A stretch of DNA of 64,000 nucleotides from Chryseobacterium taklimakanense (GTDB lineage: Bacteria > Bacteroidota > Bacteroidia > Flavobacteriales > Weeksellaceae): positions 1,612,001 to 1,676,000 of the forward strand of contig NZ_LT906465.1 of NCBI RefSeq assembly GCF_900187185.1. The letters run 5' to 3'. Made by a program: the position numbers and the translations under genes. The number at the start of each line of letters is the position of its first letter. The stretch's first letter is position 1. This document shows positions 1 through 64,000 of the stretch, in pieces. The notes under the pieces are model-generated. The model was given only the letters and a program-made list of their open reading frames with translations. It was not told the DNA's origin and did not search any database.

Positions 1-1997
1 CCCAAAGAATCGGTCACATGGCCTTCATCCAAAATTTGGAGAAGAATATTGAAAACATCCGGATGGGCTTTTTCAATCTCATCTAATAACACAACGGCGT
101 AAGGTTTTCTTCTTACCGCTTCGGTCAGTTGTCCGCCTTCTTCGTAGCCCACATATCCCGGAGGCGCACCAACCAATCTTGATACGGCAAATTTTTCCAT
201 ATATTCACTCATATCAATACGGATTAATGCCTCATCTGAATCGAAAAGTTCGCGAGCCATTACTTTCGCCAATTCGGTTTTACCCACACCGGTTGTACCA
301 AGGAAAATAAATGTTCCGATCGGGCGGTTCGGATCTTTCAGTCCGGCACGGTTTCTTTGTATCGCTTTCACGACTTTTTTCACCGCATCTTCCTGTCCGA
401 TTACTTTTCCGTTTAATTTATCATCCATCTGGGCGAGTTTATCCAACTCATTTTTACCGACTTTAGTTACCGGTACACCGCTCATCATAGAAACCACTTC
501 GGCCACATTTTCCTCGGTTACGGTTTCTTTTTTCTCCTTTACATCTTTGTCCCATTTTTCCTGAGCTGCAGAAAGTTCCATTACCAGACGCTCCTCCTCA
601 TCTTTCAGTTTTCTGGCTTCAAGATAATCCTGGGCTTTTACGGCCTGCTGTTTCTGTTCCTTGATCTCTTCTATTTTCTTTTCATTTTTAATGATCTCTG
701 TAGGCACTTTCATGTTTTTGATGTAAACACGAGAACCAGCTTCGTCCATCGCATCAATAGCTTTGTCCGGAAGGAAACGGTCGGTAATATATCTCGAAGT
801 AAGATTCACACACGCTGCAATCGCCTCATCAGTGTAGGTTACGTTGTGGTGATCTTCGTATTTATCTTTAATCTGATTTAAAATCTGAATGGTTTCCTCA
901 ATGGAAGTTGGCTCTACCATAACTTTCTGGAAACGTCTCTCCAAAGCACCGTCTTTCTCGATGTACTGCCTGTATTCATCAAGTGTTGTAGCACCGATGC
1001 ACTGAATTTCGCCTCTTGCCAGCGCAGGTTTGAACATATTTGATGCGTCTAAACTTCCGGTAGAACTTCCCGCTCCAACAATCGTATGCAATTCATCAAT
1101 GAAAAGAATGACATCACGGTTTTTTTCGAGTTCGGTCATGATGGCTTTCATACGTTCCTCAAACTGCCCGCGGTACTTTGTGCCGGCAACCAAACTTGCC
1201 AAATCCAAAGTAATCACACGTTTTCCGTAAAGAACCCTCGAAACTTTTTTCTGATGAATTCTAAGCGCCAAACCTTCTGCGATGGCAGATTTACCAACGC
1301 CCGGCTCACCAATTAAAAGTGGATTGTTTTTCTTTCTTCTGGAGAGAATCTGCGAAACGCGTTCAATTTCCTTCTCACGGCCGATTACCGGATCAAGCTT
1401 GCCGTCTTTAGCCAAAGCGGTTAAATCCCTACCGAAATTATCCAGCGTAGGCGTTTTGCTCTTCCCTGTTCCGATATTACCGGTGGGTCTGCGCATCTGT
1501 CCGTATTCTTCACGCTCATCATCATCGTCGTAAGCACTCATTTTCGGTCCTTCGCCGGAATTTTTAAGCATGGTCTGATATTCTCTGGAAACTCTTTCAT
1601 AATCTACGTCATAAGCTCCTAAAATACTGGAAGTAGGATCTTCGAACTTGTAAAGAATTCCAAGAAGAAGATGAACTGTATTAATTTCACCGCTGCGGTA
1701 TTGCCTGCATTCCAGCTCAGCACGTTTTACTGCCTGATCTGCCATTTTTGTAAAAGAAATGTTTGAAACCTCTTCCGCCAAAGGGTTGATGCCGGAAACG
1801 TTCATCGTTTCAATTTTTCTTCTGATTTGTGTAAGGTCGGCATTCAGGTTCTGAAGGATTTCCCGTGCAGAGTTATCAGTTTTGATGATGCCCAGCAGCA
1901 GGTGCTCTGTGTTCAGGAACTCACTTTTCAGTCTTCGTGCCTCGTTTTTGCTTTGTTTGAACACTTTGTCCAAACCGTCTGAAAACTTATAATCCAT
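1..1997 (-). CDS. clpC: ATP-dependent Clp protease ATP-binding subunit ClpC (3' end outside window)
   Basis: Hsp100 unfoldase that feeds substrates to ClpP in the cytoplasm. About 665 residues are visible, read from the ATG at 1997-1995; the C-terminus lies left of position 1. In order: two Clp_N repeats (about residues 5-145), AAA1 with Walker [10 protein letters not shown] (about 230), a UVR-type coiled segment [13 protein letters not shown] (about 460), and AAA2 with Walker [11 protein letters not shown] (about 570). The UVR segment and the lack of a long ClpB middle coil favour ClpC over ClpB. It stands alone on the minus strand, divergent from the next gene, with a 159 bp gap that should hold both promoters. 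Confidence 0.95.
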
Positions 1998-2156
1998 AAT
2001 TTGGTCTCATAATTTAATATAAAGGTAGTTATTTCTGCCTTTATGTTCTCCAAAAGTTACAAATACTTTACCAAAACTTAAAAAATGACGATATGGCAGA
2101 AACCCAGGCTATATCTCCTTGAAAATGATTACATTTGCAGCCCAATAATTATCTTT

Positions 2157-2372
2157 ATGACACCAGAAATTGCCAGCTATATCGGTTATGCAGCCTCTTT
2201 TTTTATCATATTGAGCTTTATGCTGAAAGATTTAAGAAAAGTGAGGCTTGTTAATCTTCTGGGCTGTATATGTTTTGTAATTTATGGCATTTTTATTGGC
2301 ATGCTGTGGCCGGTAATCATTCCGAACGCAATTCTGTGTATTATACAGGTTTTTCATCTTTTGAAAAAATGA
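2157..2372 (+). CDS. small membrane protein, YgjV/SemiSWEET-like
   Basis: A 71-residue protein with about three hydrophobic segments (IASYIGYAASFFIILSF, LVNLLGCICFVIYGIFIG, LWPVIIPNAILCIIQVF) and few charged residues. It resembles short bacterial YgjV-type proteins, whose function is not firmly known. I chose the ATG at 2157 over an in-frame upstream ATG at 2085 because a perfect -7 element (TACATTTG, 2130-2137) lies between the two, so a transcript from it could only use 2157. The glycosyltransferase gene starts 13 bp after its stop and may be cotranscribed. Confidence 0.7.
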   Translation: MTPEIASYIGYAASFFIILSFMLKDLRKVRLVNLLGCICFVIYGIFIGMLWPVIIPNAILCIIQVFHLLKK

Positions 2373-2385
2373 TTAATTTGTAGAT

Positions 2386-3492
2386 GTGAAAGTTATAGTC
2401 TGCGTATTCAATAATCTTTATACCGACCAACGTGTAGAAAAAGTCTGCAGATCGCTGCTCGAAAACGGTTATCAAATCGAACTTATCGGCAGTTCATGGG
2501 GCGGACTTCCCGAGATGAACCGCCCGTATACTTTTCACCGAATAAATTTAAACGCCAGAAATCTAAAGCTGGCCTATCCTGAATTTAACCTTAAATTATA
2601 TCGTGAACTTTTAAAAAGGGCTGATAAAAATACAGTTCTGCTTGCAAATGATTTGGATACGCTTGCTGCGAGCTATTTAGTTTCAAAAAAATTAAATGTT
2701 CCCCTGGTTTATGACAGCCATGAAATTTTTACAGAGATGCCGGCCGTTAACGGAAGGTTTACCCAGAAAATATGGCGAAAACTGGAAAGAAATCTGGTTC
2801 CAAAAATTAATTATATGATAACGGCAAGCGACAGCTATGCCACCTGGTTTGAAAATAAGTATCATATAAAAAAGCCGGTTGTGGTTCAGAATTTTCCGGT
2901 TAAGATTTCGCATTCCGATGATACTTCAACTGAAAATTACCCAAAAATCATCCTTTATCAGGGTGTCATTAATCCTTCAAGAGGTCTGGACAAGGTTATT
3001 CCGGCAATGAAAACGATCGGGAACGCTCAGCTATGGATTGTGGGAGACGGCCCCAAGCGAAAAGAATATGAAGCATTAACCAAATCTAATAAACTTGAAC
3101 AGAAAATAAAGTTTTTCGGTAAATTGCCACCGTCTGAATTAAGAAAACTCACTGTAAAAGCTGATGTGGGCTTAAGCATCGAAGAAAATAACGGCGAAAG
3201 CTACTACTATTCTTTACCAAATAAAATATCAGATTATATACAGGCGGGGATCCCGATTGTGGTTTCAAATTTCCCTGAAATGAAAAGAATTATTGAACAA
3301 TTTGAGGTTGGGGAATGTATAACGAACCACTCTGAACAGGAACTTTCAAGCAAAATCACCAGGGTTCTTACAAAAGGAAAAAAGTTTTACTCGGAAGGGC
3401 TTGTATCAGCTGCTGCCCAGCTTTGCTGGGAAAACGAAGAGCCGAAACTGATTGAATTGTTTAAAAAAGTGCAAACAGAAAACTTTCAGTAA
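2386..3492 (+). CDS. glycosyltransferase, GT4-like (GT-B fold)
   Basis: A 368-residue enzyme that probably transfers a sugar from a nucleotide donor to a surface glycan or lipid. The N-terminal Rossmann half contains DSHEIFTEMP, typical of GT4 enzymes. The C-terminal half has GVINPSRGLDKVI, LWIVGDGPKRKEYE and a donor-site segment around LSIEENNGESYYYSLPNKI (E and N conserved). The start is GTG at 2386; no ATG in frame lies before the first conserved beta strand (VIVCVFNNLYTDQRV). It opens a tight cluster of GT4, SufE, GT9 and GT2 genes. The acceptor cannot be told from sequence. Confidence 0.85.
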   Translation: MKVIVCVFNNLYTDQRVEKVCRSLLENGYQIELIGSSWGGLPEMNRPYTFHRINLNARNLKLAYPEFNLKLYRELLKRADKNTVLLANDLDTLAASYLVSKKLNVPLVYDSHEIFTEMPAVNGRFTQKIWRKLERNLVPKINYMITASDSYATWFENKYHIKKPVVVQNFPVKISHSDDTSTENYPKIILYQGVINPSRGLDKVIPAMKTIGNAQLWIVGDGPKRKEYEALTKSNKLEQKIKFFGKLPPSELRKLTVKADVGLSIEENNGESYYYSLPNKISDYIQAGIPIVVSNFPEMKRIIEQFEVGECITNHSEQELSSKITRVLTKGKKFYSEGLVSAAAQLCWENEEPKLIELFKKVQTENFQ

Positions 3493-3501
3493 TTTTGCAA
3501 A

Positions 3502-3921
3502 ATGACCATCAAGGAAAAACAGCAGGAAATTGTAAAAGATTTTGAGTTTCTGGACGACTGGGAACAGAAATACGAATATATCATTGATCTCGGCAAAGAA
3601 CTAAAAGCCTTGCCGGAAGATAAAAAGACCGATGAAAACCTCATCAAAGGCTGCCAAAGCAAAGTCTGGATCGACGCTGAATTCAAAGACGGAAAACTTT
3701 ATTTCAATGCAGACAGTGACGGTATTTTGCCCAAAGGCATCGTTTCGCTTCTGGTTTCCATCTACAGCGGGCATCCTACGAAAGAAATTCTGGATTCTGA
3801 TTTCGATTTCATCTCACAAATCGGCTTGCAGGAATTCCTTTCACCATCGCGCGCCAACGGACTGATGGCGATGACCAAGCAGATTAAGTTTTACGCAGTA
3901 GCCTACCAGTTGAAATCTTGA
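3502..3921 (+). CDS. sufE: SufE family sulfur-acceptor protein
   Basis: A 139-residue cytoplasmic protein that takes persulfide sulfur from the cysteine desulfurase SufS and passes it on for Fe-S cluster assembly. The persulfide-carrying Cys is in LIKGCQSKVWI (Cys at about residue 51), followed by the family pattern FNADSDG..PKGIVSLLV. The length is normal for the family. No suf genes lie nearby; it sits between glycosyltransferases. A perfect -7 element (TAATTTTG, 3490-3497) lies just 5 bp before the ATG, so a very short leader or leaderless transcript is possible beside read-through from upstream. Confidence 0.9.
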   Translation: MTIKEKQQEIVKDFEFLDDWEQKYEYIIDLGKELKALPEDKKTDENLIKGCQSKVWIDAEFKDGKLYFNADSDGILPKGIVSLLVSIYSGHPTKEILDSDFDFISQIGLQEFLSPSRANGLMAMTKQIKFYAVAYQLKS

Positions 3922-4883
3922 CACGGATTCTTGCATACCGGTTCTCTGCCTTTGGTGATGTAGCGATGACGGCGCCTGTTTTCCGGGAGTTCCTGGAGCA
4001 GAACCCCGATGTGGAACTTGTCTTTGTTTCCCGGAAAAATTTCTCCGCCATTTTTGATGATATCTCCAACCTGAAGTTTAAAGGTGTTGATTTGGATGAT
4101 TACAAAGGTTTTCTTGGCTTAAGGCGCCTTGCAAGAGAATTGATAAAAGAATTTCAGCCCGATTATATTGCAGACTTGCACGATGTTATCCGCACCAAAA
4201 TTCTTAAGAAAATTTTTCAAGCAAAAGGGTACAAAATTTCTTTTATAAACAAAGGAAAAGAAGAAAAAGAGGAGCTGACTGATGTTTGGAACCTTAACAA
4301 GAAAAAGCTCAAAAGTAATATAGAGCGTTACGCAGATGTCTTCCGGAATTTGGGTTACAGTGTAAACTTATCACATCATTACAGAAGTAAAAGTTCTGTA
4401 AAAGAGGGAATTGGCGTAGCACCTTTCGCACAGCATAAAGGCAAAATGTTGCCTCTGGAAAAATCTTTTGAACTCGCTAAAATCCTTTCAAAAACTCATA
4501 AAATTTACTTTTTTGGTGGCGGAAAGGAAGAAACTGAAATTTTAAACACCTGGGCACAGAAGCTCCCAAATACCGAAAGTCTTGCGGGCAAGCTCTCATT
4601 GAAAGAAGAACTCCAAAAAATCGCTGAACTTGAGGTGATGATATCAATGGATTCAGCCAATATGCATTTGGCGAGTTTGGTAGGCACGCGCTGTATTTCA
4701 ATCTGGGGCTCCACGCACCATTTTGCCGGATTTTTAGGTTACGGACAAAGTGATGATGATATTGTTGAAGTTAAGGACCTGACTTGCCGCCCATGCTCTG
4801 TTTTTGGTGATAAAGAATGCTACCGCGGTGATTACGCCTGTCTGGAAGAAATTGACATTCAAAAAATCGTTGAAAAAGTTTGA
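3918..4883 (+). CDS. glycosyltransferase family 9 (heptosyltransferase-like)
   Basis: A 321-residue GT-B enzyme resembling ADP-heptose:LPS heptosyltransferases. The N-terminus ILAYRFSAFGDVAMTAPVF is the usual GT9 start (phosphate-binding R..A.GD). The C-terminal half carries the GT9 pattern SMDSANMHLASLVGT followed by SIWGSTHHF. A Cys-rich tail (LTCRPCSVFGDKECYRGDYACL) is also usual for GT9. The start is TTG at 3918 inside a TTGA overlap with sufE; the next in-frame ATG (VAMTAP) would remove the conserved first strand. It likely acts on lipooligosaccharide core or another glycan at the inner face of the inner membrane. Confidence 0.85.
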   Translation: MTRILAYRFSAFGDVAMTAPVFREFLEQNPDVELVFVSRKNFSAIFDDISNLKFKGVDLDDYKGFLGLRRLARELIKEFQPDYIADLHDVIRTKILKKIFQAKGYKISFINKGKEEKEELTDVWNLNKKKLKSNIERYADVFRNLGYSVNLSHHYRSKSSVKEGIGVAPFAQHKGKMLPLEKSFELAKILSKTHKIYFFGGGKEETEILNTWAQKLPNTESLAGKLSLKEELQKIAELEVMISMDSANMHLASLVGTRCISIWGSTHHFAGFLGYGQSDDDIVEVKDLTCRPCSVFGDKECYRGDYACLEEIDIQKIVEKV

Positions 4884-5776
4884 AACTTTCAGTCTGCATA
4901 CCGGTCTATAACTTTGATGTACGGGAATTGGTCCGCGACCTGCAAAAAGAAATTACAAAGTATCAAATTAATGCGGAAATCCTCCTGATTGATGATGCCT
5001 CTGACCAACATTATGTCCTAATTAATAAAGGAATAGAAAATGAAGTTGAGAACTTTGTTTTTCTTGAAAAAAATGTCGGCCGGTCACAGATCCGGAATTT
5101 ATTCCTTTATTATGCCAGTGGCGACTACCTTCTGTTTCTGGACTGCGACGGCAAAATTACAAATCCTCATTTCCTTAAAAATTACTTAAGCTACATCGAA
5201 AAAAATAATGTTAAAGCGGTTTATGGAGGCAGAAAAGTTTCAGAACTTCAACCTGACAGTAACCATCTGCTGCGATGGCGATATGCAAATGAGCGGGAAA
5301 ATCTTCCTTTGAACAAACGCTTGATTCGGCCATATCTCTCCTTCCAAACGAATAATTTTGTCGTTAAAAAATCAGTGCTGGAAAAAGTCAACTTCAATCC
5401 TGAATTTCAGAAGTACGGCTATGAAGACCTTCTTTTTGCAATGGATCTGAACCATGCCGGAATCCCGGTACGCCACATCGACAATCCCATCTTAAATAAC
5501 GATGTGGAATCTAATGAAATTTACCTGAAAAAGGTTGAAGAATCTATTGAAAGCCTGCACAAAATGCTGGTCAATACTAAAACGGCCCCGAAAATAAAAG
5601 ATGTCAAGTTAGTCAAAGCCTATCATTATCTGCATATAAGAGGTGGCGCAAGAATATTCAGGAGGTTTTTCGCCGTAAGAAAGGCAGCGATCAGAAATAA
5701 ACTTCTCGAGGCTGAGTGCAGTCTAAAATATCTCGACTTCTACAAACTGGGGCTTTTAACAGAAAAATCAAAATAA
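4880..5776 (+). CDS. glycosyltransferase family 2
   Basis: A 298-residue GT-A enzyme. The N-terminus LSVCIPVYNFD, then ILLIDDASDQ, and a DxD-like LFLDCDG (about residue 92) mark the nucleotide-sugar and metal site; a later W-R-Y-A-N-E-R-E-N region and YGYEDLLFAMD give the acceptor/catalytic Asp region. The start is TTG at 4880 in a second TTGA overlap, so translation is probably coupled to the GT9 gene. No membrane segment is seen. It probably extends the same glycan as its neighbours. Confidence 0.87.
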   Translation: MKLSVCIPVYNFDVRELVRDLQKEITKYQINAEILLIDDASDQHYVLINKGIENEVENFVFLEKNVGRSQIRNLFLYYASGDYLLFLDCDGKITNPHFLKNYLSYIEKNNVKAVYGGRKVSELQPDSNHLLRWRYANERENLPLNKRLIRPYLSFQTNNFVVKKSVLEKVNFNPEFQKYGYEDLLFAMDLNHAGIPVRHIDNPILNNDVESNEIYLKKVEESIESLHKMLVNTKTAPKIKDVKLVKAYHYLHIRGGARIFRRFFAVRKAAIRNKLLEAECSLKYLDFYKLGLLTEKSK

Positions 5777-5890
5777 AAATTTCTCAAACTTCTCTGAAAT
5801 ATTTTGACCTCAACGGGGCCTGTTCTTAATTTGGCAATTTAAAAATATGATGCCAGTTTACGAAAACACATAAACAACAGATTATAAAAC

Positions 5891-5920
5891 AAAAAAATCC
5901 CACATTTCTGTGAGATTTTT
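5891..5920 (-). terminator. Rho-independent terminator after tRNA-Val
   Basis: On the minus strand, arms AAATCTCACA and TGTGGGATTT (one G-T pair) enclose a short GAAA-type loop and are followed by a run of T. It starts 10 bp after the tRNA 3' end. The mirrored A run also makes it usable for the convergent glycosyltransferase operon on the plus strand. Confidence 0.75.
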
Positions 5921-5929
5921 CTTTATAAG

Positions 5930-6004
5930 TGGGTCCTGAGGGATTCGAACCCCCGACCCTCTGGGTGTAAACCAGATGCTCTGAACCAACTGAGCTAAGA
6001 ACCC
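5930..6004 (-). tRNA. tRNA-Val (anticodon TAC)
   Basis: A 75 nt cloverleaf on the minus strand. Acceptor arms GGGTTCT and AGGACCC pair with discriminator A. The D arm contains AGCTCAGTTGGT and the T arm GGTTCGAATCC. The anticodon stem TCTGG/CCAGA encloses loop TTTACAC, giving anticodon UAC, which reads valine codons. No CCA is encoded. A consensus promoter and a terminator flank it, so it is an independent unit. Confidence 0.95.
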
Positions 6005-6019
6005 TTGTTTTTGGTTCGG

Positions 6020-6050
6020 CAAATATACGACGATTTTTTATTTCTGCAAA
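6020..6050 (-). promoter_or_regulatory. promoter of tRNA-Val
   Basis: On the minus strand a TTTG (6050-6047) is followed after exactly 19 bp by TATATTTG (6027-6020), matching the Bacteroidota housekeeping consensus TTTG-N19-TAnnTTTG. The -33 box lies inside the last codons of folC. Confidence 0.85.
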
Positions 6051-7276
6051 TTTTTTTCTAAAAAATCTCCCACTACAAAGTTACTTCCACCAATAAAAAT
6101 CATTTCCCCATTTTTAACATCCTGTTTTGCAGAAAGATATCCGCTTTGTACGTCATCAAAAATTTTATAAGAAATTCCGGATTTCTTTAGCTGATGTTCG
6201 TAATCATTCGGGTGACGGCCACGTTTTATTTCTGGTTTTACAAAATAATAGGTGGCATTTCCCGGAAGCATTTCCAAAACCTCGTCAATTTTCTTGTCTT
6301 TTACAAAACCTAAAATGATATGCTTAAATTTATCTACAGAATTTAATTGGCTGAATACCTGCTCAAGCCCTGCTTTATTATGCCCTGTATCGCAAATGGT
6401 GAGCGGATCCTGCGAAAACTCGAACCAGCGGCCAAGGAAATTGGTGTTTTTATGAACATTTGAAAGCCCTTTTTGTACCTGTTCCTCGCTGATATTAAAT
6501 CCTGATTTCTGAAGTTCTGAAATTAGAGCAAGCACAACGCGGATATTCTTTTTCTGATAAACGCCTTTCAGGTCAGTTACCAAATCAGTTTTGATTTCCG
6601 TGGCATCAATGAACGGCGCATTATTTTCAACTGCTTTATCGTGAATGATATTCTTGGTTGCTTCGTTCTCGTCGCCAGAAATTATTGGTATATTCGGCTT
6701 TACGATTCCCGCTTTTTGTATAGCAATTTCTTCGACGGTGTCACCAAGAATATTCTGGTGATCCTGCGCAACATTTGTTATCGCAGAAACCATTGGTTTA
6801 ATGATATTGGTAGCATCAAGCCTTCCACCTAAACCAACTTCAATAATTGCCACATCGACATTTAGTCTGTGAAAATATTCAAACGCCATCACAGTGGTAA
6901 ATTCAAAAAATGATGGGCGAATGTCTGCCGGCAAGTCTCTCAGCTTCTGAATGAAATCATAAACAAAATCAGGTTCGGCATTCTGCCCGTTTACTTTAAT
7001 CCTTTCGGTAAATTCAATAAGGTGCGGTGAATTGTAAAGTCCAACCTTGTAGCCAGCCTCCTGCAAAACAGACGCCAGCATGTTGCTGGTAGATCCTTTG
7101 CCGTTGGTGCCGCCAATGTGTACGGTCTTGATTTTATCCTGAGGATTCCCGAAGAATTCACAAAGTTTGATGATATTCTGAAGTCCGGGTTTATATGCCC
7201 GTTTTCCGTCGATTTGATAGTTGGGAGCCTGCTTGTACAGCCATTCCAGCTCGTTTTGATAGTCGTTTTTTGTCAT
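6038..7276 (-). CDS. folC: bifunctional folylpolyglutamate synthase / dihydrofolate synthase
   Basis: Adds glutamate to dihydropteroate and to tetrahydrofolates in the cytoplasm. A 412-residue Mur-ligase-type enzyme: P-loop GGTNGKGSTSNM (about residue 50), the folate loop region YNSPHLIEFTERI, the Mg-binding EVGLGGRLDATN, and the C-terminal domain with DTGHNKAGL. The open frame extends 33 codons upstream, but the ATG at 7276 (MTKNDYQNELEWLY) matches the usual FolC start and the extra residues look like AT-rich leader. It reads towards tRNA-Val. Confidence 0.93.
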   Translation of the reverse strand: MTKNDYQNELEWLYKQAPNYQIDGKRAYKPGLQNIIKLCEFFGNPQDKIKTVHIGGTNGKGSTSNMLASVLQEAGYKVGLYNSPHLIEFTERIKVNGQNAEPDFVYDFIQKLRDLPADIRPSFFEFTTVMAFEYFHRLNVDVAIIEVGLGGRLDATNIIKPMVSAITNVAQDHQNILGDTVEEIAIQKAGIVKPNIPIISGDENEATKNIIHDKAVENNAPFIDATEIKTDLVTDLKGVYQKKNIRVVLALISELQKSGFNISEEQVQKGLSNVHKNTNFLGRWFEFSQDPLTICDTGHNKAGLEQVFSQLNSVDKFKHIILGFVKDKKIDEVLEMLPGNATYYFVKPEIKRGRHPNDYEHQLKKSGISYKIFDDVQSGYLSAKQDVKNGEMIFIGGSNFVVGDFLEKNLQK

Positions 7277-7451
7277 TGTGCAAAAATGACGAAAATTTTG
7301 GTTGTACAAAGTTATTTTTTTGTTAAAAAAATCGAATTTAATGGGTAAAGTTTCCTGATCAATTTCAAATCTCATTTAAAGATGAGCAGAAGAAATCCAT
7401 GCCATAAAAGATAAAATGACAGTATGAAGTTCCAGTAAAATTTTAAAAATG

Positions 7452-8291
7452 CTAAAAAGTAATTCTGTAGGTTCCTGTAGACGAGGTATTAGCCCGCTCC
7501 GCTTTTACATATTGCTTCACCCACGCAACGGAAGTTGAGGCTACGCACGCATCAGAAATTCCCCCGCTCCGTCTTGCGGAAATTACGTTCCCGGCTTTAT
7601 CTACGGTGTAAGAAATCGTAATCATGCCGGAAGCCGAACAGTTATGCGAAGGTTGCGCACCGCCCCTTCCCATCGTGCCGGGAATAAAACCGATAAGTTT
7701 TCGGTCTACACCAATTCTGCTGTCGCCGTTTCCATCGCTGCCCAGAGGGTCTCCAGCGTTTCCGGTGGTTCCCATCGTACCTTGCGAGCCCGCGGCCTTT
7801 CCGCGGCCGCGAATTAGGTTACCGACTGCGGCCGTACCTTTGGAATCGCCCTGTCTCTTAGTTGGGGTTGTAGAAGTTTTTGTGTTGGTAACGGTTTTGG
7901 CAGTGTTTGCTTTAACTGGTGTAACTTTCGCCGCAGGCGTAGGTTTTTTTTCCACGTTTTCCACTTTTGGTGCAGCGGCCAACTTGCTGGTGCCGGTAAT
8001 TATTTTCTCCTGAACAATTGGTTTTGGCTCCGGTTGCGGCTGCGGTTCCTCAACAGTTACTTCTGCCGAGGATTCCTGTGAACCGTCCTGATTTGCCGGT
8101 TCTTCGAAGCCGGCCCCGTTTTGATGGTCGCCAAAATTGATGAGCATTGTTGTCACCGGCTCCTCTTTGGGAATGAGCCTTGAAAATTTGTAAAAATAAA
8201 GCGCAAGTAAAACCAAAAGCGAAATAAGAAGAGTGATGATGGCACTTTTCCTGCGGTCGTTTTTCTCGTTATGGCTGATGGTATAGCTCAT
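7452..8291 (-). CDS. TonB-family energy transducer
   Basis: A 279-residue protein that carries inner-membrane proton-motive energy to outer-membrane transporters. One N-terminal membrane segment (AIITLLISLLVLLALYFY, about residues 17-34) precedes a long Pro/Glu/Lys- and Thr-rich periplasmic spacer (about 75-150), a Gly-rich stretch, and a C-terminal TonB-like domain (MITISYTVDKAGNVISARRSG). The domain is divergent and carries two Cys (HNCSASG, DACVAS) that could form a disulfide. It is the last gene of exbB-exbD-tonB; its ATG overlaps the exbD stop by 1 nt. Confidence 0.87.
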   Translation of the reverse strand: MSYTISHNEKNDRRKSAIITLLISLLVLLALYFYKFSRLIPKEEPVTTMLINFGDHQNGAGFEEPANQDGSQESSAEVTVEEPQPQPEPKPIVQEKIITGTSKLAAAPKVENVEKKPTPAAKVTPVKANTAKTVTNTKTSTTPTKRQGDSKGTAAVGNLIRGRGKAAGSQGTMGTTGNAGDPLGSDGNGDSRIGVDRKLIGFIPGTMGRGGAQPSHNCSASGMITISYTVDKAGNVISARRSGGISDACVASTSVAWVKQYVKAERANTSSTGTYRITF

Positions 8292-8689
8292 TAATCTTTC
8301 TGTACTGTGGCGATGGCTAAATTAAATTTATGTTTTTCAGCAATTTCCATTACAAAAACTACGTCGCCGTGCCTGGTGTTTTCATCGGCACGAATTGTAA
8401 AGGTTGGATTTTGCTGACCCTGAAGCGTATTCACCAAATGCTGTTCCAACTGTTCTTTTGGCACAGCTTTGTCTGCGATATAATATTTCCCGTCCGTACT
8501 GATGGTTACAGAGGTAGGATCCTGGGCACTTTGGTTTGTGGAGGCGGCCTGGGGCAGTTTTACCTCAATCGCGCTCTGGCTGATGGCGGAACTGGTAATC
8601 ATGAAAAATATCAACAACAGAAAAATAATATCCGTCATTGATGCCATACTGAATTCCGCGCTGATGCGGTTTCTGCGTTTCAGTTCCAT
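8291..8689 (-). CDS. exbD: ExbD/TolR family biopolymer transport protein
   Basis: A 132-residue single-span protein of the ExbB-ExbD proton channel. The membrane helix contains the essential Asp in SMTDIIFLLLIFFMITSS (about residue 20). The periplasmic TolR-like domain follows, with LPQAAS and FTIRADENTRHGDVVFVMEIAEKH. It lies 1 bp after exbB and overlaps tonB by 1 nt, so the three genes are one operon. Confidence 0.93.
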   Translation of the reverse strand: MELKRRNRISAEFSMASMTDIIFLLLIFFMITSSAISQSAIEVKLPQAASTNQSAQDPTSVTISTDGKYYIADKAVPKEQLEQHLVNTLQGQQNPTFTIRADENTRHGDVVFVMEIAEKHKFNLAIATVQKD

Positions 8690-8690
8690 T

Positions 8691-9386
8691 TTACAAAGGT
8701 TTATTTAAGGTGTCTAAAAATTCATTCACATGGGTTTGAATCTTAAGAACCATTCTGTCTACCTGTGTTACCAGAAAATTGTAGAAAAAATACGCCGGAA
8801 TACCCACCAACAATCCGGCTGCCGTAGTTGCCATGGCGGTATAAATTCCTGACGCCAAAAGTTTCGGGCTTACCGCTCCTGTAACATTTGAAATTTCAAA
8901 GAACGCCATAATCATCCCGATTACAGTTCCTAAAAATCCTAACATCGGGGCTGCTCCGGATGCAGAAGCCAGGATATTTAAATTTTTTTCAAATTTTGAA
9001 ACTTCGAGCTGCCCCTGGTTTTGCATCGCATTCGAGATGTCGGAAATTGGCCTTCCGATCCTTGCCAGGCCTTTTTCAATCATCCTTGATTCCGGAGAAT
9101 TGATAGTTCTGCAGTAATCTACGGCGGTCTGGATCTTACCTTCCTCTACGAAATCTTTAATATTTTCAAGGAAATTCGGGGTTTCTTTGGCTGCTCTTTT
9201 CAGGAAAAAATATCTTTCAAGAAAAATATAAAGCGCCAAAACGCCCAAAAGGAAAATAAGAATCATAATGACATTACCAATTATTCCGCCGCTGGTTAGG
9301 ATTTCCCAAAGCGAGAAAACCTGCTTTTCCGGCTGTAACTGTACGGCATTGGTGGCAGTAGATACTACCGTTGTGCTGTCCTGCAT
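8691..9386 (-). CDS. exbB: MotA/TolQ/ExbB proton channel family protein
   Basis: A 231-residue inner-membrane subunit of the TonB energising complex. It has a first membrane segment (GNVIMILIFLLGVLALYIFLE), a cytoplasmic loop, and two C-terminal segments with the family signature MLGFLGTVIGMIMAFFEIS and MATTAAGLLVGIPAYFFYNFL. It is first in the operon. A terminator hairpin of the upstream gene lies directly before it, so its promoter must sit in the remaining 30-80 bp. Confidence 0.92.
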   Translation of the reverse strand: MQDSTTVVSTATNAVQLQPEKQVFSLWEILTSGGIIGNVIMILIFLLGVLALYIFLERYFFLKRAAKETPNFLENIKDFVEEGKIQTAVDYCRTINSPESRMIEKGLARIGRPISDISNAMQNQGQLEVSKFEKNLNILASASGAAPMLGFLGTVIGMIMAFFEISNVTGAVSPKLLASGIYTAMATTAAGLLVGIPAYFFYNFLVTQVDRMVLKIQTHVNEFLDTLNKPL

Positions 9387-9410
9387 ATTTTTTTTATTTT
9401 AAATTAACGC

Positions 9411-9435
9411 AAAAAGCCCATAAATATTATGGCTT
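9411..9435 (-). terminator. hairpin terminator between the acidic protein gene and exbB
   Basis: On the minus strand arms AAAGCCATAA and TTATGGGCTTT (one bulged base) are followed by five T. It lies 38 bp after the stop of the 9473-9934 gene and 25 bp before the exbB start, separating the two transcription units. Confidence 0.65.
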
Positions 9436-9472
9436 TGCTGGTTTTGACAAATTAAAGAATTAAAAAAAAGAA

Positions 9473-9934
9473 TTAATCTTCATCAACCACAATTTCCTCC
9501 TGTCTGAAATCGCATTTCAGTTTGAAAGGAATCGGCTCATCAGACCCCGTGTAGAAATCATCGATATTTCCTGTCCAAATCAGTTCCAGTTCGCCTTCAT
9601 CATTTACATCAAAAGAAAGTTCATTCTGGTAAAGGTAAGCTTCCTCGTCATCGAACAGATCTACCTCCGTGAAAGTTTCTTCATCAGAATCTTCTATATG
9701 AAAGGTCTTTCCCTCCAAATCGGCAGAACTGATCGGAAAATCAAATATATCTAAAGAGATTTGCGGGAAATTGTACTGTAGCGAATCATCCTCCACATGA
9801 TCTAAACTGTCATCCGTAATGATCTCAACTTCGAGAAAATGCTGCTTGTTGCTGTAAACTGGCTTGCAGTAGGTATTTTTTATGTGGTATTTTAAGGTCT
9901 CGTCCGGATGATAAATTTTTAAAATCCCTTTCAT
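9473..9934 (-). CDS. hypothetical highly acidic protein
   Basis: A 153-residue protein I do not assign to a family. It is predicted soluble, with no signal peptide or membrane segment, and rich in Asp and Glu in clusters (TDDSLDHVEDDS, EDSDEETFTEVDLFDDEE, IVVDED at the end). Alternating hydrophobic and acidic residues suggest a beta-rich fold. Codon use and an own terminator support a real gene. It stands alone between exbB and the divergent DUF885 gene. Confidence 0.8.
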   Translation of the reverse strand: MKGILKIYHPDETLKYHIKNTYCKPVYSNKQHFLEVEIITDDSLDHVEDDSLQYNFPQISLDIFDFPISSADLEGKTFHIEDSDEETFTEVDLFDDEEAYLYQNELSFDVNDEGELELIWTGNIDDFYTGSDEPIPFKLKCDFRQEEIVVDED

Positions 9935-10120
9935 TTCTTAAGGATAAAAAGTTGGGTTTAGTTATTTTGTGTGTTATTAAGCAAAGATAAAAATTTGATT
10001 TAAAGACAAAAACATTTTAAAACTTATTTTTTAAATCGAAAAATCCCTGCACTGCTGCGTTTGTGAATAATGTTTGGAAAAGGAATAATCTTTAATTTAG
10101 CGTTATCAATTTTTACCGAG

Positions 10121-11920
10121 ATGAAAAACATACTTTATAAAACAATTTTAGCAGTTTTCACGATACTTTTCGCGGTTTCGTGCAAAAGAAAAGACTTTCC
10201 GCTTACCAAAGTAACTCCGGTTGAGGTGGATTCTATCGCAGCCAATTATTATGAGCAATACCTCAAAATGTATCCGCTGGAAGCGACCATGCAGGGTGAC
10301 GACCGCTACAACGACCTTTTGCCGGTGGACATCGATAAAGATTTCATTTCCGGCGAAATTGCCTTTTATAATGATGTTCAAAAAGAACTGAAAAGCATCG
10401 ATTACAACTCCCTGACCGACGATAAAAAAGTAGTTTACGATGTTCTGGATTCTACTTTGAAGGACAAAATTGAACGCTACGCCTATCACCCGGAATATAT
10501 TCCTTTTACGCAGTTTGGCGGTTTGCCGCTTGATTTTCCGGTATTAGGAAGCGGTGCAGGTGCCCAGCCTTTTAAAAATGAAAAAGATTATGAAAACTGG
10601 CTGAAAAGGATGAACCAATTCCCAAACTGGATGGAAGCTGCGACCGAGAATTTCAGGGAAGGGATGAAAATTAACATGGTTTTGCCAAAAGCCCTGATTG
10701 TAAAGATGATTCCGCAGATGAGAGCGGAAGAAATTACAAGCACAGATTTTGAAAAGAATATATTTTACGGCCCCGTGCGAAATTTCCCAAAAGGAATGTC
10801 TGATGCCGCAAAAGCAAAATTCACAAAAGAATTTAAAGAAATCATCACTGGCAAAATAATTCCGGCATATACGAAAATGGGCGATTTCCTGGAAAAGGAA
10901 TATTTGCCGAAAGGCCGCGACACCAGCGGATACAACGCTTTACCGAAAGGAAACGACATCTATTCTTATTACGTAAAAAGCTGGACGACCACAAACCAGA
11001 CGCCGGACGAAATTCACAAAACCGGTTTGGCAGAAGTTGCCAGAATACGCGGAGAAATGGAAAAAGTAAAGCAAACTTTAGGATTCACCGGCACTTTGGA
11101 AGAATTTTTAAACCACATAAAATCTGATCCGAAAGCTATGCCCTATAAAACATCGAAGGAAGTTCTGGATGCATTTCAGGGCATTTTAACCAAAATTACT
11201 CCCAAGCTGAAAACGATGTTCAACAATACCCCGAAAACAGGTTTTGAAATCCGCCAAACCGAAAAATTCCGCGAAGCGTCTGCCAGCGCCGAGTACAAAC
11301 AGGGAACGCCTGATGGCAAAAGGCCGGGAATTTTCTACATTCCGCTGCCGGATCCTACGAAATTCAATGTGGCTTCGGGAATGGAATCGCTGTTCTTGCA
11401 CGAAGCCATTCCGGGGCATCACTATCAGGTTTCGCTGCAGCAGGAAAATACTGCAATCCCAAAATTTATGCGTTTTGGCTGGATCGGCGCTTATGGTGAA
11501 GGCTGGGCGCTTTATACAGAATCTCTAGGCCCGGAACTGGGACTTTATACAGATCCTTATCAGAAAATGGGTGCTTTGAGTGACGAAATGTTGCGCGCAG
11601 TAAGGCTTGTAATCGACACCGGTTTGCACACCGGCCAGATGAAGCGCGAGGAAGCCATCAAATATTTCCTGAGCAATGTAGCATACGATGAAGCTGGCGC
11701 AACTGCAGAAATAGAAAGGTATATGGCGATGCCTGGGCAGGCTCTAAGCTACAAAACCGGTTCAATGAAAATCCGTGAACTGCGTGATAAATACCAAAAA
11801 AAACTGGGCAAAAAATTTAAACTGGCTTCCTTCCACGATGAGGTCTTAAGCCAGGGATGCCTTCCGTTGAATGTCCTGGAAAGGAAAATGAATCTTTGGG
11901 CTAAAAGACAGGAAAACTAA
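10121..11920 (+). CDS. DUF885 family lipoprotein, putative zinc metallopeptidase
   Basis: A 599-residue protein. The N-terminus MKNILYKTILAVFTILFAVSC ends in a lipobox-like VSC, so it is probably a lipoprotein. The C-terminal half has HEAIPGHHYQ (about residue 427), the HExxxxH pattern of DUF885, and downstream GEGWALYTE, which supplies a further Glu. Members are thought to be metal-dependent peptidases; substrates here are unknown. I chose the ATG at 10121 because the 17 residues upstream (from 10070) would precede and spoil the signal peptide. Confidence 0.85.
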   Translation: MKNILYKTILAVFTILFAVSCKRKDFPLTKVTPVEVDSIAANYYEQYLKMYPLEATMQGDDRYNDLLPVDIDKDFISGEIAFYNDVQKELKSIDYNSLTDDKKVVYDVLDSTLKDKIERYAYHPEYIPFTQFGGLPLDFPVLGSGAGAQPFKNEKDYENWLKRMNQFPNWMEAATENFREGMKINMVLPKALIVKMIPQMRAEEITSTDFEKNIFYGPVRNFPKGMSDAAKAKFTKEFKEIITGKIIPAYTKMGDFLEKEYLPKGRDTSGYNALPKGNDIYSYYVKSWTTTNQTPDEIHKTGLAEVARIRGEMEKVKQTLGFTGTLEEFLNHIKSDPKAMPYKTSKEVLDAFQGILTKITPKLKTMFNNTPKTGFEIRQTEKFREASASAEYKQGTPDGKRPGIFYIPLPDPTKFNVASGMESLFLHEAIPGHHYQVSLQQENTAIPKFMRFGWIGAYGEGWALYTESLGPELGLYTDPYQKMGALSDEMLRAVRLVIDTGLHTGQMKREEAIKYFLSNVAYDEAGATAEIERYMAMPGQALSYKTGSMKIRELRDKYQKKLGKKFKLASFHDEVLSQGCLPLNVLERKMNLWAKRQEN

Positions 11921-11965
11921 ACACTAAAGATTTGCACGGCAGATTTTAAATTTGTTAGGGATAAA

Positions 11966-11981
11966 ATACAATTTATTGTAT
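11966..11981. repeat. short inverted repeat upstream of the response regulator
   Basis: ATACAA and TTGTAT are separated by TTTA in an AT-rich 194 bp gap. It could be an operator, but in such AT-rich sequence a 6 bp palindrome can occur by chance. Confidence 0.3.
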
Positions 11982-12114
11982 ATGTTATAAAATTTTTTAA
12001 ATTTGTAATAAGATTTCTGTGATAATTCAAACCATTAAATATTCAGGAACAAAGAATGTTTTTAAATTTTTTATCAATTAAAGCAGGACCTTTCTAAACA
12101 GATTTAAAAGAAGA

Positions 12115-12468
12115 ATGAGTATTATTATTGTAGATGACAATGCAGATATCTGCGGTATTGTAGAATATTTGTTGGTTACCGAAGGCTATAAGGTCAGGGC
12201 CTGCACCAATCCGATTAATATTTTCGAGATGGTGAAGCAGCAAAAGCCAAAACTGATCATTACCGATATGATGATGTCGGGCCTGGATGGGCGCGACCTT
12301 GTTAAGAAAATAAAAGGCGATCCCAAAACATCGGATATAAAGATTGTAATGATGTCCGCAATTCCTAACGCGGAAAAAATGGGCAAGGAGACCGGTGCAG
12401 ACGATTATATCGCGAAGCCGTTTGATTCCGGCGACCTTTTGCAGAAAGTCAAAGTTTTTTTTCCCTAA
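12115..12468 (+). CDS. receiver-only response regulator
   Basis: A 117-residue CheY-like domain and nothing else. The acidic pocket is IVDDNADI (D6, D7), the phosphoacceptor Asp is in IITDMMMSGLDG (about residue 54), the conserved Ser/Thr in VMMSAIP and the Lys in DYIAKPFD. No output domain is attached and no histidine kinase lies nearby, so it must signal through protein contacts or a distant partner. Its stop overlaps that of convergent nth by 4 bp. Confidence 0.92.
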   Translation: MSIIIVDDNADICGIVEYLLVTEGYKVRACTNPINIFEMVKQQKPKLIITDMMMSGLDGRDLVKKIKGDPKTSDIKIVMMSAIPNAEKMGKETGADDYIAKPFDSGDLLQKVKVFFP

Positions 12469-13091
12469 TCCGGTTTTTCAAAAAGCATTTTAGTGAGGAA
12501 ATCTTTATCACCTTTACCCCGCGCCGGCGAATATTCGCGGCCGTAGAAAATGATTTGCAGGTGGAGTTTATTCCACGAACTGATTGGAAAAAGGCGCTTG
12601 GCGTCTTTTTCTGTTTCTTCCACATTTTTACCGTTGGTGAGTTTCCACTGTTTCATCAGGCGATGAATATGGGTATCGACCGGGAAAGCAGGATGGCCAA
12701 ACGCCTGGCTCATGACAACGGAAGCGGTTTTGTGGCCAACTCCGGGCAGTTCCTCAAGTTCGTGAAAGGTTTGCGGAACAACAGAATTATGTTTTTCAAC
12801 CAGAACCTCAGCCATTCCCTTTAGGTTTTTCGCTTTTGAATTTGAAAGCCCGATTTCCTTAATCAGTTCTTTAATCTCAGAAACTTCAAGTTTAGCCATT
12901 TTCTCCGGTGTATCGGCAACCGCAAACAGTTTGGGCGTCACCTCATTCACCTTCTTATCCGTTGTTTGCGCCGAAAGGGCAACTGCAACCAACAAAGTAT
13001 AAGGATCTTTATGATCTAAAGGAACGGAAACTTCAGGATAAATCTTTTCCAGCTCAGCCATCACGGTTTCGGCCCTTTGTTTTTTTGTCAT
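12465..13091 (-). CDS. nth: endonuclease III-like DNA glycosylase lacking the Fe-S motif
   Basis: A 208-residue HhH-GPD glycosylase/AP lyase for oxidised pyrimidines. The helix-hairpin-helix ELPGVGHKTASVV holds the catalytic Lys (about residue 120) and VDTHIHRL the catalytic Asp (about 138). The usual C-terminal four-Cys [4Fe-4S] loop is absent: after FYGREYSPARG the chain ends in GDKDFLTKMLFEKPD with no Cys. I chose the ATG at 13091 (MTKKQRAETV) rather than 21 bp upstream. It is divergent from bcp, with starts only 32 bp apart. Confidence 0.88.
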   Translation of the reverse strand: MTKKQRAETVMAELEKIYPEVSVPLDHKDPYTLLVAVALSAQTTDKKVNEVTPKLFAVADTPEKMAKLEVSEIKELIKEIGLSNSKAKNLKGMAEVLVEKHNSVVPQTFHELEELPGVGHKTASVVMSQAFGHPAFPVDTHIHRLMKQWKLTNGKNVEETEKDAKRLFPISSWNKLHLQIIFYGREYSPARGKGDKDFLTKMLFEKPD

Positions 13092-13123
13092 TTTAAACTT
13101 AAATTTGAACAAAAATAGTCATT

Positions 13124-13573
13124 ATGCTGAAAGCCGGCGATAAATTACCCACATTTTCGGGATTGAATCAGGAGGGCGAAACGGTGAAATCTTCTGATTT
13201 TAAAGGTAAAAAACTGGTGGTATTTTTCTATCCCCAGGCCAACACGCCAACCTGCACCGTGGAAGCCTGCAACCTGAGCGACAATTACTCGGAGCTTGAA
13301 AAAGCCGGCTACAAATTATTGGGAATTTCTGCCGACAGTGTGAAAAAACAGAAGAACTTTCACACAAAATACAGCTTTCCGTATGATGTAATTGCCGATG
13401 AAAACAGAGAAATTATCCAAAAATTTGGCGTGTGGCAGGAAAAGAAAACTTTTGGCAAAACCTATATGGGAATCGTACGCACGACTTTTATTTTTGATGA
13501 AGACGGAATTTGTGTGAGAGTGATCGACAAAGTGAAATCTAAGGAAGCTGCAGCGCAGATTTTAGAGAACTAA
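13124..13573 (+). CDS. bcp: thioredoxin-dependent thiol peroxidase (BCP/PrxQ type)
   Basis: A 149-residue peroxiredoxin that reduces hydroperoxides in the cytoplasm. The peroxidatic Cys is in TPTCTVEACNLSD (about residue 45) with the resolving Cys five residues later, the atypical 2-Cys pattern of BCP. The family usually has TPGC; here Gly is replaced by Thr. FYPQANTPTCT and ADSVKKQKNFHTKY fit the fold. The stop overlaps the stop of the convergent GNAT gene by 4 bp. Confidence 0.92.
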   Translation: MLKAGDKLPTFSGLNQEGETVKSSDFKGKKLVVFFYPQANTPTCTVEACNLSDNYSELEKAGYKLLGISADSVKKQKNFHTKYSFPYDVIADENREIIQKFGVWQEKKTFGKTYMGIVRTTFIFDEDGICVRVIDKVKSKEAAAQILEN

Positions 13574-14103
13574 TTGTTTTTTTGCCATTCTTGTTTGCTG
13601 ACTTCGTAATAAAGCAAATCTTCCGGATCGTTTGGGATTCGGACAATTTTTTGAAATTTCAATCCCAGTTTTTCAATCAGCTTTTGTGACGCGACGTTTT
13701 CTTTCACCGTAATTGCGCTGATTTTCTGTAATCCGTATTCTTCAAAACCGGCGCGGAGAATGCGGCTGGCCGCTTCGTAACCATATCCTTTTCCTAAATA
13801 CTCCGGGAGAAAGGCAAAGCCAATATCCACCACATCCAAACCTTCCCTGTGAAACAGGCCACAGCTACCGATTTTTTCGCCCGTGTCTTTTTTAATTAAA
13901 GTAAAATTTCCGTAGCCAAGTTTCTCAATTTGCGGGAGGTTTCTGTTTTTCAGGTACTCCCGAGATTCGTCGAGCGTATTCACATTTCTGTCGCCGACAT
14001 ATTTTTTAAACTCTTCCGTGTTCAGGAGTTTCAGGTTAATATCTGCATCGTCAAGACTGGTTGGCCTGAGGTAAAGCCTTTCTGTTTCAAAATTTGTTTT
14101 CAT
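13570..14103 (-). CDS. GNAT family N-acetyltransferase (RimJ/RimL-like)
   Basis: A 177-residue acyltransferase. It starts with FETERLYLRPTSLDDA and has the acetyl-CoA motif LPEYLGKGYGYEAASRIL (Q/R-x-x-G-x-G/A type) followed by KISAITVKENVASQKLIEKLGL, the pattern of ribosomal-protein Ser/Ala acetyltransferase relatives. The substrate cannot be told. It follows the YdeI-like gene by 2 bp and is probably cotranscribed with it. Confidence 0.9.
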   Translation of the reverse strand: MKTNFETERLYLRPTSLDDADINLKLLNTEEFKKYVGDRNVNTLDESREYLKNRNLPQIEKLGYGNFTLIKKDTGEKIGSCGLFHREGLDVVDIGFAFLPEYLGKGYGYEAASRILRAGFEEYGLQKISAITVKENVASQKLIEKLGLKFQKIVRIPNDPEDLLYYEVSKQEWQKNN

Positions 14104-14105
14104 CG

Positions 14106-14576
14106 TTAAATTCCTTTTTTACCCGCCAAAATCATTTCGATCATTTTCACTTTTCGGTTTTCGCGGGTTTCCGGTTTTTTGGCGGATGTAATCCAGCGGA
14201 TGTATTCCTTGCGGTGCATATAGCTCATTTTTTCAAAAAGTTTCTTTGCTTTTTCATTTTGGTTAAAGATTTCGACCACATCTTCAGGAATATCAACGGT
14301 CCGTTCTTCTTTATCTTCCCATAGCTCCACAGCAACCATATCACCAAAAGTTTTTCTCAAAGATTTTCTCACATCCCGAGTTAATCCCAAAACGTGGCAT
14401 CCTTGGCCCATATTTGCGAGACTTCCCCTGTATTCAATTTTTTTATCAAAAACAGCTTTTATTTTAACCTGTCCTTTCTTTCCAAAGAATTCCTCCGCTG
14501 AAAATGGGAATTCAACATAAGCCGCATTCATGTTTTGATGCTGAAGAACCGGTGCTTCAAATTCAATTTTTTTCAT
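14106..14576 (-). CDS. YdeI/OmpD-associated, DUF1905-containing protein
   Basis: A 156-residue soluble protein. The N-terminal part (FEAPVLQHQNMNAAYVEFPF..., GSLANMGQGCHVLGLTRDVRKSLRKTFGD) looks like the DUF1905 barrel. The C-terminal helical part (FEKMSYMHRKEYIRWITSAKKPETRENRKVKMIEMI) is the YdeI/OmpD-associated domain. The biochemical role of such proteins is not established. It heads a two-gene unit with the GNAT gene. Confidence 0.83.
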   Translation of the reverse strand: MKKIEFEAPVLQHQNMNAAYVEFPFSAEEFFGKKGQVKIKAVFDKKIEYRGSLANMGQGCHVLGLTRDVRKSLRKTFGDMVAVELWEDKEERTVDIPEDVVEIFNQNEKAKKLFEKMSYMHRKEYIRWITSAKKPETRENRKVKMIEMILAGKKGI

Positions 14577-14618
14577 GTTAAGGCATTTGAGCTTTCATTT
14601 CCTTAAATCAAATTTAAC

Positions 14619-14650
14619 AAAAAAACCACCGAAAAATTTCAGTGGTTTTT
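14619..14650 (-). terminator. terminator after the S46 peptidase gene
   Basis: Arms AAAAACCAC and GTGGTTTTT enclose a loop with an inner GAAA/TTTC pairing, and both flanks end in T runs. It lies 22 bp after the peptidase stop on the minus strand and isolates it from the YdeI-like gene. Confidence 0.85.
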
Positions 14651-14671
14651 ATGTTGAAAATTATGCGGTGA

Positions 14672-16807
14672 TTATTTAACCAAAGTCATTTCATTTAGAA
14701 GATGCCCTGCACCGGAGAATTTATCGATGACCCAAAGTACAAATCTCGCATCTACGTTGATGGTTTTTTGCCATTCTTCTTCGAAAACGATGTCTCCAGA
14801 AAGCGCCTCAGAGTTACCGTCGAAAGCAAGCCCGATCAGTTCCCCGTTTCCGTTCATAATTGGCGAACCTGAGTTGCCACCTGTAATATCGTTATCTGAC
14901 AGGAAGTTCACAGGAAGGTAACCCGCTGCATCTGCGTACTGACCGTAGTCTCTCGCTTTTGCAAGATCGATCAGTCTTTGCGGAAGGTCGAATTCCTCGT
15001 CACCTTTTTTATATTTCGCCACCATACCGTCGATATCGGTGTAGAAATTGTTTTTCACGCCGTGGTAATCTCTGTCAGCTCTTACAGGAAGGGTAGCAAT
15101 TTTACCAAAAGTCACTCTCATTGTAGAGTTTGCATCCGGATAGAACTCCTGATTTGGATGAGATTTTCTAAGGCCGTCAAAATAAAGCCTGTTGCTGTTG
15201 CTGAACTGGTCGTCGTATGCCACATATTTATCGCTCAATGCTTTAGCATCAGCGTTATAGCCGGTGGCCAGTTTTAAAAGTGCGTCGGTGTTCAGTTTCG
15301 CCGCATCAGGATTATTAAGGAATGCTTTCGCAGTCGCTGCACTAGCAAAGATTGAGTTTTTCGCTACATCACCCAACAACTGTGGATTTACCGTCTGCAG
15401 ATAAGGAGAAGCTGCTTCGTTTCTTACTTTATCTCTGTAAAGCTGTACCATCGTTTTCAACATTTCCTGCTCCAGCGCCGGGTTGAATTTTTCGTACATC
15501 GCATCGATTCTGGAAGAAATTGTTTTCTTCAGCTCAGCTTTTTTAGCAGCGTCGGTTTCAGCCATATAAGTTTTAAACATAGAGCCTAAACCTGCAGCAT
15601 AGCTCAGATATTTGGAGTTTCTGGTCATCTGTGCCGCGTAGTTTCTCTCCACACCTCTTGCGGAAGTAGTTCTGTAATAGTTCTTGATATCAGCAAGAAC
15701 ATTGCCGTACAGCTCTTGGTTTTCTGGTTTTGAAGCCCATTTTTGGAAGGATTCTTCAAGTTTTTGCTTATCCTGGATGGTTCCGTTTTTGTTTACAGAC
15801 TCAATTGTCCCGGCTCTGTTTTTCCAGTAGTTTGCCACGGAAGCATATTGTGATGCATAGTTCAGTTTTGTAGCCTGATCCTGATCCATGTAGGATTTCA
15901 TTACATCCATCGCAGATTTTGAAGCTGCTACCCAACCCGGATAATCTTTGTTCACCATCTGGTCGATACCGTAAGACGTCAGATAACGGTTAGTTCTTCC
16001 AGGATAACCCATGATCATTGCAAAATCACCCGGTTTGAAAGATTTCAGAGAAATCGGCAGGTGGTGTTTTGGTTTCAGCGGAACGTTGTTAGGTGAATAT
16101 TCCGCAGGATTTCCGTTTTGATCTGCATACACTCTGAACACAGAGAAGTCTCCCGTATGTCTTGGCCATTCCCAGTTATCGGTATCACCACCGAATTTAC
16201 CGATGGAATTTGGCGGAGTTCCCACTAAACGAACATCTTTATAATCCTGATAAACAAAATAGTAGAACTCGTTTCCGTTGTAGAAATCTCTTACCGTTAC
16301 AACATATTTACCGTTTTCGCTGTTTTCTTTTTCGATCGCTTTATATTCTTCAGCAATGATGTCTCTTCTTTCTTTAGCAGACATCGTGTTGTTCAGTTTG
16401 GCATTGATACGCTGAGTTACGTCATCCATTCTTACCAAAAATCTTACAGAAAGACCTTTTGCAGGAAGTTCCTCACTTTTTTTCATTGCCCAGAAACCAT
16501 TCGTCAAATGGTCTCTTTCCGGTGTAGAGAGTGCCGCGATATTTCCGTAACCGCAGTGGTGATTGGTGAACAGCAGTCCTTCCTTTGAAACCATTTCTGC
16601 AGTACAGCCCCCGCCAAACTGCACGATGGCGTCTTTCAGGCTGGAATTGTTTACAGAATAAATTTCTTCTGGAGTGAGTTTCAACCCTTTTTTCTGCAGG
16701 TCCTGTCCGTTAAGTCTTTTCACCAACATCATCAGCCACATTCCTTCATCAGCTTTCACCTGAAGGAAACTCATCATAAATGTGAGTAATAAAAATATAC
16801 GTTTCAT
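14672..16807 (-). CDS. S46 family dipeptidyl peptidase, DPP7-like
   Basis: A 711-residue exported serine peptidase that removes dipeptides from peptide N-termini in the periplasm. A signal peptide (MKRIFLLLTFMMSFLQVKA) precedes the chymotrypsin-like domain: catalytic His in FTNHHCGYG (about residue 80), a conserved Asp region KFGGDTDNWEWPRHTGDFS, and catalytic Ser in TGGNSGSPI (about 650). Eighteen residues after that Ser is Gly (AFDGNSE); in this family Gly there goes with DPP7 (hydrophobic P1) and Arg with DPP11 (acidic P1). It is monocistronic and divergent from the META gene. Confidence 0.93.
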   Translation of the reverse strand: MKRIFLLLTFMMSFLQVKADEGMWLMMLVKRLNGQDLQKKGLKLTPEEIYSVNNSSLKDAIVQFGGGCTAEMVSKEGLLFTNHHCGYGNIAALSTPERDHLTNGFWAMKKSEELPAKGLSVRFLVRMDDVTQRINAKLNNTMSAKERRDIIAEEYKAIEKENSENGKYVVTVRDFYNGNEFYYFVYQDYKDVRLVGTPPNSIGKFGGDTDNWEWPRHTGDFSVFRVYADQNGNPAEYSPNNVPLKPKHHLPISLKSFKPGDFAMIMGYPGRTNRYLTSYGIDQMVNKDYPGWVAASKSAMDVMKSYMDQDQATKLNYASQYASVANYWKNRAGTIESVNKNGTIQDKQKLEESFQKWASKPENQELYGNVLADIKNYYRTTSARGVERNYAAQMTRNSKYLSYAAGLGSMFKTYMAETDAAKKAELKKTISSRIDAMYEKFNPALEQEMLKTMVQLYRDKVRNEAASPYLQTVNPQLLGDVAKNSIFASAATAKAFLNNPDAAKLNTDALLKLATGYNADAKALSDKYVAYDDQFSNSNRLYFDGLRKSHPNQEFYPDANSTMRVTFGKIATLPVRADRDYHGVKNNFYTDIDGMVAKYKKGDEEFDLPQRLIDLAKARDYGQYADAAGYLPVNFLSDNDITGGNSGSPIMNGNGELIGLAFDGNSEALSGDIVFEEEWQKTINVDARFVLWVIDKFSGAGHLLNEMTLVK

Positions 16808-16890
16808 ACTATAAAGTTAAATTTTCCTGCAATTTACGGTTTTTTGGCGCATTTTTGGGAATAACGGTCCTAAAAAAATAAAACCCGGTT

Positions 16891-17319
16891 ATGAATAAAG
16901 TATTTTCATTACTGCTTGGAATTCTATTAAGCTTGGCACTTCAAAGTTGCTCACCGCAAAAATTACCGCCAGGCGAATTTCAAAGACAGTGGATGATGGT
17001 TGCTTACAAAGATTACAGCAAAGCCTTCCTCACCGAAAGCAAAGCGCAGATTGATCTGTCGCCTGTTAAATCAACCCGGTATGGTGCATTTATGGGTTGC
17101 AATAGAATGTTTCTCAGTGCAGATTTCTTCAAAAACGGAACTGTAAAATTCTCCGATGCGGGCAGTACCATGATGTATTGCGAAGGAAGAATGGATCTGG
17201 AATCTGATTTTGCAAAAGATTTGCCGACCATGACCAAATATAAAATTGAAGGGCACAACCTTACACTTTCAAATGAAAAAGGCATTGAAATGAAATTCAT
17301 TGCTGCCGATTGGGATTAA
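16891..17319 (+). CDS. META domain lipoprotein (HslJ-like)
   Basis: A 142-residue envelope protein. The signal peptide MNKVFSLLLGILLSLALQSC ends in a lipobox. The mature part has the META pattern: QWMMVAYKDYSKAFL, then GAFMGCNRMFLSADFFKNGTVKFSDAGSTMMYC, where the CNR motif and the later Met-Met-x-C are characteristic. Function in the family is unclear (stress, motility). It is divergent from the S46 peptidase with an 83 bp shared upstream region. Confidence 0.85.
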   Translation: MNKVFSLLLGILLSLALQSCSPQKLPPGEFQRQWMMVAYKDYSKAFLTESKAQIDLSPVKSTRYGAFMGCNRMFLSADFFKNGTVKFSDAGSTMMYCEGRMDLESDFAKDLPTMTKYKIEGHNLTLSNEKGIEMKFIAADWD

Positions 17320-17364
17320 GGAAATTCTGAAGCAAAAAACGGAAATTTTAAAACGAAAGTTTGC

Positions 17365-17386
17365 GGGTAAAGATTTTATTTTACCC
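17365..17386 (+). promoter_or_regulatory. inverted repeat abutting the SemiSWEET start
   Basis: GGGTAAA (17365-17371) and TTTACCC (17380-17386) form a 7 bp stem with an 8 nt loop, ending 1 nt before the ATG at 17388. It could hide the start in mRNA or serve as a protein operator. Confidence 0.45.
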
Positions 17387-17387
17387 A

Positions 17388-17645
17388 ATGGAAATCAATC
17401 CCGAAATCATAGGATTTGTTGCCGGAGGTTTGTCTTCGGCTCTTTTTGTGCCACAAATCATTAAAATCATCAAAGAAAAATCTGCTGAAGAGATCGCTCT
17501 GCTTACCTGTATCATCGGTGTGGTGAGTTCCGGGTTGTGGCTGTGGTACGGGATCATGAACGGACACCTTTCAATGATTGTCACCAATTCCATTTCTGTA
17601 ATTGCTACGGCGATCCTTATTGTTTTAAAATTAAAATATAAATAG
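17388..17645 (+). CDS. SemiSWEET sugar transporter
   Basis: An 85-residue three-helix membrane protein that dimerises into a sugar facilitator. The PQ-loop signature is in LSSALFVPQIIKIIKEKSAEE (helix 1), then a W-containing helix 2 (VVSSGLWLWYGIM) and helix 3 with a conserved Asn (LSMIVTNSISVIATAIL). The ATG at 17388 gives the normal length; an upstream in-frame start at 17361 would add nine residues through the hairpin. No sugar-metabolism gene is adjacent. Confidence 0.9.
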   Translation: MEINPEIIGFVAGGLSSALFVPQIIKIIKEKSAEEIALLTCIIGVVSSGLWLWYGIMNGHLSMIVTNSISVIATAILIVLKLKYK

Positions 17646-17685
17646 GAACACGACCCATTTAATACAGAAGCATTTTAAAATTCAT

Positions 17686-17693
17686 TATTTTTG
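17686..17693 (+). promoter_or_regulatory. -7 element upstream of hflX
   Basis: TATTTTTG matches TAnnTTTG and lies 42 bp before the hflX ATG. No good TTTG is seen 19-23 bp upstream, so the promoter is only half supported. Confidence 0.4.
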
Positions 17694-17735
17694 TAAAAAC
17701 ACAGCGCCTAATGCTGTGAACCGACAGACATATAT

Positions 17736-18950
17736 ATGTTAGAAAAAAAAGAACACGCTTACGAAAAAGCCGTATTGGTGGGCTTAATCACCAAAGATCA
17801 GGACGAAGAGAAACTTCGCGAATATATGGATGAACTGGAGTTTCTGGCTTACACCGCAGGTGCTACTGTGGAAAAACGCTTCACCCAGAAAATGTCGCAA
17901 CCCGATTCCCGCACCTTTGTAGGAAGCGGAAAAGCTGAGGAAATCCGTAATTATATCAAAGAACACGAAATTGGAACTGTGATTTTTGATGATGAGCTTT
18001 CACCCTCGCAATTAAAAAATCTTGAACGCGAACTTGAAGTAAAAATCCTCGACAGAACCAACCTGATTCTTGATATTTTTGCTCAAAGGGCGCAGACTTC
18101 ATATGCAAGAACCCAAGTGGAACTCGCCCAATATGAATATCTTCTGCCACGACTCACCAGAATGTGGACTCACCTTGAGAGACAGCGGGGCGGTATTGGG
18201 ATGCGCGGTCCCGGTGAAACGGAAATTGAAACCGACCGAAGAATTATCCGCGACAGAATTTCATTATTAAAGGAAAAACTCAAAACCATCGACAAACAGA
18301 TGTCCACACAGCGCCAAAACCGGGGTAAAATGGTGCGCGTCGCTTTGGTCGGCTACACGAATGTCGGAAAATCCACGCTGATGAATTCCCTGTCGAAATC
18401 TGAAGTTTTTGCGGAAAACAAGCTCTTTGCAACCCTGGATACTACGGTGAGGAAAGTCGTCATCGGCAACCTTCCGTTTCTGCTTACCGACACTGTGGGT
18501 TTCATCAGAAAATTACCGACGCAACTAGTAGAATCCTTCAAATCTACGCTCGATGAGGTTCGCGAAGCCGATTTGCTGATTCACGTGGTTGATATTTCTC
18601 ACGAAAGCTTTGAAGACCATATCGATTCAGTAAATCAAATTCTTATGGAAATCAATGCGCACCAGAAACCGATGATCATGGTTTTCAATAAAATCGACGC
18701 ATTTGCTTACGAGAAGAAAGATGAAGATGATCTAACGCCTTCAACCAGGAAAAATATTTCCCTGGACGAATGGAAAAAGACCTGGATGGCGAAAAGCAAG
18801 CACCCGACGGTTTTCATTTCTGCGCTAACGAAAGAAAACTTCCCGGAAATGAAGAAAATGATCTACGACGAAGTGCACAAAATCCATATTTCGAGGTTCC
18901 CGTACAACGACTTTTTGTTTGAGTATTTTGAGGAAGAAGAGGAAGCTTAA
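17736..18950 (+). CDS. hflX: GTPase HflX
   Basis: A 404-residue ribosome-associated GTPase that splits stalled or heat-damaged ribosomes. The N-terminal HflX domain has FVGSGKAEEIRNYI and RTNLILDIFAQRAQTSYARTQVELAQ..., then GGIGMRGPGETEIE; the linker helices follow. The G domain shows G1 GYTNVGKST (about residue 208), G3 DTVGFIRKLP, G4 FNKID and G5 ISALT. The length fits the family. It appears monocistronic. Confidence 0.96.
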   Translation: MLEKKEHAYEKAVLVGLITKDQDEEKLREYMDELEFLAYTAGATVEKRFTQKMSQPDSRTFVGSGKAEEIRNYIKEHEIGTVIFDDELSPSQLKNLERELEVKILDRTNLILDIFAQRAQTSYARTQVELAQYEYLLPRLTRMWTHLERQRGGIGMRGPGETEIETDRRIIRDRISLLKEKLKTIDKQMSTQRQNRGKMVRVALVGYTNVGKSTLMNSLSKSEVFAENKLFATLDTTVRKVVIGNLPFLLTDTVGFIRKLPTQLVESFKSTLDEVREADLLIHVVDISHESFEDHIDSVNQILMEINAHQKPMIMVFNKIDAFAYEKKDEDDLTPSTRKNISLDEWKKTWMAKSKHPTVFISALTKENFPEMKKMIYDEVHKIHISRFPYNDFLFEYFEEEEEA

Positions 18951-19033
18951 ACCACACAGATACCGCGTTTTTACTGAGAAAACTTTTTTGGGTCTGAGCT
19001 CCGTGGAAACTAAGTTGCTGTGTGTTTAAAAAA

Positions 19034-19750
19034 ATGAATACCGTTGAAGAAATAAAATCCGCTATTGAATTTCTTTCCAAAAAAGAAAAAGCAGAATTCT
19101 ACCCAAAGTTTTTCAAAACCGGACCGGGGGACTATGCTGAAGGTGATCAGTTTATCGGTGTGACAGTTCCAGACCAGCGGAAAATTGCCCAGGAATTCTG
19201 GAACAAAATTTCTTTGAAGGAACTGGGCGAACTCTTATCTTCAAAAATCCATGAGCACCGCCACACGGCGCTTTTAATCCTTGTTACAAAATACGGCAAA
19301 GCGAAGTTTGACGAAGAAAGATCAGAAATCGCAGATTTTTACCTCGAAAATTTAGAGCACATCAACAACTGGGATCTGGTAGATAATTCCTGTTATAAAA
19401 TTTTGGGCCGGCATTGTTTTGAAAATGCGGACTATAATATTTTAAAATCCCTTTCAGAGTCTGAAAATATGTGGCACAAAAGAATCGGGATTGTCAGCAC
19501 GATGTACCTTATAAAAAAAGGTGAATTTGATCTGACAAAAGAACTGGCCTTAAAAAATCTTTATCATTCCCACGATTTGATGCACAAAGCAAACGGCTGG
19601 CTGCTGCGCGAAATGGGCAAAAAGAATGAAGCCGAATTATTACAGTTTCTGGATAAACACTACCACAAAATGCCGCGTACATCCCTGCGTTACGCCATCG
19701 AAAAACTGGATGAAGACTTGCGGCAGGATTATCTTAAAGGCAGAAGATGA
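19034..19750 (+). CDS. DNA alkylation repair protein (AlkD-like)
   Basis: A 238-residue HEAT-like repeat glycosylase that removes N3- and N7-alkylpurines. Family landmarks are QFIGVTVPDQRKIAQEFW, HEHRHTALLILVTKYGKA, INNWDLVDNSCYKILG (W and D of the active cleft), MWHKRIGIVSTMYLIKK and AIEKLDEDLRQDYLKG. I prefer the ATG at 19034 to a GTG 12 bp upstream. Its stop overlaps the next gene in ATGA. Confidence 0.9.
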   Translation: MNTVEEIKSAIEFLSKKEKAEFYPKFFKTGPGDYAEGDQFIGVTVPDQRKIAQEFWNKISLKELGELLSSKIHEHRHTALLILVTKYGKAKFDEERSEIADFYLENLEHINNWDLVDNSCYKILGRHCFENADYNILKSLSESENMWHKRIGIVSTMYLIKKGEFDLTKELALKNLYHSHDLMHKANGWLLREMGKKNEAELLQFLDKHYHKMPRTSLRYAIEKLDEDLRQDYLKGRR

Positions 19751-20076
19751 TGGATTCGGTAACCATACGTGAAATTGCACATTATTTTCTGCACCTGGTT
19801 TTTCCCGTTTTCATCGCGTTGATTTTTTTCAGGAAAAACTGGAAAAAAGCCTATCTGATGATGCTCGCCACGATGCTGGTAGATCTGGACCATATTTTTG
19901 CCGATCCGCTTTTTGATCCAAACCGTAACAGTATTGGTTTCCATCCACTGCACACCTACCCTATGATTGGGCTGTATGCTTTGAGCATTATTTTGCGGAA
20001 AGGTTATAAAATAGTTGCGGTAGGGCTTTTATTCCATATGCTCACAGATTTTCAGGATTTTTATTTTTGGAAGTAG
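19747..20076 (+). CDS. DUF6122-type membrane protein
   Basis: A 109-residue protein with three or four hydrophobic segments and an embedded metal-like motif: LVDLDHIFADP, HPLHTYPMI and GLLFHMLTDFQDF. The Asp/His spacing recalls membrane metal-dependent hydrolases of the YdjM type, but this is only resemblance. It is translationally coupled to the AlkD-like gene by a 4 nt overlap. Confidence 0.75.
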   Translation: MMDSVTIREIAHYFLHLVFPVFIALIFFRKNWKKAYLMMLATMLVDLDHIFADPLFDPNRNSIGFHPLHTYPMIGLYALSIILRKGYKIVAVGLLFHMLTDFQDFYFWK

Positions 20077-20143
20077 CTATACATTTTTTAAATAATTTTT
20101 TCGGTTTAAATCGATTTTTTGTATTTTGTCACAAATCAATTTA

Positions 20144-21220
20144 ATGAGAAAATTTAAAACTTTTTTTCACTGGACCGTCATTGTGCCTTTGCTGGCTTCA
20201 ATCTTTTACCTGAGCGGGGCTTTGGGATACAGCGCTTTAGCAAATACAGTTGGTGCCACATTATTGTTTGGCAGTGTTCTGGCAGCCGTTCACCACGCAG
20301 AAGTGGTAGCCCACAAGGTTGGCGAACCCTACGGAACCATCATCCTTGCAGTTTGCATTACCATTCTTGAAGTTGGACTTATCATTTCTTTTATGCTTTC
20401 GGGCAGCAAAGGCGCTCTCACCTATGCCAGGGATACCGTTTTTGCGGCCGTAATGCTGATCCTGAACGGTATTCTCGGCCTGTGTATTTTGGTTGGCGGT
20501 GTGCGTTACCGTGAGCAGTTTTTCGCCAAAAGTTCTGCCACGACTTATCTTGTCAGCCTTGTTGCCATTTTGGTTCTAACGCTTATATTACCGAACTATA
20601 CCTCAAGCATCAGAGGTCCTTTCTACACAGAACCGCAGTTGATCTTCGTTGCATTGGCCTGTCTCACCATTTACGGCACCTTCCTAATGGTGCAGACCGT
20701 AAGGCACAGAAATTATTTCGTTGATGATAACGGCGATGAAAACCATGAAGCAGATAAGCCCTCAATATTAAAAACAACCGTAAGCCTTGTATTGCTAATC
20801 ATCTGCCTTGCTGTAGTAATTTTTATGGCAAAAGGCTTGTCACCGGTAATTGAAGGCTTCGTTAAAAGCATCGGCGCACCAAAAGCCCTGGTGGGAGTCA
20901 TCATCGCATCGGTGGTTTTGCTGCCGGAAGGTTTTGCCGCCGTGCGCGCTGCAAGAAATAACCAAATCCAGTCTTCGGTAAATCTTGCGCTCGGTTCAGC
21001 ATTGGCGAGTGTTGGCCTTACCATACCGGCAATATCAGCGGTATGCGTAATCTATGATATTCCTTTTGTCCTGGGGCTCGACATCAAATCTGTTATTTTG
21101 CTGGGTCTGTCGGTGGTTATTACGATGCTTTCCCTGAGCCACGGAAAAACGAATGTGCTTTATGGCACGGTACTGCTGGTCAATTTGGCGGCTTATATTT
21201 TTACGGTGATATTTCCTTAA
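20144..21220 (+). CDS. calcium/proton antiporter, ChaA/CaxA-like
   Basis: A 358-residue inner-membrane antiporter of the Ca2+/cation family. It has about eleven membrane segments arranged as two inverted halves, each with a conserved acidic segment: AVHHAEVVAHKVGEPYGTIILAVCITILEVGL in the first half and VLLPEGFAAVRAARNNQIQSSVNLALGSALASVGLTIP in the second. A hydrophilic, Asp/Glu-rich loop (about residues 198-212) separates them. The ATG at 20144 gives a normal N-terminus; an upstream TTG is less likely. Confidence 0.9.
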   Translation: MRKFKTFFHWTVIVPLLASIFYLSGALGYSALANTVGATLLFGSVLAAVHHAEVVAHKVGEPYGTIILAVCITILEVGLIISFMLSGSKGALTYARDTVFAAVMLILNGILGLCILVGGVRYREQFFAKSSATTYLVSLVAILVLTLILPNYTSSIRGPFYTEPQLIFVALACLTIYGTFLMVQTVRHRNYFVDDNGDENHEADKPSILKTTVSLVLLIICLAVVIFMAKGLSPVIEGFVKSIGAPKALVGVIIASVVLLPEGFAAVRAARNNQIQSSVNLALGSALASVGLTIPAISAVCVIYDIPFVLGLDIKSVILLGLSVVITMLSLSHGKTNVLYGTVLLVNLAAYIFTVIFP

Positions 21221-21280
21221 TTATTTATTTTTCAGGCATATCAATATTTTTTTTACTTTTATTAAAAATTATATCTAACT

Positions 21281-22816
21281 ATGCTCGTAAAAGTCTACGG
21301 AAGCGCTATCCACGGGGTTTCTGCGCAAATTATCACCATTGAAGTTAATGTCGCCGGTGCCGGTGTCGGATACCATCTCGTGGGCTTGCCGGATAACGCG
21401 ATCAAAGAAAGCTCCTACAGAATCTCGGCAGCCCTTAAAAATGTTGGTTACAATATTCCTGGCAAGAAAATAACCATCAATATGGCGCCCGCAGACCTTC
21501 GGAAAGAAGGTTCGGCATACGACTTGAGCATTGCCCTGGGAATTTTAGCGGCTTCAAACCAAATCGAAGCTGAAAGTATTGGAGAGTACATCATCATGGG
21601 CGAGCTTTCTTTGGATGGCGGACTGCAACCTATTAAAGGAGTTCTACCGATCGCCATAAAAGCCAGAGAAGAGGGTTTCAAAGGCATTATTCTTCCAAAA
21701 CAAAATACGAGAGAAGCCGCGATCGTAAACAATCTGGAGGTTTACGGCGTTGAAAACATTAAAGAAGTTATTTCTTTTTTCAATGAAGGAAAACCTCTGG
21801 AACGAACCGAGATTGACACCAGAAAAGAATTTCACGACAAAATAGATTCTTTCCCCTTTGATTTTTCTGAAGTTAAAGGCCAGGAAACCGCAAAACGCGC
21901 TATGGAAGTTGCAGCAGCTGGTGGCCACAACATCATTCTCATCGGTCCTCCGGGCAGTGGTAAAACGATGTTGGCGAAGCGCATACCCAGTATTTTACCG
22001 CCTTTAACCATTAAAGAAGCGCTGGAAACTACAAAAATACATTCCGTTGCCGGAAAGATTGGAGCAGAAACATCACTGATGACGGTGAGGCCCTTCCGCA
22101 GCCCGCACCACACGATTTCAGACGTTGCTTTGGTTGGTGGCGGCAGCTATCCGCAACCAGGAGAAATATCACTGGCGCACAACGGTGTTTTATTTTTGGA
22201 TGAAATGCCGGAATTTAAAAGGACGGTTCTCGAAGTTATGCGGCAGCCGCTTGAAGACCGTGTAGTTACCATTTCCCGTGCAAAATTTACAGTGAATTAT
22301 CCTGCAAGTTTTATGTTGGTGGCGAGCATGAATCCCAGCCCGAGTGGTTATTTCCCTGATGATCCTAACAATACTTCTTCAGCTTTCGAAATGCAGCGCT
22401 ATATGAATAAACTTTCCGGACCTCTTCTTGACCGGATTGACATCCATATCGAGGTGCAAAAAGTAGAATTTGAACAGCTTTCTGACCGAAGAAAAGGTGA
22501 AAACAGCATCAAAATACGCGAACGTGTTCTGAAAGCCCGCGAGATCCAGGAACAGCGATATAAAGACCTGGACATCAGCTACAACGCACAAATCGGTCCG
22601 AAAGAAATTGAAAAATACTGTGAACTGGATTCCGCTTCACAAAACCTCATCAAAAATGCGATGGAAAAACTCAATCTTTCTGCCCGCGCTTACGACAGAA
22701 TTCTGAAGGTTGCACGAACGATTGCCGATCTGGAAAATTCTGAACAAATCCTTTCAAACCATATTGCCGAAGCAATACAGTACCGCAGCCTCGACCGGGA
22801 ATTCTGGAACGCCTGA
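21281..22816 (+). CDS. YifB/ComM family Mg-chelatase-like AAA ATPase
   Basis: A 511-residue cytoplasmic ATPase. The N-terminal Lon-protease-like (ChlI) domain (about 1-180; MAPADLRKEGSAYDLSIALGIL) lacks protease function. The Mg-chelatase AAA domain has Walker A LIGPPGSGKTMLAKR (about 227) and Walker B GVLFLDEMPEF, and a C-terminal helical domain follows (ARAYDRILKVARTIADLE). In other bacteria ComM is a branch-migration helicase in transformation. dprA lies 2 kb away, so both may serve DNA uptake. Confidence 0.94.
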   Translation: MLVKVYGSAIHGVSAQIITIEVNVAGAGVGYHLVGLPDNAIKESSYRISAALKNVGYNIPGKKITINMAPADLRKEGSAYDLSIALGILAASNQIEAESIGEYIIMGELSLDGGLQPIKGVLPIAIKAREEGFKGIILPKQNTREAAIVNNLEVYGVENIKEVISFFNEGKPLERTEIDTRKEFHDKIDSFPFDFSEVKGQETAKRAMEVAAAGGHNIILIGPPGSGKTMLAKRIPSILPPLTIKEALETTKIHSVAGKIGAETSLMTVRPFRSPHHTISDVALVGGGSYPQPGEISLAHNGVLFLDEMPEFKRTVLEVMRQPLEDRVVTISRAKFTVNYPASFMLVASMNPSPSGYFPDDPNNTSSAFEMQRYMNKLSGPLLDRIDIHIEVQKVEFEQLSDRRKGENSIKIRERVLKAREIQEQRYKDLDISYNAQIGPKEIEKYCELDSASQNLIKNAMEKLNLSARAYDRILKVARTIADLENSEQILSNHIAEAIQYRSLDREFWNA

Positions 22817-22831
22817 CCTTCGCTCGCCGGA

Positions 22832-23953
22832 TTACTTTACAAAAGGTTTGATGCTCTTTTTATTGGTGTTCTTGGGTTGCACATCAGACCCTAAATTATA
22901 AGTAAAGCCGATGCCCAATGTTTGCTTCATCTGTGTCCGTTTAATTTGATCATGGTCATAAAGCACATCCACACCGATGATGGCAGAGATAAATTTGTTG
23001 AATTTCATATTCAGCACGCCAGAGTAATTGATATCCACCCTTTCAGCATGATTCACATAATTTGAGAAGAAATTGAGCTGATTTACAAGATTAACATCCT
23101 TATAAATCTTAATCCGGTGAAGAAGGTTCAGCATAGCACCCAACTCAGTCCTCACACTTTGTCCGTCGCGCTCGAGGCCATATCTACCGGCAAGCTGAAG
23201 TTTTGGATCGAGCACAAAAGTAAATTTCCCGTTGGCCGGCCTGAATATCACCTGAAAATTTTCATTCGGATTATAAGAAATACCGATACCCGCATTCAGA
23301 TAACCCGGCGCCATAAATTTGGAAACGCGGTCGTCATAATTGGGATCCGGCGTTAAAGCATAATTGTATCCAGGTGTAAACTGCGACAAAAACTGGTAAC
23401 CGGTGGACAGATAATAATTCCTTCCAAGGTCATAGCCATAGTTGGTCGCGATGCTGATGAAGTCCTCCGTTTTTCTTGTGCTCTGACCTTGTGTTGCAAC
23501 GAACCCATAGCCTAACTGAAGCAGGTTTTCAAGGAAATGCCTGTCTCTTTTGTAGCTTAAATTGTAATTGATTTTTCCCAATACTCCCATATTGTTATTC
23601 CCCCCGGAATTCCAGTTGGAAAATGCGGCCTGATTGAACAGAAGGTTGTTTTGACCATAAAAGAACCAGCGTTTTTCTTCTTTTGAATTTAAAAAATTAA
23701 AAGGGGTAATGGGGATCTCTTCCGGGATTTGCGGAATGATGACCTCGGCTCTCACAATGATGGTATCTTCTTTTATGACCTCAATTTTTTCGATGACCGG
23801 ATTTGCAAGGCTGTCAAGATTTGGCAGCGTTTTAATCCAGCGGCTTTGCGATATGGAGTCTATTTCTTTTTGCAAAGGGGTTCTCTGCGCAGATGCAAAA
23901 AACGTATAAAAGCCGAAGATAAACAGTAATCCTTGCTTCATAATTTCTTTCAT
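22832..23953 (-). CDS. DUF3078 outer-membrane protein
   Basis: A 373-residue exported protein predicted to form a beta barrel. The signal peptide is MKQGLLFIFGFYTFFASAQ. The first strand region reads WFFYGQNNLLFNQAAFSNWNSGGNNN, typical of DUF3078, and many aromatic-rich strands follow up to GIGFTYNL. The start could be the ATG at 23953 or at 23941; both keep the signal peptide, while the longer frame to 24013 does not. It converges on yifB, 15 bp between stops. Confidence 0.82.
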   Translation of the reverse strand: MKEIMKQGLLFIFGFYTFFASAQRTPLQKEIDSISQSRWIKTLPNLDSLANPVIEKIEVIKEDTIIVRAEVIIPQIPEEIPITPFNFLNSKEEKRWFFYGQNNLLFNQAAFSNWNSGGNNNMGVLGKINYNLSYKRDRHFLENLLQLGYGFVATQGQSTRKTEDFISIATNYGYDLGRNYYLSTGYQFLSQFTPGYNYALTPDPNYDDRVSKFMAPGYLNAGIGISYNPNENFQVIFRPANGKFTFVLDPKLQLAGRYGLERDGQSVRTELGAMLNLLHRIKIYKDVNLVNQLNFFSNYVNHAERVDINYSGVLNMKFNKFISAIIGVDVLYDHDQIKRTQMKQTLGIGFTYNLGSDVQPKNTNKKSIKPFVK

Positions 23954-24100
23954 TTCTCTACAAATGTAAAAAATCAGCTTCATTTGCTTAAGTCGAGGTT
24001 CAGGAATTTGCATTTTTTGTCCTGTAAATCATCTAAGCTGTGAAAAATTAGACAAAATTTCTCAATTTTACTGTTGGCAGTTTTTTTGCCAAACTCGCTT

Positions 24101-24874
24101 ATGCTGAAAAATTTTCAACTATCCCCGAAGGCAATTTTCTATCCGATGCTTATGCTTGCGGCTATGTGGACGGGATTTTTTCTTCAGCAGTTTGGTTTGT
24201 TCCGGGACTGTTCAGGTTCAATCATTCCATTAACGCCAGAAGGTCTGAAGGGCGTTTTTTTCAGCCCGTTTCTTCACGGAAATTTGGAGCACATCATCGG
24301 CAATTCGCTGCCGATTGTGGTGCTTATGTTTTTGCTTTACCAGTTTTACCAGCCCATTGCAAGTAAGGTTTTTTTTACAGGCTGGATTGCTACGGGACTT
24401 TTGGTATGGCTGTTACCGCCGATTGATATTATGACGGGCGATTTTTATTACTCATGTATCATAGGCGCGAGCGGACTGGTTTATGTGATGGCGTTTTTCC
24501 TGTTTTTCAGCGGTGTTTTTCGATGGGATTTGAAGCTGTTGGCGGTCACCCTGCTTGTAGGAATGTATTATGGTGGTTTGGTCTGGGGCGTATTTCCTGA
24601 GGAACTTTTTTACAACCTCGACGCGCCGAGCAAAATTTCCTGGCAGTCGCATCTATCCGGAGCGGTGGTTGGGGTTATCCTGGCATTTATCTTCAAAAAT
24701 TCAGGGGAAAAGAAAAAGAAATATATCTGGGAATTTCCGGATTATTACAACGAAAAAGACGATAAACTATGGATGCAGTACAAGGAAAACCATCCTGAAG
24801 ATTTCAGGGAAATGCCGCAGAAAAAGAAAGATGCGGTTTGGGAACAGCTTGATGAACTGCGGAAAAGAAGTTGA
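24101..24874 (+). CDS. rhomboid family intramembrane serine protease
   Basis: A 257-residue protein with six membrane helices. The catalytic Ser is in IIGASGLVYV (GxSG, about residue 126) and the catalytic His in WQSHLSGAVVG (about 186). The L1-loop Trp-Arg of classic rhomboids is not evident. The helix with HGNLEHIIGNSLPIVV is the conserved HxxxN region. A basic hydrophilic tail (GEKKKKYIWEFPDYY..., about 60 residues) follows and is probably cytoplasmic. The ATG at 24101 is preferred over TTG at 24074. Confidence 0.9.
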   Translation: MLKNFQLSPKAIFYPMLMLAAMWTGFFLQQFGLFRDCSGSIIPLTPEGLKGVFFSPFLHGNLEHIIGNSLPIVVLMFLLYQFYQPIASKVFFTGWIATGLLVWLLPPIDIMTGDFYYSCIIGASGLVYVMAFFLFFSGVFRWDLKLLAVTLLVGMYYGGLVWGVFPEELFYNLDAPSKISWQSHLSGAVVGVILAFIFKNSGEKKKKYIWEFPDYYNEKDDKLWMQYKENHPEDFREMPQKKKDAVWEQLDELRKRS

Positions 24875-24905
24875 TTTTTTCTAATTTTGGAAAAATTACT
24901 AAAAC

Positions 24906-26015
24906 ATGTTTTCAGACGAGCATCTGTATTCCATCGCATTACGTAAGTCCGCACTGGTGGGCGACGCCATTTTCAAAAGGCTGATTGATGCTGAAGGTTC
25001 GGCAGAAAAGGTATGGAAACTTCCTAAAAGAAAAATCACAAAAACTTACGGCATCGGCGAGAAGATTTCTGCTGATATCGGAAATGAAAACCATCTGAAA
25101 TTCGCAGAAAAGGAAATTGAATTTTGTCTTAAAAATCAAATCAAAATCCATCTCCGCCACAGGAAAGATCTGCCAAAACTTCTTCAGGAGTGCGACGATG
25201 CGCCAGCTATTCTCTATCAGAAAGGCGTATTTAATGAAGAAATTTTCCCAGTAAGTATTGTTGGTACCAGGAATATTACCGCCTACGGAAAACATTTTGT
25301 AGAGGAACTTCTCGAGGAGCTGAAAACTTTGGGTATTCAAACTGTAAGTGGGCTCGCTTTGGGCGTAGATTCGGAAGTGCACCAAAAATCTTTAGAAAAA
25401 AATATTCCCACAACCGCGGTCCTGGCTCACGGCTTTCACACGCTTTATCCTTCAAAAAACAAAATTCTTTCAGAAAAAATCCTTGAAAACTTGGGCGCGC
25501 TTTTCACAGAATTCAATACTTCGCAAAAACCTGACCGGGAAAACTTCATCCAGAGAAACAGAATCGTAGCCGCCATTTCACCAGTGACAATTGTTGTGGA
25601 GACAGCATTCGGGGGTGGCTCCATCAGCACGGTGACTTTTGCCAACAGCTATAACCGCGACGTATACGCTTTGCCGGGAAAAATTACCGATAAATACAGC
25701 CAGGGCTGCAATCAAATCATTGCGCAGCACAAGGCTGCAACCATTTCAACCGTAAAAGATTTAATTAAAGATTTAGGACTTAACGAACCTAAAGAAAAAA
25801 TCGGCGAGCTGTTTCCAAAAAGCGAAATACGGCTGCAAATGACTGATGAGCAGCTTCAAATCTACAATATTATTAAAAATCATCCTCAGATCACTTTAGA
25901 CGAACTCTCAGAAATTGCGGATGTGGCCACTTACAAAATCCTTCCTCTACTTCTCGAAATTGAAATTTTGGGTTATATCAAGTCGTTTTCGGGACGTCAA
26001 TTTCAGGTCATATAA
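24906..26015 (+). CDS. dprA: DNA-processing protein DprA
   Basis: A 369-residue protein that loads RecA on incoming single-stranded DNA. An N-terminal HhH-like region (about 1-70) precedes the Rossmann-type domain: VSIVGTRNITAYGK, TVSGLALGVDSEVHQKSLE, AVLAHGFHTLYP, PDRENFIQRNRIVAAISPVTIVVE and YALPGKITDKYSQGCNQII. A C-terminal winged-helix (QITLDELSEIADVATYKILPLLLEIEILGYI) ends it. A -7 element TAATTTTG (24882-24889) lies 16 bp before the ATG. Confidence 0.95.
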   Translation: MFSDEHLYSIALRKSALVGDAIFKRLIDAEGSAEKVWKLPKRKITKTYGIGEKISADIGNENHLKFAEKEIEFCLKNQIKIHLRHRKDLPKLLQECDDAPAILYQKGVFNEEIFPVSIVGTRNITAYGKHFVEELLEELKTLGIQTVSGLALGVDSEVHQKSLEKNIPTTAVLAHGFHTLYPSKNKILSEKILENLGALFTEFNTSQKPDRENFIQRNRIVAAISPVTIVVETAFGGGSISTVTFANSYNRDVYALPGKITDKYSQGCNQIIAQHKAATISTVKDLIKDLGLNEPKEKIGELFPKSEIRLQMTDEQLQIYNIIKNHPQITLDELSEIADVATYKILPLLLEIEILGYIKSFSGRQFQVI

Positions 26016-26147
26016 GATTTTTCGTTTTTTAATTATTCACTAAATAATTGTTAACTTAATATTATTAATAATTTTAGTTGATAAATTATGATTTTAATAA
26101 ATTTATTAATTAAAAATAATGAATTTTTATCAAATTTAAAAAGAACA

Positions 26148-26178
26148 TTTGCAAAATTTGAGAAAAAAGCTAAATTTG
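26148..26178 (+). promoter_or_regulatory. promoter of gdhA
   Basis: TTTG (26148-26151), 19 bp, then TAAATTTG (26171-26178): an exact fit to the Bacteroidota consensus, 22 bp before the gdhA ATG. Confidence 0.85.
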
Positions 26179-26200
26179 ATGGTAATAATTTTCAAACCAT

Positions 26201-27559
26201 ATGGAGCACCATAACGTAGAGCAAAAAATCCAGGAGTTTATTGCGAAAATCGAAGCGAGAAACCCTAACGAACCTGAATTCCTTCAGGCAGTGAAAGAAG
26301 TGGCAGTTACTGTAATTCCTTTCATAGCAACCAGGAAAGAGTATAATGGAATGAAACTTCTGGAAAGAATGGCCGAAGCTGAAAGAATTATTATCTTCAG
26401 AGTTCCGTGGATTGATGACAAAGGCGAAATACAGGTAAACAGAGGTTACAGAATTCAGATGAACTCTGCGATTGGCCCATACAAAGGCGGTATCCGTTTT
26501 CACCCTACCGTAAACCTTTCTGTATTGAAATTCCTAGCTTTTGAGCAGGTTTTCAAAAATTCATTGACTACTTTGCCAATGGGTGGTGGTAAAGGTGGTG
26601 CAGATTTCGATCCACAGGGAAAATCTGATATGGAAATCATGCGTTTCTGCCAGGCCTTTATGACGGAGCTTTGCAAACATATCGGTCCGGAAACTGACGT
26701 TCCCGCTGGTGACATCGGGGTAGGTGCGAAGGAAATCGGTTACCTTTTCGGACAGTACAAAAAAATCAGAAACGAATTCACGGGTGTACTTACCGGTAAA
26801 GGTTTGGCATATGGTGGATCACTGATCAGACCGGAAGCGACTGGCTACGGTGTTGTTTATTTCTGCGAGCAAATGCTTAAAACAAAAGGCGAAGAAATCA
26901 AAGGTAAAACGTTCACGGTTTCTGGTTTCGGAAACGTGGCTTGGGGAGTTGTGAAAAAAATCAACGAGCTGGGCGGTAAAGTCCTAACGATTTCCGGACC
27001 AGACGGTTATGTTTATGATGAAACTGGAATAAGCGGCGATAAAATCGACTATCTGCTTGAACTGAGAGCATCCGGCAACAACAGAGCTGAAGATTACGTG
27101 AAAAAATATCCGGAAGCTAAATTCTTCGCTGGCAAAAGGCCTTGGGAAGTGAAATGTGATGTTGCAATTCCTGCAGCAACACAGAACGAACTTCACCTTG
27201 AGGATGCTAAAACCCTTGTAGCAAACGGTGTAATTTGTGTCACTGAAGCTGCGAACATGCCATCAACTTTGGATGCCATCAGTTATTTTCTTGATCATAA
27301 GGTGCTTTTCAGCCCAGGTAAAGCTTCAAACGCCGGAGGTGTTGCAACTTCAGGACTTGAAATGACGCAGAACTCAATCCGTCTAAACTGGTCGTCAGAA
27401 GAGGTTGATGCAAGGCTGAAAGAAATCATGATCGGCATTCACAAAGCTTGCCGCGACTACGGAAAAGAAGAAAACGGATACGTGAACTACGTTAAAGGGG
27501 CAAACATTGCGGGCTTCGTAAAAGTGGCTGAAGCGATGCTGGCTCAAGGAGTTGTGTAA
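26201..27559 (+). CDS. gdhA: NADP-specific glutamate dehydrogenase
   Basis: A 452-residue enzyme that aminates 2-oxoglutarate with ammonia and NADPH. The substrate domain contains MNSAIGPYKGGIRFHPTVN and the catalytic-Lys region LPMGGGKGGADFDP; PAGDIGVGAKEIGYLFGQY follows. The Rossmann domain starts at GKTFTVSGFGNVAWG (GxGxxG-type), and EAANMPST and ASNAGGVATSGLEM are conserved. The length is that of the hexameric small GDH. It has its own consensus promoter and terminator. Confidence 0.97.
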   Translation: MEHHNVEQKIQEFIAKIEARNPNEPEFLQAVKEVAVTVIPFIATRKEYNGMKLLERMAEAERIIIFRVPWIDDKGEIQVNRGYRIQMNSAIGPYKGGIRFHPTVNLSVLKFLAFEQVFKNSLTTLPMGGGKGGADFDPQGKSDMEIMRFCQAFMTELCKHIGPETDVPAGDIGVGAKEIGYLFGQYKKIRNEFTGVLTGKGLAYGGSLIRPEATGYGVVYFCEQMLKTKGEEIKGKTFTVSGFGNVAWGVVKKINELGGKVLTISGPDGYVYDETGISGDKIDYLLELRASGNNRAEDYVKKYPEAKFFAGKRPWEVKCDVAIPAATQNELHLEDAKTLVANGVICVTEAANMPSTLDAISYFLDHKVLFSPGKASNAGGVATSGLEMTQNSIRLNWSSEEVDARLKEIMIGIHKACRDYGKEENGYVNYVKGANIAGFVKVAEAMLAQGVV

Positions 27560-27566
27560 TAAAAAT

Positions 27567-27597
27567 AAAGCCCGAAAAATATCGGGCTTTTGTTTTT
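27567..27597 (+). terminator. Rho-independent terminator of gdhA
   Basis: Arms AAAGCCCGA and TCGGGCTTT with a 6 nt loop, followed by TTTGTTTTT, starting 8 bp after the stop codon. Confidence 0.9.
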
Positions 27598-27741
27598 AAC
27601 AGAATAGCCTGTCCCGGGATAATGGGAAAAAGTAAAATGAGAGAATAAGAGCGCTGGTCTTCAGTGCTTTTATTTTTTTATGAATTAAAATTTAATGGTT
27701 TCGAAAAACTAAATCTCATCTCTAATACTAAGCTGGTCATC

Positions 27742-27762
27742 GGCGCTCGCTTCGCTCGCGCC
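27742..27762. repeat. GC-rich REP-like palindrome
   Basis: An imperfect palindrome with GGCGC/GCGCC ends and a GCTCGCTTCGCTCGC core stands out in AT-rich noncoding DNA between gdhA and the convergent hypothetical gene. A partial echo (TTCGCTCGCCGG) lies between yifB and the DUF3078 gene at about 22820-22831. Confidence 0.45.
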
Positions 27763-27763
27763 A

Positions 27764-27787
27764 CAAAAAAACTCCGGAAATCCGGAG
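27764..27787 (-). terminator. terminator of the Ala/Lys-rich protein gene
   Basis: On the minus strand CTCCGGA-TT-TCCGGAG is followed by seven T (27770-27764). It lies about 25 bp after the stop of the 27813-28277 gene. Confidence 0.8.
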
Positions 27788-27812
27788 CTCTTTCATTTCT
27801 GTTTATTGTAAT

Positions 27813-28277
27813 TTAATCTACTTTAGCTTTACTCTTTACTTTTGCTTTTTTCTTTGGGGCAGTTTTCTCCGCGGGTTGAGTTTCAGGTTGTGCCTCGCCT
27901 TTCACTTCCGTCTGAGTGGTGATTGCTGCATTTGGATTTGCGTTTTCGTGAGCATTTACATTAGCATTGGCGTCCGCTTTTAAATTAACATCGGTTTTGG
28001 CAGCGTTTTGAGGAGCCGCATTTTTAACGCCCTGACCGTTTGTGGTAAGAACAGACTGTGCTGTTTGTGAAGCGGGAGCTGCCGCTTTCTCAGCATTCTC
28101 CTGCGTTCCTTTAAGGATTTGGCTCACTGTACTTTCAGTTTTTTCGCTAGTTTTTTCAAGGGCTTTCCCAGCGGTTGCGGGTTTCACATCTGTTTTAGCA
28201 TCAGCTTTTACAATTTGAGCGTTGGCAAACATAAATCCGGCTGTAGAGAAGACAGCGCATAACAATAATTTTTTCAT
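27813..28277 (-). CDS. secreted low-complexity Ala/Lys-rich protein
   Basis: A 154-residue protein of unknown function. A signal peptide (MKKLLLCAVFSTAGFMFANAQ) is followed by a chain almost free of aromatic residues and rich in Ala, Lys, Thr, Asn and Gln. Short imperfect repeats are seen (KADAKTDVKPATAGKAL; LKADANANVNAHENANPNA), and the tail is basic (KKKAKVKSKAKVD). It is probably intrinsically disordered in the periplasm. It has its own terminator and no cotranscribed neighbour. Confidence 0.75.
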   Translation of the reverse strand: MKKLLLCAVFSTAGFMFANAQIVKADAKTDVKPATAGKALEKTSEKTESTVSQILKGTQENAEKAAAPASQTAQSVLTTNGQGVKNAAPQNAAKTDVNLKADANANVNAHENANPNAAITTQTEVKGEAQPETQPAEKTAPKKKAKVKSKAKVD

Positions 28278-28389
28278 AATCTTAAATTTATTTTTTTGTT
28301 AGGTGATATGAAAACGCTGTTTTGGTTGCGCGAATTATTTCGAAACACGAACTTTATGATTGTTTAATACTTATTAGGATATTCTAACT

Positions 28390-28878
28390 TTATTTTTTCA
28401 GGTTTTCTGTTAGTCTTTCCAAAAAAATATGTGCGGCCGGGCAAATCACCGTATTTTTCAAAGTGAGGTGGTTGATCTGATAAATTTTCTTGCGGTCAGT
28501 ATGCGGAAATTCGCGGCAGGCTTTAGGGCGCACCTCGTAGATGGAGCAGGTGTTGTCACCGTTAAGAAAACTGCACGGAAGATTCTGCAGCACCTTGTCG
28601 TTATCCTCATCGGTTCTTAGATATTTCAATTCGAAGTCAGCAGGTTTCATCCGCAAATGTTTGGCTATTCGATCAATGTCTTTTTCTGTGAAAAGCGGGC
28701 CGGTGGTTTTGCAGCAGTTGGCACATTTCAGGCAGTTGATTTCCTCAAAAACTTCTTCGTGAGTTTCCTGCACTACATAATCCAGATTTTTAGGCGGTTT
28801 CTTTTTAATTCCGTCTAAAAATTTTTTGTGGTCCTTATGCTTTTGTACAGCCTGGTTTTTGTAGAAATCGAGATTCAA
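28390..28878 (-). CDS. YkgJ-family cysteine cluster protein
   Basis: A 162-residue cytoplasmic protein with the metal-binding Cys cluster of the family: CLKCANCCKTTGPLF (about residues 54-68), then CSFLNGDNTCSIYEVRPKACREFPHTD (about 101-127) and VICPAA. The cluster probably binds zinc or iron. A related role in 16S rRNA or flagellin chemistry has been suggested for some members, but nothing here decides it. Confidence 0.88.
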   Translation of the reverse strand: MNLDFYKNQAVQKHKDHKKFLDGIKKKPPKNLDYVVQETHEEVFEEINCLKCANCCKTTGPLFTEKDIDRIAKHLRMKPADFELKYLRTDEDNDKVLQNLPCSFLNGDNTCSIYEVRPKACREFPHTDRKKIYQINHLTLKNTVICPAAHIFLERLTENLKK

Positions 28879-29381
28879 GGTTTTGAATAAAATTAATGGT
28901 GCAAAATTATGTTTTAAATGGAAATTTTCCTCCTATGCAAGATTTATTTTGCGGTACGGGAAATGCTGTTCGTTTATCCGGACTTAAGATGCAGACATCC
29001 TGGTAAAAAAGTTCCGATTCATTCCATTAAAAAAAATTCATGAAAAAAAAGTAGAGGCTAATGAACAAAATGACCAAGGCTGCAAATTTTTACAAAAAAT
29101 TGGATCCAGAAACAGTAAGCCGGTCAGCGGTTGATGCCACGGGAAAACCCTATCCTGTTTTGCATATGGGGCTCGCAAAATAATTTACTGCGATTTTTTA
29201 GAATAATATTATAGGAAGTTTCTGTTTCCTGAATATAAAACTCCATTCCATATTTTATCTCACAAAATTTTCGTAAATTAGTTTATTGCAAAAATGCCCG
29301 GCAGCCCATTCAAAACCTGTTTTCACAGAAAGCTTGCAGGCAGAGGCAATATTTTTTACCAAACCCTAAAAATTTTTAACG
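28879..29381. other. intergenic region with little recognisable content
   Basis: A 503 bp stretch between the ykgJ-like gene and the 29382 gene. It holds one small reading frame (29061-29183, listed separately) and AT-rich sequence. I see no tRNA, hairpin terminator or consensus promoter. It must contain the promoters of both flanking transcription units. Confidence 0.6.
29061..29183 (+). CDS. possible 40-residue small protein
   Basis: ATG to TAA encoding 40 residues, MNKMTKAANFYKKLDPE at the start and AVDATGKPYPVLHMGLAK at the end. The composition is balanced and not typical of random AT-rich DNA, but no family is recognised, no clear promoter is seen, and it could be the end of a decayed gene. 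Confidence 0.3.
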   Translation: MNKMTKAANFYKKLDPETVSRSAVDATGKPYPVLHMGLAK

Positions 29382-29825
29382 ATGAACAGAGAGGAAATCC
29401 TTGGAAAAATTATCGAGGAACAGCAGAGAGTCATAGACAATTTACTGCAGTCCGTAGAGCGCTACAAGACAGCATCAGACCTGGATGAAGACGATACTTC
29501 TGACCCGGACGACCTGGCGCGCCAAACCGAGGCGAAAGATATGCAGCTGCGCTTCGAGAAAATGCTCGCCAAAGAGAAAAAGGATATGGCATTCGTACAG
29601 GCTGAGCGAAATAAAAACTATACCCAAGCGGAACTCGGTGCGCTGGTAGAGACCGACAAGAATTATTTTTTCATGGCGGTACCGCTGCCAAAATTCACGG
29701 TAAACGGTAAAGAAATTTTCTGCATATCGCCGGACGCCCCAATTTTTCAGAAACTGAAAAATAAGAAAGTGGGAGACACGGTAGAAATGGGAACAAACAC
29801 ATTCGAAATAAAATCCATTTCGTAA
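29382..29825 (+). CDS. GreA/GreB-like C-terminal domain protein
   Basis: A 147-residue soluble protein. The first 90 residues are a charged helical hairpin (EEILGKIIEEQQRVIDNLLQ, DLARQTEAKDMQLRFEKMLAKEKK). The C-terminal part (ALVETDKNYFFMAVPLPKFTVNGKEIFCISPDAPIFQKLKNKKVGDTVEMGTNTFEIKSI) has the beta-rich look of the GreA/B FKBP-like domain, including SPDAPIFQKL and KKVGDTV. This suggests RNA polymerase secondary-channel binding, by resemblance only. The crp-like gene overlaps its stop by 1 nt. Confidence 0.75.
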   Translation: MNREEILGKIIEEQQRVIDNLLQSVERYKTASDLDEDDTSDPDDLARQTEAKDMQLRFEKMLAKEKKDMAFVQAERNKNYTQAELGALVETDKNYFFMAVPLPKFTVNGKEIFCISPDAPIFQKLKNKKVGDTVEMGTNTFEIKSIS

Positions 29826-30433
29826 TGGAAAATCAGCTTTCGGTGTCGCCTCAACTTTTAGCGCAGCTTTACGAATTCAGCACAGTAAAAAATTACAGTT
29901 CGGGCGAGCTGATCCTGGACGAAAATGCCAGTATCCGCTCCATCCCGATCGTAACGAAAGGCAGCATTAAAGTAATGAGAACCGAAGAAGACGGCCGGGA
30001 AATCCTGCTGTATTACATCAAAGCCGGAGAAAGCTGCGTGATGTCGTTTCTTGGCGGGCTCCACGGTGAAACCAGCAAAGTAAAGGCAGAAGTAGAAGAA
30101 GACGCGGAGATTCTCTTTTTACCAACGGACAAAGTTACATCCCTTATAAAAACAAATCCCGAGTGGCTGGATTATATTTTCAAAATGTACCACAAACGAT
30201 TTGAGGAACTCCTTGATATGATCAACGAGTTGACTTTCAGGAAGGTTGATGACCGGCTTATAAATCTCTTGCATAAGAAATCAGAGCTTACCGGCTCGAA
30301 AATCATCACTGCAACACATGAACAGCTCGCCAATGAACTGGGAACCGCGCGTGTTGTGGTTTCACGAATTCTAAAAACTTTTGAGGAAGATCATAAACTG
30401 CAACTCGGCCGCAACCGCATTGAGCTTCTGTAA
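29825..30433 (+). CDS. Crp/Fnr family transcriptional regulator
   Basis: A 202-residue regulator with an N-terminal cyclic-nucleotide-like beta roll (SGELILDENASIRSIPIVTKGSIKVMRTEEDGREILLYYIKAGESCVMSFLGGLHGE) and a C-terminal helix-turn-helix (THEQLANELGTARVVVSRILKTFEEDH). No Fnr-type N-terminal Cys cluster is present; the single Cys in AGESCVMSF, near the effector pocket, could be redox- or sulfide-responsive. It precedes the sulfur genes and is the obvious candidate to control them. Confidence 0.92.
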   Translation: MENQLSVSPQLLAQLYEFSTVKNYSSGELILDENASIRSIPIVTKGSIKVMRTEEDGREILLYYIKAGESCVMSFLGGLHGETSKVKAEVEEDAEILFLPTDKVTSLIKTNPEWLDYIFKMYHKRFEELLDMINELTFRKVDDRLINLLHKKSELTGSKIITATHEQLANELGTARVVVSRILKTFEEDHKLQLGRNRIELL

Positions 30434-30465
30434 CCAAAGTTTCAAAAATACTTATCTTTAGCCTT

Positions 30466-30473
30466 TACATTTG
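30466..30473 (+). promoter_or_regulatory. -7 element upstream of the TauE-like gene
   Basis: TACATTTG fits TAnnTTTG and lies 16 bp before the ATG at 30490. The expected -33 position reads TTTC-like rather than TTTG, so activation may be needed. Confidence 0.5.
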
Positions 30474-30489
30474 CAGAAAATTTTTTTCG

Positions 30490-31281
30490 ATGCACATTTT
30501 AGGTTATTTTTTTGCGCTTATCATTGGCCTGGTCATGGGACTTATCGGCGGCGGAGGCAGTATTTTAAGCGTTCCCGTTTTCGCCTATCTCTTTAATATT
30601 GACGCTATTACAGCGACTGCTTTTTCACTTTTCGTGGTTGGCGCTACCAGTTCGGTAGGATCCGTAAGTTTCATCAGGCAAGGTTATGTAAATTTTACTA
30701 CGGCGTTCCGTTTCGGGATACCTTCTGTTTTGGGAATTCTGTTTTCCAGGAGGTTGGTTTTGCCGCATTTACCGGAGTACATTATTCACCGCTGGGGCAT
30801 AACTTTAACTAAAGATATGTTTATTCTGATACTTTTTGCGGTGCTGATGCTCCTTTCTGCCATAAAAATGATTCAGAGAAAAGAAAGAGTTCGTAAACCG
30901 CGAGAAAGTGAGACCAATTATACGCTCCTTGTTTCTCAAGGGCTTCTTGTAGGGATTGTGACCGGATTTATTGGTGCGGGTGGCGGCTTTCTGATTGTTC
31001 CGGCCTTGGTGATGTTACTTGGCGTTTCTATGAAAGAAGCGGTAGCCACATCGCTTTTCATCATTTCAATCAATTCGTTTATTGGATTTGCATCATCACT
31101 CGACAAAATCCCTGTTGACTGGGCTTTTCTCCTTTCATTTACTTCACTTTCAATCATAGGAATCTTGATCGGCGTAGCCCTTTCTAAAAGGATTGAGCCG
31201 CGCAAGCTTAAACCAATATTTGGTTGGTTTGTCCTGGTGATGGGTATCTGGATTATCGTCACCGAACTATTATTAAAATAA
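30490..31281 (+). CDS. TauE/SafE family sulfite/sulfur-compound transporter
   Basis: A 263-residue inner-membrane protein with about eight helices in two halves. Each half opens with a Gly-rich motif: LVMGLIGGGGSILSVPVFAYLF and LVGIVTGFIGAGGGFLIVPALVMLLG. Members export or import sulfite, sulfoacetate or other organosulfur anions. Its place between a Crp/Fnr regulator and sulfur-transfer genes points to sulfite or thiosulfate. Confidence 0.9.
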   Translation: MHILGYFFALIIGLVMGLIGGGGSILSVPVFAYLFNIDAITATAFSLFVVGATSSVGSVSFIRQGYVNFTTAFRFGIPSVLGILFSRRLVLPHLPEYIIHRWGITLTKDMFILILFAVLMLLSAIKMIQRKERVRKPRESETNYTLLVSQGLLVGIVTGFIGAGGGFLIVPALVMLLGVSMKEAVATSLFIISINSFIGFASSLDKIPVDWAFLLSFTSLSIIGILIGVALSKRIEPRKLKPIFGWFVLVMGIWIIVTELLLK

Positions 31282-31395
31282 AAAAATCATATTGAATAGT
31301 ATTTGAACTGGATGCAGAATCAAATCAACAATAAATGAAGGCCAAATGATGGCATAAAAAGAAGAAACAGCAAAATAGTTTATATCTATCAACAA

Positions 31396-31411
31396 TGTAA
31401 TCTTTGTTACA
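31396..31411. promoter_or_regulatory. candidate Crp/Fnr-type operator
   Basis: TGTAA and TTACA are separated by 6 bp in TGTAATCTTTGTTACA. This dyad resembles Crp/Fnr-family sites. It lies about 40 bp upstream of where transcription would start if the near-consensus GAAATTTG (31433-31440) is the -7 element, the usual place for a class II activator. Confidence 0.5.
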
Positions 31412-31466
31412 GTTTATCTAAAAACATAGTCCGAAATTTGCATTTAACAATACCAAAAGAAATAAT

Positions 31467-32873
31467 ATGAAAGTAGAACAAATATATACAGGATGTCTGG
31501 CACAGGGCGCCTATTACATCGTGTCCGGAAACGAAGCGGCGATTATTGATCCGTTGCGTGAGGTTCAGCCATATCTGGACAGGCTTGAGAAAGACAACGT
31601 GACTTTAAAATATATTTTCGAGACACATTTCCACGCAGATTTTGTGTCGGGACATATTGATTTGAGCAAAAAAACAGGCGCTCCCATTGTTTACGGGCCT
31701 ACTGCCGAGCCTTCGTTTGACGCACTGGTTGCTGAGGACAATCAGATTTTTGAAATCGGTAACGCAAAAATAAAAGTTCTTCACACACCGGGCCACACGA
31801 TGGAAAGCTCAACCTATCTTTTGATCGACGAAGAAGGTAAAGAAACTGCTATTTTCTCTGGAGACACTCTGTTTTTAGGTGACGTTGGAAGGCCCGATTT
31901 GGCACAGAAAGCTGCCAACCTTACTCAGGAAGAACTGGCCGGTTTGCTTTATGACAGCCTTACGGACAAAATTTTGCCTCTTTCCGATGATATCACCGTC
32001 TATCCGGCACACGGAGCAGGTTCTGCCTGTGGGAAAAATATGCAGAAAGAAACCGTGGATACACTTGGAAATCAAAAGAAAACGAATTACGCTCTCAACC
32101 AGCAGAACAGAGAAGCATTTATTGAAGCGGTTTTAGACGGTCTTTCCGCGCCACCTAAATATTTCGGTATGAATGTCGCCATGAATAAAGGCGGCTACGA
32201 AAGTTTCGAAAATGTGATGAATAAAGGATTAAATCCACTTTCACCAAACGATTTCGAGACTGCAGCGGAAGAAACCGGCGCATTGATTTTAGATACAAGG
32301 CCAGCGGCAGATTTTCATAAAGGTTTTGTGCCGAATGCTGTAAACATTGGCTTAAAAGGTGATTTTGCACCTTGGGTTGGCGCCATGATCGTAGATGTGA
32401 AACAACCTTTATTGCTCGTAACGGAACCCGGAACTGAGCAAGAAGCGATTACAAGGCTTTCAAGGGTTGGTTTTGACAATGTGATTGGATATCTGGACGG
32501 AAGTTTCGAAAGCTGGAAAATGTCTGGTAAAGAAGTTGACGAAATAAAGAGAATTTCACCTGAAGAATTCGCTGACCAGTTCAATACGGATTCTAAAGTT
32601 ATTGATGTAAGAAAACCAACAGAATATGCTGCTGAGCACGTAAATGACGCTTACAGCAAACCATTGGATGCAATCTCGGAATGGGCCGGAACTGTAGATG
32701 AAAAGGAACATTTCTTCCTGCACTGCGCCGGAGGTTACAGAAGTATGATTGCAGCGAGTATCTTAAACTCAAGAGGAATCAGAAATTTCACTGAAGTGGA
32801 AGGGGGGTTCAACGGTATTAAAAAGACCGGAAAAGTTCCAACAACAGATTTTATTTGTCAAAGCAAACTTTAA
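31467..32873 (+). CDS. MBL-fold hydrolase fused to two rhodanese domains (persulfide dioxygenase-like)
   Basis: A 468-residue cytoplasmic protein. The metallo-beta-lactamase domain (about 1-230) has metal ligands in ETHFHADFVSGH, HTPGHTMES, SGDTLFLGDVGRPD and YPAHGAGS, the persulfide dioxygenase/ETHE1 pattern. Two rhodanese domains follow. The first (about 265-355) lacks the catalytic Cys (LLLVTEPGTEQE). The second (about 370-460) has it in FFLHCAGGYRSM. It probably oxidises persulfides and transfers sulfane sulfur. A candidate operator sits upstream. Confidence 0.92.
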   Translation: MKVEQIYTGCLAQGAYYIVSGNEAAIIDPLREVQPYLDRLEKDNVTLKYIFETHFHADFVSGHIDLSKKTGAPIVYGPTAEPSFDALVAEDNQIFEIGNAKIKVLHTPGHTMESSTYLLIDEEGKETAIFSGDTLFLGDVGRPDLAQKAANLTQEELAGLLYDSLTDKILPLSDDITVYPAHGAGSACGKNMQKETVDTLGNQKKTNYALNQQNREAFIEAVLDGLSAPPKYFGMNVAMNKGGYESFENVMNKGLNPLSPNDFETAAEETGALILDTRPAADFHKGFVPNAVNIGLKGDFAPWVGAMIVDVKQPLLLVTEPGTEQEAITRLSRVGFDNVIGYLDGSFESWKMSGKEVDEIKRISPEEFADQFNTDSKVIDVRKPTEYAAEHVNDAYSKPLDAISEWAGTVDEKEHFFLHCAGGYRSMIAASILNSRGIRNFTEVEGGFNGIKKTGKVPTTDFICQSKL

Positions 32874-32986
32874 AATAAGCACCCAACTTCTGCAGCCCCG
32901 GAAGAAATTCCAGCAAAGCATTCAAAATAACGAAGGGTGACGGGATAAACTATCGCAAAACCCAAAACTTTGAAAACGTTTACATT

Positions 32987-33289
32987 ATGCCAAAAAATTT
33001 TTTGAATCACCTGGTTTTCAGTAAAGAAAAACCTTCGACCTATGTCATCAAAAAGACTGATAAAATCCAGCAGATTGCAGTTGGACTGGGCGAGGAAACT
33101 CTACTTAAAAAACATATTACACCGGTGCCGACAAATCTCGTTATGGTGAAGGGCTCCATATTTTTTAAAATCAATGGTGAGGAAAATCTTTTTTCGGAAG
33201 GAGATACTTATGATATCCCTGTGGATACAGAACACGAGGTAATCGGCAAAGGAAAGGAGAATGTGTTTATTTTAACCAAAGAAATGTAA
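32987..33289 (+). CDS. small cupin-domain protein
   Basis: A 100-residue single beta-barrel protein. HITPVPTNLVMVKGSIFFKINGEENLFSEGDTYDIPVDTEHEVIGKGKENVFIL fits the cupin core, but only one His of the usual metal triad in motif 1 (KKHITP) is evident, with a second in motif 2 (TEHEV). The function is unknown; the context suggests handling of a sulfur species or sensing. Confidence 0.78.
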   Translation: MPKNFLNHLVFSKEKPSTYVIKKTDKIQQIAVGLGEETLLKKHITPVPTNLVMVKGSIFFKINGEENLFSEGDTYDIPVDTEHEVIGKGKENVFILTKEM

Positions 33290-33415
33290 AACTCAGTCAG
33301 GTTTTCGATTCCGGACACGATGTTGGTTTAAGAAATAAAAGGCATTACCAGGATTTTGTGGGGATGCAATGAACGGATCCGGCGTCCGACAACGACATTT
33401 TAATCACCTTGAAAA

Positions 33416-33628
33416 ATGAAAGAATTTATCACGCAATACAAATTAAGCATCGCTGGCGTTATGATCGGTGCAATCCTTGGTTACGCTTATTATTATTTTA
33501 TCGGTTGCACCACGGGTTCATGCGCCATTACCTCAAAGCCAGTCAACTCCACGGTTTACGGTTCTGTGATGGCCTACCTGCTTTTCTCCGTTTTTGAAAA
33601 ATCTAAAAAGCCACAAGATAATGCTTAG
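33416..33628 (+). CDS. DUF6132 small membrane protein
   Basis: A 70-residue protein with two membrane helices (IAGVMIGAILGYAYYYFIG and STVYGSVMAYLLFSVFE) joined by CTTGSCAITSKP. The two Cys in the loop resemble the Cys-Gly motifs of YeeE/YedE subunits and may carry sulfur. Its last 8 nt overlap the rhodanese gene. Confidence 0.8.
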   Translation: MKEFITQYKLSIAGVMIGAILGYAYYYFIGCTTGSCAITSKPVNSTVYGSVMAYLLFSVFEKSKKPQDNA

Positions 33629-33926
33629 TATCCTTAAGAAAATATTCGGAAGAAAATCTGTTGATTATAAAGAATTGATTGCCAGGGGCGCACAGATCGT
33701 GGATGTACGCACAAAAGCTGAATTTGCCGGCGGACATATCAAAAAATCAAAGAATATTCCCCTTCAGGAGCTGAAAAGCCAAATCAACACGCTTGATAAA
33801 ACTAAACCAGTGGTCACTTGCTGCGCCAGCGGAATACGGAGTGCTTCTGCAAAAGAAATTCTGCAAAACAACGGCTTCGAGGTTTATAACGGTGGCGGCT
33901 GGGCTTCACTTCAGAATAAAGTTTAA
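33621..33926 (+). CDS. single-domain rhodanese-like sulfurtransferase
   Basis: A 101-residue protein: IVDVRTKAEFAGGHIKKSKNIPL and the active-site loop VVTCCASGIRSASA, where the second or first Cys of TCCASG carries the persulfide. The loop of six residues after Cys is the usual rhodanese form. The ATG at 33621 overlaps the DUF6132 stop; a longer frame from 33594 would run back into that gene. Confidence 0.92.
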   Translation: MLSILKKIFGRKSVDYKELIARGAQIVDVRTKAEFAGGHIKKSKNIPLQELKSQINTLDKTKPVVTCCASGIRSASAKEILQNNGFEVYNGGGWASLQNKV

Positions 33927-33928
33927 TG

Positions 33929-34114
33929 ATGGAGAATATTCTTAAATAGTGGGATATCAGAAGGTCTTTTTATCTTTTAGGAGGAATTTTCTTCATCGTT
34001 ACGGCGATTAAAGATCAGATCTGGTGGGTCGCTATTTTCGGTATTTATTTCATATCAATGGCGGTTTTTCGTTTTGGTTGTGCGGCCGGAAACTGTGAAC
34101 TTCCTTTAACCTAA
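33929..34114 (+). pseudogene. DUF2892/YgaP-type membrane protein gene interrupted by an amber codon
   Basis: The frame ATG GAG AAT ATT CTT AAA is followed by TAG (33947-33949) and then runs open for 54 codons to TAA at 34112-34114. The downstream product has two membrane helices (FYLLGGIFFIVTAIKDQ, WWVAIFGIYFISMAVFRFG) and ends FGCAAGNCELPLT, like small DUF2892 proteins found with rhodaneses. There is no ATG, GTG or TTG soon after the TAG. One base change would restore a 61-residue protein. Confidence 0.75.
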
Positions 34115-34154
34115 AAAGAAGAAAAACCATAAGATAATTTTAAGTAAAAATATT

Positions 34155-34454
34155 ATGTCACAAAAATTTCAGGAACTTATCAATTCGGAGCGCCCCGTGC
34201 TGATTGATTTTTTTGCTACGTGGTGCCAGCCGTGCAAGGTACAGTCGTCTGTTTTAACCTCAGTTAAAGAAAACGTGGGCGAAAAAGCCAGAATCGTAAA
34301 AATAGATGTGGACCAGTTTCCTGCAATCGCAGCGGAGTACGGTGTGCGTGGGGTTCCAACTTTAGCAATATTCAAAAACGGGCAGCTCCTTTGGAAGGAA
34401 AGCGGCGTACACGATGTGAACACCCTCACCAACCTTCTGAATCAGCACGCCTGA
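34155..34454 (+). CDS. thioredoxin with a CQPC active site
   Basis: A 99-residue thioredoxin-fold protein without signal peptide. The active site is FFATWCQPCKVQSS (Cys at about residues 23 and 26), with Gln in place of the usual Gly, and the cis-Pro is in RGVPTLAIF. The substitution should shift its redox potential. It lies between the broken DUF2892 gene and the YeeE pair and probably reduces persulfides formed there. Confidence 0.9.
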   Translation: MSQKFQELINSERPVLIDFFATWCQPCKVQSSVLTSVKENVGEKARIVKIDVDQFPAIAAEYGVRGVPTLAIFKNGQLLWKESGVHDVNTLTNLLNQHA

Positions 34455-34489
34455 TTTAGTTTTTTGTTCAAAATTATCACTCAATTGTT

Positions 34490-35053
34490 ATGTTTGAAAT
34501 CATTAGGCAGCCATGGCCTTGGTACGTGGCAGGCCCCCTCATTGGGCTAACAGTGCCGGCACTTTTATTACTGGGCAACAAATCTTTTGGGATCAGTTCG
34601 TCGCTTAGGCACATCTGCGCATCCTGTTTCCCCGCCAACATTCCTTTCTTCAATTACAACTGGAAAAAAGAAATCTGGAATCTTTTTTTCGTGGCAGGCA
34701 TACTGATTGGTGGAATTATCGCAGCACAATTTCTACAAAATCCTGAAGAAATTAAAATAAGCACGGAGACAGCAAATTATCTTGCAGAAAAAGGAATTTC
34801 GGATAAGGGAACTTTGGTTCCTGCTGATTTGTTCACGTGGCAAAATCTTTTCACAATAAAAGGCTTACTGCTAATGGTTGTTGGTGGTTTCTTGGTTGGC
34901 TTTGGAACCAGATATGCGGGCGGCTGCACCAGCGGGCACTCAATTACGGGTATTGCTAATTTGCAGTGGCCCTCGCTGGTAGCTACAATATGTTTTATGG
35001 TTGGCGGATTTATCATGGCCAATCTTATTTTACCTTACATCTTAAACCTTTAA
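34490..35053 (+). CDS. YeeE/YedE family membrane protein, subunit 1
   Basis: A 187-residue protein with about five membrane helices. Conserved Cys motifs are HICASCFPANIPFF and YAGGCTSGHSITG. In thiosulfate-importing YeeE such Cys residues relay the substrate. A companion half follows 3 bp downstream; in many bacteria the two halves form one transporter. Confidence 0.88.
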   Translation: MFEIIRQPWPWYVAGPLIGLTVPALLLLGNKSFGISSSLRHICASCFPANIPFFNYNWKKEIWNLFFVAGILIGGIIAAQFLQNPEEIKISTETANYLAEKGISDKGTLVPADLFTWQNLFTIKGLLLMVVGGFLVGFGTRYAGGCTSGHSITGIANLQWPSLVATICFMVGGFIMANLILPYILNL

Positions 35054-35056
35054 AAA

Positions 35057-35551
35057 ATGAATCAGCAAGAAATAAAACATTTACGAGAAAGCGAGCTGGA
35101 TGCGGTCTGCGTGAATGAAAACGAACACAGCCATCCAATGTGGTACAATATTAAATATGTGATTATCGGGATTATATTCGGGATTGTTTTCACCAAAGCC
35201 GAAGTGATCAGCTGGTTCAGGATTCAGGAGATGTTTCGGCTGGAGTCATTTTTTATGTATGGGGTGATCGGTAGCGCAATTTTTACGGCGATGATTTCTA
35301 TTTTAATCATCAGGAAATTTAAAATCAAAAGCATTAACGGTGAACCGATAAAGCTTGCGGACAAGAAGTTCAATAAAGGAAATATCTATGGCGGCTTGAT
35401 CTTCGGATTGGGTTGGGCAATGACCGGCGCGTGTCCCGGACCGCTGTTCGCACAGATTGGGACCGGTGCCACGGCAATTGTGGTCACGCTGTTTTCAGCG
35501 ATTTTGGGAACGTGGGTTTACGGTAAATTCAGAGATAAACTACCGCATTAA
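35057..35551 (+). CDS. YeeE/YedE family membrane protein, subunit 2 (DUF6691-like)
   Basis: A 164-residue protein with about four membrane helices and a hydrophilic N-terminus (about 1-30). The key motif is GWAMTGACPGPLFAQIGTGA with a conserved Cys. It pairs with the preceding gene to make a full YeeE/YedE-type sulfur carrier. The stop overlaps the stop of the convergent nitrilase gene by 4 bp. Confidence 0.88.
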   Translation: MNQQEIKHLRESELDAVCVNENEHSHPMWYNIKYVIIGIIFGIVFTKAEVISWFRIQEMFRLESFFMYGVIGSAIFTAMISILIIRKFKIKSINGEPIKLADKKFNKGNIYGGLIFGLGWAMTGACPGPLFAQIGTGATAIVVTLFSAILGTWVYGKFRDKLPH

Positions 35552-36315
35552 AAATTTAATTTAATCTCAAAATCATCCCGGTCATTCAGAAAGGTGAAAT
35601 GAGACCTGAACTTTTGAAGTTTTTCAAGATCGATGTCTGCAGAAATGATATTTCCTGATTTTTCAGAAACTTCAGATCCGTCAGCAAAGAAACAGTGGGA
35701 GCTCTCGCGATAAACCAAGTTATTTCCATCGATGCCAATCCTGTTGAGTCCGAAAACATACGCCTGATTTTCAATCGCTCGGGCCTTCAGCAGATGTTCC
35801 CACGCTTCTACCCTTTTCTCCGGCCAGTTAGCAACGTAAAGTGCTAAATCATAATCACCATTGCTTCGGGAAAAAACCGGAAACCGAAGGTCGTAACAAA
35901 TCTGCAGCAGGATCTTTACGCCAAGATATTCCACAACAATTCTTTCCTTTCCCGGTGAATAGACTTTATCTTCCCCGGAAAAAGAGAACAGATGCCGCTT
36001 GTCGTACTGGTGGTAGGTTTCATCTGGTTTTACGAAATACATCCGATTATAGAATTTTCCATCCTCTTCTACAGAAACACTTCCGCAAACGGCTGTATTT
36101 TGGTTCTTTGCAAAAGATTTCATCCAGGTCAGGGATTCATCTTGGCGGTCGGCAATTTCTTCCGGTTCCATTGAAAATCCGGTTGCAAACATTTCGGGCA
36201 AAAGAAAAAGATCAGCTTCAATGTTTTTAAAACATGCTTCAATCTGCTGAAAGTTAAATTTTTTTTCTTTCCACCTGATGTCAAAATTTAAACCTGCAAT
36301 TCTTAAACGTTTCAT
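35548..36315 (-). CDS. nitrilase-superfamily amidase (omega-amidase/YafV-like)
   Basis: A 255-residue C-N hydrolase. The catalytic triad is visible: Glu in LLPEMFATGF (about residue 40), Lys in YDKRHLFSFSGED (about 107) and Cys in LQICYDLRFP (about 141). The length and these contexts match YafV/Nit2 omega-amidases that hydrolyse 2-oxoglutaramate or 2-oxosuccinamate, which arise from glutamine or methionine-salvage transamination. It is probably monocistronic. Confidence 0.9.
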   Translation of the reverse strand: MKRLRIAGLNFDIRWKEKKFNFQQIEACFKNIEADLFLLPEMFATGFSMEPEEIADRQDESLTWMKSFAKNQNTAVCGSVSVEEDGKFYNRMYFVKPDETYHQYDKRHLFSFSGEDKVYSPGKERIVVEYLGVKILLQICYDLRFPVFSRSNGDYDLALYVANWPEKRVEAWEHLLKARAIENQAYVFGLNRIGIDGNNLVYRESSHCFFADGSEVSEKSGNIISADIDLEKLQKFRSHFTFLNDRDDFEIKLNF

Positions 36316-36429
36316 AAATCATCTTTCTGAATTATTTTTAAAATTAACAATTTTAATTAAAAAACCCTAAACAGAAACTTCTTTGGTCTCATTTTTGGAC
36401 TCGGATTAGAAAATAAAAAATAAAGAATT

Positions 36430-36870
36430 ATGAAGAAGGTTATTGTTGCGTTCTCCCTTGTACTCGGTTTTAACTTGTTTTCAGCGCAGGCGTGGAACGG
36501 AACAGCAGATCAAAAAGTTCAAATTGGGCTCGGAGCATGGGGCAACGGTACGGGTATCACAGGAACATACGACTACGGCATAAGCAATTTACTCTCTGTA
36601 GGTGCTGGCGCTAATTTATATTTTGACAATTATAAAGATGATAATAAAGACAATAGATTTTTTATATTTGGAAGATTAAATGCCCATCTTCAGGAGCCAT
36701 TAGGACTTCCTGAACAATGGGATATCTACCCGGGATTAGATTTAGGTCTTCTGGGAAATACCTTCGGGCTTGGAGCACATATCGGCGTAAGATATTTCTT
36801 CAATGATAAATTCGGGGCGTTCTTGGAAGCAGGTAACAACGGTAGCCTGGGGGTATCTATCAATTTATAA
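36430..36870 (+). CDS. small outer-membrane barrel-like protein
   Basis: A 146-residue exported protein with signal peptide MKKVIVAFSLVLGFNLFSAQA. The mature part is Gly- and aromatic-rich with alternating strands (VQIGLGAWGNGTGITGTYDYG, LSVGAGANLYFDNY, FGLGAHIGVRYFF, FGAFLEAGNNGSLGVSINL), like a short 8-strand barrel. It resembles DUF6646-type proteins of Flavobacteria. The next gene, 23 bp on, has a similar build. Confidence 0.72.
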   Translation: MKKVIVAFSLVLGFNLFSAQAWNGTADQKVQIGLGAWGNGTGITGTYDYGISNLLSVGAGANLYFDNYKDDNKDNRFFIFGRLNAHLQEPLGLPEQWDIYPGLDLGLLGNTFGLGAHIGVRYFFNDKFGAFLEAGNNGSLGVSINL

Positions 36871-36893
36871 CAACATTTTTAAAATAAATTATT

Positions 36894-37355
36894 ATGAAAA
36901 AATTATTTTCAATGGCAGCGATAGTATCTGCCGCAGTATTCGGATTCTCTGATGCAAATGCACAGGCTTACAAAACCGGCGCTGGTGTATTGGTAGATTT
37001 TGGTGATGGCTCAACCTTCGTTGGTCCACATGTGAAACATTTTTTCAAAGCAAATCACGCAGGAGAATTCAGCGTATTGTTTGGAGATGGTGCAACTGTA
37101 GCACAGGCAAACTATCAGTACCACCAACCTTTTGCAGGAGCGAACGGACTACAGTGGTATGTTGGTGCAGGTCCTGGAATCATCTTTGGTGATGGGTTTA
37201 CAGAATTTGCTCCATCCGCAATGTTAGGTTTGGATTTTAAAATTCCTGGAGCTCCACTTGATCTTTCAATGGACTGGAGACCTAGATTCATCATTGGTGA
37301 CAACTCTGATGCTGAAGCGGGAAGATTTAACGCTGGTTTCAGATTTACATTCTAA
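36894..37355 (+). CDS. small outer-membrane barrel-like protein
   Basis: A 153-residue exported protein with signal peptide MKKLFSMAAIVSAAVFGFSDANAQ. Strands such as AGVLVDFGDGSTFVGPHVKHFF, LQWYVGAGPGIIFGDGF, APLDLSMDWRPRFIIGD and the last strand RFNAGFRFTF, ending in Phe, fit an outer-membrane barrel. It is probably cotranscribed with the gene before it and ends at a strong terminator. Confidence 0.75.
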   Translation: MKKLFSMAAIVSAAVFGFSDANAQAYKTGAGVLVDFGDGSTFVGPHVKHFFKANHAGEFSVLFGDGATVAQANYQYHQPFAGANGLQWYVGAGPGIIFGDGFTEFAPSAMLGLDFKIPGAPLDLSMDWRPRFIIGDNSDAEAGRFNAGFRFTF

Positions 37356-37376
37356 GATTAAGAAACAATTATAATT

Positions 37377-37404
37377 AAAGACTCCTGTTTGGGGGTCTTT
37401 TTTG
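37377..37404 (+). terminator. Rho-independent terminator
   Basis: AAAGACTCC and GGGGTCTTT (one G-T pair) enclose a 6 nt loop and are followed by TTTT. It closes the two barrel-protein genes directly before the rseP promoter. Confidence 0.85.
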
Positions 37405-37435
37405 TTTGGCATACTTTTGATAATTAGTACATTTG
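37405..37435 (+). promoter_or_regulatory. promoter of rseP
   Basis: TTTG (37405-37408), 19 bp, TACATTTG (37428-37435); 27 bp before the rseP ATG. The -33 box directly abuts the T run of the upstream terminator. Confidence 0.82.
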
Positions 37436-37462
37436 CAAAACTTTAATTTTTAATAATATTTA

Positions 37463-38800
37463 ATGACTACAGCACAACTGTTTCAGTTTTTCCTAAGTAT
37501 ATCCATTCTTGTTGTTTTACACGAACTTGGCCACTTTTTACCGGCAAAATGGTTCAAAACAAAAGTTGAAAAATTCTATCTTTTCTTCGACCCTTGGTTT
37601 TCACTCGTAAAAAAGAAAATCGGTGATACTGAATATGGTATCGGTTGGCTTCCATTGGGCGGTTACGTAAAAATTGCAGGGATGGTAGACGAAAGTATGG
37701 ACACCGAACAGCTTAAGAAACCTGCTGAACCATGGGAGTTCCGAAGCAAACCGGCCTGGCAAAGGCTGATTATAATGTTGGGTGGGGTTACGGTAAACTT
37801 CTTCCTGGCATGGCTTATTTATTCCGCATTATCCTTCTTTAACGGTGAAAAGTACCACGACAACGCGAAATTTGAACATGGTATTGCCGTAAGTGATGAA
37901 GGACGGAAAATGGGATTGCAAAGCGGCGACAAGATCTTAAAAATTGACGGCAAAGTTGCTGACAGATTCGAAACTTCTACTGTAAACATGCTTTTCGCTG
38001 ATGAAGTTACAGTTTTGAGAAACGGAAAAGAAGTTACGTTCCCGATTAATGAAAACGGCGTTGCTGATGTTTTAAAAGCAAACGAAGCAAAAGCTTATTT
38101 TTCACCCAGATTTACCCCTGTTGTTGACAGCATTTTGCCAAAAAGCGGCGCTGCATCTGCCGGACTTCAAAAAGGTGACAAAATTACAGCAATCAATGGT
38201 AAGCCAGTGCAGTTCTTCGACCAGCTGTCTGATGAACTGAAGAACTTAAAAAATCAGGAAGTCCCGATCACCGTTTTCAGAAACAATCAGCCTCTAACTG
38301 TCAATATAAAAGTAAACAGTGAAGGAAAATTAGGTTTTGCCCCCGATCAGAAGGTGATACTTTCTGAGCTTGACAAAGCAGCGGTAAACAGAAAATATTC
38401 TTTCTTAGAGGCTATTCCGAGAGGTTTTACAAGAACCATCGATGTGCTGGTGATGCAGGTAAAGCAGTTTAAGATTATCTTCAACAGCACGACCCAGGGT
38501 TATAAAAAAGTTTCCGGCCCCATCGGAATCATCAAACAAATGCCGACAGACATCAACTGGGAGTTTTTCTGGAGCTTTACAGCAATGTTCTCCGTTTGGT
38601 TGGCGTTCCTTAACCTGATCCCAATTCCAGGTTTAGACGGAGGTCATGTTATGTTTACTTTGTGGGAAATGATTACGGGGAAACCTGTACCACAGAAAGT
38701 TCTGGAAAATGCACAGATGATTGGCGTAATATTCCTTCTTGGATTAATGATCTTGATCTTTGGAAATGACATCGTTAAGTGGATCACCGGAAAATTTTAA
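37463..38800 (+). CDS. rseP: site-2 protease RseP
   Basis: A 445-residue intramembrane zinc protease that cleaves anti-sigma factors and signal-peptide remnants. The zinc motif is VLHELGHFLPAKW (HExxH, about residue 21), and the third ligand region is NLIPIPGLDGGHV (about 390). Two PDZ domains lie between (about 130-200 and 210-290, with GLQSGDKILKIDGK and GLQKGDKITAINGK). The membrane segments match the family. Its own promoter precedes it; tRNA-Asn follows. Confidence 0.95.
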   Translation: MTTAQLFQFFLSISILVVLHELGHFLPAKWFKTKVEKFYLFFDPWFSLVKKKIGDTEYGIGWLPLGGYVKIAGMVDESMDTEQLKKPAEPWEFRSKPAWQRLIIMLGGVTVNFFLAWLIYSALSFFNGEKYHDNAKFEHGIAVSDEGRKMGLQSGDKILKIDGKVADRFETSTVNMLFADEVTVLRNGKEVTFPINENGVADVLKANEAKAYFSPRFTPVVDSILPKSGAASAGLQKGDKITAINGKPVQFFDQLSDELKNLKNQEVPITVFRNNQPLTVNIKVNSEGKLGFAPDQKVILSELDKAAVNRKYSFLEAIPRGFTRTIDVLVMQVKQFKIIFNSTTQGYKKVSGPIGIIKQMPTDINWEFFWSFTAMFSVWLAFLNLIPIPGLDGGHVMFTLWEMITGKPVPQKVLENAQMIGVIFLLGLMILIFGNDIVKWITGKF

Positions 38801-38819
38801 TGATTTTTTTCAAAATTTG

Positions 38820-38850
38820 TTTGGAGAAAATAAAAAAAGTTTTATATTTG
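38820..38850 (+). promoter_or_regulatory. promoter of tRNA-Asn
   Basis: TTTG (38820-38823), 19 bp, TATATTTG (38843-38850), the same arrangement and -7 sequence as the tRNA-Val promoter. Confidence 0.88.
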
Positions 38851-38876
38851 CAAACGCTTAACGCAAGAGCTTAAAT

Positions 38877-38950
38877 TCCTCTTTAGCTCAGTTGGTTAGA
38901 GCATCTGACTGTTAATCAGAGGGTCGCTGGTTCGAGCCCAGCAAGAGGAG
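38877..38950 (+). tRNA. tRNA-Asn (anticodon GTT)
   Basis: A 74 nt cloverleaf. Acceptor arms TCCTCTT and AAGAGGA pair, with discriminator G. The anticodon stem TCTGA/TCAGA encloses CTGTTAA, giving anticodon GUU for asparagine. The T arm contains GGTTCGAGCCC. No CCA is encoded. Core genes lie to its left and accessory genes to its right, so it is a probable insertion target. Confidence 0.95.
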
Positions 38951-38962
38951 CACTGAAAATGA

Positions 38963-38993
38963 GACACTTACAGAAATGTGAGTGTCTTTTTTT
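38963..38993 (+). terminator. terminator after tRNA-Asn
   Basis: GACACTTACA and TGTGAGTGTC (one G-T pair) form a 10 bp stem followed by TTTTTTT, 12 bp after the tRNA. Confidence 0.9.
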
Positions 38994-39000
38994 ATATTTG

Positions 39001-39020
39001 TCACGAACATTTCACGAACA
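39001..39020. repeat. tandem 9 bp repeat TCACGAACA
   Basis: Two exact copies (39001-39009 and 39012-39020) spaced 11 bp start to start, one helical turn, just after the tRNA-Asn terminator. They look like paired protein-binding sites, for example recombinase arm sites. Confidence 0.55.
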
Positions 39021-39183
39021 AAAGTATTTTATTTTAATGCTATTTTTGTGTAAGAAGCAGGAACCTCTCAAAATATCTTTCCAACAGCGATGTTCAGGAT
39101 GATATATAGTCTAAAATCCAAAAAAACATTTTCTCTTTAAAAATCATATTTGTCTGATAACCAGAATTATAAAGGCGACAGTT

Positions 39184-39293
39184 AGTCGCTTTTAATGGTT
39201 TATTGACTAAACCATTATCAAACAAAACCTCCTATTGAACGCACATTTCTTTAGGTTGTTTTATTTTACAAAAAACTTTTTAAGTCGCTTTTA
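39184..39293. repeat. 11 bp direct repeat AGTCGCTTTTA
   Basis: Copies at 39184-39194 and 39283-39293, 99 bp apart. Each is part of a GC stem (GCGAC..GTCGC; AGTCGC..GCGGCT). Confidence 0.5.
39193..39217. repeat. perfect 10 bp inverted repeat
   Basis: TAATGGTTTA and TAAACCATTA with a 5 nt loop (TTGAC), in noncoding DNA 126 bp before the HTH gene. It is not followed by a T run, so an operator or recombination site is more likely than a terminator. Confidence 0.6.
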
Positions 39294-39342
39294 GGCGGCT
39301 ATTTCTTTGGGAAATATCTTGGCCTCAACAAAATTCAACGAA

Positions 39343-39684
39343 ATGAAAGACCAAGAAAGACTAGCTGCGCTAGAAAGCCAAATGTCCACCTTGGTAAACT
39401 CGCAAAAAGAGTTTACCTCCAAGGCGCTACAGATGCTCGCCCTCGGAACCAAGAAGATCTATTCCAAGGAAGAGGCCGCGCTGTTCCTCAACCTGGATCC
39501 GGACTATCTCTACCAACTCAAACACCACGGCAAACTGAAGGCCTACAAAAAGAAGGGGCAAAAGAAAATCTACTTTCGCAAAGAAGACCTGGAAGCTTAT
39601 CTTCTGGGGGATAATGTGGAGGAAATACAAAATGATGACTACGATGCATTCGAGCAGGAAATTCTGGAGAGATGGAAGAAATAA
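39343..39684 (+). CDS. helix-turn-helix (excisionase/MerR-like) protein
   Basis: A 113-residue DNA-binding protein. An N-terminal coiled segment (about 1-30, RLAALESQMSTLVNSQKEF) precedes a winged HTH of the type found in excisionases: KIYSKEEAALFLNLDPDYLYQLKHHGKLKAYKKKGQKKIYFRKEDLEAYL. The C-terminus is acidic. The ATG at 39343 is preferred to a TTG at 39307. In Bacteroidota elements such proteins sit near mobilisation genes. It overlaps the next gene by 13 nt. Confidence 0.82.
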   Translation: MKDQERLAALESQMSTLVNSQKEFTSKALQMLALGTKKIYSKEEAALFLNLDPDYLYQLKHHGKLKAYKKKGQKKIYFRKEDLEAYLLGDNVEEIQNDDYDAFEQEILERWKK

Positions 39685-39995
39685 CCAACAAGCCGGCTGA
39701 AGAGCAAAAAATCCCAGTACTCTACCAAACCGCTTCCGAGACCACTACCATTTTCAAACTTTCGGAGATCACCAGCAAACTGAAGATTAAGGACATCAAA
39801 GAAATCCTAAACCAGAATGCGGAAAACCACCAGTCGGCGATTTTCAGTCAGAGTAATCCACAAACGAACGAAATAAAACATCCGGAAAAATCAGCCCTCA
39901 GGGAGATTGAAAATGCCGTGAAGGAACTCCTCAAACCGAGCTACACACCGGCGGCTGACGACGAATTGCTGAGGAAGAGAAAAAGGAGGCGATAG
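39672..39995 (+). CDS. hypothetical protein of the island's left module
   Basis: A 107-residue soluble protein with no family assigned. It is rich in Glu, Lys, Ser and Thr, predicted largely helical, and ends in a strongly basic tail (DDELLRKRKRRR). The 13 nt overlap with the HTH gene indicates cotranslation. A role as partner of the HTH protein, for instance in DNA binding through the basic tail, is a guess. Confidence 0.7.
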   Translation: MEEITNKPAEEQKIPVLYQTASETTTIFKLSEITSKLKIKDIKEILNQNAENHQSAIFSQSNPQTNEIKHPEKSALREIENAVKELLKPSYTPAADDELLRKRKRRR

Positions 39996-40026
39996 GTCTT
40001 TAAAAAAAACATCAAAAAAAAACAAA

Positions 40027-40611
40027 ATGAACAACAACGAATTTAACAACCAAGAGAATACAGAAAATTATTCTTCACAAGATGCAGGCATCGAACTTTT
40101 GCACCGGGTCATAGAAAGAAATAAGGCAGTAGAAATTTCGGGGAAGGCGATTTTCCACATATACTGCGATATCAAGGAGGATGTGAAGAAAATCCAGGCA
40201 CTGGCACATGAAGAAAATCTTAAGCGGCAGGCATTGCTTAAATCCATCCCAAACAATATTGTGGCGGAATTATCTCCGGACGGTATAAAGCATCTGGAAA
40301 AATTCCATCAGAAATCAGATACAGTTAAAAATTGGTTTTTCGGAATCGTAGCTCTATTGCTGGTTGCATTTTTTATTTTAACAGCAACTGTTTATCTCGG
40401 AAAAAACTGGTACCGCGAAAGCATCCGCACCAAGACCGAGGTTCGAGAGGAAATCCTGGAGGAGATCAAGGATGAAAACAAGGCGATTTATGAAACAGAG
40501 CAAGTAAAACAGCTGGAGCACAATACCGCACTAATGAAAAAATGGATGAAGAAAAATCCAAAGGACGCAGAAAAGTTTTTGAAGTTTAAGGAGGGGTATG
40601 AGAGTAGGTAG
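40027..40611 (+). CDS. hypothetical membrane-anchored coiled-coil protein
   Basis: A 194-residue protein with one membrane helix in the middle (WFFGIVALLLVAFFILTATVYLG, about residues 104-126) and charged helical regions on both sides (ELLHRVIERNKAVEISGKAI before; REEILEEIKDENKAIYETEQVKQLEHN after). No family is recognised. It closes the three-gene left module and may be a mobilisation accessory protein by position only. A promoter for the metal genes begins 12 bp after its stop. Confidence 0.72.
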   Translation: MNNNEFNNQENTENYSSQDAGIELLHRVIERNKAVEISGKAIFHIYCDIKEDVKKIQALAHEENLKRQALLKSIPNNIVAELSPDGIKHLEKFHQKSDTVKNWFFGIVALLLVAFFILTATVYLGKNWYRESIRTKTEVREEILEEIKDENKAIYETEQVKQLEHNTALMKKWMKKNPKDAEKFLKFKEGYESR

Positions 40612-40622
40612 ACTAAAAATTA

Positions 40623-40654
40623 TTTGTCCATTCTAAAATAATTCCCTATCTTTG
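40623..40654 (+). promoter_or_regulatory. promoter of the first metal-resistance unit
   Basis: TTTG (40623-40626), 20 bp, TATCTTTG (40647-40654). The ATG at 40670 follows by 16 bp, so the leader would be very short. Confidence 0.8.
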
Positions 40655-40669
40655 TGCTGTTTACTTACA

Positions 40670-41086
40670 ATGGTCGGAAATTTTAAAATACTGTTGCTTT
40701 CCCTTACACTCGCGTTATTTCTGGCGCCAGGGATTTCTCAGGCTTGCAGTACAAAGGAGAAGCAGGTTATTAAAACCGCGACCAGTTCGCAAACTTTCAT
40801 AAAACAGTCATTTGCACAGATACAGCCGTCTTGCGACAGCGGCGATTGCAAAGAAGAATGCTGTCACCCAAAATCACACAATTGTCAAACCGATGGATGC
40901 TCAGGAAACTGTAGCGGAAACCTTTGCAGTTCTGCTCAATACACTTTTTTAGCGGATAGTAAATTTTTAGAGGATTCTAAAAATGAAGCGTCCGGTTACG
41001 ATGACAAAAATTCTAATTTCTTTTATCAGAATCCCCATTACTCCGGTGGATTCCATACCATTTGGGAACCGCCCAAAATAGGTTAA
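40670..41086 (+). CDS. Cys/His-rich secreted protein, DUF6660-like
   Basis: A 138-residue exported protein. The signal peptide is MVGNFKILLLSLTLALFLAPGISQA. The mature part has many Cys (SCDSGDCKEECCHPKSHNCQTDGCSGNCSGNLCSSA), fit to bind soft metals, and the tail is FHTIWEPPKIG. A shorter relative at 59449 shares this tail and also sits in front of an RND pump. I chose the ATG at 40670 because the promoter ends just before it. The function is unknown; periplasmic metal binding is likely. Confidence 0.78.
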   Translation: MVGNFKILLLSLTLALFLAPGISQACSTKEKQVIKTATSSQTFIKQSFAQIQPSCDSGDCKEECCHPKSHNCQTDGCSGNCSGNLCSSAQYTFLADSKFLEDSKNEASGYDDKNSNFFYQNPHYSGGFHTIWEPPKIG

Positions 41087-41123
41087 TCACTTTCTTTTAC
41101 AGCCCGAATTATACCCGGTCGTG

Positions 41124-41141
41124 AAGTGTTTTTTAACACTT
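41124..41141 (+). promoter_or_regulatory. hairpin after the DUF6660-like gene
   Basis: AAGTGTT-TTTT-AACACTT, a perfect 7 bp stem 37 bp after the stop. No T run follows, so it may be an mRNA end-stabiliser or a weak attenuator. Confidence 0.45.
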
Positions 41142-41187
41142 TATCGCTGTTATTTTCGCGGCGCTGTAAATGAATTTGAACTTCTAC

Positions 41188-41203
41188 TACTCTTTTAAGA
41201 GTA
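41188..41203. promoter_or_regulatory. palindrome upstream of the CCxxC lipoprotein gene
   Basis: TACTCTT-TT-AAGAGTA, a perfect dyad 109 bp before the ATG at 41312. It is a candidate operator for the metal genes. Confidence 0.45.
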
Positions 41204-41311
41204 AATCTTTCAAAATAGATTCCTTTTGATTAAGGACACTTTTGAAGATCTGGATGTTCGTAAGCAGTTTCTAAACACGGAAGCTTAAATTAACCTGTAA
41301 TCTAAAATTTA

Positions 41312-41698
41312 ATGAAGAATATTCTTTTAGGAATACTGGCTTTTGTAGCAGTGTTCCTCGTTTCCTGCACCAATTCAAAAGTAGAAACTACCCAAATTAC
41401 CAATGCACAGTTCAAGACCGGCGATATTGTCCCCCACGACCAGGTCTGTATGGTAAACAACGCCTATATGGGTAAAAAACAACTCGAAGTACAGCACGAC
41501 GGCAAAACGTATTACGGCTGCTGCGAAAACTGCAAACTGAGAATCCCGCAGGAAGAAAATGCGCGGATGGCATACGATCCGATTTCTCACCAACTTATCG
41601 ATAAAGCAACCGCAATTATAGCGATAGCCGATAAAAACGACAATGTCGTGTACTTCGAAAACAAAGCAAACTACGAAGCCTTTTTCAATAAAAAATAA
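41312..41698 (+). CDS. metal-binding lipoprotein with TRASH/YHS-like Cys motif
   Basis: A 128-residue lipoprotein (signal MKNILLGILAFVAVFLVSC). The mature part has DQVCMVNNAYMGKKQLEVQHDGKTYYGCCENCKLRI: one Cys in VCMVNN and a CCxxC about 26 residues later, the layout of TRASH/YHS-like metal sites. A conserved tail (YDPISHQLIDKATAIIAI..., VVYFENKANYEAFF) follows. It probably captures copper or silver in the periplasm. It heads the cus unit, 14 bp before the DUF3347 gene. Confidence 0.82.
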   Translation: MKNILLGILAFVAVFLVSCTNSKVETTQITNAQFKTGDIVPHDQVCMVNNAYMGKKQLEVQHDGKTYYGCCENCKLRIPQEENARMAYDPISHQLIDKATAIIAIADKNDNVVYFENKANYEAFFNKK

Positions 41699-41712
41699 AT
41701 ACTTATAAAATA

Positions 41713-42336
41713 ATGAAAACAGTACTATTCAGCCTTTTGGCAGTCGGAACATTTGCACTTACTTCCTGCAAAGAAAACAAAGAACAGAAAAGCACCACTG
41801 AAACTTCCATGAAGCACGATATGAGCACAATGTCCGATAGTGCAGCGATGGGCAATATGGCAACGGATAAAGAGATAACCGTTACTGAAGCCAAAAAGTC
41901 TTCCGCTGATCTTACGGAGCTTTATTCCCATTACACCCACCTTACATTCGCTTTGTCCGGTGATGATGATAAAGAAGCGGTTAGTGCAGCGAAAGGGATC
42001 CTGGCCTCTTTTCCTAAAATAGACAAAAATGGGTTTTCCGATGAACAGAAGAAAGAATTTGCGGATTTGGAATCAAGCATCAGTGAACATGCGGAGCACA
42101 TTGCAGATAACGCTGGGAATATTGATCATCAGCGGGAACATCTGGATTTAATGAGTGTCGATTTTTACGATCTGCTGAAAGATTTCGGAACTCCAAAACC
42201 GGTGTACAAAGTATTTTGTCCAATGTATAACGATAAAAAAGGTGCTTTTTGGCTTAGCGATTCACGTGAGGTGAAGAATCCTTATTATGGCAAAGAAATG
42301 CTGTCCTGTGGCGAGGTTCAGGAAGAAATTAAGTAA
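41713..42336 (+). CDS. DUF3347 copper-associated lipoprotein
   Basis: A 207-residue protein with lipobox LTSCKENK and a Met-rich stretch (MKHDMSTMSDSAAMGNMA) typical of Cu(I)/Ag(I) sites. The DUF3347 domain has LYSHYTHLTFALSGDD, ISEHAEHIADN and a C-terminal CPMYNDKKGAFWLSD...NPYYGKEMLSCGEV with two Cys. Members sit with Cus systems and resemble a CusF-like metal donor in role. The RND gene starts 14 bp later. Confidence 0.88.
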   Translation: MKTVLFSLLAVGTFALTSCKENKEQKSTTETSMKHDMSTMSDSAAMGNMATDKEITVTEAKKSSADLTELYSHYTHLTFALSGDDDKEAVSAAKGILASFPKIDKNGFSDEQKKEFADLESSISEHAEHIADNAGNIDHQREHLDLMSVDFYDLLKDFGTPKPVYKVFCPMYNDKKGAFWLSDSREVKNPYYGKEMLSCGEVQEEIK

Positions 42337-42350
42337 AACTGTACAGAACC

Positions 42351-43634
42351 ATGATTCAAAATTTAATCAAACTGTCCCTCCGCAACAGGTATTTCGTGTT
42401 GCTGATAGCAATCGGCCTTTTTATCTGGGGTATTTTTGCGGTAAGGGACAATCCCATCGATGCCATTCCGGATCTGAGCGAGAACCAGGTCATCGTTTTT
42501 ACGGAGTGGATGGGCAGAAGTCCCCAGATTATTGAAGATCAGGTGACTTTCCCGCTGGTCAGCAACCTTCAGGGAATTCCGAAAATTAAGAACATCCGCG
42601 CCTCTTCCATGTTTGGGATGAGCTTCGTGTATGTTATTTTCGAAGATAACGTGGACATTTACTGGGCCAGAACCCGGGTAATGGAACGCCTCAACTATGC
42701 CCAACGCCTACTCCCGCAGGATGTTACCCCTACGCTCGGACCGGATGGCACCGGTGTTGGTCACGTTTTCTGGTACCATTTGGATGCACCCAAAATGGAT
42801 CTAGGAGACCAGCGCGCTCTTCAGGACTGGTACGTGAAATTTGCCCTGCAGACCGTTCCAGGTGTGGCCGAAGTTGCCTCCTTTGGCGGCTTCGAAAAAC
42901 AGTACCAACTCATTGTAGATCCTGTAAAACTCCAGTACTATAACGTCTCTCTGATGGATGTCATGAACAAAGTGAAAGCCAACAATAATGATGTGGGCGG
43001 ACGTAAATTTGAGATGGCCGATATGGCCTATATCATTCGCGGCCTGGGTTATATCAAGAACGTAGCAGATATCGAGGAAATTGCTTTGGGAAATTACAAC
43101 GGAATTCCTGTGCGGGTGAAAGACATTGGTTCTGTACAGATGGGTGGTGATTTGCGTCTGGGTATTTTTGATGCAGACGGTGAAGGCGAAGTCGTGGGCG
43201 GTATCGTAGTGGCACGGTATGGCGAAAATGCGGATAAGGTCATCAACGATGTGAAAGAGAAAATGAAGGACGTTGAAAAAGGACTCCCTGAAGGCGTCAC
43301 CTTCAAGACATCGTACGACCGCAGTACCCTGATTGAAGGGGCAATAGACAATATTAAAACCAAGCTGATTGAAGAAATTATCGTGGTGGCAATCATTGTT
43401 ATTCTGTTCCTATTCCACTGGCGAAGTGCATTGAGCATCATCATTCAGATTCCGGTCACCATTGCCATCAGCTTTATTCTGCTCAATGCGTTTGGACTTT
43501 CCTCCAATATCATGTCCCTTACAGGAATTGCGCTGGCAATTGGGGTGATCGTGGATAACGGAATTATCATGTCCGAAAATGCCTATAAAAATCTCTCCGA
43601 TTGGCAGAACCATCAACAAAATAAAAACCCATAA
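42351..43634 (+). pseudogene. cusA: CusA-type RND metal efflux permease, N-terminal part (frameshifted)
   Basis: The first 427 residues of a heavy-metal RND pump: TM1 at the N-terminus, porter domain (PDLSENQVIVFTEWMGRSPQ, LGPDGTGVGHVFWYHLD, VPGVAEVASFGGFEKQYQL), then TM2-TM4 with GVIVDNGIIMSENAYKNL (about 398), the HME4 (copper/silver) form. It stops at TAA (43632-43634) in the cytoplasmic loop after TM4. The rest of the pump continues in another frame from 43637. Together the halves give about 1080 residues, the normal size. Whether the halves work as two chains cannot be told. Confidence 0.85.
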
Positions 43635-43636
43635 CA

Positions 43637-45595
43637 ATGAAAACCAACTGGTTTAAAAATATATTCAGAAAAAAGAATAAGGAGAAAGACAGTTACGTTA
43701 AAATTCCCGAAGACATTCGGTTGAAGATTATCGAAAAATCATCCTTACAGGTATCCAGAGGCGTATTTTTTTCTACGGTAATCATCGTGGTTTCTTTTCT
43801 CCCGGTATTTATGTTGACCGGTCAGGAAGGTAAACTTTTTCATCCGCTGGCGTACACTAAAACATTCATCCTGATTGTTGATGCAATCCTGGTGCTTACC
43901 CTTGCACCGGTGCTGATCTCCTTTTTTATGAAAGGAAAATTTAAGGACGATAATAAAAACCCAATAAACAGGGGCTTGGAAAGGGTGTACGAACCGCTTA
44001 TCAGATGGTGCATGAAATGGAAAAAAACGACGCTTGGCATTAATATTTTGGCCCTGCTCATCAGTATTCCAATGATTATGAACCTCGGGCGTGAATTTAT
44101 GCCGCCTTTGGATGAAGGATCCCTGCTCTTTATGCCGGTAACCCTTCCCGATATTTCGAACTCTGAGGCCAAAAGATTACTGCAGGTGCAGGATAAAATC
44201 ATTAAAGGAGTTCCGGAAGTGGATCATGTCCTTGGAAAAGCTGGAAGAGCCAACACGGCGACGGATAATTCACCCATCTCCATGATAGAAACCATTATTC
44301 TGTTGAAACCGCAGAGCGAATGGCGCGACGGCAAAACAAAAGAAGATCTGATCGATGAACTGAATGCCAAACTGCAGATTCCGGGCGTAACCAATGGCTG
44401 GACCATGCCGATTTCCAACCGGATCAATATGCTTTCAACGGGGATTAGAACGGATGTTGGAGTAAAAGTATACGGCCAGAATCTGGACAGTATTGCCGTC
44501 CTTTCAGAAAAGATAAAAAAGGAACTCACGGGAATTGAAGGAATCAAGGATATGTATGTAGAACCCATTACCGGCGGAAAATATGTGGATATTGAAGTGA
44601 AACGCGAAGAAATAGGAAGATACGGCCTAAGTGTGGATGATGTAAATGCCGTCGTGGAAAGTGCCCTCGGCGGAATGAAACTCACCACAACCGTTGAAGG
44701 CCGACAGCGCTTTTCGGTAAACGCCAGGTACGGCCAGGATTTCAGAAATAATTTGGAATCTCTGAGAAGACTGCCCATGCAGACGATGGAATTTGGTTCC
44801 ATCCCGCTGAGTGCAGTAGCCGACATCCGTCTTACAGAAGGACCACCAATGATCAATTCTGAAAATGCAATGTTGCGTGGAACGGTTCTGTTCAACGTAC
44901 GCGACCGGGATTTAGGCAGTACCGTAAAAGAAGCCCAGGCAAAACTCAATAACATGGTGAACAAAATGCCAAAAGGTTATTTCGTGGAATGGAGCGGTCA
45001 GTACGAAAACCTGATTCGGGGCGAGCAGACTTTAAAAATGATTATGCCTCTGGTATTGGTCGTGATTTTCCTCTCCATGTATTTTGCGTTCAATTCTTAC
45101 CGCGAAGCTTTCTTTAATCTCATCAGTATTCCTTTTGCCCTAATCGGGGGTGTCTTTATGATTTCGATTTGGGGGGTGAACCTTTCCGTAGCCGTAGCAG
45201 TTGGTTTTATTGCGTTGTTCGGACTTGCGGTAGAAACGGGAATTGTGATGGTTATTTACCTGAACGATGCCATGATTCAGCTTACTACGAAGAACGGCAA
45301 CTCCCGGGAGACCATTAGCAATGAAGAACTTCGTGAATATGTCATCCATGGTGCAGCAAAAAGATTAAGACCGAAGATTATGACGGTTTGTGTGACCCTC
45401 TTCGGCCTAGTCCCCATCCTGTGGAGCCACGGTGTGGGAAGTGATATGATGAAACCCATTGTATTACCGATGGTCGGTGGCGTTTTCACTTCGGCCATTC
45501 ACATTCTTTTGGTAACGCCTATTATCTTTTATATGCAGAAGGAATGGGAACTGAACAAGTTGGGTAAAATTGACGTGCTCGACGCTTCCCATTAA
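43637..45595 (+). pseudogene. cusA: CusA-type RND metal efflux permease, C-terminal part (frameshifted)
   Basis: 652 residues covering TM5-TM12 and the second porter half. FLPVFMLTGQEGKLFHPLAYTKTFIL (TM5) follows the loop, then LGREFMPPLDEGSLLFMPVTLP and NRINMLSTGIRTDVGVKVYG, whose Met residues correspond to metal-relay Met of CusA. RYGLSVDDV has Leu where E. coli CusA has Met. The ATG at 43637 lies 2 bp after the stop of the first half, so reinitiation could make this chain. It is in the -1 frame relative to that half. Confidence 0.85.
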
Positions 45596-45613
45596 TACTT
45601 AAATGATTACAAA

Positions 45614-46861
45614 ATGAAAAAATTCATAATAACAGGAGCACTGGCCTTGCTTTACACCAATATTGATGCTCAGCGGATGCCGTTGCCCGCTGTAATGGAC
45701 AGTATCGCAGCCAACCATCCGGTGGTTAAAATGTATAATGCGGAAGTCCGGTCAATGGACGCTGCGGCCAAAGGCGCAAGAAGCTGGATGCCCCCAACCG
45801 TTGGAGCCGGGTTCTTCATGACACCCTATAATCCAAAACTCTGGCAACGCGACGGCGATATGCTCGGTATGGGCTCAGTAGCAGTTTCTGTGGAGCAGAT
45901 GTTTCCCAACACAAGGAAACTTGATGCCAACGAAAATCTGATGAAGGCGATGTCTTCCGTAGAAAAGGAAAAACTCTATGCCGCCCTCAATGAAAACTTT
46001 CAGGATGCGAAAAAACTGTATTACAGTTCAATCGTCCTGGATAAAAAGCTGCAGGTCGTAAAGGAAAACGAAAAGATGCTGGATTTCATGATCAGAAACG
46101 CCGAAATCCGGTACAAAAACGGACTCGGTAAAATATCGGCATATTACAAAGCAAAAGCTGCGCTTGGCAGTTCCAAAAACATGCAGCTCATGTACGAGAA
46201 TGACCTTCGCGTCAACCGGATCCGGTTGAATGCCCTCATGGGAAGAGACGCGCTCGCACCGCTGGAGATTGAGCCCGAATACAACCTGAATGATTATTCT
46301 CTCGAGACTTTTGGTCAGGATCTCTTTTATCAGAACAGAAGTGATCTCCGCGGCATCGACCGGGAAATCAATATTGCCAAACTCAAACAGGATCTGGAAA
46401 AGCAGAATCTGAAACCGGAATTTGGCGTAAAGTTCGAAAACATGTTTGGTTTTGGCGGCCAGCCCATGCAGTTTTCTCTGATGCTGATGGCAAAGCTGCC
46501 GTTTGTTTCCTGGGCTTCACGCATGAATAAAGCCAATATTGAAAGCCTCAAACTGAAAGAAGAGGCCTTGCAGGCGCAGAAAGAAATGATGGTGAACGAA
46601 TACAGTGGAATGGCCTACGGAATGCGCAATGAACTGGACCTGAATAAAAATCAGCTGAAACTCTATGAAGACACCATTATTCCGGCCTTAAAAAACAACT
46701 ACAAATCCATGCAGTTGGGCTATGAGCAGAATACGGAAGAACTCTTCATGTTATATGACGCATGGGAACAGCTGAATATGGCCCAACTGGAATATTTCGA
46801 GATCCTTACCAAAGCACTGCAGACGCAAACTGAAATTGACCGCTTAATTGAAAGAAGATGA
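45614..46861 (+). CDS. TolC-family outer-membrane efflux protein (CusC-like)
   Basis: A 415-residue exported protein (signal MKKFIITGALALLYTNIDAQ) with the long helical hairpins of TolC factors (for example NFQDAKKLYYSSIVLDKKLQVVKENEKMLDFM and MVNEYSGMAYGMRNELDLNKNQLKLYE). It forms the outer-membrane exit for the RND pump just upstream. Many Met residues (GAGFFMTPYNP, MLGMGS, MFGFGGQPMQFSLMLMAKL) are consistent with a copper/silver path. It overlaps the first adaptor gene in ATGA. Confidence 0.9.
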   Translation: MKKFIITGALALLYTNIDAQRMPLPAVMDSIAANHPVVKMYNAEVRSMDAAAKGARSWMPPTVGAGFFMTPYNPKLWQRDGDMLGMGSVAVSVEQMFPNTRKLDANENLMKAMSSVEKEKLYAALNENFQDAKKLYYSSIVLDKKLQVVKENEKMLDFMIRNAEIRYKNGLGKISAYYKAKAALGSSKNMQLMYENDLRVNRIRLNALMGRDALAPLEIEPEYNLNDYSLETFGQDLFYQNRSDLRGIDREINIAKLKQDLEKQNLKPEFGVKFENMFGFGGQPMQFSLMLMAKLPFVSWASRMNKANIESLKLKEEALQAQKEMMVNEYSGMAYGMRNELDLNKNQLKLYEDTIIPALKNNYKSMQLGYEQNTEELFMLYDAWEQLNMAQLEYFEILTKALQTQTEIDRLIERR

Positions 46862-48108
46862 GAAAAATTATAATATTCACTATGCTTTTATTTGGTTTGA
46901 CGGCGTGTGACAAAGTTAAGTTCTGGGAAGATAAGCACTCGGCAGAAGCTGCAATGCATACTTATACCTGTCCGATGCACCCGGAAGTGATTTCAGACAA
47001 ACCCGGCAAATGTCCCAAATGTGGGATGGATTTGGTCCTGAAAGATGCCCCTGAAAAAAAGGAAGAGGGGATTAAACTCGACGATCTGCTGAAACCAACC
47101 AATGAATTTGTACTGTCGGAACAGCCCGTAATAAAAGTAAAAAGAGAAAACATACCCACCACGGTTGATGCTTTAGGGACGGTAGAATACGATACTCGAC
47201 AGATTGGCAGTATTTCCTCACGCGTTGCGGGCCGTATCGAGAAACTCTATGTGCGGTATAAATACCAGAAAGTGTCGAAAGGGCAGCGTATTTTAGATAT
47301 TTACAGCCCGGAACTTTTAACAGCACAGCAAAACCTGCTCTTCGTTATTAAAAATGACCGCTCAAACAAAACGATGATCGATGCTTCACGCCAGAAACTC
47401 CTTCTTTTGGGAATGCCGGCTTCACAGATTCAGAAAGTCATCCAGCGAGGGAAACCTGATCTCACAGTTCCGGTTTTCAGCAATTACAGCGGACACATTC
47501 AGCAGGCAGGATCGGCCGGAAGCATGGGGTCATCACCACAATCTGCACCCGCAATGGCTTCAAATAACGCGGTCACCGCAGAACTACCGCTGAAGGAGGG
47601 AATGTATCTTCAAAAAGGACAGAATATTTTCAGTGTCTACAATCCCAACAGAACCTGGGCCCAGATCAATATTTTTTCTGAAGACATTGCACTGGTCAGC
47701 AAAGGACAGTCAGTCATGATCATCCCGGAAGCCAATCCTGAAAATCGCTTCAAAGGAACCATCGGTTTTATTGAACCGTTCTTCAGGCAGGGCAGCAAAA
47801 CCGTAACGGCGCGGGTCTATTTTGATAATTCCACCGCAAAAATTCCTGTCGGAAGTCAGGTTAAAGCGGAGATTATGAGCCACAACAGAATGGCAGATTG
47901 GCTGCCGAAATCAGCGGTGGTTTCTTTGGGGATTGATAAAATTGCGTTCAAAAAAGTTGAAGGCGGTTTTATTGCCCACAAGGTTGTTACCGGCGCGGTG
48001 GTAGGCGATAAAATTCAGATCGTCAGTGGTTTGCTTCCTGAAGATGGAGTTGCCGAAAATGCACAGTACCTGATGGACAGCGAAAGTTTCATAAAAATTA
48101 ACAGATAA
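46858..48108 (+). CDS. cusB: CusB-type RND periplasmic adaptor with N-terminal heavy-metal-binding domain
   Basis: A 416-residue lipoprotein (lipobox LTACDKV). The HMBD is YTCPMHPEVISDKPGKCPKC followed by GMDLV (about residues 39-63). The adaptor part has the barrel-sandwich segments VAGRIEKLYVRYKYQKVSKGQRILDIYSPEL and GMYLQKGQNIFSVYNPNRTWAQINIFSEDI. A Gly/Ser/Ala-rich insert (GSAGSMGSSPQSAPAM, about 217-232) is unusual. It joins the CusA pump to TolC and can hand over metal. The next gene is a second, different adaptor. Confidence 0.92.
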   Translation: MRKIIIFTMLLFGLTACDKVKFWEDKHSAEAAMHTYTCPMHPEVISDKPGKCPKCGMDLVLKDAPEKKEEGIKLDDLLKPTNEFVLSEQPVIKVKRENIPTTVDALGTVEYDTRQIGSISSRVAGRIEKLYVRYKYQKVSKGQRILDIYSPELLTAQQNLLFVIKNDRSNKTMIDASRQKLLLLGMPASQIQKVIQRGKPDLTVPVFSNYSGHIQQAGSAGSMGSSPQSAPAMASNNAVTAELPLKEGMYLQKGQNIFSVYNPNRTWAQINIFSEDIALVSKGQSVMIIPEANPENRFKGTIGFIEPFFRQGSKTVTARVYFDNSTAKIPVGSQVKAEIMSHNRMADWLPKSAVVSLGIDKIAFKKVEGGFIAHKVVTGAVVGDKIQIVSGLLPEDGVAENAQYLMDSESFIKINR

Positions 48109-48119
48109 AAATTGATAAG

Positions 48120-49325
48120 ATGAAATTCAATATTTTAATGCTTGCCTTGCTGGTTTTTCTTTACTCCTGTAAAAAGGAGGAAGATCCGCATGCCGGCCAC
48201 GATATCTACTACACCTGTTCCATGCACCCGCAGGTAGTCTCCGATAAACCCGGAAAATGCCCCATTTGTCACATGGATTTGGTGCCTGTGGAGAAGAAAA
48301 AGAATGCGGATCCTAACGAAATTGTTTTGAATGACGAGCAGGTTAAACTTGGGAATATCAAAACAGTCGCGCTCTCTGACGGTTCCATGGCTGATAAGCT
48401 CACGCTTACCGGAACACTTAATTTTAATCAGTACCAAATGCAGGCAGTAAGTTCCAGAGTAATGGGCAGAGTTGAACGGTTGTATTATAAAAACATTGGC
48501 GATTTTGTTCCGAAGGGGGCGCCGTTGGTCGATATTTACAGTGAAGAACTCAATAATGCAAAGCAGGAATATTTGCTGGCGCTTGAAAGACGCAAGCTGT
48601 TCGTCGGTAATACTTCCATTGATTTTGATCAGTTGCTCCAAAGTTCCCGCAACAAGCTTTATTTATGGGGAATGTCCGAAGGCCAGATCAAACAGCTGGA
48701 AAGATCAGGAAAAGCCACGCCAACCACTACCGTGTTCAGCAATGCAGCCGGTTACATCACCGATCTGAGCATTGCCGAAGGCGATTATCTTGCCGAAGGT
48801 GGCACCATCGTGAATCTGGCAGATCTTTCATCGCTTTGGGCAGAGGCGCAGGTCTATTCTTCCCAAATGGCTCTCCTTCAGAAAGACAGCAAGGTCACCG
48901 TATATATTCCCGATCTGGATAATCTGAAGATTAATGGGAAGGTTGATTTTACAAACCCGGAAATAAGCGCCTCCAGCAGGATAAATCTGGTTCGCATTTC
49001 CGTGCCCAACAAAGGAAATCTGCTGAAACCCGGCATGCCGGTATATGTTCTGGTGGAAAACAAATCCCGTGATGGTCTTTCAATGCCTGTGGATGCGGTA
49101 ATCAGGGATGGCAAATCTTCCACGGTGTGGGTGAAAACCGCGAAGAACACCTTCGTCAACAGAATGGTGGAAACGGGTCTCGAATATGAAGACAGAATAG
49201 AAATCACATCAGGAATTAAGGCGGGAGACGAAGTAGTGGTGTCCGGGGCCTACCTTCTGAACAGCGAATATAAATTTAAGAAAGGCGCCGACCCCATGGC
49301 CGGGCACGACATGAGCAATATGTAA
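48120..49325 (+). CDS. second CusB-type RND periplasmic adaptor with heavy-metal-binding domain
   Basis: A 401-residue lipoprotein (lipobox LYSCKKEE) with HMBD YTCSMHPQVVSDKPGKCPIC plus HMDLV (about residues 31-55), in which the usual Gly after the last Cys is His. The adaptor core includes VMGRVERLYYKNIGDFVPKGAPLVDIYSEEL and GYITDLSIAEGDYLAEGGTIVNLADLSSLWAEAQVY. The C-terminus is Met/His-rich (DPMAGHDMSNM). It is clearly diverged from the adaptor before it. It may form mixed complexes or serve the downstream RND pump. Confidence 0.92.
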   Translation: MKFNILMLALLVFLYSCKKEEDPHAGHDIYYTCSMHPQVVSDKPGKCPICHMDLVPVEKKKNADPNEIVLNDEQVKLGNIKTVALSDGSMADKLTLTGTLNFNQYQMQAVSSRVMGRVERLYYKNIGDFVPKGAPLVDIYSEELNNAKQEYLLALERRKLFVGNTSIDFDQLLQSSRNKLYLWGMSEGQIKQLERSGKATPTTTVFSNAAGYITDLSIAEGDYLAEGGTIVNLADLSSLWAEAQVYSSQMALLQKDSKVTVYIPDLDNLKINGKVDFTNPEISASSRINLVRISVPNKGNLLKPGMPVYVLVENKSRDGLSMPVDAVIRDGKSSTVWVKTAKNTFVNRMVETGLEYEDRIEITSGIKAGDEVVVSGAYLLNSEYKFKKGADPMAGHDMSNM

Positions 49326-49326
49326 T

Positions 49327-49788
49327 ATGAGAAAATTGAATATCATAGGTTGGCTGGCGGTGATAGTAGTGGCGGTTGTTTTAGCCATTCAGTTCATACC
49401 GGTGGAGCGTAATGTCTCCACCGTGCCGGCAGGTCAAAGTTTTGAAAAAACCGAAAAGGTGCCCGCCAACGTGGCTGCTATTCTGAAAGTTTCCTGCTAT
49501 GACTGTCATTCAAATAATACCCGTTATCCCTGGTATTCGGAATTACAGCCGGGCGCGTGGTTCATGGCCCGGCATATTAAAAAAGGCAAAGAAGAACTCA
49601 ATTTTGATGAGTTCAATAATTATTCAAAAAGACGCAAAAAAGCAAAAATAAAAAGCATCATCAGCCAGATTGAGAAAGACGAAATGCCTTTAAAATCATA
49701 CCGCATGATGCACGGAAACGCCAGATTATCAGCGGATGAAAAAAAAGAACTGTTAGATTTTTTTCGTGACAACGAATATAGTAAGTAA
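49327..49788 (+). CDS. haem-binding domain protein
   Basis: A 153-residue protein anchored by an N-terminal helix (IIGWLAVIVVAVVLAIQFIPV). It carries a c-type haem motif in SCYDCHSNNTRYPWYSELQPG (CxxCH, about residues 56-60) and a C-terminal helix with MHGNARLSADEKKELLDFF, the pattern of the Haem_bd family. Its start is 1 bp after the adaptor stop, so it belongs to the cus operon. It might donate or accept electrons for copper oxidation; this is inference. Confidence 0.88.
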   Translation: MRKLNIIGWLAVIVVAVVLAIQFIPVERNVSTVPAGQSFEKTEKVPANVAAILKVSCYDCHSNNTRYPWYSELQPGAWFMARHIKKGKEELNFDEFNNYSKRRKKAKIKSIISQIEKDEMPLKSYRMMHGNARLSADEKKELLDFFRDNEYSK

Positions 49789-49905
49789 CGCAGAACATAA
49801 GAAATGACGCTCGCCTGTGGTCTTTAGAGTATCAGAAATGGTCGTTTAGAATAAAAAAGGATCGGAAAAGACTGTGCTGTAGAATCAACAAAAATTAAAA
49901 ACAAC

Positions 49906-50478
49906 GTGATGAAATTAAATATTAAAAATATGGTTTGCAGCCGATGTCTCAAAGTGCTTAGGCAAGAGCTTGAACAACTGGGAATTAAGGTTTCATCAAT
50001 TGAACTCGGGGTATTGGTAATCGACGAGACGGCCGGTAATCATAATGAAATTATGGAGAAAATTGAAAGCGTTCTCCATACCAATAAATTTGAAATAATC
50101 CATAGTCCAGAGGAAGTGCTCGTCGAAAAAATCAAACATTTTTTACTTCGTAAAATAGAAGAGCTACCTCTCGATTCCACGGTAAACCTATCTCAAATTT
50201 TAAGCACGGAGTTCAACCATGAATATAAATCGTTAAGCAAGCTATTCTCCCACATTGAAAATATAACTGTGGAAAAATATTTTATTAAATTAAAAATAGA
50301 GAAAGTAAAAGAACTTATTCAACTCAGGCAGTACACCTTTTCAGAAATAGGGCATCTCCTGGATTACAGCAGCGTCAACCACCTATCTAGACAGTTTAAA
50401 GAGATTACCGGAGAGAGCATGACTGAGTATAAAAATGCTGAACTAGCCAATCGAAGACCCTATGATGAAATTAGTTAA
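49906..50478 (+). CDS. AraC-type regulator with metal-binding N-terminus
   Basis: A 190-residue protein. Residues 1-70 look like an HMA-type ferredoxin fold with a CxxC (IKNMVCSRCLKVL) and the rest a complete two-HTH AraC DNA-binding domain (VNLSQILSTEFNHEYKSLSKLFSH, then YTFSEIGHLLDYSSVNHLSRQFKEITGESMTEYKN). A Cu(I)/Ag(I)-sensing activator of the flanking metal genes is the simplest reading. Either of the two adjacent ATG codons may be the start. Confidence 0.87.
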   Translation: MMKLNIKNMVCSRCLKVLRQELEQLGIKVSSIELGVLVIDETAGNHNEIMEKIESVLHTNKFEIIHSPEEVLVEKIKHFLLRKIEELPLDSTVNLSQILSTEFNHEYKSLSKLFSHIENITVEKYFIKLKIEKVKELIQLRQYTFSEIGHLLDYSSVNHLSRQFKEITGESMTEYKNAELANRRPYDEIS

Positions 50479-50810
50479 CCTTAGAACTTAGGCGTATGAA
50501 ATTATAAATAGGAAATAGTTGCGAAATAGAAACGGCAATCACAGGGACGTTTGCGCAACTCTCGATAAACTTCAGGTATAGTTTTGATGTTACTTGGCCT
50601 TTTTTTCGAAGCGAAATTATACAGAAACTAACGAAAATTATGCAGAACATCCGTTTAAGAAACTTGTACTTTTACAGTAGTAATTACAACCAGCTCGCTT
50701 TCAAAAACTACTTTATTGCAACACGAGTTTGGTCAAAATACGGCTCACAGAACGTATTTTAAACGGATAGTGGGAAATTTACAATGTATAAAATAATAAA
50801 ATCAAACAAA
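50479..50810. other. intergenic region between the AraC-type gene and the HMA gene
   Basis: 332 bp without a supported gene. An in-frame ATG at 50784 could extend the HMA protein by nine residues but gives an unusual lysine-rich start. I see no clear TAnnTTTG element and no terminator; the region likely contains a regulator-dependent promoter. Confidence 0.5.
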
Positions 50811-51062
50811 ATGAAACAACAAATTGAAATAACAGGAATGTCCTGCGAAGGCTGCGTTAAAAATGTCGAAAAAGCGTTGAAAGAAATTGATGGCGTACAG
50901 AATGTAAAAGCGAGTCTGCATCCACCGCGCGCAGTTATTGAAGCAGAGAAATCGATTAATACAGCGCAGTTAACGCAAGCCTTGGCGAAAGTAGGTTATA
51001 GTATTGCCGGCGCTTCCGTAGATGAGAATTTAACAAAGTCTGGTGGCTCCTGTTGCTGTTGA
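50811..51062 (+). CDS. heavy-metal-associated (HMA) domain protein, copper chaperone-like
   Basis: An 83-residue single-domain protein. The metal site is ITGMSCEGCVKNVEKAL (GMxCxxC, about residues 8-14) and the C-terminus adds GGSCCC, three more Cys, which is uncommon. It has no signal peptide, so it buffers or delivers Cu(I) in the cytoplasm, possibly to the P1B ATPase, which lacks an HMA domain of its own, or to the Csp protein next to it. Confidence 0.9.
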   Translation: MKQQIEITGMSCEGCVKNVEKALKEIDGVQNVKASLHPPRAVIEAEKSINTAQLTQALAKVGYSIAGASVDENLTKSGGSCCC

Positions 51063-51292
51063 AAAGTATGAACTGCGCGGGCAAGTATAACGTTAGTACG
51101 ATGTGAACGATAACGGTAGAAATGCTCCGCTGAAAACTAAGTGAAAGAAGCAAATAAATTTTTTAAAAAAAATCAAAGTAGCCAGCAATAGCTTGCCTGA
51201 TCAAACGCACTTATGATTGCGACAGGATCAGCGCAGGAACTGCATATTTATTGAAAAAACCAACCTATTTATTAACATAAAAACCAACAATT

Positions 51293-51634
51293 ATGACAGG
51301 TTATCACACGTACCAAAGTTGTATTGAAGCATGTTTAAAATGTGCTGCAATATGTAATCACTGTGCTTCATCATGCACTGAGGAAGAAGATGTAAAAATG
51401 ATGGCGAGATGCATTCAGTTAGACATGGAATGCGCAGCGATCTGCTATGCCTCAGCACAGTTAATGAGCCTCGGCAGCGACAAAGCAAAAGAAATTTGCC
51501 GCATTTGTGCCGACATCTGTGAAGCATGTGCTGCAGAATGTGAAAAACATGCACAACATGGAATGGATCATTGCCGTGAATGTGCAGAAGCTTGTAGAAA
51601 ATGCGCCGAAGAATGCCGGAAAATTGCAGCGTAA
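51293..51634 (+). CDS. Csp-like four-helix-bundle copper storage protein
   Basis: A 113-residue protein without signal peptide, with 20 or so Cys spaced along four helices (SCIEACLKCAAICNHCASSC, RCIQLDMECAAICY, ICRICADICEACAAECEKH, HCRECAEACRKCAEECRK). CxxxC spacing inside each helix matches Csp proteins, which line a four-helix bundle with Cys and hold many Cu(I). The lack of a signal peptide points to the cytosolic Csp3-type role. Confidence 0.92.
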   Translation: MTGYHTYQSCIEACLKCAAICNHCASSCTEEEDVKMMARCIQLDMECAAICYASAQLMSLGSDKAKEICRICADICEACAAECEKHAQHGMDHCRECAEACRKCAEECRKIAA

Positions 51635-51736
51635 TTTAAAACGGGTGGTGATTTTAATGATTGCCACTCTTTTTATCTACATCCTAACGACCAAATTAAA
51701 ATCAACTACCTTGAAACCCAGGCATAAAACTATGAT

Positions 51737-52048
51737 AATACCCTGCTTTTTGTGGGCTATCAGGCCGAAGGAACCCGTGGAAGAAAATTATTGGAGGGTG
51801 AGAAAGAATTAAAAGTGTACGGAAAATGGGTGCCGTTCAATATGGAAGTAGCGGAAATTGAAGGACTGTCTTCACATGCAGACCACAATGAACTCCTTGG
51901 CTGGATGAATGGAATAACAAATATTCCGGAAAGAATTTTCATCGTACATGGGGAGAAGGAAGGCGCAGAAGCGCTGCAGCTGGGCATAAAAGAAACCTAC
52001 GGCTGGGATTCCCAAATACCGCAACTTTATGATATTGAAGAATTATAA
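51737..52048 (+). pseudogene. C-terminal remnant of an RNA-type MBL-fold exonuclease (RMMBL)
   Basis: About 104 codons reading NTLLFVGYQAEGTRGRKLLE, then GLSSHADHNELLGWMNGI and RIFIVHGEKEGAEALQLGI: the end of a beta-CASP/RMMBL metallo-beta-lactamase protein, whose full length is usually above 450 residues. A TAA lies in frame at 51725-51727, and the metal-binding N-terminal domain is absent. The sequence just upstream belongs to the Csp gene, so the loss looks like a deletion. A short GTG-started product is possible but would have no active site. Confidence 0.8.
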
Positions 52049-52057
52049 TTTGGAGAT

Positions 52058-52618
52058 ATGAATCATATAAGGGACAGTAAAATCAAGCATTCAGAAGAGA
52101 CCAACTGGTATGTGATTACCGGCGGACCCAGTACCGGAAAAACAACGACCATTGATTTGCTTCAGAAGCAAGGTTACCATACGACAATAGAACACGCAAG
52201 GCATTACATTGATACCATGCATAATGAAGGAAATTCCGTTAAAGAAATTAGAAGCAATAAGAAGAAATTTCAATTGGGCGTGTTAGATATGCAGATTGCC
52301 CAAGAAGGATCGCTCAATAAGAAGGATATGGTTTTTTTGGACAGGGCTATCCCGGACGCAATGGCTTATTATCAATTTTTAAACTTGGATTATGATGAAA
52401 AGTTACTTAATGCCGTCAACCGGGTTTCCTACAAAAAAATCTTTATTTTAGACCGATTGCCTTTTACCAAAGACTACGCGAGAACGGAAAATGAAGACGA
52501 TCAAAAAGTAATTCATATGTTAATAATAGAAACTTATACCAATCTCGGTTTCCCTATCGTTTTTGTTCCGGTTTTGCCTCCTGCAGAAAGAGTTCAATAT
52601 ATTTTAAATAATTTATAA
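52058..52618 (+). CDS. AAA family ATPase/kinase-like protein (AAA_28 type)
   Basis: A 186-residue P-loop protein with Walker A ITGGPSTGKTTTIDLL (about residue 21), a Walker B-like MVFLDRAIPDAMAY (about 91) and LDRLPFTKDYARTENEDD. It resembles small AAA_28 nucleotide-binding proteins, some related to nicotinamide-riboside or pantetheine kinases. Its link to metal resistance is unclear. It lies 9 bp after the RMMBL remnant and may have been its partner. Confidence 0.85.
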   Translation: MNHIRDSKIKHSEETNWYVITGGPSTGKTTTIDLLQKQGYHTTIEHARHYIDTMHNEGNSVKEIRSNKKKFQLGVLDMQIAQEGSLNKKDMVFLDRAIPDAMAYYQFLNLDYDEKLLNAVNRVSYKKIFILDRLPFTKDYARTENEDDQKVIHMLIIETYTNLGFPIVFVPVLPPAERVQYILNNL

Positions 52619-52646
52619 GAAAAACCATTGTCAAACAAAATAAATC

Positions 52647-52654
52647 TATTTTTG
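52647..52654 (+). promoter_or_regulatory. -7 element upstream of the MerTP-like gene
   Basis: TATTTTTG fits TAnnTTTG, 51 bp before the ATG. A TTG lies at 52628-52630, a spacing of 16 bp, shorter than usual. Confidence 0.4.
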
Positions 52655-52705
52655 AAATTAGCATTAATTTAGATCTTTAAATATCAAGTAGAAACTTAAA
52701 ACAAT

Positions 52706-53335
52706 ATGAAAACAGACAGAAAATTAATCGGAGCAGGACTTTTGACAGCAGTTACCGCTTCATTGTGTTGTATTACACCAGTATTGGTTTTAATAGCAGG
52801 AACAAGCGGAATTGCTGCGACTTTTTCCTGGCTCGAACCTTTACGGCCTTATTTAATCGCGTTAACAGTTTTCGTTCTTGGTTTTGCCTGGTATCTTAAA
52901 CTAAAACCCAAAAAACAATTAGACTGTAGCTGCGAGAAAGATGAAAAAATACCATTCACGCAGTCGAAAATGTTTTTAGGGATTGTTACCCTATTTGCAG
53001 TCGTTATGCTTGCCTTCCCCTACTATTCAGCTGTTTTCTATCCAAAAACAGAAAAGCAAATTATAATAGTAGATCAATCTAATATCCGTAAAATAGAATT
53101 TACAATTAGTGGTATGACCTGCGCAAGCTGTGGTGAACATGTCAATAGCGAAGTAAATAAACTGACGGGAATTATAAGTTCAGACGCTTCGTACGAAAAC
53201 AAAAATGCAGTTGTGAAATTTGATGATTCAAAAACAAACATTGATGAAATCGAAAACGCCATAAACGCTACCGGATATGTAGTAACTGACAAAAAAGAAT
53301 ATCAATTGGAAACCCTTGGTCCTGAAAAACCATAA
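52706..53335 (+). CDS. merTP: MerTP-type fusion: MerT-like membrane protein with C-terminal HMA domain
   Basis: A 209-residue protein. The MerT-like part has three or four membrane helices with paired Cys in SLCCITPVLVL and a second pair in DCSCEKDE (loop). The C-terminal HMA domain has ISGMTCASCGEHVNSEVNKL (GMTCASC, about residues 136-142). MerTP proteins import Hg(II) for reduction by MerA. No merA or merR is seen in the window, so mercury, copper or another soft metal may be the cargo. Confidence 0.87.
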   Translation: MKTDRKLIGAGLLTAVTASLCCITPVLVLIAGTSGIAATFSWLEPLRPYLIALTVFVLGFAWYLKLKPKKQLDCSCEKDEKIPFTQSKMFLGIVTLFAVVMLAFPYYSAVFYPKTEKQIIIVDQSNIRKIEFTISGMTCASCGEHVNSEVNKLTGIISSDASYENKNAVVKFDDSKTNIDEIENAINATGYVVTDKKEYQLETLGPEKP

Positions 53336-53350
53336 TAAATTATTAAACAG

Positions 53351-53560
53351 ATGAATACAGTCAAATTACAGTCAATAATCACCTGCCCCAATTGCGGACA
53401 CAGGAAGGAGGAAACAATGCCTACAGATTCTTGCCAGTATTTCTACGAATGCGAAAAATGCAGGATCGTTTTAAAACCAAAACAGGGCGACTGCTGTGTG
53501 TATTGCAGTTACGGAACAGTGCCTTGTCCCCCAGTTCAGCAGGACAAGAAATGTTGCTAA
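53351..53560 (+). CDS. GDCCVxC-type small Cys-rich protein
   Basis: A 69-residue cytoplasmic protein with two Cys clusters: ITCPNCGHRKEETMP and YECEKCRIVLKP, then GDCCVYCSYGTVPCPPVQQDKKCC. The GDCCVxC motif names its family; it probably binds zinc or a soft metal. Such genes commonly follow merT-type genes, as here (15 bp spacing). Confidence 0.88.
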   Translation: MNTVKLQSIITCPNCGHRKEETMPTDSCQYFYECEKCRIVLKPKQGDCCVYCSYGTVPCPPVQQDKKCC

Positions 53561-53598
53561 AAGTCCTTACGTTTAACTAAATAACAAAAACCATTTTA

Positions 53599-54162
53599 AT
53601 GGACAAATCAACGCACAGCCACAAAGTTTCTCCGGACCATAGTGCCTCGGGGAAAACTCATTCTACACAGAATATGGATTCAAAAAAAGAAAGTGAACAA
53701 ATGGATCACAGCGGGGCATACAAAAAGTTGTTTTGGATGCTTCTCATTTCCTTCGTATCCATGTTTATATTAATGTATGCGATGGTTGATCGGTTATCCA
53801 ATGTGATTCCCAATATCAATCAGTTTTATATGGCCGGACTAATGGCTTCTCCTATGTTGATCATCGAACTGCTGTTAATGGCAAAGATGTATCCCAATAA
53901 AAAACTCAACAAGGTACTGATGGGTGTCGGTGTGTTGGCGATGGTGCTGTTTTGGTCTGGCATTCGGCAGCAGACAGCCGTGGGAGATGTCCAGTTCCTA
54001 AAGTCCATGATTCCACACCATGCAGGGGCTATTCTTATGGTCGAAGAAAGTAATCTGGTCGATCCGGAAGTGAGAAAGTTGGGCGAGGAAATTATCAAAG
54101 CACAGGAGGAGGAAATTGCCGTCATGAGGGCGAAAATTAAGGAACTTCAAACCCGGAAGTAA
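53599..54162 (+). CDS. DUF305 protein with His-rich N-terminus
   Basis: A 187-residue membrane protein. A His/Ser-rich start (DKSTHSHKVSPDHSASGKTHS, QMDHSG) is followed by three membrane helices and a C-terminal DUF305 segment: FLKSMIPHHAGAILMVEE and RKLGEEIIKAQEEEIAVMRAKI. DUF305 proteins often accompany copper-resistance genes and their HH motif may bind metal in the periplasm. It lies 36 bp before the ATPase gene and probably shares its transcript. Confidence 0.88.
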   Translation: MDKSTHSHKVSPDHSASGKTHSTQNMDSKKESEQMDHSGAYKKLFWMLLISFVSMFILMYAMVDRLSNVIPNINQFYMAGLMASPMLIIELLLMAKMYPNKKLNKVLMGVGVLAMVLFWSGIRQQTAVGDVQFLKSMIPHHAGAILMVEESNLVDPEVRKLGEEIIKAQEEEIAVMRAKIKELQTRK

Positions 54163-54198
54163 TCTCAAATAGCAGAATTTAACGCAAAAAATTAAATT

Positions 54199-56325
54199 AT
54201 GACAAAATACACCTGTCCCATGCATCCCCAGATATTGAAGGACGAACCGGGGAAATGTCCACTTTGCGGAATGAACTTAATTCCCTTGGGAGGAACCGCC
54301 CGACCTGAAAAAGACGAACGCAGCCATCATCATCAGAATCATGATCATCACTCAGAATCTGATAGTTCAGCGGCGGGATTTGACAAACATGCAGGTCATC
54401 ATACTTCGGATTTTCTAAAAAGATTCTGGATTACACTGGTACTTTCTGTCCCGGTGCTGCTGCTTTCCCACATGATTCAGCAGTGGCTTGGTTTCACCAT
54501 AGCTTTTCAAGGCGATAAATACGTGCTGTTGGTTTTGGGAAGTATTATTTATTTCTACGGTGGAATGCCTTTTTTCAAAGGGTTTTTGGGCGAAGTGAAA
54601 GCCGGAGCTATTGGGATGATGACGCTCGTTGCTTTGGCGATTACCGTAGCTTATGTCTATTCCGTTGCCGTCGTATTCGGGCTGCCGGGCATGGATTTCT
54701 TTTGGGAGCTCGCCACCCTAATTGTCATCATGCTTCTGGGTCATTGGCTCGAAATGCGTTCACAGATGGCAGCTTCAAAAGCGTTGCAATCTCTAGTTGC
54801 CTTACTACCAAATGACGTAACCGTCGAGCGTAACGGAAGTCCGGTAAAAATAAAACTGGAACAGCTGAAAAACGGAGATACCGTAATCATAAGACCGGGC
54901 GAAAAAATCGCCGCTGACGGTCTGATTGTCGAGGGCAGTTCCTATTTAAATGAAAGCATGCTGACGGGAGAAAGTGTTCCTGTAAGAAAAGAGGCCGGTG
55001 GAAAGGTTATCGCAGGGTCTATCAATGGAGACGGGGCTTTAAAGATAAAAGCAACAGGGGTTGGAAAGGATTCGTACCTCAATAAGGTCATTAATTTGGT
55101 TCAGGATGCGCAGGCAGCAAAGTCGAACACTCAGAATCTGGCGGATAAAGTAGCCAAATGGCTTACTATAGTAGCAATTGTGGTGGGAGTAGGAACTTTC
55201 GCTTACTGGTACATCACCATGGGAGATTTGGCTTTTGCTCTGGAACGGATGGTAACGGTAATGGTAACGGCCTGCCCTCATGCTTTAGGAGTGGCAATCC
55301 CTCTGGTGGTGGCCATTTCCACTACACTTTCAGCGACAAATGGTTTACTAATCAGAAACCGAACGGCTTTTGAAACCACGAGAAAATTATCGACCATTAT
55401 TTTCGATAAAACCGGCACCCTTACGAAAGGTTCCCACACTGTGCAGAAAATCATTCCTCTAACGGAACACTATTCGGAAAACGATTTACTCCAGTATGCA
55501 GCAGCAGTGCAGCAGAACTCCGAACATCACATTGCAAAAGGAATCATGCAGACCCTTTCCGAGAAAAAACTGGAGCTATGGAAGTCAGACAATTTCCGCT
55601 ACATGCAGGGAATTGGAGTGACAGGAATCGTAAACGGTAAATCGGTTGTCGCGGCTGGTCCTAATTATTTTGTTCAAAACAATAAACAGGTACCTGCCAT
55701 TCCGGAAGAAATCAACCAGGATGCAGAAACAGTGAACTTTATTTTGATTGATGACGTGCCCGTGGGTATTGTTTCTTTAGCAGATACCATTCGCGAAGGC
55801 GCAAAAGAAGCTATTGACCAACTTCGAAGCATGAACATTAAATCATTCCTGCTTACAGGTGATAACGAAAAGGTAGCGGCGGCGGTGTCAAAGCAGTTAG
55901 GAATGGACGGATATTTGGCAAATGTACTTCCGCACCACAAACAGGAAAAAGTAAAAGAATTTCAGGATAAAGGGGAAATCGTTGCGATGACAGGTGACGG
56001 CGTAAATGATGCACCGGCTTTGGCAGCAGCAGATGTAGGCATTGCAGTTGGCAGCGGAACTGATGTTGCTGCCGAAACCGCAGATATTATTCTGGTCAAC
56101 AGTGACCCTCGAGACGTGGTGAAAATGATAGATTTTGGAAAGAAAACCTACAGCAAGATGATCCAGAATCTCGTATGGGCAGTGGGCTACAACGTCGTGG
56201 CGATTCCACTTGCTGCGGGTGTTCTGTATCCCACATATGTCCTGAGTCCCGCCATGGGCGCAGTGCTGATGAGTGTCAGTACCATCGTGGTCGCACTTAA
56301 TGCAAGTTTGTTAAAAATTAAATAA
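54199..56325 (+). CDS. copB: CopB-type (P1B-3, CPH) copper-exporting P-type ATPase
   Basis: A 708-residue inner-membrane pump. It opens with an HMBD (YTCPMHPQILKDEPGKCPLC then GMNLIP, residues 4-29) and a His-rich stretch (RSHHHQNHDHHSES) in place of HMA domains. Catalytic motifs: TGES (about 255), the membrane metal site TACPHALGVAIP (CPH, about 360), phosphorylated Asp in FDKTGTLTKG (about 403), TGDN, and MTGDGVNDAPAL (about 600). CPH pumps transport Cu(II)/Cu(I) or Ag(I) outward. It is followed after 7 bp by the oxidase gene. Confidence 0.95.
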   Translation: MTKYTCPMHPQILKDEPGKCPLCGMNLIPLGGTARPEKDERSHHHQNHDHHSESDSSAAGFDKHAGHHTSDFLKRFWITLVLSVPVLLLSHMIQQWLGFTIAFQGDKYVLLVLGSIIYFYGGMPFFKGFLGEVKAGAIGMMTLVALAITVAYVYSVAVVFGLPGMDFFWELATLIVIMLLGHWLEMRSQMAASKALQSLVALLPNDVTVERNGSPVKIKLEQLKNGDTVIIRPGEKIAADGLIVEGSSYLNESMLTGESVPVRKEAGGKVIAGSINGDGALKIKATGVGKDSYLNKVINLVQDAQAAKSNTQNLADKVAKWLTIVAIVVGVGTFAYWYITMGDLAFALERMVTVMVTACPHALGVAIPLVVAISTTLSATNGLLIRNRTAFETTRKLSTIIFDKTGTLTKGSHTVQKIIPLTEHYSENDLLQYAAAVQQNSEHHIAKGIMQTLSEKKLELWKSDNFRYMQGIGVTGIVNGKSVVAAGPNYFVQNNKQVPAIPEEINQDAETVNFILIDDVPVGIVSLADTIREGAKEAIDQLRSMNIKSFLLTGDNEKVAAAVSKQLGMDGYLANVLPHHKQEKVKEFQDKGEIVAMTGDGVNDAPALAAADVGIAVGSGTDVAAETADIILVNSDPRDVVKMIDFGKKTYSKMIQNLVWAVGYNVVAIPLAAGVLYPTYVLSPAMGAVLMSVSTIVVALNASLLKIK

Positions 56326-56332
56326 TCACAAG

Positions 56333-59248
56333 ATGAAATATATATTTTCGCTCTTTCTATTTATGGCAATGTCCATAAACAGTTATTCACAGAGCACCAA
56401 AACCGTGTACACCTGCCCGATGCATCCGCAGGTCGTGAAATCAGCACCCGGTAACTGCCCCATTTGCGGTATGACCTTGGTGAAGAAAACCGTTACTGAG
56501 AAAAAAACGGCGGCCAAATCCGCGGCCGCTCCTAAAAAGGCCACCGTAATTAAAAAAACTACGGGTAAGAAACCTGAAATTACCGCTGCAAAAACAAAGA
56601 CGGTAACGGAAGTTAAAAAACCGGTGATGCCAAAGACTAAAGCAGTACCAAAAGACCCAGCGAGCATCAAAACGCCGGAACATTCAACACCTGCTCCGCA
56701 TCAGCATGAAGCAGCGCAAAAGATGTATACTTGTCCGATGCACCCCGAGGTGGTTTCGGACAAACCCGGAAAGTGTCCCAAGTGCGGTATGAATCTGGTC
56801 CCTCAGAAGGAAAGCGGCCGGCATCAGTCTACCGGCAAAACCCCGGAACATCAAACTTCAGATGCGCATCAGCATGAAGAAGCGCAAAAGATGTACACCT
56901 GCCCGATGCATACCGAGGTGATATCGGACAAACCCGGAAAGTGTCCCAAGTGCGGTATGAATCTGGTGCCTCAAAAAGGAAAGAAGGAAGATCATTCTGC
57001 ACACGGAAACATGCAGATACATGGTGAACACAAAATGGTCATGCCCATGCCCGAAAAGCACCTAAAAGGCGGACGCAAAGTGACCTACCATCTTTATGTG
57101 AAAGACACCCTGGTAAATTTCGCGGGCAAACAGAAACGCGCCATTGCCGTAAACGGGCAGATTCCGATGCCAAAACTGGAGTTTTATGAGGGCGATACGG
57201 CGGAAGTGATTGTCCATAATTTAATGGACGAAGAAACTTCTCTGCACTGGCACGGTCTTCATCTTCCAAATAAAGAAGATGGGGTTCCCTGGCTTACCCA
57301 GAAACCCATTCCACCACATTCAACCTACACGTATTCGTTTCCGATCATCCAAAACGGAACCCACTGGTATCACTCACATACTGGCCTGCAGGAGCAGGTT
57401 GGAATGTATGGGATGATGATTCTGAAAAAACGTCCCGAAGATCCTACTTTCCGGCCGGGGATTGATGATCTGCCCACAGAGCACCTTATCCTGAGCGAGT
57501 GGACAAACCTGAACCCCAATAATGTTCAGCGGATGCTTCACAACGCCAATGACTGGTTCGCAATAAAAAAAGGCAGTACTCAAAGTTATGCAGAAGCCAT
57601 AAAAGAGGGACACTTTAAAACAAAACTCACCAACGAGTGGAAGCGGATGCTTGCCATGGACGTGAGTGACATTTATTATGACGCCTTTCTGATTAACGGT
57701 AAAACAGAAAGCCAGCTCGCAGGATACAAAGCCGGTGACAAAGTGCGGCTTCAAATTGCCAACGGCGGTGCGTCCTCCTATTTTTGGCTCAATTATGCAG
57801 GAGGAAAAATAAAAGTAGTGGCCAGTGATGGATTGGACATTGAACCGATAGAAGTGGACCGTCTTATTCTGGCAGTTTCTGAAACAGTGGATATCGTAGT
57901 GGAAATTCCTGAAAGAAACACCTCCTACGAACTCCTTGTTACACCCGAAGACCGCACAAAATCTGCGTCAGTGTTTATTGGAGAAGGAGCTACGAAATCC
58001 CATGATCCATTACCCAAACTCAAATACTTTGAAGGGATGAAGATGATGAACGACATGATGAAGATGAACGGTGACATGAAAGATATGGGCATGAAGATGA
58101 GTTATCAGACGATGGATATGAATCAGGTGATGTATCCTGAAATTAGTGCTGAAAATAATGCAGCAATGCCGATGGACAAGATGGACAACAACGATGCGCA
58201 AATGGATCACTCACAGCATCAGATGCCTGCTTCCGGGATTACCACATTGAATTATGGGATGATGAAATCGCCTTATGACACTTCACTCCCGAAAGACAGT
58301 CCCGTGCGCGAGCTCAAGTTTACCCTTACGGGAAACATGAACCGCTACATATGGAGCATGGACGATAAAGTCCTGGCAGAATCTGACAAAATATTGGTAA
58401 AAAAAGGCGAAATTCTCCGCATTACCCTATTCAATAATTCAATGATGCGTCACCCGATGCACCTGCACGGTTTTGATTTTCGGGTACTCAACAAAAATGG
58501 CCTTCAGGCACCCCTCAAAAATGTGTTGGATATTATGCCGATGGAAACTAATGTCATCGAATTTGAAGCTAAAACTGACGGGGACTGGTTTTTCCACTGT
58601 CACATCCTCTATCACATGATGGCGGGGATGAACCGTGTTTTTGCTGTTGGTGATTATCAGAATCCTTTGCTGCCCGATAAAGCTTCAGCTTACAAAAAGC
58701 TCCAGCGCGAAAGTAACATGTGGCACCTGATGGCCGAAAACGATTTTGCTACTAATGGTAACGACGGGATGGCGAGGATCTCAAATGCCCGCTGGGAATT
58801 GGGAACAGAATGGCGTTTAGGTTACAATCCCCATCACGGCTACGAGGTGGAAACCCAACTCGGCAGGTATGTGGACCGTATGCAGTGGCTGAAACCATTT
58901 ATCGGATTTAACTATCGTTATAGAAAGATTGACAGGAATAATATTGAAAAAAACCTTTTTGGACAGGCATCTACTAAAGATGAAAGAAAAACTTTCAGCG
59001 CTGGTATCATGTATAAACTCCCGATGTTGGTGGACCTGCAGGCAGAAATATTTACCGACGGTATTGTAAGATTGCAGCTGACACGTGAAGACATTCCGTT
59101 GACTGCGCGTTTGCGCGGGGCATTCATGGTCAATACCGACAAAGAATATATGGCAGGTCTTAAATATATCGTCACAAAAAATATCGGAATCTCAACCCAC
59201 TACGACAGCGATATGAGCTGGGGTGCAGGGATTACACTGAACTATTAA
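56333..59248 (+). CDS. multicopper oxidase with three heavy-metal-binding domains and a CopB-like C-terminal barrel
   Basis: A 971-residue exported protein (signal MKYIFSLFLFMAMSINSYS). HMBDs start at about residues 26, 132 and 188, linked by Lys/Ala/Pro- and His-rich segments. The CopA-type oxidase has TSLHWHGLHLPN (about 303), THWYHSHTGLQEQ (about 342), then after a Met-rich insert (about 565-640, MKMNGDMKDMGMKMS) MRHPMHLHGFDF (about 705) and FFHCHILYHMMAGM (about 752), giving types 1-3 copper ligands. Residues about 788-971 resemble the outer-membrane protein CopB (YEVETQLGRYVDRMQWLKPF, LQLTREDIP) ending in a Tyr-terminated strand. It should oxidise periplasmic Cu(I) and bind surplus copper. 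Confidence 0.92.
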   Translation: MKYIFSLFLFMAMSINSYSQSTKTVYTCPMHPQVVKSAPGNCPICGMTLVKKTVTEKKTAAKSAAAPKKATVIKKTTGKKPEITAAKTKTVTEVKKPVMPKTKAVPKDPASIKTPEHSTPAPHQHEAAQKMYTCPMHPEVVSDKPGKCPKCGMNLVPQKESGRHQSTGKTPEHQTSDAHQHEEAQKMYTCPMHTEVISDKPGKCPKCGMNLVPQKGKKEDHSAHGNMQIHGEHKMVMPMPEKHLKGGRKVTYHLYVKDTLVNFAGKQKRAIAVNGQIPMPKLEFYEGDTAEVIVHNLMDEETSLHWHGLHLPNKEDGVPWLTQKPIPPHSTYTYSFPIIQNGTHWYHSHTGLQEQVGMYGMMILKKRPEDPTFRPGIDDLPTEHLILSEWTNLNPNNVQRMLHNANDWFAIKKGSTQSYAEAIKEGHFKTKLTNEWKRMLAMDVSDIYYDAFLINGKTESQLAGYKAGDKVRLQIANGGASSYFWLNYAGGKIKVVASDGLDIEPIEVDRLILAVSETVDIVVEIPERNTSYELLVTPEDRTKSASVFIGEGATKSHDPLPKLKYFEGMKMMNDMMKMNGDMKDMGMKMSYQTMDMNQVMYPEISAENNAAMPMDKMDNNDAQMDHSQHQMPASGITTLNYGMMKSPYDTSLPKDSPVRELKFTLTGNMNRYIWSMDDKVLAESDKILVKKGEILRITLFNNSMMRHPMHLHGFDFRVLNKNGLQAPLKNVLDIMPMETNVIEFEAKTDGDWFFHCHILYHMMAGMNRVFAVGDYQNPLLPDKASAYKKLQRESNMWHLMAENDFATNGNDGMARISNARWELGTEWRLGYNPHHGYEVETQLGRYVDRMQWLKPFIGFNYRYRKIDRNNIEKNLFGQASTKDERKTFSAGIMYKLPMLVDLQAEIFTDGIVRLQLTREDIPLTARLRGAFMVNTDKEYMAGLKYIVTKNIGISTHYDSDMSWGAGITLNY
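56669..57004 (+). repeat. tandem 168 bp coding repeat in the oxidase gene
   Basis: Two copies (56669-56836 and 56837-57004) each encode 56 residues: KTPEH, a His-rich HQHE element, AQKMYTCPMH, the HMBD and NLVPQK. The 3' half of each copy is nearly identical in nucleotides, including about 30 bases without difference, so the duplication is recent or kept alike by recombination. Confidence 0.85.
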
Positions 59249-59448
59249 AGGAGTTTTTATTGTGTCGATTTTAAAGAGTGCAGCTGCCAAATAAAGACCG
59301 GTTGCACTCTTTTTTACAGCGTATAACGACCGCCGGAAACACAGATTCTCATGAGGCAAACAATACCAGCCTACAACCTGAGGAATCATTGCAGTAATAT
59401 GAGCTAAGACATAAATTGAAGTAAATATATTTTTATTAAATTAGCACC

Positions 59449-59769
59449 GTGAAATTTTTGGCCTTCTCTTTATCCTTGTTCTTTATGGTGCTTACTATGG
59501 TGCCATGCAACGACGCGGCAAAGGGTTTAAGCGAAAAATTTTGTCAGAATCAGGATGTTCACCTCGAACAAAGCCAGGATCAACACGCTGATCTTTGTTC
59601 TCCTTTCTGCGTTTGCAATTGTTGTGGTATGACTTTATCAGTTTCACAGATTAATACGTTACTTCCTGAGCACCACAAGGTTGTAATAAAAGATATTCTT
59701 CCTGATAGGAAATATGATCACAAGACTCTCCACCCTGCCGGTGTCTGGCACCCCCCAAAAATAGGTTAA
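59449..59769 (+). CDS. DUF6660-like small secreted protein
   Basis: A 106-residue exported protein with signal peptide MKFLAFSLSLFFMVLTMVPC and later Cys/His in CQNQDVHLEQSQDQHADLCSPFCVCNCCGMTL. The tail HPAGVWHPPKIG matches the tail of the 40670 protein. The start is GTG at 59449; no ATG in frame precedes the signal peptide core. It stands before the RND-TolC gene as its relative stands before the first RND unit. It probably binds periplasmic metal. Confidence 0.82.
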   Translation: MKFLAFSLSLFFMVLTMVPCNDAAKGLSEKFCQNQDVHLEQSQDQHADLCSPFCVCNCCGMTLSVSQINTLLPEHHKVVIKDILPDRKYDHKTLHPAGVWHPPKIG

Positions 59770-59881
59770 TACTTTTCCTTCGGATTTATATTCGTAGGAT
59801 TATACGGCTATTTAATAGTCGTGCATTTCCGTGAACAATACGGAATATGCTCTATCCTTCAATTAACCTTAATTTTTACAA

Positions 59882-62800
59882 ATGCTATATAAAATTATAC
59901 AGTTTAGTGTAAAGAATAAGCTCATAATTGGGCTCATGACTTTGGCACTAATCATCTGGGGCGTGTATAGTGCTACTAAACTCCCATTGGATGCTGTACC
60001 TGATATTACCAATAATCAGGTTCAGATCATAACCAGTACACCCACATTAGCCGCACAAGAAACAGAACAGTTGGTCACCTATCCAGTTGAACAGAGCCTC
60101 GCCAACATTCCCGGAATTACCGAAATGAGGTCAATTTCAAGATTTGGCTTGTCCGTAGTGACGGTCGTTTTCGACGAAAGCGTGGATATTTACTTTGCCC
60201 GTCAACTGATTACTGAAAAACTGAAAGAGGCCGAGGAAAACATTCCACAAGGTATCGGTACGCCAGAAATGTCTCCGGTATCCACAGGCTTAGGAGAAAT
60301 CTATCAATATGTTATTCACCCTAAAAAAGGGTCAGAAGACAAATACTCCGCTACCGATCTTCGAACAATGCAGGATTGGATTGTGGCCCGCCAACTCTAC
60401 GGTACACCGGGCGTAGCTGAAATTAACAGTTTTGGCGGTAAACTTAAGCAGTACGAGGTGGCAATCAATCCGTACAGACTTAAAGCTATGAATGTGACCA
60501 TTGCCGATATTTTCACAACCCTTCAGAAAAATAACGAAAATACAGGTGGTGCTTACATCGATAAAAAACCTAATGCCTATTTTATTCGCGGCATCGGTCT
60601 GATCTCTTCTTTAGATGATATTTCTAACACCGTAATAAAAACAGTCAACGGTATCCCTGTACTTATCAAAGATGTCGCGGAGGCACGTATAGGCAGTGCC
60701 GTTAGATATGGGGCCCTTACCTATAACGGCGATAAAGAGGCTGTCGGGGGTATTGTAATGATGCTCAAAGGTGAAAATTCCGCGGAAGTAGTGAGTCGGG
60801 TTAAGGAAAAAATGCTCACCATTCAAAAATCCCTTCCAGCGGATATTATCGTAGAACCTTTCGTGGACCGGACTAACTTAGTAGACCGGGCGATCCGTAC
60901 CGTAGAAACAAATTTGGTGGAAGGCGCTCTTATTGTCATCCTTGTGCTCGTTCTGTTTCTGGGTAATTTTCGTGCAGGGCTTATTGCGGCTTCTGCCATT
61001 CCACTTTCTCTCCTTTTTGCCTTAGGTATGATGAATGTTTTTGGAGTCAGTGCAAACTTGATGAGTTTGGGAGCTATTGATTTCGGGCTTATTGTAGATG
61101 GCGCAGTAATCATTGTAGAGGCGACCCTTCACTTTCTCGCGGTCCACCACAAATCCCAAAAACTCTCGCAGCACACAATGGACCGGGCTGTGGAAGCAAG
61201 TGCAAAAAAAATGATGAGTTCTGCAGCATTTGGTCAGATAATTATCCTCATTGTATATCTCCCTATTCTTTCACTTCAGGGGATTGAAGGTAAAATGTTC
61301 CGCCCAATGGCAGAAACAGTGTCTTTTGCAATTATAGGAGCGTTAATTCTCTCCCTTACTTATATACCAATGATGTCTGCCTTATTTCTATCTAAAAATA
61401 TCAGTGCAAAAAAGACTTTCGCGGACAGGATGATGTCCGGGATCAATAGCGTCTATATCCCACTGCTGCAAAAGGCGATTGCGTTTAAATATGCAGTAGT
61501 GGGTGGAGCAATTGCATTACTGGCTGTTTCGCTGTTTTTATTTTCAAGAATGGGAGGTGAATTTATCCCACAACTACAGGAGGGCGATTTTGCAGTACAC
61601 TGTATTTTACCACAGGGTACCTCACTTTCTCAAAGCATTGAAACTTCAATGCAGGCAAGCCGAATTCTGAAATCTTTTCCTGAAGTGAACACCGTAGTGG
61701 GTAAAACCGGTAGTGCCGAAGTTCCCACAGACCCCATGCCGCCCGAGGCAACTGACCTTATTGTGACACTGAAACCCAAAAAAGAATGGAAGGACAGCAA
61801 TAAATCTTATGAGGATTTGAGCGCTGAGATGATGGAGAAGCTTGAAATGATTCCGGGAGTATTCTTCGAAGTATCCCAACCAATACAGATGCGCTTCAAC
61901 GAGTTAATGACGGGAGTGCGCCAGGACGTAGCGGTTAAAATATTTGGTGAAAACATAGACACCCTTGCGAAACTGGCACCGGAAGTTGCCAAAATAGTAC
62001 AAACAGTAGAAGGTGCCACCGAACCACAAATTGAGCAGACGGTGGGTTTGCCCCAGATAACCATTACTTACGACAGGGCCAGGCTGGCCTCTTATGGATT
62101 GAATATTGAGGATATAAACCATACAGTGAGCACCGCTTTTGCGGGCGAAACCGCTGGGGTGGTATTCGAGGACGAAAGAAAGTTTAATTTGGTCGCACGG
62201 CTCGACAGTGTTAACCGAAGTTCTATCGACGATGTGAGTAACCTGTTTATTCCAACTGAAAACGGCGTGCAAATCCCTCTTTCTCAGGTAGCAAAGGTTG
62301 AATATAAAGACGGACCGGCGCAAATCAGTCGTGAAGATGGCAAGCGCCGGATTGTTGTAGGCTTTAATGTAAAAGATAGAGATGTAGAAAGTGTAGTAAC
62401 CGAAATTCAGAAAAAACTGAACGACGCAAATATCTTGCCCGCTGGCTATTACTATACGTATGGCGGAACGTTCGAAAATTTGAAACAGGCTTCTTCACGA
62501 TTGCAAATAGCAGTTCCTGTAGCCTTAGCTCTTATTTTTCTTTTACTGTACTTCACCTTCCGTAACTTCAAAGACAGCATGCTTATTTTTACTGCAATAC
62601 CAATGAGTGCTATTGGAGGGGTCTTTGCACTGATGATAAGGGACATGCCCTTCAGCATTTCAGCAGGAGTAGGATTTATCGCGCTGTTTGGTGTAGCCGT
62701 ACTGAATGGTATTGTGCTGGTAAGCACCTTCAAGGATCTTCAGAAATCTGGGGTTACTAATATCCTTCGAAGGGTGATTCAGGGGACCAGTATACGTTTA

Positions 62801-64000
62801 CGCCCAGTCCTGATGACTGCAGCGGTAGCTTCATTCGGATTCTTTCCCATGGCCTTTTCAAATGGTAGCGGTGCAGAAGTACAGAGACCATTAGCAACCG
62901 TGGTAATTGGCGGCTTAGTAACAGCAACTTTCCTTACCTTATTTGTTCTGCCACTACTCTATATCATCTTTAATTCTAAGAATCAAATCAAAAACAAATT
63001 GAGAAATAGTAAAAACAAATCGTTTTTAACGCTAATAATTTTACTGTGCTCTTCCGTAGGTGCACTCAGTGCGCAGGAAAGAATTTCACCAAATGACGCA
63101 GTGAAAATAGCGTTAGATAATAATCTACAGTACACTGTAAACAATGCCCAGGTAACTAAAGCTTTACTGGAAACTAAAACCGCACGTGAAATTCCCAAGA
63201 CAGGCCTCTTCGTAGAAAACGAGGATATGAGACCAAGTGATCCGGATGGCGATTTTAAAATTGGAATCCAGCAATCCATACAATGGCCGGGATTATATAA
63301 GGCGAAAAGAAAATATTTTGAGGAGCAGCTGAAATTTCACCAACTGAACAAAAACATGCTGGACGCGGTGATAAAAAGGGAAGTAAATACCGCTTTTTAC
63401 CAGCTATGGTACCTTCAGGATGTGGGTAAACTCTACCAAAAACTGGATGAGTATTATACGTCCATGTACAAAGCTGCTAACCTTCGTTTCAAAACTGGCG
63501 AAGCAGCCGGTCTTGAAAATATTGCTGCAGAAGCTCGGATGAAGGAGCTTCAGGCCCAACGCCAACAGAATTTACAGAATATTGCAGCACAACAGCAGCA
63601 GTTGAGCCTTTTTCTCAATACTCATGTGCTGTACTTACCGGAAGACACCAATTTGCGGAAACTGGATGTGGATGATTTTCCCTCAGACAGTTTGCATCCT
63701 TCATTGGCACTGCAGCAGCAAAATATCGAAATTGCACGAGCTAATATAGATGTTCAGAAAATGCAGAATAAACCTGACTTTTCCGGCCGGGTATTCTCCC
63801 AGAGATTATACGGAATGAAAGATCCCATAACCGGCTTTTCTGTAGCGGTAGAATTTCCCATTTTTGGAAAAACTGCCTATAAAGCCAAATTGCAGGCTGC
63901 CGAAGCAGAAGTTGAAATTCAGCAGTCGCAGCTGCGCTATCAGGAAAGCCAATTCGCTGCACAAACGCGCACCAGCTACACCGAAATTCTAAAAGCTTCT
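59882..64000 (+). CDS. CzcA/CusA-family RND efflux pump fused to TolC (3' end outside window)
   Basis: 1373 codons are open to the window edge. The RND part (about 1-1030) has LPLDAVPDITNNQVQI, a first porter half, and TM4 GAIDFGLIVDGAVIIVEATLHFL (about 395), the DFG-DGA form of divalent-cation (HME1, CzcA-type) pumps rather than the CusA form. After TM12 (LPLLYIIF) a basic linker and a hydrophobic segment (FLTLIILLCSSVGALSAQE, about 1048-1066) lead to a TolC-like helical domain (AVKIALDNNLQYTVNNAQ onward, FSVAVEFPIFGKTAYKAKLQ). One gene thus encodes both inner- and outer-membrane parts. The start ATG is at 59882. Confidence 0.93.
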   Translation, partial: MLYKIIQFSVKNKLIIGLMTLALIIWGVYSATKLPLDAVPDITNNQVQIITSTPTLAAQETEQLVTYPVEQSLANIPGITEMRSISRFGLSVVTVVFDESVDIYFARQLITEKLKEAEENIPQGIGTPEMSPVSTGLGEIYQYVIHPKKGSEDKYSATDLRTMQDWIVARQLYGTPGVAEINSFGGKLKQYEVAINPYRLKAMNVTIADIFTTLQKNNENTGGAYIDKKPNAYFIRGIGLISSLDDISNTVIKTVNGIPVLIKDVAEARIGSAVRYGALTYNGDKEAVGGIVMMLKGENSAEVVSRVKEKMLTIQKSLPADIIVEPFVDRTNLVDRAIRTVETNLVEGALIVILVLVLFLGNFRAGLIAASAIPLSLLFALGMMNVFGVSANLMSLGAIDFGLIVDGAVIIVEATLHFLAVHHKSQKLSQHTMDRAVEASAKKMMSSAAFGQIIILIVYLPILSLQGIEGKMFRPMAETVSFAIIGALILSLTYIPMMSALFLSKNISAKKTFADRMMSGINSVYIPLLQKAIAFKYAVVGGAIALLAVSLFLFSRMGGEFIPQLQEGDFAVHCILPQGTSLSQSIETSMQASRILKSFPEVNTVVGKTGSAEVPTDPMPPEATDLIVTLKPKKEWKDSNKSYEDLSAEMMEKLEMIPGVFFEVSQPIQMRFNELMTGVRQDVAVKIFGENIDTLAKLAPEVAKIVQTVEGATEPQIEQTVGLPQITITYDRARLASYGLNIEDINHTVSTAFAGETAGVVFEDERKFNLVARLDSVNRSSIDDVSNLFIPTENGVQIPLSQVAKVEYKDGPAQISREDGKRRIVVGFNVKDRDVESVVTEIQKKLNDANILPAGYYYTYGGTFENLKQASSRLQIAVPVALALIFLLLYFTFRNFKDSMLIFTAIPMSAIGGVFALMIRDMPFSISAGVGFIALFGVAVLNGIVLVSTFKDLQKSGVTNILRRVIQGTSIRLRPVLMTAAVASFGFFPMAFSNGSGAEVQRPLATVVIGGLVTATFLTLFVLPLLYIIFNSKNQIKNKLRNSKNKSFLTLIILLCSSVGALSAQERISPNDAVKIALDNNLQYTVNNAQVTKALLETKTAREIPKTGLFVENEDMRPSDPDGDFKIGIQQSIQWPGLYKAKRKYFEEQLKFHQLNKNMLDAVIKREVNTAFYQLWYLQDVGKLYQKLDEYYTSMYKAANLRFKTGEAAGLENIAAEARMKELQAQRQQNLQNIAAQQQQLSLFLNTHVLYLPEDTNLRKLDVDDFPSDSLHPSLALQQQNIEIARANIDVQKMQNKPDFSGRVFSQRLYGMKDPITGFSVAVEFPIFGKTAYKAKLQAAEAEVEIQQSQLRYQESQFAAQTRTSYTEILKAS

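Follow-up and report, generated by a model that had tools for sequence, protein, structure and literature searches.

AraC-type regulators with an HMA-like N-terminal domain as a candidate class of copper sensor in Bacteroidota

How Bacteroidota might sense copper in the cytoplasm is a question raised by a single gene of Chryseobacterium taklimakanense, which lies in a 64,000-nt stretch of DNA (contig NZ_LT906465.1, positions 1,612,001 to 1,676,000; hereafter, the window). The initial annotation described the gene product as an AraC-type regulator with a CxxC-containing, metal-binding-looking N-terminus, and suggested a new class of copper sensor for the phylum. We found no description of such an AraC-HMA copper regulator in the open-licence literature (PMC).

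An AraC-type regulator with an HMA-like N-terminal domain

Translation of the regulator is likely to start at the ATG at 49909 rather than at the mechanically assigned GTG at 49906, because near-identical loci align from that ATG. The gene and its domains are as follows, in coordinates of the window:

49909..50478, + strand: AraC-HMA regulator gene, 189 aa (ORF and family searches)
49909..50106, + strand: HMA-like domain, residues 1-66, b-a-b-b-a-b (profile match, AlphaFold model, structural match)
49930..49947, + strand: MVCSRC metal-site motif, residues 8-13 (MVCxRC in 99/99 CxxC family rows)
50188..50436, + strand: AraC double helix-turn-helix, residues 94-176 (HTH_18; MarA structural match)

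The C-terminus is readily assigned, matching HTH_18 in Pfam as a single sequence (E 7.8e-11; 42.6 bits, cut-off 33.6). This domain is present in all 28 family members tested and superposes on MarA with a Z-score of 14.3 over 113 aligned residues at 2.2 Å (VIA-align). As for the N-terminus, the Pfam HMA model (PF00403) gave no match at E ≤ 1 with the regulator as a single sequence, its gathering score not being reached, and among 28 relatives it matched just one (E ≤ 0.01). A profile built from 28 relatives (A1) matches solved HMA proteins across residues 1-72 with E-values between 2e-5 and 7e-4, including the CopA HMA domain 1p6t (2.1e-5), CopZ 6ff2 (4e-4), and 1k0v (4.7e-4). The AlphaFold model of the regulator (mean pLDDT 86.2, pTM 0.78) places a b-a-b-b-a-b fold at residues 2-64, a linking helix at 67-84, and the AraC domain at 94-176, and residues 1-66 superpose on CsoZ (Z 8.9), ATP7B (8.4), and CopZ (8.4/8.3) in VIA-align. 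Because unrelated ferredoxin-like folds also score Z 7.4-8.0 against this N-terminus in VIA-align, the HMA claim is carried by profile, motif, and fold jointly. The initial reading of an AraC domain joined to a CxxC-bearing, HMA-like N-terminus is thereby confirmed by the family profile, the AlphaFold model, and the MVCxRC motif. Family model searches of the protein detected no CsoR, CueR, or CopY domains.

With these features, the regulator is a new variant among the AraC/XylS regulators. It has the double helix-turn-helix domain in common with AraC, MarA, Rns, and YesN but, unlike AraC/XylS proteins, lacks a cupin or receiver domain and carries a 66-residue HMA N-terminus within a total of ~190 aa. 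Fold and CxxC site are common to HMA copper chaperones and to the N-terminal domains of CopA/ATP7B; unlike the chaperones, AraC-HMA proteins are fused to a DNA-binding domain, read MVCxRC instead of the usual HMA motif GMTCxxC, and stay below the Pfam cut-off.

The regulator lies within a copper island

The placement of the regulator amid copper genes, as initially annotated, also held up: Cus-type RND genes (42351-49325) lie on one side and further copper genes (50811-59248) on the other.

42351..43634 and 43637..45595, + strand: split CusA (ORFs, named by reading)
45614..46861, + strand: CusC-like gene (ORF, named by reading)
46858..48108 and 48120..49325, + strand: two CusB-like genes (ORFs, named by reading), the end of the Cus-type block 42351..49325
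49327..49788, + strand: haem-binding-domain protein, directly upstream of the regulator (PF14376, E 9.7e-48)
50811..51062, + strand: CopZ-like HMA metallochaperone (HMA, E 4.4e-11)
51293..51634, + strand: Csp-type copper storage protein (DUF326 passed its cut-off; TIGR04401, at E 5.7e-14, did not)
52706..53335, + strand: MerTP-like transporter with HMA domain (NF033556 passed its cut-off with 295 bits)
54199..56325, + strand: P1B ATPase with CPH motif, CopB-like (ORF and family match)
56333..59248, + strand: multicopper oxidase with heavy-metal-binding repeats (family matches)

A phylum-wide family linked to copper transport genes

The genome of C. taklimakanense (2.76 Mb) encodes five full AraC-HMA members, the window gene included. 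Two of the paralogues (L010:7225-7785 and L009:16808-17371) directly precede CopA-type ATPase genes, a third (L009:7686-8240) lies a few kilobases from a Csp gene and a cupredoxin-like gene, and the fourth (L011:6474-7031), which is without the CxxC, adjoins a response regulator and a histidine kinase. A shortened AraC paralogue of 138 aa without an HMA domain is also found near the Csp and cupredoxin-like genes (L009:10314-10730).

Matches at E ≤ 1e-8 occur in 115/148 genomes of the taxonomic family, and in a sample of Bacteroidota the A1 profile matched 185/395 genomes and 96/171 genera (E ≤ 1e-12). The plasmid collection contributed 28 matching records, in which the protein is named AraC, helix-turn-helix, or response regulator, or is unannotated; all 28 come from genera of Bacteroidota. 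Judged by these sequence matches, AraC-HMA is a phylum-wide regulator family, and a broader one than the initial annotation stated. Our tree set of 120 distinct rows comprises 99 with the CxxC and 21 without. The motif reads MVCxRC in 99/99 CxxC rows, with Arg12 and both cysteines (Cys10 and Cys13) invariant, although these rows had been picked by a pattern that fixed the cysteines and limited positions 8 and 9, leaving Arg12 free; Phe61 is found in 97/99.

To gauge copper-gene linkage, 60 genera out of the 96 with matches were each represented by a single member, the top-scoring among the matches listed, with 21 Cys-less members (L011 and 20 others) and 20 generic AraC genes as controls. A P1B-ATPase or CopZ-like HMA gene lay within 2.5 kb of 47/60 members, as against 0/21 Cys-less members and 1/20 generic AraC genes, and the counts at 5.5 kb were 49/60, 1/21, and 1/20. 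At the locus of the sole Cys-less member with a marker, L228, a second member, with the CxxC, directly precedes that ATPase. In 43 of the 60 cases, the marker gene followed the regulator gene in the same orientation, no more than 2 kb away. No marker gene was present within 5.5 kb of 10/60 members, one of which (L195) proved on inspection to have HMA and DUF3347 proteins nearby. The member L203 keeps the CxxC but adjoins Dps genes. The P-type ATPases nearest a member were surveyed at 41 loci, 35 of which carry CPC, YN, and MxxSS, the signature of Cu+/Ag+ P1B-1 ATPases, while 5 have CPH (CopB-like) and 1 is truncated; there was no other type. Among the 80 nearest relatives of the regulator, which are not independent of one another, a metal-gene marker was found in 80/80 and a CopZ-like match in 75/80. 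The identity of the metal is read from neighbouring genes, and Hg(II) or Ag(I) instead of Cu(I) is possible.

Other copper sensors in Bacteroidota

If AraC-HMA proteins sense copper, their role would be that of CueR, CsoR, CopY, and CusRS/CopRS, namely, control of copA/copZ-type genes, although the folds and operators of those regulators are unrelated. Neither CueR (TIGR02044) nor CopY (TIGR02698) scored over its cut-off in any of 148 Bacteroidota genomes, with 1/14 control genomes passing for each model. CopS (TIGR01386) was over its cut-off in 3/148 genomes and CsoR/RcnR (PF02583) in 44/148, largely in one family (f18). AraC-HMA occurs in 72 of the same 148 genomes and together with CsoR in 6 (hand cross-comparison), a distribution that is confounded by phylogeny and compatible, at the level of gene content, with replacement of one by the other. 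The C. taklimakanense genome itself has no CsoR, and its matches to CueR and CopY are all below cut-off.

A 2024 study reported that the MerR- and CopY-type proteins of Bizionia argentinensis lack copper sites, and turned to ArsR proteins instead; its main text does not contain the word AraC (PMC11213822). We found AraC-HMA genes in three further genomes of Bizionia (L089, L098, and L105).

A candidate operator at a fixed distance from the -7 box

A repeat search in the 332-nt gap before copZ returned the repeat AAATTATACAGAA/AAATTATGCAGAA with a 21-bp period (50614-50647), which contains the first of the following predicted elements:

50616..50645, + strand: candidate operator, direct repeat ATTATACAG / ATTATGCAG with 21-bp period (diverged form of the family site)
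50667..50674, + strand: putative -7 box TACTTTTA, with one mismatch to TAnnTTTG, 14 nt downstream of the 16-nt proximal half-site

The repeat is retained, with some bases changed, in L042, L021, and L049, though the flanks there are altered or lost. When the 300 nt after the gene, some coding sequence included, were scanned for repeat periods in 60 genera, the peak fell at exactly 21, with 7 loci at ≥11/13 identity as compared to a mean of 0.6 and a maximum of 2 in 20 rounds of shuffling. Upstream of the gene there was no 21-bp period peak, and alignment and motif search of the upstream 200-nt regions revealed nothing clear above shuffles; autoregulation from upstream is therefore not supported. 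Rival periods of 18 and 20 came from a motif search that included coding sequence; they were ascribed to CopZ-like genes, and the search was repeated on non-coding gaps. There, unseeded expectation-maximisation converged on an ATTnTRTAAC direct repeat of period 21 with a log-likelihood of 212.5, compared with 66-121 for ten other periods (16 to 26) and 49-57 for 5 shuffled sets. In two-fold cross-validation, from which gaps too short for the operator (8/60 members, 12/21 Cys-less, 3/20 generic) were left out, 22/52 held-out gaps exceeded the 1% null threshold, as against 0/9 and 1/9 for Cys-less members and 0/17 and 0/17 for generic AraC genes.

Promoter elements, which were not part of the motif model, lend this site a fixed context. 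We counted TAnnTTTG, the -7 box of Bacteroidota, with up to one mismatch at 8-23 nt behind 28 sites and found 22 boxes, 20 at 14-15 nt, 2 at 20 nt, and none elsewhere in this range. A further 59 members, none of them part of the training data, yielded 9 with a site over threshold, each of these with a -7 box at 14-15 nt (9/9; random positions, 1.7%), and 50/59 had no such site, including nearly all of a 59%-identical marine group. The predicted sites, direct repeats with a 21-bp period at a fixed distance from the -7 box, resemble in layout the AraC I1-I2 operator, a direct repeat with a 21-bp period next to its promoter.

Against a position weight matrix threshold of 9.7, the sites of the own-genome paralogues in L010 (7786-7815) and L009 (16774-16803, minus strand) scored 15.1 and 10.0. 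The window site is regarded as a diverged form of the family operator because its score, 4.9, is below that threshold; its zero-mismatch match to the search pattern reflects that the pattern had been loosened to include it. The promoters named in the initial annotation fared differently, one having the candidate, albeit diverged, site at 50.6 kb and that at 40.6 kb having no good operator, only one match with 3 mismatches. The 40.6-kb region does contain a consensus-like promoter (40623-40654). Across the window, 8 Bacteroidota consensus promoters were found versus 3.1 expected, a weak excess because 4/100 shuffles reach 8.

Cys-less members and a possible stress regulon

The 21 Cys-less members form one clade, with weak support (86/57) and present in 88% of bootstrap trees. 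Because they are a single clade, their lack of copper linkage (0/21) counts as about one evolutionary event. The sister of this clade is L203, which retains the CxxC. Both L229, a Cys-less locus, and L203 adjoin Dps and cupin-like genes, and L227 adjoins a similar cupin-like gene. Cys10 has been lost in L227-L230; since L203, with its CxxC, already lies by Dps, the shift away from copper may predate that loss. The structure of a Cys-less paralogue is helix-strand-strand-helix, with the outer strands unassigned.

Scanning the C. taklimakanense genome for the repeat plus -7 box (≤3 mismatches) yielded 32 places versus 10 for the reversed pattern. Among the best sites, that at 879732 (L283) stands before a PPOX-like stress protein gene with Dps, and others precede genes for a superoxide dismutase (1789389, L286) and a lipocalin (873765, L285), all named by reading. 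A further site has no clear gene behind it (L282), and another stands before an unknown gene (L284). From the sites, we infer that the Cys-less paralogue may use the AraC-HMA type of operator for stress genes (Dps, SOD, lipocalin). Such operators, together with the Cys-less paralogues located by Dps elsewhere, suggest exaptation to stress control.

Proposed mode of action and alternative explanations

The regulator most probably acts in the cytoplasm as a transcription activator of the adjacent copper genes that responds to Cu(I)/Ag(I); a CopZ-like HMA domain would take the place of the usual AraC ligand domain. Cu(I) delivered by CopZ or the thiol pool would bind Cys10 and Cys13, upon which the metal-loaded HMA domains might pair or else free the DNA-binding domains. 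Two protomers would then occupy the direct repeat at the position of the -33 element and bring RNA polymerase to copZ/copA; in the window the target would be copZ, with the genes that follow it as possible further targets. AraC-type activators work from the -33 element position, immediately before the -7 box; the predicted site occupies the corresponding place, hence the term activator.

That the HMA-like domain instead takes no part in sensing and serves only for docking or dimerisation, or that the protein is a repressor released by copper, we consider unlikely. CsoR and CopY are indeed repressors, but the predicted sites keep a constant distance of 14-15 nt from the -7 box on its upstream side, which is where AraC-type activators bind, and leave the box itself uncovered, and the invariant cysteines speak against a merely structural domain. 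We would be surprised if the CxxC were a thiol-redox switch on an HMA scaffold, with the copper genes induced through copper-caused oxidative or disulfide stress. Such a switch would fit the occurrence of the same operator type and -7 box before the Dps, superoxide dismutase, and lipocalin genes of C. taklimakanense, as well as the CxxC-bearing L203 beside Dps. However, the Dps-adjoining class (L227-L230, with L229 by Dps) has lost Cys10, so the cysteine pair is not needed there, while members that do have the CxxC adjoin Cu-type ATPases, and Met8 and Phe61 are as in the Cu(I) sites of HMA domains.

A different soft metal, be it Hg(II), Ag(I), or Zn/Cd, is as a substitute for copper similarly improbable. 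The island does hold a MerTP protein, and HMA domains in general bind several soft metals, but the neighbouring P-ATPases are of the Cu+/Ag+ type or CopB-like in 40/41 cases, the remaining one being truncated. In addition, the island contains Csp and a multicopper oxidase, and inspection by eye of the ORFs between 38 and 62 kb revealed no MerA-like reductase. Silver cannot be told apart from copper on this evidence.

The findings support, as a hypothesis, the initial suggestion of a new class of copper sensor for Bacteroidota: the family is phylum-wide, the MVCxRC motif is invariant, linkage to Cu transporters is far above that of the controls, CueR and CopY models stay below cut-off and CsoR is rare outside one family, and the family has its own predicted operator-promoter geometry after the gene. 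We are evenly divided on a wider proposal, according to which, in much of Bacteroidota, cytoplasmic Cu(I) would be sensed chiefly by AraC-HMA proteins in place of CueR, CsoR, and CopY, through one conserved operator/promoter layout; the Cys-less paralogue would have kept this layout and come to control stress genes (Dps, SOD, lipocalin). If true, a metallochaperone fold was recruited as the ligand-binding part of a DNA switch and later lost its ligand. With a regulator family and a predicted operator in hand, cytoplasmic copper sensing in Bacteroidota becomes directly testable, and a possible use is a copper/silver-inducible promoter part for these bacteria.

Further observations on the copper island

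The copper region is bordered on its left by a tRNA-Asn gene and, after it, an excisionase-like HTH gene (window 38877-39684), and near-identical regulator genes occur in Chryseobacterium, Epilithonimonas, Kaistella, and Planobacterium; the two observations together suggest a mobile island. An att duplication at the tRNA-Asn is not supported, since searches for a repeat of the tRNA 3′ end, allowing ≤3 mismatches in the window and ≤2 in the C. taklimakanense genome, found none. In Planobacterium oryzisoli (L022 and L050), the island copy of the regulator is broken by stop codons, leaving an open frame of 76 codons, and the neighbouring copper genes are kept.

The ORF at 59882-64000 reads as an RND pump fused to a TolC-like outer-membrane channel and runs off the window. 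An operator-like repeat with one mismatch (59873-59902) shares bases with the start codon of this ORF, which may be coincidence. Finally, the CusA-type RND pump consists of two adjacent genes of 427 and 652 aa, with the break, by reading, in the loop that follows TM4. Close homologues with 68-83% identity, from three further genera (L155, L162, and L206), are divided at about the same position; CusA genes at greater distance mostly form a single ORF. The split CusA looks like a stable two-polypeptide pump.
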